DNA of 45,101 bases from Candidatus Poribacteria bacterium (GCA_028819845.1 JAPPKS010000022.1:1-45101), one strand, 5' to 3'; shown: positions 1 through 45,101, counted from the stretch's first letter. Numbers and translations are program-made. The notes: generated by a model from the sequence alone, not told the origin.

Positions 1-204
1 GGTTTTATTACTTAAATCTCGTTAGTTTCTGTCTAAAGGATGGGGGTAAGTTATCTTGAGTTTTGTTCATACATCAAGAAAATTAGGAAAGATGTCTAAT
101 GAATACGTTTAGAAAACCTTCCAATCTACTACAATTTTTCAGGGTACGCGGATACCTCTATCGGAGTGGTTGCTGCCATTAGCCTTAATTGCCGCAGCTT
201 TAAC

Positions 205-233
205 TTGACAATGTTGCATTTATGATTTATACT
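205..233 (+). promoter_or_regulatory. sigma-70 promoter of the tRNA pair
   Basis: A perfect -35 (TTGACA, 205-210) and a -10 (TATACT, 228-233) are separated by 17 bp. Transcription would start near 240, about 25 bp before tRNA-Val. Positions 1-204 show no gene or clear signal. Confidence 0.75.
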
Positions 234-264
234 TTAGTCTCGTCAAAAAGCGGGAGTGAAGTTT

Positions 265-341
265 GGGCGGGTAGCTCAGTTGGCTAGAGTGACGGCCTTA
301 CAAGCCGTAGGTCACAGGTTCGAACCCTGTCCCGCCTACCA
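265..341 (+). tRNA. tRNA-Val (anticodon TAC)
   Basis: A full cloverleaf can be drawn. The acceptor arm GGGCGGG (265-271) pairs with CCCGCCT (331-337). The anticodon stem ACGGC/GCCGT closes a CTTACAA loop, giving anticodon TAC. The T arm carries GGTTCGAAC. The discriminator A338 and the CCA at 339-341 are encoded. It is followed after 18 bp by tRNA-Asp in what is probably one transcript. Confidence 0.96.
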
Positions 342-359
342 CCCGGTGACAAACTTATC

Positions 360-438
360 GGGCTCGTGGTGTAGCTTGGTCGAACACATCTGCCTGTCAC
401 GCAGAAGATCGCGGGTTCAAATCCCGTCGAGCCCGCCA
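360..438 (+). tRNA. tRNA-Asp (anticodon GTC)
   Basis: The acceptor arm GGGCTCG (360-366) pairs with CGAGCCC (428-434), with discriminator G435 and an encoded CCA at 436-438. The anticodon stem TCTGC/GCAGA closes CTGTCAC, giving GTC. It shares the promoter at 205-233 with tRNA-Val and is followed by a terminator. Confidence 0.96.
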
Positions 439-461
439 GCACAAATTTTACGATTTATCTC

Positions 462-497
462 AACCACAGGCTGTAGTCGAGCAACCTGTGGTTTTTT
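462..497 (+). terminator. rho-independent terminator after the tRNAs
   Basis: A perfect 9-bp stem, AACCACAGG (462-470) with CCTGTGGTT (485-493), runs into TTTTTT (492-497). It ends the tRNA transcript 24 bp past tRNA-Asp. A Met codon at 488 that is in frame with serS lies inside it, so it is not the serS start. Confidence 0.88.
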
Positions 498-532
498 CAT
501 ATCTACAGATCGGGAGAAGGAGGAGAGTTTTT

Positions 533-1822
533 GTGTTAGATCTCAAGTTTATTCGAGAAAATTTCGACACAGTGCGAACGATGCTAGAGCAGCGCAAGAT
601 GGACGCACCGTTGGACCAACTCATCAACGCCGACCGTAGATGGCGCGAGTTGATGGGTGAAGCGGAGTCGCTTAGAAGCTATCAAAATTCGGTATCCAAG
701 AAAATCGCCGAACTCAAGAAAACTAAGGGCGATGCGTCCGAACAGATTGCTGAAATGAGGCAGGTATCTCAAAAAATCAAGGAGCTAAATGAGAGCGCGC
801 AAGTAAAAAAGAGTGAAATGGATGAGATTTTAGTTAACATCCCCAACATGCCCCATTCTAGCACGCCGGTCGGCAACAGCGAAGCGGATAATATTGAGGT
901 CAAACGATGGGGCGACGTGCCAAATTTCGATTTTGCACCCAAGCCGCATTGGGAACTTGCGGAGGCGTTGGATATCATCGATTTCAAGCGCGGCGCGAAG
1001 GTTGCGGGCAGTAACTTCGTGCTGTTTAAAGGGATAGGCGCTAAACTAGAGCGCGCGCTGATTAACTTCATGCTCGACCTGCATGTGTCCCAACACGGAT
1101 ATACCGAAGTCTCGCCGCCTTTTGTCGCTAACCGTTCTACAATGACCGGCACGGGGCAGTTGCCTAAATTCGAGGAAGATATGTATCGTTGCGACCGCGA
1201 TGAAGCAAATGAGAGCGGCGATCTCTTTCTAATTCCAACGGCTGAAGTTCCCGTCACAAACATTTTCGCTGGTGAATACTTGGATGGTAAAAATCTCCCA
1301 ATTAATTACACCGCATATACACCCTGTTTTCGGCGCGAGGCCGGGTCGTATGGCCGCGACACGCGAGGTTTGGTCCGTGTCCACCAGTTTGATAAAGTCG
1401 AAATGGTAAAATTCACTCTCCCCGAGACCTCCTACGACGAACACGAACGCTTACTAACCGACGCTGAAGATGTTGTAAAAGCTCTGGAGCTGCCTTACCG
1501 CGTTATCACGCTCTGTACGGCAGATCTTGGGTTCGCTGCCGCAAAATGCTATGATATTGAGGTCTGGACCGCCGCAGAGCAGAAATTTCTCGAGATTTCC
1601 TCGTGCAGCAACTTTGAGGATTTTCAGGCGCGCCGTGCCAATATCCGTTTTCGCCGTGAACCCGGCGCAAAACCGGAATTTGTGCATACGCTTAACGCTT
1701 CCGGGCTTGCGTTGCCGCGAGTGGTTATCGCAATTCTTGAGAATTATCAACAAGTGGATGGAAGCATCCGCATTCCGGAAGTTCTTAAACCTTACATGGG
1801 TGGAGTTGGGAGGATTGAATGA
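533..1822 (+). CDS. serS: seryl-tRNA synthetase
   Basis: Class II aminoacyl-tRNA synthetase that charges tRNA-Ser, and tRNA-Sec where present, with serine in the cytoplasm. The 429-residue product has the family's normal length. It begins LDLKFIREN, followed by the helical coiled-coil arm (about residues 25-110) rich in Lys, Glu and Gln. Motif 2 is seen as [15 protein letters not shown] and motif 3 as [16 protein letters not shown]. The start chosen is GTG at 533: AAGGAGG (517-523) lies 9 bp upstream and the product then begins as in other SerRS, while an in-frame Met at 488 sits inside the tRNA terminator. The stop TGA overlaps the next ATG (ATGA), so translation is coupled to the rhodanese gene. 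SerRS makes Ser-tRNA-Sec, the first step towards selenocysteine, which is a suggestive neighbour for a likely selenoprotein. Confidence 0.97.
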
Positions 1823-2661
1823 ACGGCAAGGGGTATGTTAATCCACAGTTGCTGATATCCGCCGAGGAGTTGAAAAGCAGAATTGATGATACAGACCTCT
1901 GCATTGTGGATACGCGTCCGACACATGAAAATGTTACAGGACGTATTCCGAATGCAATCCATCTAGATCTGTACGGGATTAGTCTCAATGATACGAGCGA
2001 AACCCCGTTTAACGCGTTCATGTGGACGATTGCCCATCTCTTTAGTGCGCGCGGGGTTGATTCCAGAAAAACCATAGTCTGGTATGAGAAAATCTCTGGT
2101 GTCCGCGCTGCGCGGGGCTTCTGGTTCTGTGAGTATTTTGGACATGATAACGTCCGGGTATTAGATGGGGGTTACAATGCCTGGATAACCGCAAAGGGAG
2201 GTGTGAGCTTTGGGGCTACAACACCGGATGAAGTTCCTCCATTTCCGATTAATCCTCAAGCAGACTCGCATATAGGAACGGCCGGCATTCTCGACCAGTT
2301 GAATCAGCGTGATTTCGCTGTGCTTGATACCCGCAGCGGCGATGAACACTATGGACGCATCGCTAGAGCTGCCCGCGGCGGTGCAATTCCTGGGTCGGTT
2401 CACATCGAATGGCTAAACAATCTGGACAAGGATGGAGCGTTTAGGCCGGCGGATGAGTTGCAAGCCATGTACCGTGCCGCAGGTATTACGCCTGAAAAGC
2501 GGGTGATGTGCTACTGACAGGGCGGTTACCGTTCTTCCCACGGCTATCTGGCGCTGAGGTTATTGGGCTATCCAAAGGTCAGCAACTACATCGGGTCGTG
2601 GAAAGAGTGGGGGGATCGGCTGGATTTGCCGATCGAAACACCGAATCATCTTGATTCGTGA
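1819..2661 (+). CDS. two-domain rhodanese sulfurtransferase, probable selenoprotein (in-frame TGA at 2515-2517)
   Basis: Thiosulfate/mercaptopyruvate sulfurtransferase family, moving sulfane sulfur through an active-site residue of the C-terminal domain. Conventional translation stops after 232 residues at TGA 2515-2517, just after VMCY. The same frame continues [18 protein letters not shown] and ends with [13 protein letters not shown] and a second TGA (2659-2661), giving 280 residues, normal for a tandem rhodanese. In the family the motif is YCQGGxRxSH, so the TGA falls exactly on the catalytic cysteine. The N-terminal domain (about residues 10-125) has [13 protein letters not shown] instead of a Cys motif, the usual inactive state, so the TGA residue would be the only catalytic one. 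No frameshift or other stop is seen. A hairpin suited to a bacterial SECIS follows. Alternatives are a Cys-to-stop nonsense mutation or a sequencing error. Other genes here end normally in TGA, so general reassignment of TGA is unlikely. Confidence 0.82.
2537..2567 (+). promoter_or_regulatory. candidate bacterial SECIS hairpin in the rhodanese mRNA
   Basis: Downstream of the in-frame TGA, CCCA (2537-2540) pairs with TGGG (2564-2567). An internal loop follows, then ATCT (2546-2549) pairs with AGGT (2557-2560, one U-G pair), closing the 7-nt loop GGCGCTG (2550-2556). The loop begins 33 nt after the TGA and starts with GG, in line with the known pattern (loop roughly 16-37 nt downstream, a G among its first two bases). 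Folded by eye only, and the upper stem is short. Confidence 0.5.
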
Positions 2662-2708
2662 AATAGTGCAAGCAATCGAAATCGCTCAAGCTACAGTGAA
2701 AGCACACC

Positions 2709-3770
2709 ATGCCAATTTTCTCAGCAGAGACCTTGACGCAGATATGCCTGAAGGTTTTTCGTGCTGCCGGTGTGCCAGATTCGGAGTCAGAAGTCGTGGC
2801 GCGTTCATTGGTTGATGCCAATCTGGTTGGACACCATTCGCACGGTGTCATTCACCTGCCGAAATATATCCAAGAAATAGAGGCTTCCTTAATCCAGCCG
2901 GCGGCGGATATTGAGGTCAGACGAGAGTCTCCATCGACAGCCGTTCTAAATGGCAACTGGGGGTTTGGCCCCGTAATCGCAACACGCGCAGTGGAGTTAG
3001 CTGTGCAAAAAGCAAAAGAGCAGGACATCAGTTCTGTCGTTGCCTTCCGCTGCAATGAAGTGGGAAGGTTGGGAGGCTACGCGTTAAAAGCCGCAGAGCA
3101 GCACATGATCTGTGTCTTGACTGTGAACGACCACGGCGGCGGCCCATGTGTAGCCCCGTTCGGAGGCATTGAGGGCAGGCTTTCGACTAATCCGATTGCC
3201 TGCGCAATTCCCGTCGATGGGCGTGAACCGGTACTTTTAGATATGTCCACTAGTGTTGTTGCTTCCGGGAATATTAGGCTGAGAAAGAACCGGCATGAAA
3301 CCGTTCCAGACGGCTGGCTTATTGATGCTGACGGCAATCCGACAAACGACGTTGATGATTTTTATGGGGTGCTGCCCGGCGCATTGCTCCCTTTCGGAGG
3401 AATTGCCGCCCACAAAGGGTTCGGACTGAGTTTTGTCATAGACATTCTATCGGGCGCATTGACCGGCGCAGGTTGCAGCCGAGATGGTGAAGCAAGAGTC
3501 GGCAACGGTTTATTCGTAATGGCAATCAATATCGCTAGCTTCGCGGATGTCTCCGATTTCAACGAGGAGGTTAAGCGTTTTATTGCATATGTAAAGTCCG
3601 CAAAGAAATCACCCGGTGTTGAGGAGATTCTCATTCCAGGCGAGCGCGGTTTTCGAGAGAAAAATAGACAAAGTCACGAGGGCATCTTAATCGATGACAG
3701 CACATGGACGGCAATCCAAGCGGTTGCGGCGAAATATCAGGTCAGATTGACATCAGTGCCCAGTGGCTAG
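2709..3770 (+). CDS. malate/L-lactate dehydrogenase family oxidoreductase
   Basis: NAD(P)-dependent 2-hydroxyacid/2-oxoacid oxidoreductase of the Ldh_2 (COG2055) type; the exact substrate (malate, L-lactate, ureidoglycolate, 2,3-diketogulonate) cannot be read from sequence. The 353 residues match the family's length. Visible family landmarks are the early HHSHGV around the catalytic His (residues 42-47), the STNPIACAIPV segment, LLDMSTSVVASG and, near residue 235, AHKGFGLS. It lies 47 bp downstream of the rhodanese gene on the same strand and may share its transcript. The ribosome-binding site before ATG 2709 is weak. The last codons (VPSG and stop) lie inside a heptad-type repeat that continues past the gene, so the original C terminus may have been altered by repeat insertion. 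Confidence 0.88.
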   Translation: MPIFSAETLTQICLKVFRAAGVPDSESEVVARSLVDANLVGHHSHGVIHLPKYIQEIEASLIQPAADIEVRRESPSTAVLNGNWGFGPVIATRAVELAVQKAKEQDISSVVAFRCNEVGRLGGYALKAAEQHMICVLTVNDHGGGPCVAPFGGIEGRLSTNPIACAIPVDGREPVLLDMSTSVVASGNIRLRKNRHETVPDGWLIDADGNPTNDVDDFYGVLPGALLPFGGIAAHKGFGLSFVIDILSGALTGAGCSRDGEARVGNGLFVMAINIASFADVSDFNEEVKRFIAYVKSAKKSPGVEEILIPGERGFREKNRQSHEGILIDDSTWTAIQAVAAKYQVRLTSVPSG

Positions 3771-3824
3771 TTGCCCGTGGTCAGTAAATTACAGGCCACT
3801 AACCACGGGCTACTGGTCACGGTT
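3752..3824. repeat. heptad-type dispersed repeat at the Ldh 3' end
   Basis: Repeated units such as CAGTGCCCAGTGGCTAG, GTGGTCAGT, GGCCACTAACCAC and CTACTGGTCACGG, including the inverted pair GCCCGTGGT/ACCACGGGC. It supplies the last codons and stop of the Ldh gene. The same type recurs near 11.3, 11.45, 13.0 and 14.3 kb. Confidence 0.6.
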
Positions 3825-4008
3825 TCAAATGGGGGAGTTACGCAATTTTTGGCAGCAGAGATTTGAGGGTAAAGTTAGTCTATATGGGTTTCGGCGGGAT
3901 AGTCAACACGATTGTTAAATTCGGCAATGAAAAAAACTGGTAGCAAAACGGGACATTTCAGTTTAAGTCGGAATCACCTGAAGCCGGTACCAGAGCGGAT
4001 CCGCAGAA

Positions 4009-4103
4009 AAAATAGGGACATTGAGGGGACATCCAATTCTTGTGTTAGGATGTCGCGCACTGCGTTTTTCACTGGGGTTGCCCATCTCACCCGATATTAT
4101 GCG
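4009..4103 (+). mobile_element. decayed start of a REP-associated (Y1-type) transposase
   Basis: After a stretch with GGGACATTGAGGGGACATCC, an ATG at 4050 opens with MSRTA, then GVAHLTRYY. This recalls the N terminus of RAYT/IS200-like transposases (MSRxARxxxxGVxHHxTQRG) with codons missing. The reading frame does not continue into a recognisable catalytic domain, so this is at most a remnant. The rest of 3825-4008 shows no gene. Recognition is from memory of the family. Confidence 0.35.
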
Positions 4104-5276
4104 TCAGAACGTTTGAAATTCCCCGTCGTGTGCTATCAATATGACGGGATCGTATACGGCGTCGCCGACTGAGTCGAAAGAGAAACTGCCTAGAATAGTC
4201 TTATAATCGCTCGTGGCAGCCAACGCCTCTTGAATCGCATGCGAATCAAATGAGTCCGCCTCAGAGACGGCATTCACCAGAAGTTTCACCGAAGTATACG
4301 CCAATGCACTGAAAACCGACGGCGGTTCACCGTATGCCGCGATGTAGTCCTGAACAAACACCTGATTCCCGGGTGTGTCTGCCGTACTCGTCCACACCGT
4401 AAAGGTAATTGCCCCTTCCGCGGCTGCGCCCGCCTGTTGCACCTCGCTCACACTCATCAGCGGAACGATAAAGGGCACATCGTCCGGAATCCCAACTTCG
4501 CGCCCCTGAACGAGTACCGTCGGCTGGTCAAACGTATTTGCCGCGACAAGAATGGCTTCAGGCTTCAAATCCCAAATCCGGGTCAGTTGGGGGCGGAGAT
4601 CCGCGTCGCGTGTGGTGAAGGTTTCTGTGCTCAAGACCTCGACGCCGAGCGCTGGGAGCGTCTCCGAATACACGGCGTGTGCGCTGCGGGAATACAGGTC
4701 TAGGCTGTCAGCTATTATGGCAACCTTTTGGTATCCAAGTCTTTCCTGTGTAAGCTGCACGCCGCGCGGAATCACTTTGTCCACAGTCAGGTTCACGCGA
4801 AACACAAAGTCGCCGAGAGCGCTCAATCCTTGCGATGCCGATGTCGGCGCGATTGCCACAATCCGGTTTGCCTCTGCCACAGGGAAGGCTATCTCGGTTA
4901 GAGTTGATGTAGCGGGACCCAACAGGGCAACCACTCCGTCCTCATGGATTAGCTTGTTGTATGCGGCGATCGCACCCTCCGGCGTACTCTGATTGTCCTC
5001 CACGATGAAGCGGATATGCCGCGCCGCGTCTTGTGCGCTGTTAATCTCGTCACGCGCAAAATAGAAGCCGTTTAGATACCTGACCAGGGCGGGATCGTCG
5101 GGACCGTCAACGAAGTCACCGGACAGCGGCATTACCACGCCGATGAGGAGTTCGTCCCGAACCGTGCCCGGTGTCTCGATGCCGGACAAATGCGTAGCTA
5201 GTTCTTCACAGCCGCAAAGCCCCACGATGAGCGCGGTGCTGATAAACAATAAACAGATTTTCGATATAGGATTCAC
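4104..5276 (-). CDS. solitary LivK-like substrate-binding lipoprotein
   Basis: Type 1 periplasmic binding protein of the branched-chain amino acid (LivK/LivJ) family, anchored as a lipoprotein. The start chosen is GTG at 5276: GGGAGG lies about 10 bp upstream, and an ATG at 5294 lies before that Shine-Dalgarno. The signal peptide ends in LCGC (lipid Cys at residue 23). Lobe 1 has FIVEDNQSTPEGAIAAYNKLIHEDGV and the ligand loop LGPATS; lobe 2 has IADSLDLYS; the C-terminal block is LGSFSFDSVGDAVYDP. It is clearly a relative of the eight-gene array at 26.7-36.9 kb, about 21 kb away, but lacks the final Glu and is more diverged. No permease or ATPase genes are next to it. The ligand is unknown. 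Confidence 0.85.
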   Translation of the reverse strand: MNPISKICLLFISTALIVGLCGCEELATHLSGIETPGTVRDELLIGVVMPLSGDFVDGPDDPALVRYLNGFYFARDEINSAQDAARHIRFIVEDNQSTPEGAIAAYNKLIHEDGVVALLGPATSTLTEIAFPVAEANRIVAIAPTSASQGLSALGDFVFRVNLTVDKVIPRGVQLTQERLGYQKVAIIADSLDLYSRSAHAVYSETLPALGVEVLSTETFTTRDADLRPQLTRIWDLKPEAILVAANTFDQPTVLVQGREVGIPDDVPFIVPLMSVSEVQQAGAAAEGAITFTVWTSTADTPGNQVFVQDYIAAYGEPPSVFSALAYTSVKLLVNAVSEADSFDSHAIQEALAATSDYKTILGSFSFDSVGDAVYDPVILIAHDGEFQTF

Positions 5277-5484
5277 TATAGTCGAACCTCCCATTTTTTT
5301 GAGTTAGTTGATGGATGGAAGATTCGAAAAGTTGGAACAGCGATGTCTCCGATTGTCCAATCTTCCACTCTGACCGGTGTTACTCCCATACTTTTTTGTT
5401 TTTATAGAACCATTCGCCGCAGGACAAGAGCGACCACCGGGGTTGGCATCCGAGAGATTCTCGTGCCCAATTGCGGCGCTGCCA

Positions 5485-5493
5485 ATTATAACA
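5485..5493 (-). promoter_or_regulatory. possible extended -10 promoter for the LivK-like gene
   Basis: On the minus strand TGTTATAAT is an extended -10 match, with a poor -35. It would give a leader of about 200 nt to the GTG at 5276. It is back to back with the plus-strand promoter at 5523-5551. Confidence 0.35.
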
Positions 5494-5522
5494 CGCTGGG
5501 AGAAATGTTAATAACAAAAAGT

Positions 5523-5551
5523 TTGTCTTGCTTTTGAATGTTTGTTATACT
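5523..5551 (+). promoter_or_regulatory. sigma-70-like promoter upstream of the PQQ membrane gene
   Basis: TTGTCT (5523-5528), a 17-bp spacer and TATACT (5546-5551). The first clear gene downstream starts at 5918. The remaining part of 5295-5917 holds no supported gene. A short open frame (5564-5707) lacks a start codon and ribosome-binding site. Confidence 0.45.
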
Positions 5552-5917
5552 CACGAATAATATCTGAAGGTACGCGAAAAGAAACGTCGAAATCAGAAGC
5601 CGGCGGCAGTAACCGTAGTAGCTGAGATTGAAGTAGCCACCGACCAAGTGATCCAGCCAACAAGCGATCAAAACAAGGAACTCGCCGGGATGGGTTCGCA
5701 GGAATAACGCTTCCGGCAAGTGAATCAGCAGCAAAGCGCCATCAAAAAGAAAATGAATAATTGGGGGTTAGTGAAGACTTTAAAACTATCGCTTCTGGCA
5801 GTCTATCGCATTCGCTAATCGCTCTGTTGAACCCGTATCAGGGTGTGCCTGAATGTGTGTAAGTATAGGTGTAAATCTTTATTTAGCCTGCCTGTATTAG
5901 ACGTAGAGGTGTGACTT

Positions 5918-7504
5918 ATGTTTTCTCGTTCACAAAGGGAGTCGCGCAAGCGCGCGCGTTGGTGGCTTCTTGCTGTCGTCGCGGCGCTCACCGCGCTAGC
6001 CATCATATTCATTTGGGTCTCAGAGGCATCGCACCGGCAAGAACGGGTCATGCAAACAGCACTTGCTGTGTTCGTTTCGTTCACCCTGATGTTGATTTGG
6101 CTGCTATTTTTCTCGCGGCTCCGGTGGAAGAATCGACTAATCTCATTTGCAGCGATTGTCCTGGTGCTGTTCGGCGCAACAAAGCTATTCCGATTTAAGG
6201 GATTTAGCGGGGACTTGGTGCCCTCATGGGAGTGGCGGTGGAAAAAGAGTCCGTCCGAGACCGTTTCTCCAACTCCCTCGGTCGATTCAAATGAAATAGG
6301 GAGTACGGGTGAATCGTCATTGATTGAGGACTATCCGCAGTTTCTTGGACCGAATCGCAATGCGATTCTGGGCGATATTCGATTAGCTCGAGATTGGTCG
6401 AAGCGTCCGCCCCGGTTGATATGGCGCCAACCCATCGGCGCCGGTTGGTCGGGTTTCGCTGTATTTGGAGAATCTGCAGTTACGCAAGAACAGCACGGTG
6501 AACAAGAAACGGTTGTCTGTTACGAATTGAAGACCGGTAAGGTTAAGTGGCGCCATGAAGATAGAACCAAGTACGAAACTGTGCCTGCAGGTGTTGGTCC
6601 CCGTGCAACCCCCACAATCGTGAAAGGCCGTGTCTATTCCTTGGGAGGCACCGGAATCCTAAATTGTCTAGATCTCGCATCGGGAAGGCAGATTTGGTCT
6701 AAGGATATCGTCACCGATAAGGAAGTACCCAATTGGGGTATGAGCGGTTCGCCGCTAGTCTTTGACAATCTCGTTGTGGTCAGCGCCGGCAGGATGAACG
6801 GCGGGTCTTTGGTTGCGTTCAACAGGCATACCGGTGAAGACGTTTGGAGTGCCGGCGATGACCCCGCGGGATACAGTTCACCACTTCTTACAACGCTCGC
6901 CGGTGTCCGCCAAATCCTTATTTTTAATTATGGCAGCGTCTCGGCGCACCAACCGTTTACAGGGAAAATCCTGTGGCGGCACGCCTGGCCGAAGAGTACT
7001 GAATGTGTTGCTCAACCTGTTCCGCTTCCCGGTAACCGCGTTTTCGTTTCGAGTGGTTACGGTATCGGTTGCAAACTCTTTCAAATCCATCAGGATGAGA
7101 GGGGTAATCCCGATGAAGTTGAGGGTTTAAGCCGCTTACGGGCATCTCTCGTTTGGGAAACTCCTCGGTTAAAAGCCAAGTTTACGAACGTGGTTTTCCG
7201 AGATGGATACATTTATGGGCTTGACGACGGTGTGTTGGTGTGTCTGGACGTTGGCAACGGCCAGCGTACGTGGAAACGCGGGCGGTACGGGCATGGTCAA
7301 GTGATATTGGTCGGCGGCCTGCTTCTCGTACAAACCGAATCTGGCGATGTTGTCCTAGTAGAAGCGAATCCAAACACACACCATGAACTCACGCGCTTTT
7401 CCGCATTAAACGGCAAAACGTGGAATAGCCCTGCGCTCGCCGGTTCTTATCTGCTTGTGCGAAATGACAGCGAAGCAGCATGTTATGAATTGCCCTCCGA
7501 CTAA
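5918..7504 (+). CDS. membrane-anchored PQQ-like beta-propeller protein
   Basis: Likely an inner-membrane protein with an extracytoplasmic propeller. Three hydrophobic segments lie at about residues 17-39, 46-66 and 72-90. A Pro/Ser/Thr linker follows, then a PQQ/BamB-like propeller from about residue 137 beginning DYPQFLGPNRNAIL. Repeats end in Trp-containing strands such as TGKVKWRHE, SGRQIWSKD, TGEDVWSAG, TGKILWRHA and NGQRTWKRG. Quinoprotein dehydrogenase catalytic residues were not recognised, so an enzymatic role is doubtful and scaffolding or sensing is as likely. ATG 5918 follows GAGGTG at a proper spacing. A second, unanchored member of this propeller class lies at 19585-20853. Confidence 0.8.
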   Translation: MFSRSQRESRKRARWWLLAVVAALTALAIIFIWVSEASHRQERVMQTALAVFVSFTLMLIWLLFFSRLRWKNRLISFAAIVLVLFGATKLFRFKGFSGDLVPSWEWRWKKSPSETVSPTPSVDSNEIGSTGESSLIEDYPQFLGPNRNAILGDIRLARDWSKRPPRLIWRQPIGAGWSGFAVFGESAVTQEQHGEQETVVCYELKTGKVKWRHEDRTKYETVPAGVGPRATPTIVKGRVYSLGGTGILNCLDLASGRQIWSKDIVTDKEVPNWGMSGSPLVFDNLVVVSAGRMNGGSLVAFNRHTGEDVWSAGDDPAGYSSPLLTTLAGVRQILIFNYGSVSAHQPFTGKILWRHAWPKSTECVAQPVPLPGNRVFVSSGYGIGCKLFQIHQDERGNPDEVEGLSRLRASLVWETPRLKAKFTNVVFRDGYIYGLDDGVLVCLDVGNGQRTWKRGRYGHGQVILVGGLLLVQTESGDVVLVEANPNTHHELTRFSALNGKTWNSPALAGSYLLVRNDSEAACYELPSD

Positions 7505-7561
7505 CTCCGCTGTCTCTGTATCTTCTGACACCTAGAGGCAAGCCAAGGTTATAAATCTGTG

Positions 7562-7590
7562 TTGACAAGGTAAGAAGAGACTGATAGTAT
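7562..7590 (+). promoter_or_regulatory. strong sigma-70 promoter of the LamG gene
   Basis: TTGACA (7562-7567), a 17-bp spacer and TAGTAT (7585-7590). The leader is about 155 nt and contains a small CGGAT/ATCCG hairpin just before the Shine-Dalgarno. Confidence 0.7.
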
Positions 7591-7751
7591 AGACCAAATT
7601 AGCCGATCGCTGGTCAGCAACAGATGTGGTTTCAGGGGTGGATTGAACCGCTTCAGTTCTACGGCAGATCGGGAGGATGTAGTTTTAACAAACTAACCGA
7701 TGTTGTGTTCAACGCACGGATTAATTTTCATCCGTGAAGGAGGATTATGGC

Positions 7752-8603
7752 ATGTTTCGCTGGCAGAACGTTATCGTATCAATTTGCTTGTGTATTGTCA
7801 CAGGTGCCGCGTCGGCTGCACTTTCTGATGGGCTTATCTCAGCCTGGACATTTGACGATGGCACGGCAAACGATAGTTTTGGCAACAATGACGGCGCGCT
7901 CATGGGCGGCGCAGAAATCGTGGATGCCAATCACGCCGGGTTCGGCAATGCCGTTAATTTAAACGGAACAGATGCATTCGTCGAGATTCCGCATAGCGAT
8001 TCGATGAATGCCATGGCTGACGGGTTAACTGCTGCCTGTTGGTTCTTTGTGCGGGGCAACACGCAGGAGTTTCCATCCTTCTTCTGGAAAGGATTGCAAG
8101 TTGGATGGTCTCCCGGTTTTCTGTTTCAGATCAGTTTTCGGCACTCTGGCACCGCTATCATCCATTTCGGCAGTTGTACCGACTCCGTTGAAGGCTGGTT
8201 CAATACAAACGAAGGTGCTGTTGATGACGGCCAGTGGCACCATGTAGCGACCACTGCGGACGGAAAAGAGCTCAACGCCTATTTTGACGGTGAGCAGCGA
8301 ATCGAGTTACAGAGCAGTTTTACGGGCGGGAACGCGCCGCTGCCGCTCGCCGGCCCGTACAACGTCTTTCCAGACCAGCCGATTCGAATCGGAATGAGTC
8401 AGGGACTCGGCGGGAACGCCTTTAACGATCCTGGACCGCTTGAAAGAAGGGCATTCATTGACGGCATGATTGACGAAGCGGTCATTTACTCTCGTGCCTT
8501 GTCGCCGGAAGAGATTAAACAGCTCATGTCGGCGTCAATTGGGACTGGGGTGGATCCGAAAGCGAAATTGGCTGCTATCTGGGCGAATCTGAAAACGTAT
8601 TAG
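7752..8603 (+). CDS. exported LamG/concanavalin A-like domain protein
   Basis: Secreted protein of 283 residues. The signal peptide (about residues 1-22, ending ASA) is followed directly by one LamG-like jelly-roll domain: LISAWTFDDGTANDSFGNN, GNAVNLNGTDAFVEIPHS, TAACWFFVRG, WHHVATTADGKELNAYFDGE and IDEAVIYSRALSPEEIKQLM. These are the usual strands of the LamG_3 family, which binds carbohydrate or serves as an adhesive module. The start is ATG 7752, 8 bp after AAGGAGG (7737-7743); an ATG at 7747 is out of frame. It ends with VDPKAKLAAIWANLKTY, a tail of unknown role. A terminator follows. The start of a truncated paralogue begins 93 bp downstream, so this was probably a tandem pair. Confidence 0.85.
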   Translation: MFRWQNVIVSICLCIVTGAASAALSDGLISAWTFDDGTANDSFGNNDGALMGGAEIVDANHAGFGNAVNLNGTDAFVEIPHSDSMNAMADGLTAACWFFVRGNTQEFPSFFWKGLQVGWSPGFLFQISFRHSGTAIIHFGSCTDSVEGWFNTNEGAVDDGQWHHVATTADGKELNAYFDGEQRIELQSSFTGGNAPLPLAGPYNVFPDQPIRIGMSQGLGGNAFNDPGPLERRAFIDGMIDEAVIYSRALSPEEIKQLMSASIGTGVDPKAKLAAIWANLKTY

Positions 8604-8618
8604 ATGATGAGCTTGAAC

Positions 8619-8649
8619 GGAAGCCCGAACGTAGCTAAATCGGGCTTCC
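8619..8649 (+). terminator. terminator-like hairpin after the LamG gene
   Basis: A perfect 10-bp stem, GGAAGCCCGA (8619-8628) with TCGGGCTTCC (8640-8649), followed by ATTCAACTTTT. It lies 16 bp past the stop codon. The T-run is interrupted. Confidence 0.7.
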
Positions 8650-8695
8650 ATTCAACTTTTCCCAACGCTGAAGTCTAGGTCCACGGAGGTTTCGC

Positions 8696-8785
8696 ATGAT
8701 ACGCCGCCGGTATATATTTTGCGCAATGATTATAGGCGTCATTGCAAGCGCAGCTTCAGCAGAATTAACGGATGGTTTAATGTCC
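8696..8785 (+). pseudogene. truncated LamG-gene paralogue (signal peptide only)
   Basis: ATG 8696 follows CGGAGG and encodes a signal peptide, MIRRRYIFCAMIIGVIASAA, then SAELTDGLMS. This parallels SAALSDGLISAWTF of the intact neighbour. At about 8786 homology stops and the frame runs to a TAA at 8813-8815 through sequence that, on the other strand, belongs to a glycoside hydrolase remnant. This is the 5' stub of a deleted LamG gene. Confidence 0.65.
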
Positions 8786-9150
8786 GTAATTCGTAGTATT
8801 GAACGCGGCCCTTAAAATGCCGCACCATAAATCGGGCGTATTCGCGATAATCATCCATTTCCGCCGTGGTTCTCACCCATGAGTCTTTAGGGCGATCTGT
8901 CCCTAATCCAACCCCTAGATTCAGAATAAGCTTAATGCCGCCGTTGGCTAACTCGGTAATATATTGCTCTGCTTCGGGCGCAACGGCATATGTTCCCGGT
9001 GCCCTCCTCACTCGGTGCCAATTGAGCGCCGTATCCCCCAAAACGCTGTCCTTACCCATTTCAGTCCTAAGTCATAGAGTTCGTCCGCTACAATCGGGTA
9101 GTCTCCGCCGTAATCCCGCCGATTCGGTTGTCCGGAAGCTCAGTCGATTT
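8786..9150 (-). pseudogene. frameshifted glycoside hydrolase remnant
   Basis: On the minus strand one frame gives RDYGGDYPIVADELYDLGLKWVRT and a second continues ALNWHRVRRAPGTYAVAPEAEQYITEL through to KDSWVRTTAEMDDYREYARF, MVRHFKGRVQYYEL. This resembles the N-terminal half of a (beta/alpha)8-barrel glycoside hydrolase of the GH5/GH39 type, up to the expected YYELWNEPN motif. It is broken there, at the junction with the truncated LamG stub, so the acid/base Glu is missing. At least one frameshift lies near 9040. The family is recognised from motif style, not from a search. Confidence 0.5.
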
Positions 9151-9219
9151 CTTCGTCTGTATTTGCTTTCGGGACATCGCGTTTTCTTGGATGGGGTTCA
9201 TTTTGCTAGAAATTATCAA

Positions 9220-10281
9220 TTACGGCTCTGATGAACTAGATGCACCAACACACCGAATTTTCAAAAACGCCTCGAGTTCCTCAACCGTGTCGAAGATTTC
9301 CTCACAGAGGTTTTCAAAAAAAAGGCTGCGTTCATGAGCATGCACAGCGTAAACGGGTTTGTTGTACCGCGACGCAAAATTCATCTCGCTCAACACGCCG
9401 GGCGAAAGCTTATCGGTTGGGTAAATGACAACCACAAAATCGCTTTGACGGATGAATTGATAATCTCTCGATATGGTACGGGTTTTAATTTGCTCGCTTG
9501 AACTCTGGTCGAGGCGGCTGATGGTCGTGATTTCGATGTCCCCCGCTGTATCTTGTGCGTCCGAAGGTAAAAGCTCGTCTTGGTGGACTAGCTCCATGTC
9601 TTTGATTGAGAGCGGATCAAACACGATGAAATCCTCGTTCATTTTCTCCCCAAACGAGCGGATTTTCTCGATTTGATGCACGGATTCTCGGATTAGCGTG
9701 ATTGGATAACTTAAATAGAATTTTTGCTTGGCTGAAAAGAGCAGGTCGTAGAAATTTTCCAAGTTGTGTTGCCGGGAAACCGTGTAGTGGGGCTTTTCCT
9801 TGAAACTTGCAAGTTGTTTGGTCAAAAATTCCTCTTCATCAAGCCAGACGTTTATTTCCCCGCGTTGCATCCCGGTCCATTGCGGGTTGTCTTGCATTCG
9901 CGTTTCGATGTCAGCAAGGTTGTCCACTACATTGATGAAGATATCCGCTGGAAAATTGTCGATTTCTCGAAGAGAAATTCCTTCCACGAGCACGCCGCGC
10001 CAACGGAAACAGGCGTGCAGGCCGACGAAAGCATGATCGGCATTGTGCGCTAGATTGGCAATTTCATAGAACGCAGATCGGCGTGCTAATGAAAGCACCG
10101 CGTGATCGGAATCGAGCACTTTCTCGGTAAACTTGACGCCAGATTCCGCGGCGGTGTGTTCCATATAATCTCCGACGTTGAAAAATCCGATGTGCACACC
10201 TTTCTTGCGGCAGAGCGATTCGAAGTCCGCCATCAATTCTTTTCGCCCGGAGCAACTGATGCCTGTGCAAAGGATGTTCAT
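9220..10281 (-). CDS. P-loop kinase-like / nucleoside deoxyribosyltransferase-like fusion protein
   Basis: A 353-residue cytoplasmic protein with two apparent domains. The N-terminal part (about 1-165) starts MNILCTGISCSGRKEL, an adenylate kinase-like strand and P-loop, and has FNVGDYM and FVGLHACFRWRG as in small archaeal-type nucleotide kinases. The P-loop is unusual: GISCSGRKE instead of GxxGxGKS/T. The C-terminal part (about 185-350) has KFYLSYPIT, FIVFDPLSIKDMEL, QFIRQSDFVVVIYPTDKLSPGVLSEMN and KPVYAVHA, resembling the Rossmann-like nucleoside 2-deoxyribosyltransferase fold, where such Asp and Glu residues contact the sugar. A role in nucleotide salvage or in sensing modified nucleotides is inferred only. 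The start ATG 10281 has GGGGA upstream. It is separated from the PorV-like gene by 59 bp. Confidence 0.6.
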   Translation of the reverse strand: MNILCTGISCSGRKELMADFESLCRKKGVHIGFFNVGDYMEHTAAESGVKFTEKVLDSDHAVLSLARRSAFYEIANLAHNADHAFVGLHACFRWRGVLVEGISLREIDNFPADIFINVVDNLADIETRMQDNPQWTGMQRGEINVWLDEEEFLTKQLASFKEKPHYTVSRQHNLENFYDLLFSAKQKFYLSYPITLIRESVHQIEKIRSFGEKMNEDFIVFDPLSIKDMELVHQDELLPSDAQDTAGDIEITTISRLDQSSSEQIKTRTISRDYQFIRQSDFVVVIYPTDKLSPGVLSEMNFASRYNKPVYAVHAHERSLFFENLCEEIFDTVEELEAFLKIRCVGASSSSEP

Positions 10282-10340
10282 ACTATTTCCCCGTAAAACG
10301 TAATCGGCAAAAATTTCACTTTGTTTATAATCCTTGCCGT

Positions 10341-11378
10341 TCAGAATCGCAGGAGCAGTGAGATTCGGTGTGCATCGCCTACATCTTCGTTTGGGACGAA
10401 AGCGTAGTCAAACTGGAAGTGGAGGTTTTCGAGGGAGGCTTTTCCCTTGCGGCGAACGCCGATCCCACCTGTAAGGCCGTTTTTCGGATTCTCCCCTTGG
10501 CTCATGCTGTATCCCACCCGCAGGGCGAGAACATCGTAGAACCAATTTTCGGCGCCGACATGGAAGGTTGGGTAACCGCTTGTTATTGGAATGTCTACAT
10601 CGGCGACAATTGCAAAAAAATCCCGTGCCGGTTTCGGATTTACAGGCGAAACCTCCTTCCGAATTTGGTAAGCGATGCCGCCGCGAACGTTCGTCGGCAG
10701 ACTCTCTTCCGTATTGAGAAATCCGAGATTCTGAAGGGAAAGCCCTATACCCAACCGATTGTTGAGAATGCGCAAAACACCTCCCAAATCGACGGCTGCG
10801 CCATATGAGTCTTCAATATCAAGCTGTTGGGAAATGCCCCGCGCGGTTCCACCGATCGAAAGTTCCGGCAAAACGGCATACGCGTACGATGCGCCCGCTG
10901 CGAATCCGCCCACTACAACGGTACTATCAGGTTCGTCGGTTGGACGAGTGCGGCGTTCGATTTCGGTAAATGCGCCGAGCAAACTTGCCCCCCAAACCCC
11001 ATTTCCATCGCGCTGGGCATAACCAATAAATTGGCTGCTGATATCCGCAATCAAGAAATTTTGCATGGCGGTCAATTCTCGCTTGTGAACAGAAGTTAAA
11101 CCTGCAGGATTCCAAAATATCGTGTTGACATCGTTGGCGAGCCCTACAAATGCGCCTCCCATACCAACTGGCCGGCTACCGCCCTCTATCTTCAAAAAAG
11201 CTGCGCCTGTAGTGCCGGCTTCGTCATGAATACCCTCCGCCCAGCCGGAGGCAGTGAAAAGAAAAATAGCGATGACCAGTGACCTCCTTTTTACTGACCA
11301 GTGACCACTAGCCACTGGCATTGCTTTTTTGACCGTTACTCGATTCACGTCCGCCTCCAATATTGCATTGATTCGCAT
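10341..11378 (-). CDS. PorV/PorQ-like outer-membrane beta-barrel protein
   Basis: Outer-membrane barrel of the UPF0164/PorV (FadL-like) class. After the signal peptide the mature protein begins GAAFLKIEGGSRPVGMGGAFVGLANDVNTIFWNPAGL, the diagnostic family opening. It continues with alternating beta-strand segments and ends in an aromatic residue (ISLLLRF), as outer-membrane barrels do. The start chosen is ATG 11378, preceded by GGAGG; upstream in-frame Met codons have no such signal. The signal peptide is unusually long, about 57 residues, because its n-region contains VASGHWSVKRRSLVI, which is encoded by a heptad-type repeat (11271-11324). In Bacteroidota such proteins assist type IX secretion; here the role is unknown. 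Another possible start lies within the repeat, at MPVASGHW. Confidence 0.82.
   Translation of the reverse strand: MRINAILEADVNRVTVKKAMPVASGHWSVKRRSLVIAIFLFTASGWAEGIHDEAGTTGAAFLKIEGGSRPVGMGGAFVGLANDVNTIFWNPAGLTSVHKRELTAMQNFLIADISSQFIGYAQRDGNGVWGASLLGAFTEIERRTRPTDEPDSTVVVGGFAAGASYAYAVLPELSIGGTARGISQQLDIEDSYGAAVDLGGVLRILNNRLGIGLSLQNLGFLNTEESLPTNVRGGIAYQIRKEVSPVNPKPARDFFAIVADVDIPITSGYPTFHVGAENWFYDVLALRVGYSMSQGENPKNGLTGGIGVRRKGKASLENLHFQFDYAFVPNEDVGDAHRISLLLRF
11271..11324. repeat. heptad-type repeat inside the PorV-like signal-peptide region
   Basis: Units GACCAGTGACC, CTGACCAGTGACC and ACTAGCCACTGG. The array is in frame within the coding region of the PorV-like protein and encodes VASGHWSVKRRSLVI. 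Confidence 0.6.
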
Positions 11379-11447
11379 TGTTACCTCCGAATTCAAAAAC
11401 AGTGGTGGGTAGCAAGCGGCGAGCAAAGATAATTGCTTTTGGCTTTC

Positions 11448-11467
11448 CACCGGCCACTGGTCACGGC
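11448..11467. repeat. heptad-type repeat abutting the FAD oxidoreductase stop
   Basis: CCACCGGCCACTGGTCACGG lies directly downstream of the TAA (minus strand, 11470-11468) of the FAD-dependent oxidoreductase, without any spacer. Confidence 0.55.
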
Positions 11468-12742
11468 TTACAAGGTAGTTTCTTCCGGAAGCTTACACAT
11501 CTGTCCCATCGGTTCAAAGATTCCGCTAACATCTCTGATAAATACATTGCCGCTGAGTATGTCAATTATTCCCTGCTGACATTCCGGGAAGCGTTTCAAG
11601 AAATGAGCGAAACTGAAGTCTTTCGTATAGAAAGCATACACTAGCTTACGAAAGGATTCCAGTCCTTTGACAAATTCAGGTCCGAATTTACCTAACTGCT
11701 CACCGGAAAAATCGTCATTCTCAAATGCGTCGTTGATCGTGTCCGATGCCATCTCGCCGGATTTCAACGCCAAGAACAGACCCGTGGAATAAACAGGATC
11801 TATGAACCCGAAAGCATCTCCCACAAGCACCCAACCATTGCCGGCGATTTTGCGGGCGCGATAGGAGAAGTCTTTGGTCACTTGGACGGGAAACAGCTGC
11901 TTTGCGTTTTCGATACGCGGTTTCAATGGTGCACATTTGTCAAGTTCTTCTTCAAAAATCTTCTGTGGGGCAAGCCCGTCGCCGTGTAACCGCCGATTCT
12001 GGATGAGATAGTCGAGTCCGCCCACCACACCGACACTCACACGATTATAAGGTAATGGAATGTACCAGAACCATGAATCCTTATTTTCGGTGTGCAGGAT
12101 TAACGTCGCGCCTTCATCTATCCCCGTGTCACGAACCCCATCTTCAAAGTGAGTAAAAAGCGAAGCTTTCTTCAGTGCGGGTTCGGGGATATTGATTTTC
12201 AACTTTCGAGAGACAATAGCGCTCTGGCCAGTCGAGTCTACGATGACCTTTGCTGCAAGGTCGGTGATACTACCGTCCGCATCTCTCGCTTGGACACCGA
12301 CTGCTCGGTCTTCGTCAAATGATACCTCGTTAACACGAGTGCCGCGCCGAACTTCAACCCCTTTTTCCTGAGCGTGGTCGAGCAACATCTCGTCGAACTC
12401 ACTGCGCAACACCTGCCATGTAACGGAAGCCTCGTGTGGATCGTTTTCAAAGAAATAAAACGGGGCAGAAGCATTTCCTGATTTTGAATAAAACTGCACG
12501 CTGTACTTTTTCGGGAAATGGCTCGCTTTCAGTTTTTCAAGTAGTCCCAGCCGCTTAAATGTCCAATAGGTCGCGGGCATCAACGACTCGCCAATCTTAA
12601 AATTCGGGGATTCTTCGCGTTCCAAAAGCAATACGCGGTGCCCTTTGTCTGCGACTAATGCTGCAACCGTGCTTCCCGCAGGTCCGCCGCCGATAACGAT
12701 TACGTCGTACATATTATTCTTGGACGTGTTTGACGTTTTCAT
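11468..12742 (-). CDS. FAD-dependent oxidoreductase, flavin halogenase / geranylgeranyl reductase-like
   Basis: A 424-residue group A flavoprotein. The Rossmann motif VIVIGGGPAGSTVAALVADKG is at residues about 14-34, with an acidic LLLEREESP end. FKIGESLMP follows, where halogenases and reductases of this superfamily share GE(S/T). SWFWYIPL matches the WxWxIP motif of flavin-dependent halogenases, and GWVLVGDAFGFIDPVYSTG is the second FAD motif. Members halogenate aromatic or carrier-bound substrates, or reduce isoprenoid lipids. The WxWxIP motif leans towards the halogenase side, but related monooxygenases carry it too. A PaaK-type ligase lies upstream on the same strand across a repeat-filled gap, so a shared aromatic-acid pathway is possible. 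No good Shine-Dalgarno precedes ATG 12742; MYDVIV at 12712 is an alternative start. Confidence 0.78.
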   Translation of the reverse strand: MKTSNTSKNNMYDVIVIGGGPAGSTVAALVADKGHRVLLLEREESPNFKIGESLMPATYWTFKRLGLLEKLKASHFPKKYSVQFYSKSGNASAPFYFFENDPHEASVTWQVLRSEFDEMLLDHAQEKGVEVRRGTRVNEVSFDEDRAVGVQARDADGSITDLAAKVIVDSTGQSAIVSRKLKINIPEPALKKASLFTHFEDGVRDTGIDEGATLILHTENKDSWFWYIPLPYNRVSVGVVGGLDYLIQNRRLHGDGLAPQKIFEEELDKCAPLKPRIENAKQLFPVQVTKDFSYRARKIAGNGWVLVGDAFGFIDPVYSTGLFLALKSGEMASDTINDAFENDDFSGEQLGKFGPEFVKGLESFRKLVYAFYTKDFSFAHFLKRFPECQQGIIDILSGNVFIRDVSGIFEPMGQMCKLPEETTL

Positions 12743-12774
12743 GTTTAGAAGCGGTGATTAGCGGGGAACTCTTG

Positions 12775-12945
12775 TTGGTTGGTTTGAGCCGACGGCGAAA
12801 CCCAAAGTTTTTGAAATCTCTAGACGACAGAGCAGCGTTGGGTTACGCTGCGTGTATTTTGCCAAGTTCGATGTTTGGTGTCCGTAACGGATACTGCCGT
12901 AGGAACGATATTGGAATTGCCCGCTCAACCCAACCTACAAAAACT
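12775..12945. repeat. MITE-like repeat with GGTTGGGTT-type ends
   Basis: The left part reads TTGGTTGGTTTGAGC and the right end CGCTCAACCCAACCTACAA. An internal perfect hairpin, GCAGCG/CGCTGC (12832-12851), encloses TTGGGTTA. The right end matches the ends of the element at 26517-26659. It fills most of the gap between the PaaK and FAD genes, which otherwise holds nothing recognised. Confidence 0.55.
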
Positions 12946-12953
12946 AGACGCAG

Positions 12954-13016
12954 TACCAGTGGTCAGTGTTTAGTTTTTCTAGTCACCAACCCACTGGCGA
13001 CTGGTCGCTGGCTGTG
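12954..13016. repeat. heptad-type repeat forming the PaaK-like C terminus
   Basis: Units CCAGTGGTCAGTG, TAGTCACC, CCACTGGCGACTGGTCGCTGG. On the minus strand they encode HSQRPVASGLVTRKTKH and the stop of the PaaK-like gene. Confidence 0.6.
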
Positions 13017-14318
13017 ATTGTCATTGAGGCGGCGATGATCAGTGAATCGCTTCGCTTTTAGTTCAAAGCGGGGTAACGTTTCGTGAGGTACGGTTTTAGC
13101 TTTAACACGCAACCCTAGGGCGTTGCGAATTCTTTGGACGACAGCGGTTAAAATTGGTTCGGTATCGGTTGCCCGGATTTCCAGCCGAATCTCCATTTCG
13201 TCCAGTTCTCCGCTGCGGAAAACGTCCACAACAAACTCGCCCACTTCGGGAAAGCCGCGGACAATGTTCTCAATTGCGCTGGGATAGACATTCACGCCGC
13301 GTACAATTAGTACATCGTCTATGCGTCCGATGATTCCCGCCTTCAATTGCCTAAAGCTGCGTCCGCATTCGCAAGGCTCTGTTCGCAGCTTCACCCAATC
13401 GCCGGTCCGATAGCGGATCGCCGGCGTACCAACACGGCCCAAATTGGTAACGACCAATTCGCCTTCATCCGCGGATTCTCCCGTGTCAGGATTGATTACG
13501 TCGAAGATGAACTCACCCTCGTTCAAATGAACCCCAGATTGGGCTTGGCACTCAAAGCCCCATGCACCGACCTCGGTGGCGCCTGTATGGTCGTAACACC
13601 GGCTACCCCATGCGCTTTCGATCCGAGCCTTAGTCGCTGGAAGACTCGCACCCGGCTCCCCAGCATGAATCGTGATACGGACACTGGAACTAGCGATATC
13701 AACTCCCTCGGCTTCGGCGATTTCGGCGAGGTGCAGCGCATAAGTAGGCGTACAAATTAACACTGATATGTCATTGTAGAGTATTGCCCGCACCCTTTGA
13801 AGAGAGGTCATCCCTCCACCGGGAATCGATAACGCGCCCATTAACCGTGCGCCTTCATGGGCGCTCCAAAAGCCAATAAAGGGGCCAAATGAAAAAGCGA
13901 AAAAGATGGAATCTCCCGATTTCACGCCGGCTGCGTTATACACTGCACCCCAACAGCGAGCCCACCAACGCCAACTCTCCTCGGTATCCAGCCAACGCAG
14001 CGGTTCGCCGGTTGTGCCCGATGTTTGATGGATTCGGATATACTGGCTTCGTGGAAAGGTGATGTTTGTTCCGTATGGAGGATGCGCTTCCTGATCTGCG
14101 GAAAGTTCCGCCTTGGTGGTAAATGGTAATTGTCGATAATCTTTTAGCGTTCGTAAGTCCTCTGGCTCTTCTACGCCGGCGTCTTTTAACTTTCGCTGGT
14201 AGAAAGTATTGGATTTCAACACCTGCGCAAGCATCAATTTCAGTTTTTCTAATTGGATTTGTTCTAACGCTTCCCGGTTGAGCGTCTCGACATAAGGATC
14301 TAGATAACTGGTTTTCAT
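12963..14318 (-). CDS. phenylacetate-CoA ligase (PaaK) family AMP-binding protein
   Basis: Adenylate-forming CoA ligase of 451 residues, activating an aryl or related acid to its CoA thioester with ATP. Visible motifs are YIRIHQTSGTTGEPLRW (P-loop-like TSGTTG, about residue 97), HAGEPGASLPATK, CYDHTGATEVGAWGFEC (adenine and substrate pocket), RYRTGDWVKL (ribose-binding Asp) and IIGRIDDVLIVRGVNVYPSAIEN (hinge to the small C-terminal domain). ECECG-type cysteines before the hinge are common in this family. The final 17 residues are encoded by a heptad repeat and are not expected in the family. ATG 14318 lies beside another repeat and lacks a clear ribosome-binding site. No paa genes for phenylacetate degradation are near, so the substrate is unknown. 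Confidence 0.88.
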   Translation of the reverse strand: MKTSYLDPYVETLNREALEQIQLEKLKLMLAQVLKSNTFYQRKLKDAGVEEPEDLRTLKDYRQLPFTTKAELSADQEAHPPYGTNITFPRSQYIRIHQTSGTTGEPLRWLDTEESWRWWARCWGAVYNAAGVKSGDSIFFAFSFGPFIGFWSAHEGARLMGALSIPGGGMTSLQRVRAILYNDISVLICTPTYALHLAEIAEAEGVDIASSSVRITIHAGEPGASLPATKARIESAWGSRCYDHTGATEVGAWGFECQAQSGVHLNEGEFIFDVINPDTGESADEGELVVTNLGRVGTPAIRYRTGDWVKLRTEPCECGRSFRQLKAGIIGRIDDVLIVRGVNVYPSAIENIVRGFPEVGEFVVDVFRSGELDEMEIRLEIRATDTEPILTAVVQRIRNALGLRVKAKTVPHETLPRFELKAKRFTDHRRLNDNHSQRPVASGLVTRKTKH

Positions 14319-14319
14319 A

Positions 14320-14410
14320 TCGAAATGCAGTGATTAATGAAGAGTGACGAGTTGAAAACTTCTTGCTCTCCACTAATCACTTTCCACTAGTCACTGTCTT
14401 TCCACTCATC
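14320..14410. repeat. heptad-type repeat between the Kelch and PaaK genes
   Basis: Contains GCAGTGATTAATGAAGAGTGAC and, further on, CCACTAATCACTTTCCACTAGTCACTG. The part at 14377-14410 encodes the Kelch protein's last residues, MSGKTVTSGK, and its stop on the minus strand. Confidence 0.55.
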
Positions 14411-15408
14411 TTAAGCGTTCCAAGGAATGTAACAAAATTGCCTTTAACTTCAACCCCAAAACCAATCCCATAGCTTTCTACAGTTGGAAGCCCCGGGCCG
14501 ACTCCTGCTGCAGTACCTCCGATGGCATAAATTATCCCATCTACGGCGCTAGTTGACAAAAATACTCTCGGAGTAGGCATGTCGGGATGACTCGTCCAAG
14601 TATCTGTTGCTGGATCATATTCTTCTACAGTTGCAAGCCCCGGCCCTGTCACTTCGGCTGTACCCCCGATAGCATAAATCTTCCCATTTGCCACGCTGGT
14701 GGATAATGCGGTCCTTGCGGTCGGCATGTCAGCCGCTATTGTCCATTTGTCGAGGACTGGGTCATACGCTTCTACGGTGTCAAGCACAGGCCCCTGCACC
14801 TGAGTAACCCCTCCAATCACATAAATTTTACCGTCAACAACACTTGCAGACGCACCCGCTCTCGCGGTCAGCATATCCGCTTTCCGCCTCCATATGTTTA
14901 GCATTGGATCATATTCCTCTACGATGGGGAGTACCGGTCCAAGTTGGTCGGGAACACCCCCAATCGCATAAATCTTCCCATTCACTACCCCCGTGGAGAA
15001 AAACGCTCTTGCAGTTGGCATATTGCGTTTATTTGCCCACTGTTCCAAGACTGGATCATAAGTCTCTGTTGTGGCAAGAAAAGTAACATTCGGCAGCGCT
15101 GCCCATCCCCCAATGACGTAAATTTCATCATCCACGACGCAGGCAGACATGCTTGCTTTTGCCACCGGCATATTCGGTTTCTGCGTCCATTCGTTTGATA
15201 CCGGATCGAATTCTTCAATCGTCGAAAGCGGAGGCCCTTCCGCTGAGCCGCCAATGGCGTAAATCTTGCCGTTCAATGTACATGCGGCACACCACAGTCT
15301 TGGGGTCGGCATACCTGTTTTCTTGGACCATTCTTCTGCAAGGCTAATCGGAGAAAACCAACCTAACAACAAAACAAATCCGAAAAGCCGTACATCATTT
15401 TTTTTCAT
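14377..15408 (-). CDS. exported Kelch-repeat protein
   Basis: 343 residues: signal peptide (about 1-24, ending SLA), then a Kelch beta-propeller. Six or so repeats of about 48 residues share the pattern DGKIYAIGG, TxExYDPxxxxW, MPTARxxxSxxVV; for example NGKIYAIGGSAEGPP, DDEIYVIGGWAAL, NGKIYAIGGVPDQLG, DGKIYVIGGVTQVQG, NGKIYAIGGTAEVTG and DGIIYAIGGTAAGVG. The double Gly and the later Tyr and Trp are the Kelch signature. Such periplasmic or surface propellers bind sugars or proteins; no catalytic residues are evident. Repeats are very similar to each other, which suggests recent internal duplication. The final residues come from a heptad-type DNA repeat. ATG 15408 has only a weak Shine-Dalgarno. 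Confidence 0.88.
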   Translation of the reverse strand: MKKNDVRLFGFVLLLGWFSPISLAEEWSKKTGMPTPRLWCAACTLNGKIYAIGGSAEGPPLSTIEEFDPVSNEWTQKPNMPVAKASMSACVVDDEIYVIGGWAALPNVTFLATTETYDPVLEQWANKRNMPTARAFFSTGVVNGKIYAIGGVPDQLGPVLPIVEEYDPMLNIWRRKADMLTARAGASASVVDGKIYVIGGVTQVQGPVLDTVEAYDPVLDKWTIAADMPTARTALSTSVANGKIYAIGGTAEVTGPGLATVEEYDPATDTWTSHPDMPTPRVFLSTSAVDGIIYAIGGTAAGVGPGLPTVESYGIGFGVEVKGNFVTFLGTLKMSGKTVTSGK

Positions 15409-15550
15409 AGCATGATACCTAAAATTTGTCTGAGTTATGACATTAGACGTTCAGGGGTACGGAGGCATGAAGCATGGTGGGTAATATCAGCAACAGCTTT
15501 CAGTGGCGAACCTTCCTCCATTGTCTTTCAAACTTTGACGTACCGAGAAG

Positions 15551-16087
15551 CTATAGATTTCCGGCTTCCGTGCCAGACGATTCTGTAACTCGAGCCATTT
15601 GGAAGGTCCCCGTATAATTTTGGCTGGTATAGAAACCGATAAATTTTTCCTCTGTAGCTCGACCAATCCAGTCGTAAACACCGCCATCCTTTTCTCCGAG
15701 GTCCACACTCCCTTTAAATAGGACGACTTCTCCGGTCCGGCGCCCGAGCATTTGTATTGTGTATTTATAGGGGCGTCCGCACTCGCCCTCAAATGTCGCT
15801 TGCCATTCGCCGCGAGTTAATGCCACCACGCGGCAGTCTAACTGCTGCTGAGTATTCTGAGCGGCGTTATTTGTCTGTTGCGGATGATATACGCCCCAAG
15901 TGCCGGTCCAGTCGCCGCTGATGTTGGGTTGCTCAAAATCCTTTACGGACACAACACGCTGTTTATCCGGTGCGCTGTTGTTAATTTGGGGCGTATTGCC
16001 TGAATGGCTACAGCCAACTCCAACTATCATGGCGTAGGTTGCCGCCCACAAAAAAGGCAAATAGCCACGAATTTTTCTATTTTTCAT
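15551..16087 (-). CDS. lipoprotein of unknown function
   Basis: A 178-residue protein I do not recognise. The signal peptide ends VGVGC, so the lipid-modified Cys would be residue 26. A disordered Asn/Gln-rich stretch follows (about 75-85). The rest looks like a small beta-barrel: ISGDWTGTWGVY, CRVVALTRGEWQATFEGECG, YTIQMLGRR, VVLFKGSVDLG, YDWIGRATEEKFIGFYTS, YTGTFQMARV. The alternating strands, ending with TGTFQM, recall lipocalin-like or calycin-type folds that report ligand binding. The two Cys (GECG and the earlier DCRV) could form a disulfide. GGGAGG lies just upstream of ATG 16087. It seems to be a single-gene unit. Confidence 0.7.
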   Translation of the reverse strand: MKNRKIRGYLPFLWAATYAMIVGVGCSHSGNTPQINNSAPDKQRVVSVKDFEQPNISGDWTGTWGVYHPQQTNNAAQNTQQQLDCRVVALTRGEWQATFEGECGRPYKYTIQMLGRRTGEVVLFKGSVDLGEKDGGVYDWIGRATEEKFIGFYTSQNYTGTFQMARVTESSGTEAGNL

Positions 16088-16479
16088 GTATCAAACCTCC
16101 CTAAGGAATACGTGGGAATGGACACTAGGAAACATTAGAATTCAGATTCTCCGGTGTTCTGGAACTTAATAGGTGCATTGAAAAATGGGAAATGTGCCAA
16201 AAGGAGTTTTAAAACATCCTGTTTGGTGTATATCGCGTGATACCGGGAATTCATCTCTGAGTTGGGGCGTAAAACTGTACCCTGGATGAAATTCCAATTC
16301 TAGATGAATCCGTAAGCTGGTTGAGGCCGTCAAATCCTCCTCTCCCAATGTCGGATGGAGATTATACCGTAAATGATTGTTGAAAATTACGCATGACTGT
16401 CCGTGAGACGTAGTTTGCTCTCGTATTGCGCACTGATAACCTAGACTGCCATTGAATATGAGCACGCCGTATTGTGGCG
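16088..16479. other. 392-bp region without a supported gene
   Basis: A 99-codon open frame on the minus strand (16166-16465) has no Shine-Dalgarno and low-complexity, repeat-like content rich in Pro, Thr and aromatic residues. I see no promoter or hairpin of note. It may be an uncharacterised dispersed repeat or a decayed gene. Confidence 0.4.
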
Positions 16480-17403
16480 CTAATCTTCAATGCTTGAATT
16501 AGGAGTCTCCAATTCGTCTAGAGTTCGATGAAGATCGGGTGGGAGTGGACCGGCCTGGGCTGCCAGGACGCTCTCTTCCAATTCTTCCGGTGTGGACGCA
16601 CCGACAAGAATGGTTGTGATACACGGGTCGGCGATTAGGTAGCGGATTGTCAGTTCAATCAAAGACAAACCGCAGCCTTCCTGTATTTCGTTCAATCGGG
16701 GAACGGGGCTCTGTCCCCGATCTGCCCCAATGGTTTTAAACACGCCTACCGGAATATAAGCGGTCCCCTTTTCCCGTATTAACGGCAGCACTGTGCGAAG
16801 CGCATTGCGGTGCAGCAGGGTGTATTCATAAGCCACTAGACAAGCATCTACTTCGATCCCGCGCAAAACATGTGTTATCTGCTCGGCGTGGTCCGACGTG
16901 ATTCCGAGTAAACGGCAGATTCCCTGTGCCTTTGCCTCGTACAGTACCTCCATCACTGGGGAATCTGTGAATTTATAAGCTTCATCAGGGTTCAACAGTT
17001 GTTCTTCCGAAACGCCGGACTTCCACCAACAAGCTAACTCCGCGAGATGGATTTGAAGAATGTCCACATGACTCCGCCGTAACGCTCGCAGGCTCTCCCA
17101 AAGTTGGGATCGAAGCGCGTCCGGCGACCGATAGTCTGCTGATTGAGCAAGGAAGCCAATTTTCGTCGCCAATAAATAAGGCTCCGTGTGCTTTTCGAGC
17201 GCATTGCCGAGAATCACTTGCGAGGCTCCCTGGCCATAGACTGGTGCGGTGTCGAAGTAATTGATGCCAAGGTCTAGCGCCCGGTGTACAGTGGCAATGC
17301 CGTCCGCCAAAGAGTGCTTATCAAGGTAGCCCCCGCCAAGGCCGATTACGGTGACCTGCTCATTGGTCCGTCCGTAAGGGCGAAGTTCGAGCGTCGCCGT
17401 CAC
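16480..17403 (-). CDS. aldo/keto reductase
   Basis: NAD(P)H-dependent TIM-barrel oxidoreductase of 307 residues. The catalytic tetrad is visible: Asp and Tyr in FDTAPVYGQG, Lys in LLATKIGF and His in ILQIHLAE. Early VTVIGLGGGYL and late TTILVGASTPEELEESV match the family; the latter contacts the cofactor. The start chosen is GTG at 17403, because an in-frame ATG (17418) is itself part of the Shine-Dalgarno (ATGGAGGT). The segment AELACWWKSGVSEEQLLNPDE is an insert within the alpha/beta barrel. A consensus promoter (17555-17583) drives it. Members of this branch include L-fucose or D-threo-aldose dehydrogenases, and sugar oxidation would suit the Gfo/Idh/MocA and SDR genes upstream, but the substrate is not readable. 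Confidence 0.88.
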   Translation of the reverse strand: MTATLELRPYGRTNEQVTVIGLGGGYLDKHSLADGIATVHRALDLGINYFDTAPVYGQGASQVILGNALEKHTEPYLLATKIGFLAQSADYRSPDALRSQLWESLRALRRSHVDILQIHLAELACWWKSGVSEEQLLNPDEAYKFTDSPVMEVLYEAKAQGICRLLGITSDHAEQITHVLRGIEVDACLVAYEYTLLHRNALRTVLPLIREKGTAYIPVGVFKTIGADRGQSPVPRLNEIQEGCGLSLIELTIRYLIADPCITTILVGASTPEELEESVLAAQAGPLPPDLHRTLDELETPNSSIED

Positions 17404-17554
17404 TGATGAAACCTCCATGCTATCGGATAACGTTGGCGCATCGCTGGAACAGTAACTTTACGGTGTCTCCTCACGAGACTAGATGCAATATATTCTATAT
17501 CTCGAATGAGTGTGTCCTAGTTGCTAATCTCAACGACATATTTGATCGCCTGCT

Positions 17555-17583
17555 ATTATATTTGAGCGTAACAATACTGTCAA
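17555..17583 (-). promoter_or_regulatory. consensus sigma-70 promoter of the aldo/keto reductase gene
   Basis: On the minus strand a perfect TTGACA (17583-17578), a 17-bp spacer and a perfect TATAAT (17560-17555). The leader is about 145 nt. No gene is supported in the rest of 17404-17657. Confidence 0.75.
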
Positions 17584-17657
17584 CGATTAAACAAGAAGCC
17601 TCAGCCAACTTCATAATAGGGGGAATGGCGAGTTTTCACTTAGTATCGATCGAATAA

Positions 17658-18629
17658 TTAAGGCAACACGATTCGACGGCTTTCGAGTATCGATTGCTCG
17701 CCTGAAAGGCTAACTTTAATTGCCTCAAGTGCGGTTTCGGCGTCCGCATGCGCCGCGCCTGTATCGCCGTCTAGGATTTCTCGCAGCCACAATTCTTGGA
17801 GTGAAATTCTCGGTGCATCAATCGGCTGGATTTCTTCGATTTGCAATCCGGTCGAGCAGCGCCAACCGCCTTCGCTGGTAATTGTCCCGTCTGCCATAAC
17901 GTAGTGCTGGCGTTGCTCTGCCGCCCTAATCTCAATGCCGCCTGCCCACGTCCATTGTCCGATGCCTCCAGTCTTGAACCCGACATTGACGGTATTGGCA
18001 AACCGATCGTATGTCCCAAGGTTCGTTAAACCTTCGTAAGCGGCGCCTGCCTCAACCCACGAGACACCGCCAAACAAGTCGATTACCGGATAGATATGAT
18101 AAATGAAGAAGTGCGCCGGAGGGCCCGACACAGGTAGGTTAAACAAGATTTCAGGGCGGCCGCCGCGCCCCGGTGTGAGGCGCAAGAAAGATGCTAACAG
18201 CAGATTTCCGAGATTCTGGCGTTTCCGCTTAATGGCTTTGTGCAGGTTTGACACAGTTTCAGGATGGGAGATTCGCAGCACGCGTTGCTTGGATTTCGCC
18301 AAAGCGATGGCTTTCTCGCCTTCAGCAATGGACCGCGCCAGCGGATATTCGGAAAAAACGTGTTTATCAGCGCTCAACGCATTAATCGAGATTTCGCCAT
18401 GGCTGTCGTTATGGGTCGTGATGACTACGCCATCCAAGTCCTCACGCTCAAGCAGATTTTCCCAATCCGGTTCAAATTCTGCATCGAATTTCTGTGTGAG
18501 TTGCGTGCCAGTCTGAATGTTCCTTGACGCAACGGCAACGACCTGAGCGGCATCAAGCCCGGCGAATTGTTCGGCGTGGCTTCGCGCCGTGCCGCCGGAT
18601 CCAACGATACCAATTCTGATTTTTGCCAT
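17658..18629 (-). CDS. Gfo/Idh/MocA family oxidoreductase
   Basis: A 323-residue NAD(P)-dependent sugar or cyclitol dehydrogenase-like protein. The Rossmann domain begins KIRIGIVGSGGTARSHAEQF, followed by VVAVASRN. LDGVVITTHNDSHGE is the strand-loop after the cofactor, and KHVFSEYPLARSIAEGEKAI stands where most members have EKP: here the catalytic Lys position reads SEYP, so Lys is replaced. The C-terminal alpha/beta domain has FFIYHIYPVIDLFGG with the expected catalytic His region. Loss of the EKP lysine suggests altered or absent dehydrogenase activity. ATG 18629 follows GGGAG; a Met 54 bp further upstream lacks this. It is 69 bp downstream of the SDR gene and probably in one transcript. 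Confidence 0.88.
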   Translation of the reverse strand: MAKIRIGIVGSGGTARSHAEQFAGLDAAQVVAVASRNIQTGTQLTQKFDAEFEPDWENLLEREDLDGVVITTHNDSHGEISINALSADKHVFSEYPLARSIAEGEKAIALAKSKQRVLRISHPETVSNLHKAIKRKRQNLGNLLLASFLRLTPGRGGRPEILFNLPVSGPPAHFFIYHIYPVIDLFGGVSWVEAGAAYEGLTNLGTYDRFANTVNVGFKTGGIGQWTWAGGIEIRAAEQRQHYVMADGTITSEGGWRCSTGLQIEEIQPIDAPRISLQELWLREILDGDTGAAHADAETALEAIKVSLSGEQSILESRRIVLP

Positions 18630-18698
18630 GCAGCTCCCTAGGCGTAACAAATGAATTGGTTGTGTTTTAGCGTGGACTTTCAATCAAAACCTGAACCA

Positions 18699-19523
18699 TC
18701 ACGATTTGCTGTCAGCCATTAACTCCGCAATGCGTTCAGCAAACTTTACTGCACTGTTGTCTTCAGGTGCATAGCCGATGATTTTGCGGGCGTTTACGAT
18801 GCTCCAGAATCCGTGCGAGTTGCCGCTTATTCCGTAGAAGATCTGAAAGGGAACCGCATTCTCATCTTCGATGTTTTCGGTTTCGATGCTTTTGATAAAA
18901 AGCTGAGTCTGATCCCGCGCACTCAAGTAAGCGCCAAGCCCCCGGTGAATACGCTTCAGTTTGCTAGGTTGAACTTCATCAAGGATTGTTTCTCGCGGGG
19001 CGCCGATTCGAAGCTGAACATTTTGCAGCTTTTTGCCATTGACATGCCCCGCGGCGAACACAAAACCGAGATGTTCATACGCCTCTTTCGCCCATCCGTA
19101 GAAGTTGTCAGACAGTGGGCGCATCTCCGGCGTTACAAAATCCCATTCATCCGCCCAGATTAACCTTTCATAGTAATCCGCCGCGTGATTTGAACTACAC
19201 ACAACCACCCGTCGAACGTCTTCCTCAAGGCACGTCTGATAAACATTGTATGCCATCTGCACGTTAGCAAGCTCGTTCTCAAAACCGCCGCGTTTGAATG
19301 CGCAGTGTACGGCGGCGTCAATGCCATTGAAATAACGGCGGTATGCGTCACGGTCAGGGACAGTTAAATCTACAATCTGAATACCATCGACCGTCTCATT
19401 GTCCCGATTGGTCGTATTGACATCAAGCAACACCAGATCGTACCGATCACGAAACGCAGGTAACATCCGGCCTGCGATATATCCCGATGCGCCAGTAACT
19501 AGAACTTTTCTTTTGTCAGTCAT
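18699..19523 (-). CDS. SDR-family NAD(P)-dependent epimerase/dehydratase (uronate dehydrogenase-like)
   Basis: Extended short-chain dehydrogenase of 274 residues acting on a sugar or sugar nucleotide. The cofactor motif TGASGYIAGRM is at about residues 10-20, with Asp in LLDVNT favouring NAD. The catalytic residues are Ser in VVVCSSNHAA and the YGWAK (YxxxK) motif. LRIGAPRETIL is the substrate-loop region. Its size and the CSSNHAADYY stretch resemble uronate dehydrogenases. Together with the downstream Gfo/Idh/MocA gene (same strand, 69 bp) it suggests modification or catabolism of an acidic sugar. A strong Shine-Dalgarno is not evident before ATG 19523. Confidence 0.85.
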   Translation of the reverse strand: MTDKRKVLVTGASGYIAGRMLPAFRDRYDLVLLDVNTTNRDNETVDGIQIVDLTVPDRDAYRRYFNGIDAAVHCAFKRGGFENELANVQMAYNVYQTCLEEDVRRVVVCSSNHAADYYERLIWADEWDFVTPEMRPLSDNFYGWAKEAYEHLGFVFAAGHVNGKKLQNVQLRIGAPRETILDEVQPSKLKRIHRGLGAYLSARDQTQLFIKSIETENIEDENAVPFQIFYGISGNSHGFWSIVNARKIIGYAPEDNSAVKFAERIAELMADSKS

Positions 19524-19584
19524 ACCCGTGTGTTTTACCGAACGTGTTAAAATTGAGAGTAAAGCGCAATTCGACTGCTGCCAT

Positions 19585-20853
19585 TCACTCGTTGGCGGTA
19601 ATTCCTCCTGTCACATCCAAACATACCAGTTCCTCGTGGTTCCGAAGGTAAAGTTTGCCGCCAGCGAGGGTTGGCGGCGTCCAACATTTGCCGTGCAGCA
19701 ATTGGATATCCCCTTTTTCTTTGTACTCCGACGGAGTTGCTTCAACCAACGCGAGCCTGCCCGCATCGCCGAGGACTATTAAATTACCGTCAGCAAAAAT
19801 TAGACTGCCTTTGCCGAAACCGCGCGCTACCCATTGCTCTTCGCCCGTATTCGCTTCAATACATTTCAGGATGGTGTTGTCAAAACCGTATAGGTAATCG
19901 CGGTGTAGCACCGATGCATTGAAATGATTCTTCATCACACGGCTCTTCCACACCTCATCAACCGTCACCGCACCGCTGTCGGCTTTCATCTTGACTAGCG
20001 CAGCACCCTTATCGTAAGCGGCGGAGACAAAAATTTGACTCTCTGGAATGAAGACCGGCGTCGCTATGTTTATACCTTTTGACCAGTGATATTTCCAGTA
20101 AACCTGCCCATCTGTTGGCGATACAGAAACCGGACCGTTTGACGTAAGAATTATGAGTTGCCGTATCCCGTTGAATGTAATGGCAATGGGCGATGAGTAC
20201 GCAGGTGCATCAATAGCGGATGTCCAAATCACATCGCCGCTCTTCATGTCAAATGCAACAACAGATTTTCCATCCTTTCCGCCAACTTCAACCACAAGGA
20301 GATTGGCTTCAACAAGCGGTGATGTGGCGAATCCCCACCGCGGGATTTTACTGCCAAACACGTGAACCAAATCGTGTCCCCACAATTTTTCGCCAGTTCT
20401 TGCGTCTAAAGCGTGGAGTTTACCTTTCGCCCCCAGCACAAAAACCACATCTCCATTCACCGTTGGCGTTGAACGCGGCCCATCGCCGTGGTTGTTGGTG
20501 AATTTTGAACCGGTACGAAATCGCCAAATTTCTTCCCCATTTGACGCATTCAAGCAAACCGCGTACTCATCATTCCCTTGTGCGAACATAGTGTAGAGAC
20601 GCCCGCCCGAAATGGAGATTCCCGAATAGCCGTGTCCAAAAGGGATTTTCCATAAGACATTGGGCTCATCGTGCTGCCAACTAGTGAGAAGCCCGGTTTC
20701 TTGGGAAACCCCGTCCCGGTTGGGTCCCCGCCATTGAGGCCATTCGGCGCGTGAGCCGTCACCCAATGCTGTGGTTAGCATGCTGTTACTTAAACAACAA
20801 ATTAAAATCAGTGAAGCCGCTGTGAATAGTGTGCTTACCCGGTTGAGTCGCAT
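19585..20853 (-). CDS. exported PQQ-like beta-propeller (BamB-like) protein
   Basis: 422 residues with a signal peptide (about 1-30), then AEWPQWRGPNRDGVSQETGLLTSW. That opening is common in planctomycete- and poribacteria-type quinoprotein-like propellers. Repeats with tryptophan docking follow: NGEEIWRFR, TGEKLWGHD, SGDVIWTSA, DGQVYWKYH, AVTVDEVWKSR, TGEEQWVARG. No membrane anchor beyond the signal peptide is seen, unlike the relative at 5918-7504. No dehydrogenase active-site Asp or disulfide pair was recognised, so it may be structural. A good GGGAGG lies 18 bp upstream of ATG 20853, rather far for a normal start. Confidence 0.82.
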   Translation of the reverse strand: MRLNRVSTLFTAASLILICCLSNSMLTTALGDGSRAEWPQWRGPNRDGVSQETGLLTSWQHDEPNVLWKIPFGHGYSGISISGGRLYTMFAQGNDEYAVCLNASNGEEIWRFRTGSKFTNNHGDGPRSTPTVNGDVVFVLGAKGKLHALDARTGEKLWGHDLVHVFGSKIPRWGFATSPLVEANLLVVEVGGKDGKSVVAFDMKSGDVIWTSAIDAPAYSSPIAITFNGIRQLIILTSNGPVSVSPTDGQVYWKYHWSKGINIATPVFIPESQIFVSAAYDKGAALVKMKADSGAVTVDEVWKSRVMKNHFNASVLHRDYLYGFDNTILKCIEANTGEEQWVARGFGKGSLIFADGNLIVLGDAGRLALVEATPSEYKEKGDIQLLHGKCWTPPTLAGGKLYLRNHEELVCLDVTGGITANE

Positions 20854-21155
20854 AATGTGTTTTATTGGTTAATCCTCCCTTTGTTAATGGACTATTGCCT
20901 CTTTTAACCTACGACGAAAAATGATGTGAATTGCGGTGATTAGGTGGATGAATCCCAACTATCCATAATAAAATCCGGAAATCTTAATTCCGTAAATCGC
21001 CAGGTTAGTATACACAAAAATGTCACGACTTTCCATAGACTTTTTAACTGAATGTACTCCCGATTGCTGACGCACCATAAAAAGCCTAGGCAGTTACTCC
21101 ATTGGGCATTGTGGAAAACTCTGTTATTCAGACATGTGAACAGACGCTTTCACGT
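20854..21155. other. intergenic region between divergent genes
   Basis: The sequence between the PQQ-like gene (minus) and the sigma-fusion promoter (plus) has no supported gene. I see only AT-rich stretches. Confidence 0.5.
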
Positions 21156-21185
21156 TTGACGGTATAATGCAAGAGAAATTATAAT
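21156..21185 (+). promoter_or_regulatory. strong sigma-70 promoter of the sigma/WD40 gene
   Basis: TTGACG (21156-21161), an 18-bp spacer and TATAAT (21180-21185), with a leader of about 130 nt to ATG 21325. A housekeeping-type promoter suggests basal expression, not pure self-activation by the ECF product. Confidence 0.65.
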
Positions 21186-21324
21186 GTGGTAATACTCGAC
21201 GGTACCGAGTGCGTATTCAAAATACCATTTTGCTCTCGACTCAAAAAAGATTTTGTTTCGCAGGTGAGATTTCGGCGATGGCATACGTCTAACATCCACA
21301 CGGCTCCGGTAAATGGAGGTAGCC

Positions 21325-24150
21325 ATGCGAACGGAAGATGGTTATATCATTCAGAAATGCCTTGATGGAGATGCCGCTGCGTTTGGCTTACTCGTCGACA
21401 AATACAAGGGCAGCGTCTACGCGTTGGCTTATACGAAACTCGGTAACTTCCACGACGCTCAGGACATTACGCAGGAGGTATTTCTCAAGGCATATCAGAA
21501 ACTTCGCACGTTGAAACAGTGTGACAAATTTCTGTCATGGCTTTACGCGATCACTTCCAATTCGTGCAAAGACTTTTTGCGTTCTAAGGCGAGCCGTCCT
21601 GATGGAGAGTACGTTGCCGACCAAGAACAGGAGTGCCTGGACAAGATTTCAATTTGTTCATACCAAGAGGACGAAATCCATCTAACGCTCCAAGAAGCCC
21701 TGTCTGAGTTGCCCGAGATACATCGGCAAGTCTTGACCCTTCACTATTTGGGAGGGATGAGTTGCAGAGAGATTGCCCGATTTCTCGGAGCCTCGCCCCA
21801 TGCGATAGCCATGCGCCTAAACCGCGCTCGCGCGAAATTGAAGAAGGAGATGTTAACGATGATGGATACCAGTTTTGAACAACAGAAGCTCCATCCAGCG
21901 ATTACGCTTAACATCGTCGAAGCCATTCAGCGAACACGAATCCAATCGAGTCCGCAGACTCCCGCTGTTCCCATAGGGATTGCGGCAGTTAGCCTGCTGA
22001 CGTTTTCCATGTTGTGTCTAATTGTGCCCTTCGATCAGGTTGCGGCGATAGGTAAGTTGATTGGGACGCCGCTGCCAAGTGAAACCAAAGTCGCGGATAT
22101 CGGCGAAATTCCGGTGGATGTGGTCATGCTTTCGGATACTTCAGTTATTTCAAGTGGCGATGGCAAAAAGGATTTGATGAAAAATTCTCAGCCGACCAAT
22201 GAGGTGCGATTGGCAAATGCTCACACCGAAGTGGATACCAACGGTCGTAATGAACCGACGGCTCGTCTCGGCAACGGCGTCGTAACTAGATTAGCCTATT
22301 CCCCGGATGGTAAGTTGATTGCTGTCATGGGGGCTATCGGTATCTGGATCTATGACGCCGAATCACTTACAGAGGTCGGAATGATAGCGCGTGGAGCGCG
22401 CACTATCGCATTCAGTCCCGACGGACGAACACTAGCATCCGGGCATAGAGATCGTACCATTTATCTATGGGATGTGTCAACACAAAAGCCAGTTGGAAGT
22501 TTGCTATTCCCGGGTCGGAGAGGAGTGACAACCCTTTCCTACTCACTTGATGGGAAAACCTTGGCGGTCGGTTACGGAAATGGGAACATTGCTTTGTGGG
22601 ATACGGCAACGCAACAGAAAACCGCGCTGCTAGACACTGATTCAAGTATCTTGTGGACTTTAGCTTTCAGTCCGGATGGAAAGCTATTGGCTTCAGGCGG
22701 ATGTGAAAACCCAGAAATTAGTTTGTGGGACGTGCAAACTCGGACGTTAATGGGCTCGTTTGATGGACACCCTCGTCTTGATGGATGGGTGCCCGATTCT
22801 GGGGTCTCGTCGGTGGCTTTTAGTCCGGATGGAAAGACCCTAGCTTCGGGAAGCGTCATTGACGGCACTTTACGACTCTGGGATGTTGCAAATCGGGCAC
22901 AAATCGCACTGTTGTCACAGTCGGATACAGATGAATTGGAAGATATTAATGACATCGCCTTTAGCCCAAATGGTGCAATCTTGGCCTCCGCAAGTGATGA
23001 TGACACTATTAGGTTGTGGGATGTCCATAATCAAATGCGGCTTGGTGTGATAAATACGAATGCCGGTGGTGTCACTTCCATCGCTTTTCGACCCGACGGA
23101 AAAACACTGGCATCTCTCAACTGTAGGCGTGCAGCAACAGCAGGACACAAAGGTGGAGACATGGCCCTTCGACTTTGGAGTGTGAGAACTCGGAGGCAAA
23201 TCGCCGCGGTGCAGAATCACACCGCCGCGATTGAATCAGTGGCACTCAGTCCGGATGGGTCGTTCCTCGCGTCGGCGCATCACGATGGAATCATTGGGCT
23301 CTGGGATATGCAGACTCAAAAGCGGATTGCGACGCTTCGCGGTCACAAAGCAGCAGTTAGATCTGTGGTTTTCAGTCCCGATGGGACACTCCTTGCTTCA
23401 GGTGGAAGAGACAGGGCTCGGTTGTGGAATGTACGGAAGAGGAGGCAGGTGGTAGCATTTAAGCACAAAGTGATTGTAGAGGCAGTTGCGTTTAGCCCCG
23501 ATGGGAAGACCTTGGCTACAGTTGATGAAAGTTGCATTCGGCTTTGGGACACCCGGCGGAAAAGAGCCGTTGGTGTGTTGGGGCAGGAACCATCACGCCG
23601 AGGAACCGGATTTTGGGACAGAATGTATTCAAAGTGGATACTCAGAGAAGACCCAGTTAATTGGCAGCCTCATGTCAGCATCATTCAAGCCATAGCTTTC
23701 AGTCCGGACGGGACGTTGCTGGCATCGGGTGGGATTGACAATACGTTTCGCTTGTGGAACGTTCAACAACGACAAGAAATATTCACACACAAACAAACTA
23801 ATTCGGGCAATATTTTTGCTGTTGCGTTTAGCCCAGACGGGAATTCCTTGGCTTCAGCGGGGACTGAAAAGGAAGTTCACTTGTGGCACGTTGGGAAGCG
23901 CAAGTTAACCGGGTCATTGAAAGTATCGGAACGGATTAAGGCGCTCGCTTACAGTCCCGACGGACGTTTTCTCGCTGCTGCGGTCGGGGGTGAAGTCAGC
24001 GTGTGGGATATGAAGAATCAGGCTGAAGTGTTATCCCTTGACGTATCTGCCACTTCGATCGTTTTCAGCCACGACGGTAAAACGTTGGTCGCGGGCAGCT
24101 TGGACGGCACCATTCGAATTTGGGATACTGCCGGGTTCGGGAACGAATAA
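21325..24150 (+). CDS. ECF sigma factor fused to a membrane segment and 14 WD40 repeats
   Basis: A 941-residue fusion. Residues about 8-80 are sigma region 2 (DGDAAAFGLLVDKY, NFHDAQDITQEVFLKAY, FLSWLYAITSNSCKDFLRSK). Residues about 120-175 are region 4, with helix-turn-helix (LPEIHRQVLTLHYL, MSCREIARFLGASPHAIAMRL). A transmembrane helix (VPIGIAAVSLLTFSMLCLIV) lies near 215-235. After a Thr/Asn-rich linker come 14 WD40 units built on FSPDGKTLASG and RLWD, enough for two seven-bladed propellers. The sigma part would be cytoplasmic and the propellers extracytoplasmic, so the protein may sense outside signals and release sigma by proteolysis. Similar ECF-WD40 fusions are known in Planctomycetes. 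The start is ATG 21325, because the in-frame ATG at 21313 overlaps the Shine-Dalgarno GGAGGT. A second start signal is embedded after region 4. It converges with the Asp-box gene. Confidence 0.9.
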   Translation: MRTEDGYIIQKCLDGDAAAFGLLVDKYKGSVYALAYTKLGNFHDAQDITQEVFLKAYQKLRTLKQCDKFLSWLYAITSNSCKDFLRSKASRPDGEYVADQEQECLDKISICSYQEDEIHLTLQEALSELPEIHRQVLTLHYLGGMSCREIARFLGASPHAIAMRLNRARAKLKKEMLTMMDTSFEQQKLHPAITLNIVEAIQRTRIQSSPQTPAVPIGIAAVSLLTFSMLCLIVPFDQVAAIGKLIGTPLPSETKVADIGEIPVDVVMLSDTSVISSGDGKKDLMKNSQPTNEVRLANAHTEVDTNGRNEPTARLGNGVVTRLAYSPDGKLIAVMGAIGIWIYDAESLTEVGMIARGARTIAFSPDGRTLASGHRDRTIYLWDVSTQKPVGSLLFPGRRGVTTLSYSLDGKTLAVGYGNGNIALWDTATQQKTALLDTDSSILWTLAFSPDGKLLASGGCENPEISLWDVQTRTLMGSFDGHPRLDGWVPDSGVSSVAFSPDGKTLASGSVIDGTLRLWDVANRAQIALLSQSDTDELEDINDIAFSPNGAILASASDDDTIRLWDVHNQMRLGVINTNAGGVTSIAFRPDGKTLASLNCRRAATAGHKGGDMALRLWSVRTRRQIAAVQNHTAAIESVALSPDGSFLASAHHDGIIGLWDMQTQKRIATLRGHKAAVRSVVFSPDGTLLASGGRDRARLWNVRKRRQVVAFKHKVIVEAVAFSPDGKTLATVDESCIRLWDTRRKRAVGVLGQEPSRRGTGFWDRMYSKWILREDPVNWQPHVSIIQAIAFSPDGTLLASGGIDNTFRLWNVQQRQEIFTHKQTNSGNIFAVAFSPDGNSLASAGTEKEVHLWHVGKRKLTGSLKVSERIKALAYSPDGRFLAAAVGGEVSVWDMKNQAEVLSLDVSATSIVFSHDGKTLVAGSLDGTIRIWDTAGFGNE
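21844..21861 (+). promoter_or_regulatory. internal ribosome-binding site and ATG in the sigma/WD40 gene
   Basis: AAGGAG (21844-21849) lies 9 bp before an in-frame ATG (21859-21861, Met179), directly after sigma region 4. Initiation here would give a stand-alone membrane/WD40 protein without sigma. The Asp-box relative (24200-26443) uses a matching KKE-L-TM sequence as its real start. Confidence 0.45.
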
Positions 24151-24199
24151 CTCACACCTATTTCGCCGATTTTGAACGGATACAGATGTAGCGTACGAT

Positions 24200-26443
24200 T
24201 TACTTTTCCAGCGAAAGCCGGAATACCCCCTCTGCTGCTGTGCCAGCGTAGAGCGTCGTTCCATCAAATGCCAGCGAATAGACATACCTTGAAGGTACAT
24301 ACGGTTGCATCAAAGATGCAATTTTCTCCCACGAATCAGAACCGTGCGTCAGGCGGAATACCCCGAAATAGCTTGTCCCGTAAAGCGTTGTGCCATCGAC
24401 AAGTTGTATGTCGACTCCGCCATCAGGTAATCCGCTAACGATTGTCGCCCAGGTCTCGCCGCCATCCCTTAAGCGAAAAACCCCATCGTCGGAATTTGCA
24501 TAAATTGTTCCGCCGACGAAGACCAAATCGTAGGCGTCTTCTCGGAAACTCCGTTTCGATTGCCATTCCCAATTTGGCAAACGTCGGCTCACATCTGTCC
24601 ACCTATCACCGTCGTCAACTGATCGAATAAGTTGCCTGTTCCCGGCGCTGACGTAGACGGTGCTACCTGACACAGCCAATGTTCCCCATTGCAGATCGTT
24701 TAACCCAAGATCCGTCCACAGCGTTTCCCCCGCTCTCCACCGAAAAAGTCGCTGACCCTGCCCCATTTGCGCGATGGCGTAGAACGTCTTTCCGGCGAGT
24801 GCCAACTGATCAACCGAATACATTCTCTCCTTAGCCGATTGCATGTTCGTCCGAATGGGCAGCCAGGCATTTCCGTCGTCTGCCAAGCGATAAATTCCAG
24901 AAGTTGCTGGGTTCCACGTGCCCATGTTGGTTTCGTTCGTCGCCGCGTAGAGGTTTCCGTCCGAAACTGTCAGCGTCCCCCCATTGCTGGCAATCAATCC
25001 ATCATTCGCTGGAACCCACGGAGTCCCGCCATCCACTGATTTGACGATACCCTCGCCTGTTATTATAGTGTAGAGTGCATTTCCGAAAAATACGAGGTTG
25101 TCAATATATGTATTGATGATACCGGTGTTGGTTCGCGCCCACGATTCCCCGCCATCTGTCGATCGGAATACTCCATCGACTGTGCCCACGTAAAGCGTTT
25201 TCTCAGATAACGCCGTTATGGATTGGATGGATTGATTAATCAAACCGGTGTTGAACATCGTCCATGAGCCGCCGCCATCGTTCGATCGAAACACCCGTCC
25301 ATCGGAAGAACCTGAGCCGATGTGGAAGATTGTGTTTCCCACCGCCGCCAATTCGCCGTCAAAATACCGAATCGATTTTTTGGGTTTAATTGACTTCCAC
25401 CAATCACCCATATCCCTTGAGCGCAAAAGGTCGCCATCGGCTGTTGCGGCGTAGATAATATCGCCAGCGACAGCAAATCCCGTGATTTTTGACTCTGCAG
25501 TGTTCAGTTTCCACGCATCCACGATGACAAGTTTAGTCCATGAGATCTCGCCCGCTTTGAGGCGGAATATACTGTCGGGAGTTTTTGCGAAAAGCGTCCT
25601 TCCACTCACGATCAATCGTTGAATGTCTGTGTAGATCAATCCGTCGTTGATTGGCGTCCACGATTCGCCGCCATCATCTGAGCGGAAGATACCTTTTTCA
25701 GGTCTTCCGATGTAAAGCGCATCGCTGATAAGTGCAACCGACGTTATCCCTAGATCTTCTCTCAGCCGTGTCAGTTTCCGCCATGAGGCGCTGCCGTTGG
25801 TCGAATAGAAGAGGTCGCCGCCTGTGCCAGCGTAGAGTATATTTTCTTCCTGCGCAAACGCGAAGATACTGGGAAGTGCCTTGTCCTCATAAACACGCAA
25901 GCCTTCGTTAGCGGGTCCCCACGTTTCGCCGCCGTCCGATGAACGGAAAATACCACCCTCTATTGTTCCGGCGAAAAGTATTCCTTCTGGCGTCGCGTGA
26001 AGGGCTGTAACGTGTCCGCCGTAAGGCCCGTTTGTCTGCGTCCAGCCGCTACTGCCGGATTCCGTATCGTTTCGTGAGTCCGCCGCAGCCGCCCAAATCG
26101 AACCATTTTCCCAATTTCCATTACCCGCCGCGCCTGCCTTCGACGCCCCTGTCCGCTTGACGTTCGTGACCTTAGCTGCCGGCATTTCAATTATCGGCGC
26201 ATCAACGATTTCAACCGTCTTCGCCGATTCGGGCGCATTAAGGCTGTAGGGCAATTGGAATCTCGTAGTTGTAACCCCCAAGCCGACGAGCAACATGACC
26301 GCGGTCAGCCCGGTTGCAGCCATCCACGTCAAAAGTGGTTTGCTCGTAGGTCCAGAAGCCGCCGAGACGTTGGTGATTCGGTGCATAATCTCTTGCGTCA
26401 AAGCCGGTGGAAGTTGGAAGCCTCCTAAGGTATGTTCAATCAT
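24200..26443 (-). CDS. membrane-anchored Asp-box (BNR/sortilin-type) repeat protein, sigma-less relative of the ECF fusion
   Basis: 747 residues. An N-terminal cytoplasmic stretch (MIEHTLGGFQLPPALTQEIMHRI) leads to one transmembrane helix near residues 38-58 (LLTWMAATGLTAVMLLVGLGVT), a linker, then about ten Asp-box repeats of the form FRSSDGGETW (also LFYSTNGSASW, IFRSDDGGESW, VFRSNDGGGSW, VFRSTDGGESW, LIRSVDDGDRW, VFRLRDGGETW), as in sialidase/VPS10-type propellers. The start is ATG 26443 with AAGGAG 6 bp upstream; TTG 26449 is possible. The KKE-L-TM segment spanning the start matches the end of sigma region 4 in the ECF/WD40 fusion, which implies a common ancestor carrying a sigma domain. 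An inverted-repeat element (26517-26659) lies just upstream. The two genes converge, 49 bp apart. Confidence 0.78.
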   Translation of the reverse strand: MIEHTLGGFQLPPALTQEIMHRITNVSAASGPTSKPLLTWMAATGLTAVMLLVGLGVTTTRFQLPYSLNAPESAKTVEIVDAPIIEMPAAKVTNVKRTGASKAGAAGNGNWENGSIWAAAADSRNDTESGSSGWTQTNGPYGGHVTALHATPEGILFAGTIEGGIFRSSDGGETWGPANEGLRVYEDKALPSIFAFAQEENILYAGTGGDLFYSTNGSASWRKLTRLREDLGITSVALISDALYIGRPEKGIFRSDDGGESWTPINDGLIYTDIQRLIVSGRTLFAKTPDSIFRLKAGEISWTKLVIVDAWKLNTAESKITGFAVAGDIIYAATADGDLLRSRDMGDWWKSIKPKKSIRYFDGELAAVGNTIFHIGSGSSDGRVFRSNDGGGSWTMFNTGLINQSIQSITALSEKTLYVGTVDGVFRSTDGGESWARTNTGIINTYIDNLVFFGNALYTIITGEGIVKSVDGGTPWVPANDGLIASNGGTLTVSDGNLYAATNETNMGTWNPATSGIYRLADDGNAWLPIRTNMQSAKERMYSVDQLALAGKTFYAIAQMGQGQRLFRWRAGETLWTDLGLNDLQWGTLAVSGSTVYVSAGNRQLIRSVDDGDRWTDVSRRLPNWEWQSKRSFREDAYDLVFVGGTIYANSDDGVFRLRDGGETWATIVSGLPDGGVDIQLVDGTTLYGTSYFGVFRLTHGSDSWEKIASLMQPYVPSRYVYSLAFDGTTLYAGTAAEGVFRLSLEK

Positions 26444-26516
26444 CGTCAACTCCTTCTTCCAGTGAATTAGGACGGGATAAAGTCTGTCCCTATAAATTTT
26501 CCCATCAGAGAGTTTT

Positions 26517-26659
26517 TGTAGGTTGGGTTGAGCGGAGATTACGAAATGCGCGGGTTATTTTGTATGCGATGTGCGTGTTGTGCGAATTGCCTGGTTCGGC
26601 ATTCTGAACGGTAATTTTCGTGTGAACAGTTTGGGTAGTCCCAGCTAACCCAACCTACA
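26517..26659. repeat. 143-bp MITE-like element with 13-bp terminal inverted repeats
   Basis: Ends are TGTAGGTTGGGTT (26517-26529) and its exact complement AACCCAACCTACA (26647-26659). The interior has no coding content that I recognise. It lies between the start of the Asp-box gene and the last member of the binding-protein array. The right end of the repeat at 12775-12945 is the same. Confidence 0.7.
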
Positions 26660-26690
26660 GACACTTGAGGTTTATTAACGGTAGGTGTAT

Positions 26691-27863
26691 TTACTCAAAG
26701 ACTTCGAATTCGCCATCTTTGACAATCAATACAATCGGGTCGTAAACGGCATCGCCAACTGCATTAAAAGAGAACTTACCCAGAACAGTGTCGAAATCTG
26801 TAATGTTTGCCAGTGCATCTCGAATTGCGTTGGGATCAGCCGATTGGGCATCGGCAATTGCCTTAGCGAGGATATAAACGGTGGCATATGATTGCGCTGC
26901 CCAAACGTCCGGTTCGATACCGTATGCTGCTTGGTAATTCTGAACGAAATCTCGATTTCCCGGTGTATCAGCGGTGCTGATCCAAGTGGTAAACGCGATC
27001 GCTCCTTCGGCGGCATCGCCCGCAGGTTGAATTTGGCCTGAGGAAAGCGTAAACATAATAAGGAACGGAACATCGGCGGGAATCCCAAGTTGGCGTCCTT
27101 GAATCAGGATCTCTGGGGTCTCTATCACCGTCGCCGAGATAAAGATGGCATCGGGATTTAAATCCTTGATGCGAGTCAATTGTGCGGAAAAGTCAGTCTC
27201 GCCGGTCTGGAAAGTCTCTGTAGTCAGAACCTCGACACCGTTCGCGGCGAGGGCTTCTTTCACAACAGCTTCGCTATCCGTGGAGAAGAGATCACTTTCA
27301 TCATATATGGTTGCTACTTTTTTGTAGCCGAGTTTTTCCTGCGTTATTCTGACACCGCTTGGAATCAATACATCCGTGGTGAGCGCGATGCGAAAGATGG
27401 AGTCGCCGATCGCGCTGAGGCCGCGGGCGGCAGAGGTGGGGCTTATCGCTACAATTCCATTCTTTTGCGCGATTGGAAACACTGTTTGCGCCTGCATTGA
27501 GGTGGCGGGGCCGAGGATGGCAGAAATGCCATCCTGATGAATCAATTTATTGAATGCTTCGACAGCGCCCTCAACGGTGCTCTGGTCATCCTCGACGATA
27601 AGTTTGATTTTCATGTTGTTGCGCTGCAAGTTATTAATCTCAGTGACAGCCAGTTCAAATCCCTGTCCCAGCGGCGGATTCTCTAAGCCAAGTCGTCCAG
27701 TGATAGGATGAACGGCGCCAATAGAAATCTCTCCGCTAAATTCTTCCATCTGAGGCGTCTCGGGGAGGATAAGTTGCTGAATCTGGTCACAGGCAGATAA
27801 CCCCGCAATCAGTGCAGCAATCACCAAGATTAACGCAGATGCGGCGAATTTTCGGGTTTTCAT
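26691..27863 (-). CDS. LivK-like substrate-binding lipoprotein, array member 1
   Basis: Type 1 binding protein of 390 residues with lipid Cys at residue 25 (LSAC). Lobe 1 has LIVEDDQSTVEGAVEAFNKLIHQDG and ligand loop LGPATS; lobe 2 has IYDESDLFS. The C terminus is GDAVYDPIVLIVKDGEFEVFE. In the family these loops hold the amino acid's carboxylate and amino groups. AAGGAGG precedes ATG 27863. It is the last gene of the array on the minus strand and lies 95 bp after member 2. No livHMGF genes are present, so it either borrows a distant transporter or acts as a receptor. Confidence 0.88.
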   Translation of the reverse strand: MKTRKFAASALILVIAALIAGLSACDQIQQLILPETPQMEEFSGEISIGAVHPITGRLGLENPPLGQGFELAVTEINNLQRNNMKIKLIVEDDQSTVEGAVEAFNKLIHQDGISAILGPATSMQAQTVFPIAQKNGIVAISPTSAARGLSAIGDSIFRIALTTDVLIPSGVRITQEKLGYKKVATIYDESDLFSTDSEAVVKEALAANGVEVLTTETFQTGETDFSAQLTRIKDLNPDAIFISATVIETPEILIQGRQLGIPADVPFLIMFTLSSGQIQPAGDAAEGAIAFTTWISTADTPGNRDFVQNYQAAYGIEPDVWAAQSYATVYILAKAIADAQSADPNAIRDALANITDFDTVLGKFSFNAVGDAVYDPIVLIVKDGEFEVFE

Positions 27864-27958
27864 CTTGTACCTCCTTGTTTTTTATAAAAGAGCGTGTTAT
27901 TCCTCTAGTCGAACACCGGCAGAGGGTGTTCCTACGAATCCTTCTGACATTTGGAGAC

Positions 27959-29128
27959 TTATTCAAAGACGCGCAATTCGCCGTTTTCGACAATCAGTAC
28001 CACGGGATCATAGACAGCATCGCCGACCGCGTCAAAAGAAAATTTACCTAAAATTGTGTCTAAATCTGTGGTATTCGCTAGTGCGTCACGAATCGCGGTT
28101 GAATCGGTGGATGGGATTTCTGAGGTTGCGTTTGCCAAGATGTGAATGGTGGCGTACGCCTGTGCCGCCCAAATACTGGGTGCGGAGCCGTATTTCGCAC
28201 TGTATTTCTGAACGTAAACACCATTTCCCGGAGTGTCTGCCGTATCGGCCCAGCTCGTAAAAGCTATCGCACCGTCTGCAGAATGACCCGCAGCTAGCAC
28301 ATCGGCTATTGTCAGCGTGTTAATGATAAACGTCACCGAATCGGGTATGCCGATTTTGTCAGCCTGAATCAGAATCTCAGGTTTATCCGGCGGCAACGCG
28401 GACACAAAAATGACATCGGGATTAAAGTTCTTGATTCGCCTCAATTGTGCGGAAAAATCGGAATCCCCGCTTTGGAAGGTTTCTGTGGTCAGAATCTCGA
28501 CACCATTTCTAGTGAGAGTGTCCCGCATCACCTCGGCGCCATCCGCTGAGAAGAGGTCCGTTTCATCATATACGATCGCTGCCTTCTGGTAGCCGAGTTT
28601 TGCTTGTGTCGCCGCAATGCCGCTGGTAATCAATACGTCTGTGGTGAGAATGGTGCGAAAGGCAAAATCACCGATCTCGCTCAGACCGCGGGCAGCGGCG
28701 GTGGCGCTAATTGCTACAACCCGACTCTGTTGCGCTATCGGAAACGCCGCTTCAGCCGCACTTGAAGAGCCCGGACCTAAGATAACGGACACACCATCTT
28801 GCTGAATCAGTTTATTGAAGGCTTCAACAGCGCCCTCCGGATCGCCTCGACTGTCCTCGGTGATATACCTGAGTTTTGTATCGCCAAGTTGTGAATTGTT
28901 AATCTCCTCGCGGGCTAGCTCAAAGCCGCGTCGCATTTCCATCCCAACGGAAGCAAGCCGCCCGGTGATAGGGTAGACAAGACCGATGGAGATTTCCTCA
29001 CCGAGTCCGTCCATCTGAGGAGATCCGGGACGCAAAAGTTGCTGAACCTGATCACAGGCGGAAAAAATCGCAGTCAGCGCCGCAATCACCAAGACTAACG
29101 CAAATCCGAAATCGTCTCTGCTACCCAT
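27959..29128 (-). CDS. LivK-like substrate-binding lipoprotein, array member 2
   Basis: 389 residues from ATG 29128, chosen because AAGGA lies 10 bp upstream and the lipid Cys then falls at residue 25 (FSAC) as in its paralogues. A longer frame starts within an inverted-repeat element and is rejected. The lobe 1 loop is LGPGSS and the lobe 2 segment VYDETDLFS. Unlike most paralogues it has YITEDSRGDPEGAVEAFNKL where others have IIEDDQSTVEG. The E1 repeat separates it from member 3. Confidence 0.87.
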   Translation of the reverse strand: MGSRDDFGFALVLVIAALTAIFSACDQVQQLLRPGSPQMDGLGEEISIGLVYPITGRLASVGMEMRRGFELAREEINNSQLGDTKLRYITEDSRGDPEGAVEAFNKLIQQDGVSVILGPGSSSAAEAAFPIAQQSRVVAISATAAARGLSEIGDFAFRTILTTDVLITSGIAATQAKLGYQKAAIVYDETDLFSADGAEVMRDTLTRNGVEILTTETFQSGDSDFSAQLRRIKNFNPDVIFVSALPPDKPEILIQADKIGIPDSVTFIINTLTIADVLAAGHSADGAIAFTSWADTADTPGNGVYVQKYSAKYGSAPSIWAAQAYATIHILANATSEIPSTDSTAIRDALANTTDLDTILGKFSFDAVGDAVYDPVVLIVENGELRVFE

Positions 29129-29154
29129 ATACTGTGATTCCTTTTCATCCTTAG

Positions 29155-29211
29155 AAAAACCGAGTTTTTCCACGGACACGAATGTCGATCCACAGCAAAA
29201 ACTCGGTTTTT
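29155..29211. repeat. inverted-repeat element E1
   Basis: Perfect 15-bp arms AAAAACCGAGTTTTT (29155-29169) and AAAAACTCGGTTTTT (29197-29211) flank 27 bp. It lies in the gap between array members 3 and 2 and can form a hairpin with a T-run on either strand, so it may also terminate transcription. Related to E2 and E3 near znuA. Confidence 0.75.
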
Positions 29212-29233
29212 GCCATTTGCATTGTCGAGGCGA

Positions 29234-30373
29234 TTACTCAAAAATCTTGAATTCACCGTTTTCGACAATTTGTACGATTGGGTCGTAAACGGCGTCCCCA
29301 ACATCATTAAAAGAGAATGCCCCTAGAACCGTGTCGAAATTTTTTGTGTTCGCGAGTGCATCCCGGATTGCGGTTGGATCGGTGGATTGGGCTTCCACAA
29401 TCGCCGCCGCAACAATATAAACCGCGGCATGTGACTGCGCGGTCCAAGCGTTTGGCTCACTCCCGTACGCCGCGCGGTAATTCTCGACGAAGGCAGCATT
29501 CCCCGGTGTATCCGCCGTGCTAATCCAACCCGCAAAAGAGATGGATCCCTTGGCGGCCTCGCCTGCGTTTTCGATATCGCTGATGAGACTAGTAATATAG
29601 GGAATTTCGGTGGAAATCTCAAGCTGGCGTCCTTGAACCTGAATTTCGATTAACTCCGGTTGTTGCGCTGCGATAAAGATGGCTTCAGGATTTGCTTCCT
29701 TTATCCGAGCCAATTGGGCGGAAAAATCGGTGTCGCCGCTTTGGAAAGTTTCTGTAATCAAAATCTTAACGCCAATCTCCGTAAGCGTGTCTTTGAACTT
29801 TTCGTAGCTATCTATAGAGTAGGAATCAATATCATCATATATAATCGCTGCCCGTTGATAACCAATTTTCGCATGCGTCGCCCTGACGCCGCTAGGGAGC
29901 AGGATGTCTGTAGTGAGTCCGGCGCGGAACAGAAAATCCCCAAGCGCGCTAAGGCCGGTTGCATTTGAGGATGAACTAAAAGCCACAACTCCATTCTGTT
30001 GCGCGATTGGAAACGCCGCTTCGGCTTGACCTGAAGTTGTGGGGCCAAAAATAACAGGCACATCCGCACCAATCAGTTTATTGTAGGCTTCGACGGCGCC
30101 CTCAACGGTGCTTTGGTCGTCTTCGACGATGAACGTGAAGCTTACATCGCCTTGTTGTGAACTGTTAATCTCCTCAAGAGCCAATTCAAAGCCGCGTTGT
30201 ATCGGTAGTGCAAACGTGTCAAGCCGCCCGGTGACTGGGTAGACGAGACCAATGTTAATCTCTCCACTGAGCCCATCCGTTTGAGACATATCACTATCAC
30301 ATCCAGAAAACCAAATCATCAACCCCACAATCGTCAAGACAAACAGGAATCTGATACTACTACTAAAATTCAA
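29234..30373 (-). CDS. LivK-like substrate-binding lipoprotein, array member 3 (TTG start)
   Basis: 379 residues, the shortest of the array. The start codon is TTG (30373), 7 bp after AAGGAGG, and the Cys of FSGC is residue 25, supporting it. The linker after the Cys is only about 10 residues, shorter than in the paralogues. The lobe 1 loop is FGPTTS and lobe 2 has IYDDIDSYS. The C terminus is VGDAVYDPIVQIVENGEFKIFE. The TTG start may lower its translation relative to its neighbours. Confidence 0.87.
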   Translation of the reverse strand: MNFSSSIRFLFVLTIVGLMIWFSGCDSDMSQTDGLSGEINIGLVYPVTGRLDTFALPIQRGFELALEEINSSQQGDVSFTFIVEDDQSTVEGAVEAYNKLIGADVPVIFGPTTSGQAEAAFPIAQQNGVVAFSSSSNATGLSALGDFLFRAGLTTDILLPSGVRATHAKIGYQRAAIIYDDIDSYSIDSYEKFKDTLTEIGVKILITETFQSGDTDFSAQLARIKEANPEAIFIAAQQPELIEIQVQGRQLEISTEIPYITSLISDIENAGEAAKGSISFAGWISTADTPGNAAFVENYRAAYGSEPNAWTAQSHAAVYIVAAAIVEAQSTDPTAIRDALANTKNFDTVLGAFSFNDVGDAVYDPIVQIVENGEFKIFE

Positions 30374-30445
30374 TGTAATCCTCCTTACTTTTTTCCTGTA
30401 ACCCCAATTATTCTATATACTCTACTCCTCCTACGTTTTGGAGGT

Positions 30446-31618
30446 TTACTCGAAGATTACCAATTGACCGTTCATCACAATCAATATCTTCGGGTCGTAA
30501 ATGGCATCTCCGACCGCGTCAAAAGAGAATTTACCGAAAACAGTGTCGAAATCTGTTATATTTGCCAATCCGTCTCTAATTGCGGTTGAGTCAGTGGATT
30601 GGGCGTTGGCAATGGCTTCCGCCAAAATGTGCAGACCGGCATACCACCGGGCCGTGTAGTTGCTCGGCTCCTCCCCGTATTTGGCGCTATAGTTCTGGAC
30701 GAAGGCACTATTTCCCGGTGTGTCAGCCGTGCTAGCCCAACCTACAAAGGTGATCGCCCCTTCTGCAGCATCACCCGCCGCGCTAACGTCTGCCGTGGTC
30801 AAGGTGCGTACAACAAACGGAACTGAGTCGGGTATTCCGAGTTGGCGGCCTTGCATCAGGATACCCGGTTTTTCCGGCGATAACGAGGAGATAAAGATAA
30901 TGTCGGGATTCGCGTCCCTTATCCGAGATAATTGTTCGCTAAAGTCGGTGTCGCCGCCACGAAAGGTCTCTGTGAGCAACACTTCGACGCTGTTCGCGGC
31001 AAGTGCTTCCCTCACCGCCTCATCGCTATCTGTGGAGAACACATCGCTTTCATCGTAAAACGTTGCCGCTGTTTTATAGCCGAGTGTTGCCAAAGTCGCC
31101 TCAATGCCGCTCGGAATCAGCACCTCAGTGGTAAGCGCGGCACGAAAGATAAAATCGCCAATCGCGCTCAGACCCCGCGCGGCGGAGCTGGGGCTAAAAG
31201 CTACGACCTGGTTTTCTTGCGCTATCGGAAACGCCGCTTTGGCCTGACTTGACGTGGCAGGTCCGAGGATAACCGGCACGCCATCCTGCTCAATCAGCTT
31301 ATTGTATGCTTCAACGGCGCCTTCCACAGTGCTCTGGTCGTCCTCTATAATCAGCTTGATACTCCTATCTCCGAGTTTTGAATTGTTAACCTCTTCGAGC
31401 GCTAATTCAAGGCCTTTTTCATTTGGATTGCCAAACGTCGAGGCGAATCGCCCTGTAATTGATAAGACGACGCCGACGGGAATCTCACCATCAAGTTCTT
31501 CCATCTGAGGCGGTGCAGGGGTGAGAAGTTGCTGAAGCTGGTCGCAGGCGGAAAGTCCCGCCATCAGGAAGACAGTTGACAGTAAATAGGCGTAAATTTT
31601 TATTCTTCTGACATTCAT
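30446..31618 (-). CDS. LivK-like substrate-binding lipoprotein, array member 4
   Basis: 390 residues, ATG 31618 after AAGGAGG. Lipid Cys at residue 25 (LSAC), then DQLQQLL as in members 1 and 2. Loops LGPATS (lobe 1) and FYDESDVFS (lobe 2). ETFRGGDTDFSEQLSRIRDANPDIIF and ILMQGRQLGIPDSVPFVV follow the family. It lies behind the strong terminator at 31647-31693, so it needs its own promoter or read-through. Confidence 0.88.
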   Translation of the reverse strand: MNVRRIKIYAYLLSTVFLMAGLSACDQLQQLLTPAPPQMEELDGEIPVGVVLSITGRFASTFGNPNEKGLELALEEVNNSKLGDRSIKLIIEDDQSTVEGAVEAYNKLIEQDGVPVILGPATSSQAKAAFPIAQENQVVAFSPSSAARGLSAIGDFIFRAALTTEVLIPSGIEATLATLGYKTAATFYDESDVFSTDSDEAVREALAANSVEVLLTETFRGGDTDFSEQLSRIRDANPDIIFISSLSPEKPGILMQGRQLGIPDSVPFVVRTLTTADVSAAGDAAEGAITFVGWASTADTPGNSAFVQNYSAKYGEEPSNYTARWYAGLHILAEAIANAQSTDSTAIRDGLANITDFDTVFGKFSFDAVGDAIYDPKILIVMNGQLVIFE

Positions 31619-31646
31619 GTTGCACCTCCTTGTTTTGAAATTAAAA

Positions 31647-31693
31647 AATCAGGCGTGGGACAGTTCGAGGAAACCCGTCCCGCAATCCTGATT
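31647..31693 (-). terminator. rho-independent terminator between array members 5 and 4
   Basis: On the minus strand AATCAGG pairs with CCTGATT and GGGAC with GTCCC in one long hairpin, followed by TTTTTTAATTT. It shows that the array is not one uninterrupted transcript. Confidence 0.75.
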
Positions 31694-31794
31694 CATCGAG
31701 ATATTAATATTCAGATAGGTTGTTTAAATTGAGGTGCCCGCCATCATCCTCCTACTAATGGCGAGCGCCGGTCGCACACGTCCGTCGTCGAGGT

Positions 31795-32976
31795 TTACTC
31801 GAAGACCTCCAATTGGCCGTTCCTGACAATCAGAATCTTGGGATCATAAATGGCATCACCGTTCTCGTCAAAAGAGAAGGTTCCCATAATTGTGTCAAAA
31901 TCGCTGATACCTTCCAATGCGTTACGAATCGATACCGCATCCGTCGCATTCGCCTTCGTAATCGCCTCATTGAGAATGTAGAGCGTCGCATACGACTGCG
32001 CCGCCCAAGGATTGGGATTGGCGTCGTAAGTCGCTCGGTAATTCTGTACGAATTCTTGATTCCCAAGAGTCGACGTATGACTGCCCCACCCCGTAAAGCT
32101 GATAACTCCCTCTGCGGAATCCGCCATACCTGCCTCAACCAAGGCGTCCACCTCAATATTAGACAATTCAGGAATTATGAGATGCACCGAAGGAGTGATT
32201 CCCAGTTCGCGGCTTTGAATCAGAATTGGAGTCATCTCTCCTGCTAGAACTGACGCAAAGATAGCTTGAGGGTCAGATTCCATTAACCGGCCTAATACGT
32301 CTGCAAAGTCAGTTTCCCTGCTTTTGCTGTCGATTTCTTCTGTTGCAACAATATTAACGTTGTTTGCTGTGAGCGCTTCCGTCAAATCATCATGTCCGAT
32401 TGTGGAATAGGTATCGGCGCCATCAAATATGGTTGCCACCCGCTCGTACTTTAACACTTCCTGCGTAATCATGACGCCGGGAGGGTTTAGCCGAGAAGTG
32501 ATTAACCCGGCGCGGAAGTTAAAATCACCAGCTTCATTAATGCCAGAGGCTGAGGAGGTGGAGCTAAAACCTACAACACCGTGTTCATTGGCGACGAGGG
32601 AAGTCTCTTCGAACTGTGATGAAAAACCGGGACCGAGAATGACAGGTACGTTATACTCTTCAATAAGTGCGTTAAAGGCAGTGACCGCGCCTTCTACAGT
32701 AGCACCATCATCTTTTGGGATAATCCTGAATTGTTCTTCGGCTGCACGTGAACTATTTAACTCTTTTGCCGCCAATTTAAAGCCGTTTAACATAGGTTCA
32801 CCGAAATTGGCAGCATAGTCACCCGAGAGCGGCAAGACCACGCCAATGGGAACCCCTTCCGCTTCCGGTTCGGGTGGAATTAGAATTTGCCCTAGCTGGT
32901 CACAGGCGGATAGTCCTATCATCAATAAAACTAAGGCGAATACATATGTTAATAATCTAATCGGACTTGCACTCAT
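31795..32976 (-). CDS. LivK-like substrate-binding lipoprotein, array member 5
   Basis: 393 residues, ATG 32976 after AAGGAG. Lipid Cys at residue 25 (LSAC). It is more diverged than members 1-4: the lobe 1 segment is IIPKDDGATVEGAVTAFNALIEEYNV with loop LGPGFS, lobe 2 has IFDGADTYS, and there is an inserted EEIDSKSRETDFADVL. FTGWGSHTSTLGNQEFVQNY replaces the common STADTPGN block. The C terminus GDAIYDPKILIVRNGQLEVFE matches member 4, which suggests gene conversion or recent shared ancestry at the 3' end. Confidence 0.87.
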   Translation of the reverse strand: MSASPIRLLTYVFALVLLMIGLSACDQLGQILIPPEPEAEGVPIGVVLPLSGDYAANFGEPMLNGFKLAAKELNSSRAAEEQFRIIPKDDGATVEGAVTAFNALIEEYNVPVILGPGFSSQFEETSLVANEHGVVGFSSTSSASGINEAGDFNFRAGLITSRLNPPGVMITQEVLKYERVATIFDGADTYSTIGHDDLTEALTANNVNIVATEEIDSKSRETDFADVLGRLMESDPQAIFASVLAGEMTPILIQSRELGITPSVHLIIPELSNIEVDALVEAGMADSAEGVISFTGWGSHTSTLGNQEFVQNYRATYDANPNPWAAQSYATLYILNEAITKANATDAVSIRNALEGISDFDTIMGTFSFDENGDAIYDPKILIVRNGQLEVFE

Positions 32977-33176
32977 GTTGAATCTCCTTTTTATGGTTTC
33001 TGATTGAGTTGATAACGCTGTAATTTAAAGTCACCCACAATAAAAGCGATGTTCTTTTTGGATAACACGTGTCGTTTTGAAAAAATCTCACAGTTTTCGA
33101 TCGGCCAATCTAATTTGCATCCATTCCGCAATCAGGTTGTACACACCAACTACCAGGTTTCTTCCTGGATCGGAGC

Positions 33177-34334
33177 CTACTCGAATGCTTTAAATTCCCC
33201 GTTTTTGAAAATTAATACTTGCGGGTCGTAAACCGCATCGCCAACGGCGTCAAAAGAGAATTGGCCTAGAATAGTGTCGAAATTTATAGTATTTGCCAAT
33301 GCGTCTCGAATCGCAGTTGAATCAGTGGATTGGGCATCCGCGATCGCTGCGGCGAGGATGTAAAGCACTGCATACGATTGTGCTGCCCATGCGTTCGGTT
33401 CCGTGCCGTATGCCGCCCGATAATTTTGGACGAAGGCACCATTGCCAGGTGTCGGTTTGATACTAGACCACGCTATAAGGGAAATCGCACCCTCCGCGGC
33501 AGGCCCCGCGCCTTGTACCAGCGCTTGGGACAATTGAGGTATAATGAAAGGAACCAAGTTGGGTATACCGAGATCGCGGCCTTGCGTGAGAATCAGGGGT
33601 ATCTCCTTTGGTAGGGCTGTGCAGAAAATTGCGTCAGGATTTGTTTCCTTAATCAGAGTTAATTGTACAGAAAAGTCGGTATTGCCGGTTTGGATGGTTT
33701 GCGTCGTAAGTACCTCAACACCGTGTTCCGCAAGCGCATCCAAGAACGCTTCATTGCTATTCGTAGAGAAGAGATCGGTCTCATCATAAATGGTTGCCGC
33801 TCTTTTATAGCCGAGTATTTCCTGAGTTATTTTGACCCCATTGGAATTTAGCTCATCAACGGTGAGGGAGGCACGGAAGATATAGTCCCCAATCGCGCTG
33901 AGGCCGGGGGCGGTGGAAACAGGACTAAACGCCACGACGCGGTTTTCTTGCGCGATAGGAAACGCTTCCTTGGCTTGGGTTGAGACAGCAAGCCCCGTGA
34001 TAACGGATACGCCGTCTTCATGTATCAACTTGTTAAATGCTTCAACGGCGCTCACGCTCTGATCGTCCTCGGTAATGAACCTGATTTTTGCATCACCGAG
34101 TTGGCCTGAACTGTTAATCTCCGCGCGAGCAAGTTCAAATCCGTTTTGCATCGGTTTCCCAAGCTCGTCAGCGAATTGCCCGGTCAGGGCAAGGACGACG
34201 CCAATGCGAATTTCACCAGCAATGCCTGTGGTCTGAGGCGAATCGTCGAGCGATTCCCCACATCCGGAAAGTCCTACAATCAGTGTGATAATCGGCAACA
34301 CAAACGTGATTAATATGATTCTTCCAACGTTCAC
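33177..34334 (-). CDS. LivK-like substrate-binding lipoprotein, array member 6 (GTG start)
   Basis: 385 residues from GTG 34334. The start is decided by the paralogues: VNVGR aligns with MNVRR/MNVSR, the Cys of LSGC is then residue 25, and GGGGATTCAGC upstream is a decayed copy of the AGGAGATTCAAC leader seen in members 5 and 8. Upstream in-frame Met codons lie in the terminator region. The lobe 1 segment lacks two residues (EDDQSVSAVEAFNKL) and its ligand loop is TGLAVS instead of LGPATS. Lobe 2 has IYDETDLFS. Confidence 0.85.
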   Translation of the reverse strand: MNVGRIILITFVLPIITLIVGLSGCGESLDDSPQTTGIAGEIRIGVVLALTGQFADELGKPMQNGFELARAEINSSGQLGDAKIRFITEDDQSVSAVEAFNKLIHEDGVSVITGLAVSTQAKEAFPIAQENRVVAFSPVSTAPGLSAIGDYIFRASLTVDELNSNGVKITQEILGYKRAATIYDETDLFSTNSNEAFLDALAEHGVEVLTTQTIQTGNTDFSVQLTLIKETNPDAIFCTALPKEIPLILTQGRDLGIPNLVPFIIPQLSQALVQGAGPAAEGAISLIAWSSIKPTPGNGAFVQNYRAAYGTEPNAWAAQSYAVLYILAAAIADAQSTDSTAIRDALANTINFDTILGQFSFDAVGDAVYDPQVLIFKNGEFKAFE

Positions 34335-34375
34335 GCTGAATCCCCGCGTCTTTATTGAAGGCATTATTAAACTCA

Positions 34376-34414
34376 AAGAGCCTGCCATCATTCGCTAGCT
34401 GATGACAGGCTCTT
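34376..34414 (-). terminator. terminator hairpin between array members 7 and 6
   Basis: AAGAGCCTGTCATC and GATGGCAGGCTCTT pair over 13 of 14 positions on the minus strand, followed by TGAGTTT. A related CCTGTCATC/GATGACAGG hairpin stands between members 8 and 7, so the spacers were duplicated with the genes. Confidence 0.65.
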
Positions 34415-34440
34415 CGGTTACGTACATCTACCGCTGAAGG

Positions 34441-35601
34441 TTACTCAAACGCCACAAGCTCACCGTTTTGAACGGTTAGTACAATCGGGTCGTAAACTGC
34501 GTCTCCGACTGCATCAAAAGAGAAATTCCCCATAACGGTGGGGAAATCCATGATATTCGCGAGAGCGTCCCGAACTGCAGCTGCCTCGGTGGATTGTGCA
34601 TTCTCAATTGCTTCCGCTAGTATATACAGGGTAGCGTAGGACTGTGCCGCCCAGGGATCGGCTTCGATGCCGTATTTCGCTAAGTAATTCTCGACGAAGG
34701 CTTGATTACCCGGTGTGTTAGACGACGCACTCCAATTGGTAAAAGTAATCGCTCCTTCGGCGGCTTCTCCCGCGATTTGTACTTCGTTTCCGGTCAGATC
34801 GGGAACAATGTACGGAACAGAGGCAGGGATACCGACCTCACGCCCTTGAGTCATAATATCAGTCATCTGGACGGATAAGGCGGAGATAAAGATAGCTTGA
34901 GGATCTGTCTCCATTATCCGAGTTAAATGTGGCCTAAGATCAGCAGGCTTGCCTTCGAAGGCCTCTGTAATCACAATATCGACACCACTAGCAGTAAGGG
35001 CTTTGCTCACCTCCTCGTTGCTACTCGTGGAATAGACATCGTCCTTATCATAAATCAGCGCCGCCCGTTGGTAACCGAGTTTCTCCTGACTTACCCGAAT
35101 ACCCTCCGGATTTAGGACATTTGTGGGGAGCCCTGTACGGAAGACAAAATCGCTAAGCGCGCTAAGACCGGCAGCGGAAGCAAGCGAGCTAAAACATACA
35201 ATTTCGTTTTCTTCTATTATTGGAATTAACGCTGTCAGCTGAGTTGAGAAAGTGACACCGGTGATAATGGAAACACCATCTTCATGAATCAGCTTGTTAA
35301 AGGCTGCAGTCGCACCCTCAATAGTGCTCTGATCGTCTTCAATGATGAATGTGATTTGCGAGCCGCCGAGTTGGTTAATCTCTTCTTGCGCGAGCTCAAA
35401 ACCGCGTTTCATGGGTAAACCGTACCGGGCGGCGTCTTCGCCTTCGAGCTGCAGAGAGACGCCGATAGTAATCTCGCCAAGCCCATCCATATCAGGCGGC
35501 GGGATGAGAAGTTCCCCAAGCTGGTCACAAGCGGATAGCCCCGCAATCAGCGCGGCAATCGCCAATATAGATGCGAATTTCGTGAATCTTCTAACGTTCA
35601 T
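34441..35601 (-). CDS. LivK-like substrate-binding lipoprotein, array member 7
   Basis: 386 residues, ATG 35601 after AAGGAGG. Lipid Cys at residue 25 (LSAC), then DQLGELL. The lobe 1 loop is TGVTFS and lobe 2 has IYDKDDVYS. It shares ALSVQMTDIMTQGREVGIPASVPYIVP style blocks with the family but reads GVSLQLEGEDAARYGLPMKRG at its start. Members 6-8 share the TGxxxS loop and so form a subgroup likely to bind a different ligand from members 1-5. Confidence 0.88.
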   Translation of the reverse strand: MNVRRFTKFASILAIAALIAGLSACDQLGELLIPPPDMDGLGEITIGVSLQLEGEDAARYGLPMKRGFELAQEEINQLGGSQITFIIEDDQSTIEGATAAFNKLIHEDGVSIITGVTFSTQLTALIPIIEENEIVCFSSLASAAGLSALSDFVFRTGLPTNVLNPEGIRVSQEKLGYQRAALIYDKDDVYSTSSNEEVSKALTASGVDIVITEAFEGKPADLRPHLTRIMETDPQAIFISALSVQMTDIMTQGREVGIPASVPYIVPDLTGNEVQIAGEAAEGAITFTNWSASSNTPGNQAFVENYLAKYGIEADPWAAQSYATLYILAEAIENAQSTEAAAVRDALANIMDFPTVMGNFSFDAVGDAVYDPIVLTVQNGELVAFE

Positions 35602-35700
35602 TTAAAACCTCCTTGGGTTTGAAGGGATTAGGCGGGGCAGCACCAAGACTATATTGGTAACCCCGTTGATTGATAATTGGAATAGGTTATTAAATTTTCC

Positions 35701-35738
35701 GAAGCCCTGTCATACGCTAAAAAATGATGACAGGGTTC
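35701..35738 (-). terminator. terminator-like hairpin between array members 8 and 7
   Basis: CCCTGTCAT (35705-35713) pairs with ATGACAGGG (35727-35735), extended by GAA/TTC with one bulge. Only a weak T-rich tail follows on the minus strand. Confidence 0.5.
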
Positions 35739-35764
35739 CGATCGTGCACATCCGGCGATGAAGA

Positions 35765-36928
35765 TTACTCAAAAAGTACAAACTCGCCGTTTTGGACGGT
35801 AAGCAGTATTGGGTCGTAAACTGCGTCCCCGACTTCATCAAAGGAGAAATTTCCTAGAATGGTAGTGAAATCCATGGTGTCCGCCAAAGCGCCCTGAATC
35901 GCCGTTGCCTCAATGGATTGTGTATTCGCAATTGCCGCGGCGAGAATACGCAGCGTGGCATAGGATTGCGCCGCCCAAGCGACCGGTTCCTCCCCGTTGT
36001 TCGCCTCGGTGTAACTCTGGATGAAGGCTGCATTCCCCGGCGTGTCCTTTTCGATGAACCAACCTATAGAAGTAACCGTCCCTTCAGAGGCATCGCCCGC
36101 ACCTGCCGCCACCTCAATATCGGTCAGCTCGGGGACAATTAGGTATACCGAAGGCATTAGGTCGCGCGCTTTTTTCATAATTTCAGGAATGTCCCCTGTT
36201 AGCGTGGAGATAAAGAGGGCATCAGGATTTAATTCCGATATCCGAGTTACTGCCGCGTCATAGTCGCCGGCTGGGTAAGCCTCTGTAGTCGCAACGTTGA
36301 CACCGTTCATGTCGAGCGCAGCTCTGAATGCTTCGTCGCTCAATCTGGAATAGGTATCGCCATCAAGGTATATCGTAGCTGCCGTCTCGTACCCAAATCT
36401 CTCGTGCGTCGCTTGGACAAGAGGCGGGTTAAGCAGACTTGAGTTGAGTCCTGAGCGGAAGGTAAAATTGCCGCGCCCTTCCAATACCGGGGCAGATGAC
36501 ACTGAGCTAAAAAGGACAACCCCGCTGTCTTGGGCAGTTTGAGTTACCTGTTCGAGTTGACTGGAGACAGCGAATCCGGTAATCACAGACACCCCATATT
36601 GATTAATCAATTGATCGACAACATCAACGGTAGTCTCACGGGAACTCATGTCATCCTTAACGATGAGCTTGAGTTGTGAATCTCCGAGCATGCCTGAATT
36701 GTTGATATGGTCGCGAGCGAGCTCAAAGCCTTTTTTCATCGGTATGCCATAACCGGTAGCGTTCGCCCCTGTCTCGTCTACAACCACGCCAATGAGAATT
36801 TCATCAGGAAGCCCCTCCATCTCGGGCGGCGGGAAGAGTTGATTAAGCTGGTCACAAGCGGAGAGTCCTGCAATCAGCGCGACAATCGCCAATACAAACG
36901 TGAACTTGGTAAATCTACTAACATTCAT
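35765..36928 (-). CDS. LivK-like substrate-binding lipoprotein, array member 8 (first in transcription order)
   Basis: 387 residues, ATG 36928 after AAAGGAG. Lipid Cys at residue 25 (LSAC). The lobe 1 segment is LIVKDDMSSRETTVDVVDQLINQYGV with loop TGFAVS; lobe 2 has IYLDGDTYS. It lacks the ILIQGRQLGIP block, reading EIMKKARDLMPSVYLIVP. It is the most diverged intact member in lobe 2, yet keeps DFTTILGNFSFDEVGDAVYDPILLTVQNGEFVLFE at the C terminus. A possible promoter lies at 37117-37145. Confidence 0.88.
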   Translation of the reverse strand: MNVSRFTKFTFVLAIVALIAGLSACDQLNQLFPPPEMEGLPDEILIGVVVDETGANATGYGIPMKKGFELARDHINNSGMLGDSQLKLIVKDDMSSRETTVDVVDQLINQYGVSVITGFAVSSQLEQVTQTAQDSGVVLFSSVSSAPVLEGRGNFTFRSGLNSSLLNPPLVQATHERFGYETAATIYLDGDTYSRLSDEAFRAALDMNGVNVATTEAYPAGDYDAAVTRISELNPDALFISTLTGDIPEIMKKARDLMPSVYLIVPELTDIEVAAGAGDASEGTVTSIGWFIEKDTPGNAAFIQSYTEANNGEEPVAWAAQSYATLRILAAAIANTQSIEATAIQGALADTMDFTTILGNFSFDEVGDAVYDPILLTVQNGEFVLFE

Positions 36929-37116
36929 CTTGAATCTCCTTTTGTTTATAAAGTTTTCAAAAAAAAATAAAGCGGGGCAAAATTTAGAAAACCTCGCCCG
37001 GGCCGATCGTTATCGATTGATTAGGATTTAGTTCAAGCTGAAAACTACCATAAGAAAGAACGCGGGACAGCGCAATTCTTTTTGACGTTTCGTTATGGAC
37101 AATTTAACCAAATCAT

Positions 37117-37145
37117 ATTTTTCCACAGTTTAAAGTGGTTGTCAA
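37117..37145 (-). promoter_or_regulatory. possible promoter of the binding-protein array
   Basis: On the minus strand a perfect TTGACA (37145-37140), 17 bp, then AAAAAT (37122-37117), a 4/6 match to the -10. The leader to member 8 would be about 180 nt. Confidence 0.4.
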
Positions 37146-37186
37146 ACAAAAATCAGGAAAAAAACAGAATAGTCGTTTATAAATAG

Positions 37187-37378
37187 TCAACTATTCGAAG
37201 ACCTCAAATTAACGTCTTTCACAATCAATACAATCGGGTCACAAATCACGTCCCCATCGGCGCCGAAAGCAAACTTTCCGAGGACGATGTCGGTTTCGTT
37301 GAAATCCACCAACCCGCCGCGGATCGCATTTGACTCCGACGATTGGGTGTTTACAAACCTTGCTTCAAATAAACGCAT
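37187..37378 (-). pseudogene. decayed ninth LivK-like gene (C-terminal remnant)
   Basis: The minus strand encodes NTQSSESNAIRGGLVDF, ETDIVLGKFAFGADGDVICDPIVLIVKD, which matches the C-terminal block of the array (AQSTDSTAIRDALANI, DFDTILGKFSFDAVGDAVYDPIVLIVKDGE). A missing base after IVLIVKD shifts the frame; in the shifted frame the expected EVFE and stop follow. The N-terminal 330 or so residues are gone. Confidence 0.8.
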
Positions 37379-37484
37379 TTCGAGAGAAATAGATACATCT
37401 TATCTGCAACCTGAACGAACCACCAATGCGCGGAAATGTACGCTACGAGAGACGCGCCTACCACGCGTTGTGCTCGCGAAATAC

Positions 37485-37982
37485 TCATCGGCAGACCGAG
37501 CAGATGCCGAGAATCTCGATTACTCTGGATTGAACCTGAAAGTCAAGTTTCTCGGCGGCGGCAGTGATACACTTCTCAATCGTGTGACTGACAAGCTCAG
37601 TTGCCTCGCCGCACAATTTGCAGACGACAAACTGTCCGCGATGGGGTTCCTGTGGGAAGTCACACCCGATATAGGCGTTTAACGAGGCAATCCTGTGAAT
37701 CAGACCTTGCTCAAGCAGAAATTCGAGGGCGCGGTAGACGGTTGGCGGTGCGGTTTTGCGGCCGCGTTTTTGAAAGGTGTCAAGAATATCGTACGCGCCG
37801 ATGGGTTTGTGGCTGGCGCACACGAGTTCAAAAACCTGTTTCCGCAGCTCGGTAAATCGCACGCCGCGCGCCTTACAGATTGCCAAACCGTTTGCCAATG
37901 CGTCTCGGACGCACCGAGAATGGTCATGGGTTGGCTTGGGAAAGGTTTCAAACGTTGTGTTTTCCGAATCCGTAGAAGACAT
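37485..37982 (-). CDS. zur: Fur-family zinc regulator (Zur)
   Basis: A 165-residue DNA-binding metalloregulator. The winged helix spans about residues 25-105 (FTELRKQVFELVCASHKPIGAYDIL, TAPPTVYRALEFLLEQGLIHRI). The dimerisation and metal domain has HRGQFVVCKLCGEA (first CxxC) and ends LGICSVCR (second CxxC), the structural zinc site; the His residues in PHRGQF fit the regulatory site. GLIHRIASLNAYIGC resembles Zur rather than Fur or PerR. An AAGGAG lies about 10 bp before ATG 37982. Its own -10 region is overlapped by a Zur-like palindrome, and the divergent znuA promoter carries a near-perfect Zur box, so it probably represses both when zinc is plentiful. Confidence 0.85.
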   Translation of the reverse strand: MSSTDSENTTFETFPKPTHDHSRCVRDALANGLAICKARGVRFTELRKQVFELVCASHKPIGAYDILDTFQKRGRKTAPPTVYRALEFLLEQGLIHRIASLNAYIGCDFPQEPHRGQFVVCKLCGEATELVSHTIEKCITAAAEKLDFQVQSRVIEILGICSVCR

Positions 37983-38011
37983 AACCCTAGCTCCTTGTAA
38001 CTGAAGGTGTA

Positions 38012-38031
38012 CGTTATGTTATGACGTAACG
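38012..38031. promoter_or_regulatory. imperfect Zur box in the zur promoter
   Basis: CGTTATGTTATGACGTAACG is an imperfect palindrome sharing ATGTTAT and TAAC with the Zur consensus. On the minus strand TTGACA (38044-38039) and TAACAT (38021-38016) are spaced by 17 bp, and the box covers the -10. This implies autoregulation. Confidence 0.6.
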
Positions 38032-38146
38032 CCGTGATTGTCAATGAAATCAAATCGTCTTGCCTTTTAGTGGAATAAGAACGAGTCTTGTTTTCTCGGT
38101 TAAAGGTTGAGTCAACGCCTCTAACCTAGAAAATACCATTTTTGAC

Positions 38147-38182
38147 TTGACTCTTGACAATGTTATGTTATAATATAACATA
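38147..38182 (+). promoter_or_regulatory. znuA promoter with Zur operator
   Basis: TATGTTATAATATAACATA (38164-38182) is a perfect 9-1-9 palindrome containing the proteobacterial Zur consensus ATGTTATANTATAACAT without a mismatch. TTGACT (38147-38152) and TATAAT (38169-38174), spaced by 16 bp, form a promoter whose -10 lies inside the operator, so bound Zur would block RNA polymerase. Confidence 0.8.
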
Positions 38183-38208
38183 TTTGAAAGCAAGTGTGAT
38201 ACTATTGC

Positions 38209-38304
38209 ATAACGCAAGTTACTACCTTTGTCCGACGAGGTATAGAAACCGAGTTTATTACAACGAAATTTCGCAGACGCGAACCAAAAACTCGGTTTTT
38301 CTAT
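38209..38304. repeat. inverted-repeat element E2 with upstream direct repeat
   Basis: ATAACGCAAGTTACTACCT (38209-38227) precedes ATAG-AAACCGAGTTT (38242-38256) and its counterpart AAACTCGGTTTTTCTAT ending at 38304. It is a hairpin-forming element of the same family as E1 and lies in the znuA leader. Confidence 0.7.
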
Positions 38305-38372
38305 CATATTTGACTTTTAACCCCCTAAATCCCTCATCAAGGGGACTTATGAACGCGTTACGTAAGTCCTAA

Positions 38373-38495
38373 ATAACGCAAGTTGCTACCTATTACGGAG
38401 AAACCGAGTTTTTGGTTCAGGTTCGCCCTATTATAAGTACCTTGGTCTGATTTGCGCCAATATCGTGATTCGATATCGGAAAAAACTCGGTTTCT
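38373..38495. repeat. inverted-repeat element E3 with upstream direct repeat
   Basis: ATAACGCAAGTTGCTACCT (38373-38391, one mismatch to the E2 copy) precedes perfect 15-bp arms AGAAACCGAGTTTTT (38399-38413) and AAAAACTCGGTTTCT (38481-38495). The right arm ends 62 bp before the znuA start. Between E2 and E3 I see no gene. Confidence 0.75.
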
Positions 38496-38557
38496 GTGCT
38501 CCTGTTGAAAATGGCGGCAACTTGGGTTTTATAACAAATTCACAAGGAGTTGACAGC

Positions 38558-39538
38558 ATGGATCGGCAAATTCTCAAGACGAGTTTATGTTTGTTGGTGT
38601 TACTGCTGGTGGTTGCCGGTGGATGTCAAAAGGATAAATCGGAAGACCCCGCAAATGCAAACCCTACGGCAGAGAAAAAACTTCGCGTCGCCGCAACAAT
38701 CAGCATGATTACGGACATTGTGGAAAACATTGGCCGAGATAGGATTGACGTCACCGGGATTGTCGGTGAAGGCGTTGACCCGCATCTCTATAAACCGACA
38801 GCGGGAGATGTCGAACGGCTGAAGGACGCTGAGATTATCTTCTACAACGGTTTGTATCTTGAATCGAAAATCATAGGCGCTGTCCTCGATAAGATGGCGT
38901 ATAAAACGAAGGCAGTCGCCGTCACGGCTGGGACTCTACGCTCACAACTTCGCACAACATCTGAATTTCAGGGCGGTTACGACCCGCATGTCTGGCACGA
39001 TGTGTCGCTCTGGATGAAAGCAGCTGAAAAGGTTCGAGACACGTTGGCTCAAGCCGACCCGGATAATGCCGAATATTATCTTTCTAACGCGAAGAGATAC
39101 TTGGCAGCGTTGAAAACATTGCATGACGACCTACAATACCTCGCGGCACAGATTCCCGCCCAGCGCCGCGTTCTCGTCACGACCCACGATGCGTTCGGTT
39201 ACTTCGGACGCGCTTACGGTTTCGAGGTGCGCGGGCTTCAAGGGTTGAACACAGAAACGGAAGCGGGCGTCGCCGATGTCAGAGATCTAGCGGCGTATAT
39301 TATTGAACATCGAATCCCCGCGATGTTCGTCGAAACTTCAACCCCGTCTCAGGGCATAGAGGCTGTTCAAGCCGCTGTTCGCGCAAAGGGGTTCGAGGTC
39401 CAAATCGGCGGCAGGCTTTTCGCCGATGCGATGGGAACGCCCGGAACTCCTCAAGGGACGTATATCGGGATGACACGCCACAACATAGATACCATCGTGG
39501 ACGCCTTAAGAGTTGAGTTAGCTTATCGGAGGCAATGA
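38558..39538 (+). CDS. znuA: zinc/manganese ABC transporter substrate-binding lipoprotein (ZnuA/TroA family)
   Basis: A 326-residue cluster A-I metal-binding protein, anchored through the Cys of VVAGGC (residue 23). The four ligands expected in this family are visible: His in DPHLYKP, His in DPHVWHD, Glu in FVETSTP and Asp in LFADAMG. This His2-Glu-Asp set is shared by TroA and PsaA, so zinc or manganese are both possible; the Zur box argues for zinc. The His-rich loop of many ZnuA proteins is absent. The start is ATG 38558 with AAGGAG upstream; a longer in-frame extension from 38465 lies within element E3 and is rejected. A COG0523 gene follows after 12 bp, in place of the usual znuB/znuC, which are not in this window. 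Confidence 0.9.
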   Translation: MDRQILKTSLCLLVLLLVVAGGCQKDKSEDPANANPTAEKKLRVAATISMITDIVENIGRDRIDVTGIVGEGVDPHLYKPTAGDVERLKDAEIIFYNGLYLESKIIGAVLDKMAYKTKAVAVTAGTLRSQLRTTSEFQGGYDPHVWHDVSLWMKAAEKVRDTLAQADPDNAEYYLSNAKRYLAALKTLHDDLQYLAAQIPAQRRVLVTTHDAFGYFGRAYGFEVRGLQGLNTETEAGVADVRDLAAYIIEHRIPAMFVETSTPSQGIEAVQAAVRAKGFEVQIGGRLFADAMGTPGTPQGTYIGMTRHNIDTIVDALRVELAYRRQ

Positions 39539-39550
39539 AGACATAAGAAG

Positions 39551-40678
39551 ATGGCTGAAATCCAAGACTTCAAAGAACCGATTCCGGTGACCATCATCAG
39601 CGGCTTTTTAGGCGCGGGCAAAACCTCCCTGCTCAACCACATTCTGAATGCCGACCACGGATTGCGCGTGGCGGTATTGGTCAACGATTTTGGAGAGGTT
39701 AACATTGACGCCGGATTAATCTCTGGTGTCTCTGGGGAATCTACCATAAACCTTTCCAACGGGTGTATCTGCTGCTCAATTCGCGGCGACCTGCTTGAGG
39801 CCGTGGTAGAATTGATTCAACGTCCAGATCCGCCGGAGTATATCGTCCTTGAGACCAGCGGCGTTTCCGACCCTTTGGCGGTTTCATTGACCTTCCTGGC
39901 GCGCGAATTGCGGTCGAGCGTGCGAGTGGACAGTATGCTAACAGTGGTTGATTCCGAGCAAATCTATCATGTAGACAGAAAGCATCGGGAGCTCGCGTTA
40001 GATCAAATCGCTGTGGCAGATATTGTGGTGCTGAACAAGGTTGACTTGGTCAATGATGAAAAACGGGCGGAATTGGCAGACTTCGTCAAAAACCTTGTTC
40101 CGAGAGCGCGAATCTTGGAAGCCGCGCACGGCAAGGTTCCGCTCGATTTGGTGCTCGGCGTAGGGAAATACGACCTCCACCGCTTTTCGGGGAAATCGGG
40201 CTTGGATGTTCACGTCCACCCCGACGGGGAAGCGCACGGCGTCGAGGATGAACACCATCACGAACACGACCATACATTGGTCTTTAATACGTGTAGTTAT
40301 ACGACCGAGAAACCGCTGTCACATCGGGCAGTGCGTCATGCGGTGAAAACTTTGCCGCCGGCGATCTACCGCGCCAAAGGGGTTGTCTATCTCAAAGAGA
40401 CTCCGGATCGAAAGGGAATCGTCCAAGTTGTCGGCCAACGGGCGCGTGTCATCATTGGTGCGCCATGGGATGATGAGAAACCGGGCACGCAGTTAGTCTT
40501 TATCGGTGAGCCTGGTGGAATTGACCATGGCGAGTTGCAGTCTCGATTTGATGCGTGCGAAACGAAAAATGACACGCACCAGGTTATCGCGCATGATGCC
40601 GCCGCCGATTTTGAATTACTTCGAGAGCTTTTTCTGGAAGAACCGCCAACGAATTCACACGATCCAACTGATTCTTAA
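39551..40678 (+). CDS. COG0523 (CobW/ZNG1-type) GTPase, zinc-linked
   Basis: G3E-family P-loop GTPase of 375 residues thought to hand zinc to client proteins. Seen: Walker A GFLGAGKT (residues 18-25), the CxCC metal motif GCICCS (72-75), LETSGVSDP (Walker B/switch), and LNKVD for guanine near 165. A His/Asp/Glu-rich linker (HVHPDGEAHGVEDEHHHEHD, about 223-243) suits metal buffering. The C-terminal CobW_C domain has FNTCSYTTEKPLSHRAV and GVVYLKETPDRKGIVQVVG. Cotranscription with znuA (12 bp apart) under a Zur box indicates a role in zinc starvation. It differs from the second COG0523 protein (42137-43489) by having the His-rich linker in place of a long inserted beta domain. Confidence 0.92.
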   Translation: MAEIQDFKEPIPVTIISGFLGAGKTSLLNHILNADHGLRVAVLVNDFGEVNIDAGLISGVSGESTINLSNGCICCSIRGDLLEAVVELIQRPDPPEYIVLETSGVSDPLAVSLTFLARELRSSVRVDSMLTVVDSEQIYHVDRKHRELALDQIAVADIVVLNKVDLVNDEKRAELADFVKNLVPRARILEAAHGKVPLDLVLGVGKYDLHRFSGKSGLDVHVHPDGEAHGVEDEHHHEHDHTLVFNTCSYTTEKPLSHRAVRHAVKTLPPAIYRAKGVVYLKETPDRKGIVQVVGQRARVIIGAPWDDEKPGTQLVFIGEPGGIDHGELQSRFDACETKNDTHQVIAHDAAADFELLRELFLEEPPTNSHDPTDS

Positions 40679-40711
40679 CTTCATAAATGAGCTTAAAATA
40701 ACGCCGATAGA

Positions 40712-40752
40712 ATTCATCACTACGCTTGAATGTCATCGGCATAGTGATGAAT
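40712..40752 (+). promoter_or_regulatory. inverted repeat between the COG0523 and ferredoxin genes
   Basis: ATTCATCACTA (40712-40722) and TAGTGATGAAT (40742-40752) form a perfect 11-bp stem around 19 nt, with CCG/CGG beyond. No T-run follows, so attenuation, RNA processing or a repeat is as likely as termination. Confidence 0.5.
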
Positions 40753-40790
40753 CGGTATATTCGCACTGATGTAACATTCGGGAGCAAGGT

Positions 40791-41282
40791 ATGGGAGCAG
40801 ATGGAATCGAATCGCCGGTCAAACTGGCGTCAAGGCGGCGTGTCTTAGCGCATATACTGGTCTGTAAAGGTTGTTGTTGCGGCGTGACAGAGAAACGAAA
40901 TCCGCCGGTACCGGTCGAATGGATCAAACAGGAGTGGCGGAACAGGCGGCTGTCCCCTTCAATAACATTGACAATCAGCGAAGGCTGCCTTGGACCGTGC
41001 GATGTCGCAAATGTCGTCTGTATCACATCACTGCACGGCGTCGTGTGGTTAGGACAGATAGAACGCCATCTGCACTATACGCGGCTTGTTGATTGGGCGG
41101 ACGCCGTGGCAAGAACTGATGCGCTGCTTCCGTTGCCGTCAGCCTTTGATAGTCACCGTTTTGATCGTTTTCGATCTCCCTCGTTCCGATTTCAGAAAAA
41201 ACAAGCAGCCCGTGATTTGCAAAGCTTCAACGTGCCAAGCGTTCGCCGGGCAGGTTCCCCTCGTACGGATATACTGAATTGA
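40791..41282 (+). CDS. thioredoxin-like (2Fe-2S) ferredoxin domain protein
   Basis: A 163-residue cytoplasmic protein. HILVCKGCCCGVTEKRNPPVPVEWIKQEW carries Cys25, 28, 29 and 30. ISEGCLGPCDVANVV carries Cys66 and Cys70, the CxxxC half of a thioredoxin-like 2Fe-2S cluster site (COG3411-like). WLGQIERHLHYTRLVDWADAV completes the domain at about residue 115. The Pro/Ser/Arg-rich tail (120-163) is not conserved-looking. The common form of the motif is ISGCLGPC; here one extra residue (SEGC) is present. GGAG precedes ATG 40791. Its place between two COG0523 GTPases suggests a redox or cluster partner in metal allocation; this is inference. Confidence 0.75.
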   Translation: MGADGIESPVKLASRRRVLAHILVCKGCCCGVTEKRNPPVPVEWIKQEWRNRRLSPSITLTISEGCLGPCDVANVVCITSLHGVVWLGQIERHLHYTRLVDWADAVARTDALLPLPSAFDSHRFDRFRSPSFRFQKKQAARDLQSFNVPSVRRAGSPRTDILN

Positions 41283-41357
41283 TACGAGCTAGGCTACGGA
41301 CGGTGTAGAGGACTCTGCAACTCGTTGGCGCAGTTCCGTACGTGCGTCCCGCAGCCT

Positions 41358-41412
41358 AGAGACCGCAGACTTGAGAAAAATCCGGTCAGAATCGTGTGCG
41401 ATGACCGATTCG
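41358..41412 (+). repeat. 55-bp direct repeat, copy 1
   Basis: 48 of 55 bases are identical to copy 2 at 41744-41798. Both contain CGGTCA and TGACCG (here 41383-41388 and 41402-41407) able to pair around a 13-nt interior. It lies 63 bp upstream of the small lipoprotein ATG (41476). Confidence 0.75.
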
Positions 41413-41433
41413 GCGCCAACTCTAGGGACTGTA

Positions 41434-41454
41434 CCGCAAACTGTTAGTTTGCGG
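41434..41454 (+). promoter_or_regulatory. hairpin just before the lipoprotein Shine-Dalgarno
   Basis: CCGCAAACT and AGTTTGCGG form a perfect 9-bp stem with a 3-nt loop, ending 8 bp before AAAGGAG. It could influence translation of the gene at 41476 or be a dispersed palindrome. Confidence 0.55.
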
Positions 41455-41475
41455 CCTATTTCAAAGGAGCATTCC

Positions 41476-41712
41476 ATGAAGACATTAAGCATCACCCTCG
41501 TGATAACGGCAGTTCTGATGTGTACATCGTGTTCCAGTCATAAGGAGATAGCCGCAGCCAAGCCGGCCAACCCGCATTGTCGCTGCGTTGTCGAGAACGC
41601 ATTCTATGAGAATCCAATACAGCCCGCGGCTAGCGGAAAAATGCCGGCATCATATGTCGCGCCCGGCAACACTATCTGCCCGTGCGGCATCAATAACTCG
41701 GATCAGGGTTAA
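41476..41712 (+). CDS. small cysteine-rich lipoprotein-like protein
   Basis: 78 residues that I do not recognise. A hydrophobic signal (ITLVITAVLM) leads to CTSC, so the lipid Cys is residue 16 or 19 (the lipobox is not canonical). The mature part has two cysteine pairs, HCRCVVEN and TICPCGINN, suited to metal or disulfide chemistry in the periplasm. ATG 41476 follows AAAGGAG; a longer in-frame start at 41371 lies in the 55-bp repeat and is rejected. It sits inside the zinc/COG0523 cluster, so a periplasmic metal-binding role is a reasonable guess, not shown. Confidence 0.65.
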   Translation: MKTLSITLVITAVLMCTSCSSHKEIAAAKPANPHCRCVVENAFYENPIQPAASGKMPASYVAPGNTICPCGINNSDQG

Positions 41713-41743
41713 TCCCGGGCCGGGTACGCAACCTCCACAGAAC

Positions 41744-41798
41744 AGAGACCACGGTCTTGAGAAAATTTCGGTCAGAACCGTGTGCGATGACCGACTCG
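41744..41798 (+). repeat. 55-bp direct repeat, copy 2
   Basis: Copy of 41358-41412 with 7 differences. The CGGTCA (41769-41774) and TGACCG (41788-41793) arms and most of the loop are unchanged. It ends 58 bp before the GTG start at 41857, about the same distance as copy 1 from its gene. Confidence 0.75.
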
Positions 41799-41856
41799 TG
41801 GCGAAATTTCAGGTATTAAAACAGCATCATATGCTTGGAAAGGAGGCAATACAACC

Positions 41857-42117
41857 GTGCAGAATTTTTTCAATACGCAAAAAGAGAGTGACCCGCGGCA
41901 ATTCGTCCAAGTCAAATCTTGGATCTCCCAAGCCTTTGACCTATCGGAAGACGTCTCCGTGATGGTTACTCAGTTGCAATGCACCGAGGAAGGCTGCCCG
42001 CCTATTGAAACGGTCATTGCAATCATGGAGACGCCCGGTAAGCCCCGGCAATACAAGATTCACAAACCGCTGGCGGAGGTGAAGCAGACGGACATCGTTA
42101 GCTTGACCGCTGGCTAA
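41857..42117 (+). CDS. small conserved CTEEGCPP protein of the COG0523 cluster
   Basis: 86 residues, starting at GTG 41857 with AAAGGAGG 10 bp upstream. Its core VMVTQLQCTEEGCPPIETVIAIM (Cys42 and Cys47) and RQYKIHKPLAEVKQTDI resemble short hypothetical proteins that I recall beside CobW-type GTPases, where the CxxxxC pair may hold a metal. No signal peptide, so cytoplasmic. It ends 19 bp before the second COG0523 gene and is probably cotranscribed with it, which makes it a plausible client or metal donor. The family link is from memory. Confidence 0.7.
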   Translation: MQNFFNTQKESDPRQFVQVKSWISQAFDLSEDVSVMVTQLQCTEEGCPPIETVIAIMETPGKPRQYKIHKPLAEVKQTDIVSLTAG

Positions 42118-42136
42118 ATTCAACAAGGAGAGAAAG

Positions 42137-43489
42137 ATGAACACAGCCATGCTAAACAATCAAGTCCCCGTCACCGTGTTGACGGGCTTTTTGGGGTCTG
42201 GTAAAACCACGCTTCTCAACCGTATTCTCACCGAAAACCATGGCAAACGTATCGCCGTCATCGAAAACGAGTTTGGCGAGGTCGGCGTCGATAATGATTT
42301 GGTCATCGGCGCCGAAGAAGAGATTTTCGAGATGAACAATGGCTGCATCTGCTGCACGGTGCGCGGCGATCTCATCCGTATTTTGGGGAATCTGATGAAG
42401 CGCCGCGATAAGTTTGACTACATCATGGTCGAAACCACAGGGCTAGCGGATCCCGGGCCAGTTGCTCAAACGTTTTTCATGGATGCCGAAATGCAGGACA
42501 AACTGCAACTGGATTCCGTCACGACGGTGGTTGATGCCAAGCACATCTGGCAGCACATTGATGACAGCGGCGAAGCGCGTGAACAGATTGCCTTTGCCGA
42601 TGTTATTTTGTTGAACAAGATTGACCTTGTGACCGCGGGGGAGTTAGAGCAACTGGAAGCCAGAATTCGCAGCATGAACGCTGCGGCGAAGATTTATCGA
42701 ACGAAAAATGCCGTGGTTGAGATGGACAAGATTCTCAATGTCGGCGGATTCGATCTCGACCGGGCGATGGAGGTGGACCCACAGTTTATGGAACCGGAGT
42801 ATCCCTTCGAATGGGCTGGGGTCTATTACCTTTCGGCTGGTACGTATGAACTGGTTCTCCAAGAAGGCCCTGACCCGACGATGAAAGTCGCATTGATTCC
42901 CGTAAGTGAGTCAACCGATGCAGCTTTGGAGGGCGCGGTTGAGCCAGTCGTTATGGTTTTCTCCGACGATGAGCGTGAACTTTGGGCGGGTAGCGCCCTT
43001 CAACCGAGTGGACGGCTCATTGCGTTGAATCTCACGGCGGACGAATTACGCTTTGACGTGCAGGTCGACCGCCCCGGCGCTTACGCGCTGTTTACCGAGC
43101 ATCACCCCGACGAATTTCAAGCGCAACTCTTTGGCGGCGGAGACCATGTCAAGCCGGTTGTTGAACGCGAATTTAAGCCGGATCACGAACATGATGACGA
43201 AGTCACATCGGTCGGCATAACAATCCCCGGCGACCTCGACTCCGACCGGCTGAACGGTTGGATTGGCGATCTGCTTCAGACTAAAGGCCTCGACATCTTC
43301 CGCATGAAAGGTATTCTGAGCATAAAGGGTCAGCCAAACCGATTCGTCTTCCAAGGTGTTCATATGCTCTTCGACGGCCGCCCGGACCGCCCGTGGGGCA
43401 GTGAACCGCGCAACAATAGCCTCATCTTCATCGGGCGCAACCTCGACCGGGCAGAATTGACTGAAGGGTTTGAAGCATGTCTCGCTTGA
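42137..43489 (+). CDS. COG0523 GTPase with inserted beta domain
   Basis: 450 residues, longer than a standard CobW-type GTPase. Walker A GFLGSGKT (17-24), CxCC metal motif NGCICCT (70-73), VETTGLADP and LLNKIDLV are intact. Between the G domain and the CobW_C domain lies an extra segment (about 215-340) beginning FEWAGVYYLSAGTYELVLQEGPDPTMKVALIPV and ending AYALFTEHHPDEFQAQLFGGG, a beta-rich insert. FKPDHEHDDEV is a small acidic/His linker. The C-terminal domain has GLDIFRMKGILSIKGQPNRFVFQGVH. AAGGAG precedes ATG 42137. Its end overlaps the WD40 gene by 13 bp, so the two are translationally coupled. The metal may differ from that of the first GTPase. Confidence 0.9.
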   Translation: MNTAMLNNQVPVTVLTGFLGSGKTTLLNRILTENHGKRIAVIENEFGEVGVDNDLVIGAEEEIFEMNNGCICCTVRGDLIRILGNLMKRRDKFDYIMVETTGLADPGPVAQTFFMDAEMQDKLQLDSVTTVVDAKHIWQHIDDSGEAREQIAFADVILLNKIDLVTAGELEQLEARIRSMNAAAKIYRTKNAVVEMDKILNVGGFDLDRAMEVDPQFMEPEYPFEWAGVYYLSAGTYELVLQEGPDPTMKVALIPVSESTDAALEGAVEPVVMVFSDDERELWAGSALQPSGRLIALNLTADELRFDVQVDRPGAYALFTEHHPDEFQAQLFGGGDHVKPVVEREFKPDHEHDDEVTSVGITIPGDLDSDRLNGWIGDLLQTKGLDIFRMKGILSIKGQPNRFVFQGVHMLFDGRPDRPWGSEPRNNSLIFIGRNLDRAELTEGFEACLA

Positions 43490-44532
43490 ACAGCCTAAGT
43501 AACCGCTTTGTCCAGCCGCTTCAACTGCGCGAAAATTGGACCGCAACCATCAGCGACCATGTCATTGACCTGGCGTGGTCACCGGATGGGAGATACATCG
43601 CTGCCGCGTCGGTTCTCGGTCCGGTGACAATTTTTGAAGGTCGTCGTCGAGCCGTTATCCATGCTTTCAAAGGGCATGAATTCGGCGCAATGTCAATCGC
43701 GTGGCGTCCAGACAGCAAGGTGCTTGCAAGCGCGGGACAAGATGGGAAAATTCGATGGTGGGAAATAACAACTGGCAAAGCGACTCATTCGCTCGACGGG
43801 GGCGCAGCATGGGTTGAGCACCTGGCTTGGAGCGGCGGCAAAAAACCGATGCTCGCCTCTGCCGCCGGCCGTAATCTGAAACTCTGGAACGCTGCCGGCG
43901 ATCTCGTTCGCGAATACCGCGGCGGTCAGAGCACGATTTCTGGACTCCAGTGGAAACCGCATGTAAACCAACTTGCCTCAATAGCCTACGGCGGCGTCAT
44001 GCTGTGGGACCCGCAACACTCGGAAGCCGTCCGCCGATTGGAATGGATAGGCTCATCGCTGGTGATTGCGTGGAGCCCTGACGGCAAATACATCGCAACC
44101 GGAGATCAAGATTCCACCGTACATTTCTGGATCGTGTCTACCGGTGACGACCTGCAAATGTCTGGCTATCCGACGAAAGTGCGAGAACTCTCGTGGGATG
44201 CCACGAGTCGATACTTGGCTACCGGAGGCAGTCAGGAAGTTACGGTGTGGGATTGTTCCGGTCGCGGACCGGCCGGTAGCAGACCCATTACGCTTTCCGG
44301 GCATCAGGATTTTCTCAGCGTTGTGCGTTTTCAACATCATGGAAAATTGTTAGCTTCGGGCGGCGCCGACGGTCGGGTCTTCGTCTGGCAATTGCGAGGC
44401 AGACTCCGTTCGCGGCCGGTTCACGAAGCGGCGCTGACAGCGGGAATCACAAGCCTTGTATGGTCACCGAATGACCAGTTTATTGCCGTTGGTGACGAGA
44501 CGGGTCAGGTGAGCGTTTTCTCGATAAGTTAA
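43477..44532 (+). CDS. WD40 beta-propeller protein coupled to the COG0523 GTPase
   Basis: 351 residues without signal peptide or membrane segment, so a cytoplasmic propeller. About seven to eight WD40 blades are visible: LAWSPDGRYIAAASVLG, IAWRPDSKVLASAGQDGKIRWWE, LAWSGGKKPMLASAAGRNLKLWN, LQWKPHVNQLASIAYGGVMLWD, IAWSPDGKYIATGDQDSTVHFW, LSWDATSRYLATGGSQEVTVWD, VRFQHHGKLLASGGADGRVFVW and LVWSPNDQFIAVGDETGQVSVF. ATG 43477 lies within the end of the GTPase gene. The coupling suggests that it scaffolds or presents clients to that GTPase; this is inference. Its repeats differ clearly in sequence from those of the sigma/WD40 fusion. Confidence 0.85.
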   Translation: MSRLNSLSNRFVQPLQLRENWTATISDHVIDLAWSPDGRYIAAASVLGPVTIFEGRRRAVIHAFKGHEFGAMSIAWRPDSKVLASAGQDGKIRWWEITTGKATHSLDGGAAWVEHLAWSGGKKPMLASAAGRNLKLWNAAGDLVREYRGGQSTISGLQWKPHVNQLASIAYGGVMLWDPQHSEAVRRLEWIGSSLVIAWSPDGKYIATGDQDSTVHFWIVSTGDDLQMSGYPTKVRELSWDATSRYLATGGSQEVTVWDCSGRGPAGSRPITLSGHQDFLSVVRFQHHGKLLASGGADGRVFVWQLRGRLRSRPVHEAALTAGITSLVWSPNDQFIAVGDETGQVSVFSIS

Positions 44533-44629
44533 AGTTCAACTTTCAAACGGAGTCGGTTGCCCAAGTTCTTACTTTCGTTATTTAACCGATGCCGAGTGGA
44601 ATCGGAATGGCATTTTCATCCCATTCACG

Positions 44630-45101
44630 TTAAGGACCAATCTCTTCTTTGGTTTGCCCCGCCTTTCGAGCTGCACCCTTAAACACAGCGTAAAGATACC
44701 AGAAAGCAGGCACCAACAGCACACCCCCCGCAATCAGTACAATCAACAACGGACGCAACACTGTATCCGGTGCAGCCGTATTTGAAAAGGTTAAGTCCGG
44801 TGTGACAAGATACGGATACTGTGCCAGCCCCCAACCGAAAATGATGAGCGTAACCTGTATCGGAACGAGGATACGCGCGAGGCGAAATTGACGATTCCAA
44901 ATTGTCCAGATCGCCCACAGTGCCATCGCGCCCGTTAAAAAATGAAACGGGATCGACCAAGACGCGCTACCGAGTCCGCGTCGAATTGCTGGTGCCCCCT
45001 CCGAAGACAAGATAAAACTCAGTCCTGCCATCGCACCGACACTCAGTGCCGAGATGAGAGCACGTCGCCGAAAATCCTCCTGCAATTCTGTGTCCTCAGT
45101 C
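44630..45101 (-). CDS. cydB: cytochrome bd ubiquinol oxidase subunit II, C-terminal part
   Basis: The frame is open to the window's right edge, so the N-terminal part is missing; about 156 residues are seen. Several transmembrane helices are visible: ALISALSVGAMAGLSFIL, WSIPFHFLTGAMALWAIWTIW, LARILVPIQVTLIIFGWGLAQYPYL and LLIVLIAGGVLLVPAFWYLYAVFK. GWGLAQYPYLVTPDLTFSNTAAPDTVLRPLL is the family's characteristic C-terminal block. Subunit II partners CydA in the inner membrane in high-affinity O2 reduction. The opposing WD40 gene ends 97 bp away, with no clear terminator between. Confidence 0.88.
   Translation of the reverse strand, partial: TEDTELQEDFRRRALISALSVGAMAGLSFILSSEGAPAIRRGLGSASWSIPFHFLTGAMALWAIWTIWNRQFRLARILVPIQVTLIIFGWGLAQYPYLVTPDLTFSNTAAPDTVLRPLLIVLIAGGVLLVPAFWYLYAVFKGAARKAGQTKEEIGP

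Follow-up and report, generated by a model that had tools for sequence, protein, structure and literature searches.

Most ideas about what the uncultured Poribacteria obtain from their sponge are based on genome sequences. In a 4.61 Mb draft genome of this sponge-associated phylum (96.6% complete), one contig carries a run of lipoprotein genes related to the binding proteins of amino acid transporters. The locus raises the question of what purpose such a run serves when no transporter adjoins it. A preliminary description of the window, by which we mean the entire 45,101-base contig C5, had interpreted the locus as eight orphan LivK-like lipoproteins that arose by local duplication with selection for new ligands and that form a capture or sensing repertoire rather than one transporter. 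Here, we examine the family, history, ligand clefts, and possible partners of these proteins.

The array encodes eight lipid-anchored Peripla_BP_6 proteins

The array spans positions 26691-36928 on the minus strand and contains eight intact lipoprotein ORFs of 379-393 amino acids, designated S1 to S8, that lie head to tail with intergenic gaps of 72-200 nt. A clear AGGAG-type ribosome site precedes six of the eight genes. The lipobox cysteine is residue 25 in every protein, as previously described, given a GTG start at 34334 for S3 and an ATG start at 29128 for S7; the longest ORFs of these two genes extend upstream of the internal starts, to 34391 and 29179, respectively. All eight proteins match the Peripla_BP_6 profile (PF13458) over the whole domain with scores of 155-213 bits against a cut-off of 31.7 (E values of 1e-45 to 2e-62). 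Besides Peripla_BP_6, the only profile families that matched were ANF_receptor and Peripla_BP_5, which places the proteins outside the TctC/Bug family. AlphaFold2 models with pLDDT values of 90.9 (S8) and 92.9 bear out the two-lobed periplasmic binding protein fold. The best PDB match of S8 is an Anabaena HAAT protein (4obb/4nv3; E value of 1.8e-30 and TM-scores of 0.81-0.86 for 4obb), and AmiC and the GABA-B receptor also match by sequence or fold. Against the LivJ/K-type model NF011933 of NCBIfam, S8, S6, and S1 score 90-105 bits, well under the cut-off of 477, and three array members score 47-86 bits against the UrtA model TIGR03407, under its cut-off of 492.75. Among named relatives, those from Poribacteria bins are closest to the array proteins.

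The count of eight proved to be incomplete. A ninth, dispersed Peripla_BP_6 lipoprotein paralogue is encoded at 4104-5294 on the minus strand, with its nearest relative, L075, found in genome G004 (57%). Upstream of S1, at 37202-37378 on the same strand, lies a decayed C-terminal remnant of a solute-binding protein (SBP) that has 56% identity to S8 over 46 amino acids (E value of 1.6e-10) and no full ORF. The genome holds 18 Peripla_BP_6 genes in total, including a second copy of S5 on contig C11, and one more copy on C15 is interrupted by three in-frame stops. The lone ninth paralogue, the decayed fragment, and the C15 copy with stops indicate that the family gains and loses members. An Rfam search of the sequence returned two tRNAs as its sole matches, with no riboswitch or other RNA control element, and promoter and terminator scans gave signal near chance level. 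A mobile or phage origin was considered and set aside, as S8 has no PHROG match.

The array members are old and vertically inherited

In a gene tree of 74 proteins, the window members cluster with orthologous proteins of other genomes rather than with one another. Support for these groups is high for S1 to S7 (SH-aLRT 98-100) and weaker for S8 (85-90). Other Poribacteria hold arrays of 8, 7, 5, 3, 6, and 6 genes, and a Latescibacteria bin has four domains of this kind. As far as the members are present, the order S3-S5-S6-S7-S8 is conserved in the sister genomes G006, G001, and G004, while orthologues of S4 (31795-32976), the most divergent member of the array, were found only in another family (G009 and G012).

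The S1-S2 pair has a different history. In G006, G001, and PCPOR2b, its orthologues lie paired at a Rieske/cytochrome b/cytochrome c locus, where G004 has the S2 orthologue alone. Contig C19 of the array genome carries the same respiratory locus without S1-S2, with fewer than 400 bases between the neighboring genes, and we conclude from this that S1 and S2 were relocated as a pair, in either direction. Different sequences flank the array in this genome and in its sisters; therefore, the array also moved as a block.

Paralogues within the array are 42-63% identical, and the dS values between them are mostly above 1 and near-saturated. For orthologues, dN/dS is 0.10-0.32 where dS is finite, one S4 pair having saturated dS. 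The array is thus an old set that has been inherited vertically and not the product of a recent burst, and present-day selection on it is purifying. The head-to-tail layout and the variation of pocket loops among paralogues are what one would expect if duplication had been local and recent and if diversifying selection for new ligands were still at work. However, the age of the paralogues, the shared order of their orthologues in sister genomes, the low dN/dS, the arrival or departure of S1-S2 from another locus, and pocket loops that are more conserved within orthologues than the remainder of the protein (see below) all speak against this scenario, which we regard as highly improbable. For every member that has close orthologues the data contradict it, and later change is possible only for S4 and for a Glu to Gln replacement in the S3 of the window. 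Duplication that is recent or purely local is accordingly not borne out, and the previously proposed selection for new ligands stands only as an old event, the pocket now being fixed within each orthologue group.

Paralogue differences are concentrated in the ligand cleft

To locate the variation, seven cleft-facing loops were set from the secondary structure of the S8 model and alignment to LivJ-type structures. Orthologues are 85% identical in these loops and 80% identical elsewhere, whereas paralogues are 46% identical in the loops and 59% identical elsewhere. The difference between within-group and between-group identity is 0.39 for the cleft loops, compared to 0.21 elsewhere and 0.17 for other loops. 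In a circular-shift test of the loop mask, none of the 345 other shifts reached 0.39, the true placement being one of 346. These data support diversification of the ligand specificity, as judged from sequence, that is now fixed in each paralogue. The ligand-loop motifs listed in the preliminary description are correct, with LGPATS present in both S5 and S8, giving seven different loops among the eight proteins. The YDxxDxxS segment of lobe 2 does differ between members as claimed, but is not universal; S1 has YLDGDTYS and S4 has FDGADTYS. Invariance of the pocket, which would have undermined the idea of a repertoire, was not observed, as pocket residues vary between paralogues.

The same data bear on whether the array might serve dosage or storage, such that redundant members would all capture one class of ligand and be retained simply for the binding capacity they add where nutrients are scarce or competition is strong. 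The fold, lipobox, and C-terminal block are common to all members, and a sponge metaproteome has SBPs of the amino-acid and LivK types among its most detected proteins, although they were not assigned to Poribacteria there (PMC6081418). Fixation that is specific to each paralogue and concentrated in the cleft loops is not expected for a single ligand, and we consider redundancy of this kind decidedly unlikely.

The pockets fall into two main predicted classes

We next compared the positions corresponding to T102, Y150, and E226 of LivJ-type proteins, which are established ligand-binding positions. They were read from an alignment with the leucine-binding protein, in which all three residues number correctly. 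As a positive control, the LivK that adjoins LivHM in a sister genome has Thr, Tyr, and Asp at positions 102, 150, and 226. S1 (35765-36928), S2 (34441-35601), and S4 have Ser and Tyr at the first two positions, followed by Glu in S1 and S4 and Asp in S2. In S5 (30446-31618), S7 (27959-29128), and S8 (26691-27863) the corresponding residues are Ala (followed by Arg), Phe, and Thr, the last assignment being uncertain in S8 owing to one inserted residue. S6 (29234-30373), which has a TTG start, has Asn at 102, Tyr at 150, and a deletion in the 226 loop. The amino-acid signature of Tyr150, Thr/Ser102, and an acidic residue at 226 is thus kept in S1, S2, and S4, altered in the S3 of the window (33177-34334), and gone in S5 to S8. 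The window S3 has Gln and Thr where all three sister S3 orthologues have Glu and both readable ones have Ser; this comparison suggests that the pocket class can change inside an orthologue group.

Two main ligand types can be inferred from these residues. Class A, comprising S1, S2, S4, and ancestrally S3, would be expected to bind α-amino acids. Class B, comprising S5, S7, and S8, and likewise S6 (class C), probably bind non-ammonium ligands, for instance oxo acids or another type of carboxylate, because the LivJ signature is replaced by Phe, Ala-Arg, and Thr in the former and by Asn and a loop deletion in the latter. Structures of the Anabaena HAAT protein (4obb/4nqr/4nv3), which is the best match of S8 in both sequence and fold at about 25% identity, offer an analogy: the wild type was crystallized with an oxo acid (4obb) and the N280D mutant with valine (4nv3), such that one acidic cleft position separates the two complexes. 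By this analogy, the structures suggest non-ammonium ligands for class B. As far as tested, the Anabaena protein is not a member of an array.

The genome holds one complete transporter of the same class

None of the scanned ORFs of the window matched an ABC permease or ATPase, in agreement with the preliminary description. Liv permease and ATPase genes (LivH, LivM, LivG, and LivF) are also absent from the window and from the flanks of the arrays of same-family relatives, so that no Liv transporter adjoins the array within this contig or in those relatives. Beyond the contig, the genome has five BPD_transp_2 permeases. Two belong to UrtABCDE on C21, the only complete HAAT-class transporter found in the genome, whose own UrtA scores 578.6 bits, above the UrtA cut-off, and which holds the only match to PF12399, the LivG/UrtD-type ATPase family. 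The remaining three permeases look NupPQ- and RbsC-type by sequence. The NupPQ-type permeases, located on C22 and C14 and in both cases at contig ends, were considered as partners, given that BPD_transp_2 permeases also lie convergent to the array in G009 and G012. They were set aside as less likely candidates, as the genome has two SBPs of the Bmp type, the usual SBP family for such permeases. The array is therefore an orphan locally and almost so genome-wide, the exception being UrtABCDE, and its description as a repertoire rather than one transporter is supported. With 18 SBPs to one HAAT core and a tandem arrangement, binding proteins far outnumber membrane components, as in an orphan SBP expansion.

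A LivK-LivH-LivM locus is carried by the three sister genomes examined for it (G006, G005, and G001). The genome-wide search for livHMGF in the array genome returned UrtABCDE and no LivHM; a LivH orthologue was not found in this 96.6% complete assembly, in which contig C9 ends where LivHM would begin. We do not claim that LivHM was lost, because only 282 bases of a repeat-rich tail separate the gene that flanks it in the sisters from the end of C9, and LivHM may sit in an assembly gap. In a set of 24 genomes, the number of SBPs does not correlate with that of permeases (rho 0.27, p 0.20), which fits shared permease use but is also compatible with no transporter link at all.

Capture proteins sharing a permease are the favored model

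Considering these data together, we propose as the probable explanation that the array is an old set of membrane-anchored HAAT-fold solute-binding lipoproteins, each fixed to its own ligand, that act as interchangeable capture proteins and share a permease encoded elsewhere. In enterobacteria, CDQ after the lipobox retains lipoproteins in the inner membrane, a rule that may not hold in Poribacteria. Because the mature protein begins with CDQ in 46 of 64 lipobox-bearing relatives, the array proteins probably sit in the inner membrane. There, members would capture different solutes and, in the least certain step, would pass them to an inner-membrane permease/ATPase core of the HAAT type, either a single one or a few, that the members share. 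In E. coli, a common permease serves both LivJ and LivK, and by analogy a shared core would be the simplest exit route. Candidate cores are UrtBCDE, which is present, and LivHM, as seen in the three sister genomes. Docking of the array proteins on UrtBC is a guess, because UrtA is soluble and only 20-25% identical to them.

A broader model, which we advance only tentatively, is a system of many receptors with one pump or none, in which an order-conserved array with amino-acid and non-amino-acid clefts is maintained because each member is selected for a different sponge-derived metabolite, delivered through a shared permease or read through another signaling route. A purely signaling or regulatory repertoire, in which the binding of metabolites from the host or in solution would be relayed by the lipoproteins to sensor kinases or other partners in the membrane with no pump involved, is in our estimation unlikely. 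Most SBPs of the array type do lack a cognate pump, the HAAT fold doubles as a receptor in AmiC and the GABA-B receptor, and some copies have ECF sigma-WD40 fusion genes in their vicinity (21313-24150 in the window; L029). However, this sigma-WD40 family is abundant in these genomes both with and without SBPs nearby, and not one of the 18 SBP genes has a reading frame that greatly exceeds the length of a lone SBP. Sensing via chemoreceptors, one form of the repertoire suggested earlier, is unlikely because no methyl-accepting chemotaxis protein domain (PF00015) was found in the genome, and a chemotaxis role is excluded within the limits of the assembly.

Comparison with known binding protein systems

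The favored model of capture proteins with a shared permease draws on LivJ/LivK, with which the array shares the fold, domain family, and lobe layout and, in class A, the Tyr150, Thr/Ser102, and acid226 residues. In contrast to LivJ/LivK, the array proteins are only 24-30% identical to the LivK of sister genomes, have no adjoining livHMGF, lack the amino-acid signature in classes B and C, and score far under the NCBIfam LivJ/K-type cut-off. UrtABCDE has an SBP of the same domain family but differs in that UrtA is soluble, is linked to its own permeases, and passes the UrtA cut-off.

The closest precedent is a nine-gene orphan array in Rhodoplanes sp. Z2-YC6860, which has 434 TTT/Bug (TctC) SBP genes; members of this array are mostly less than 50% identical (PMC5994714). 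Bordetella shows a comparable TTT SBP expansion with few membrane components (PMC5994714). The Poribacteria array resembles these expansions in the excess of binding proteins over permeases, the tandem arrangement, the low identity of members, and the relocation of genes on the chromosome (PMC5994714). It differs in being ABC-linked HAAT, from another phylum, lipid-anchored, and orthologously conserved, and the TTT numbers are far larger. Orphan SBP expansion, known from proteobacterial TTT systems, would thus also occur in the ABC-linked LivK family of another phylum, here in the form of orthologues of long standing rather than a recent burst. None of the published papers that we found on Poribacteria describes this array, which we regard as real but only moderately unusual: a repertoire for nutrient capture or sensing that is passed on between species and maintained by selection. 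Conserved as it is, and with ligand classes predicted for its binding proteins, the array provides a direct and testable list of eight soluble domains.

Gene neighborhoods of the lipoprotein array and its relatives

Adjoining the array of LivK-like lipoprotein genes is a group comprising a Fur-family regulator gene, an AztC/ZnuA-type zinc solute-binding protein (SBP) gene and two CobW-type GTPase genes (window positions 37485-39538 and 39551-43489), which is likely a zinc-starvation (Zur) cluster. The regulator and zinc SBP genes form a divergent pair, and the two GTPase genes come after. As with the array, no permease gene was identified within the window for this zinc cluster at 37485-43489.

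Orthologues of the array members S1 and S2 were located in three Poribacteria (L108, 8570-11167; L109, 8470-11167; L121, 8438-11149), where they are enclosed by a Rieske/cytochrome b/cytochrome c gene cluster that is itself adjoined by a sodium:dicarboxylate symporter gene.

The array lipoprotein family also occurs in bins of other phyla, with 52-63% identity to the array member S8 in Gemmatimonadota (L122, L124 and L128) and Latescibacteria (L107, L110, L117 and L126), and 33% in a Bacteroidetes bin (L127). This presence hints at either symbiont-to-symbiont transfer or bin contamination. Single open frames of approximately 750-840 aa, within 9563-15145 of Latescibacteria L107 and at 15521-17602 of contig C22 in genome G015, contain two tandem binding-protein domains, or one and a long extension, and are possibly fused double SBPs.

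Additional features of the compared loci

At locus L025, on contig C21 of the window's genome, an AAA ATPase gene (L025 positions 13805-15544) that weakly matches the antiphage MAD3 model lies between urtD and urtE and is followed by a repeat of the C-terminal tail motif of UrtD. The urt operon appears to have been interrupted here by an insertion.

The window also encodes a 945 aa ECF sigma factor-WD40 beta-propeller fusion (21313-24150). A 1225 aa relative (L029, 11082-14759) is close to another SBP pair, and the fusion family recurs many times across the genomes compared.
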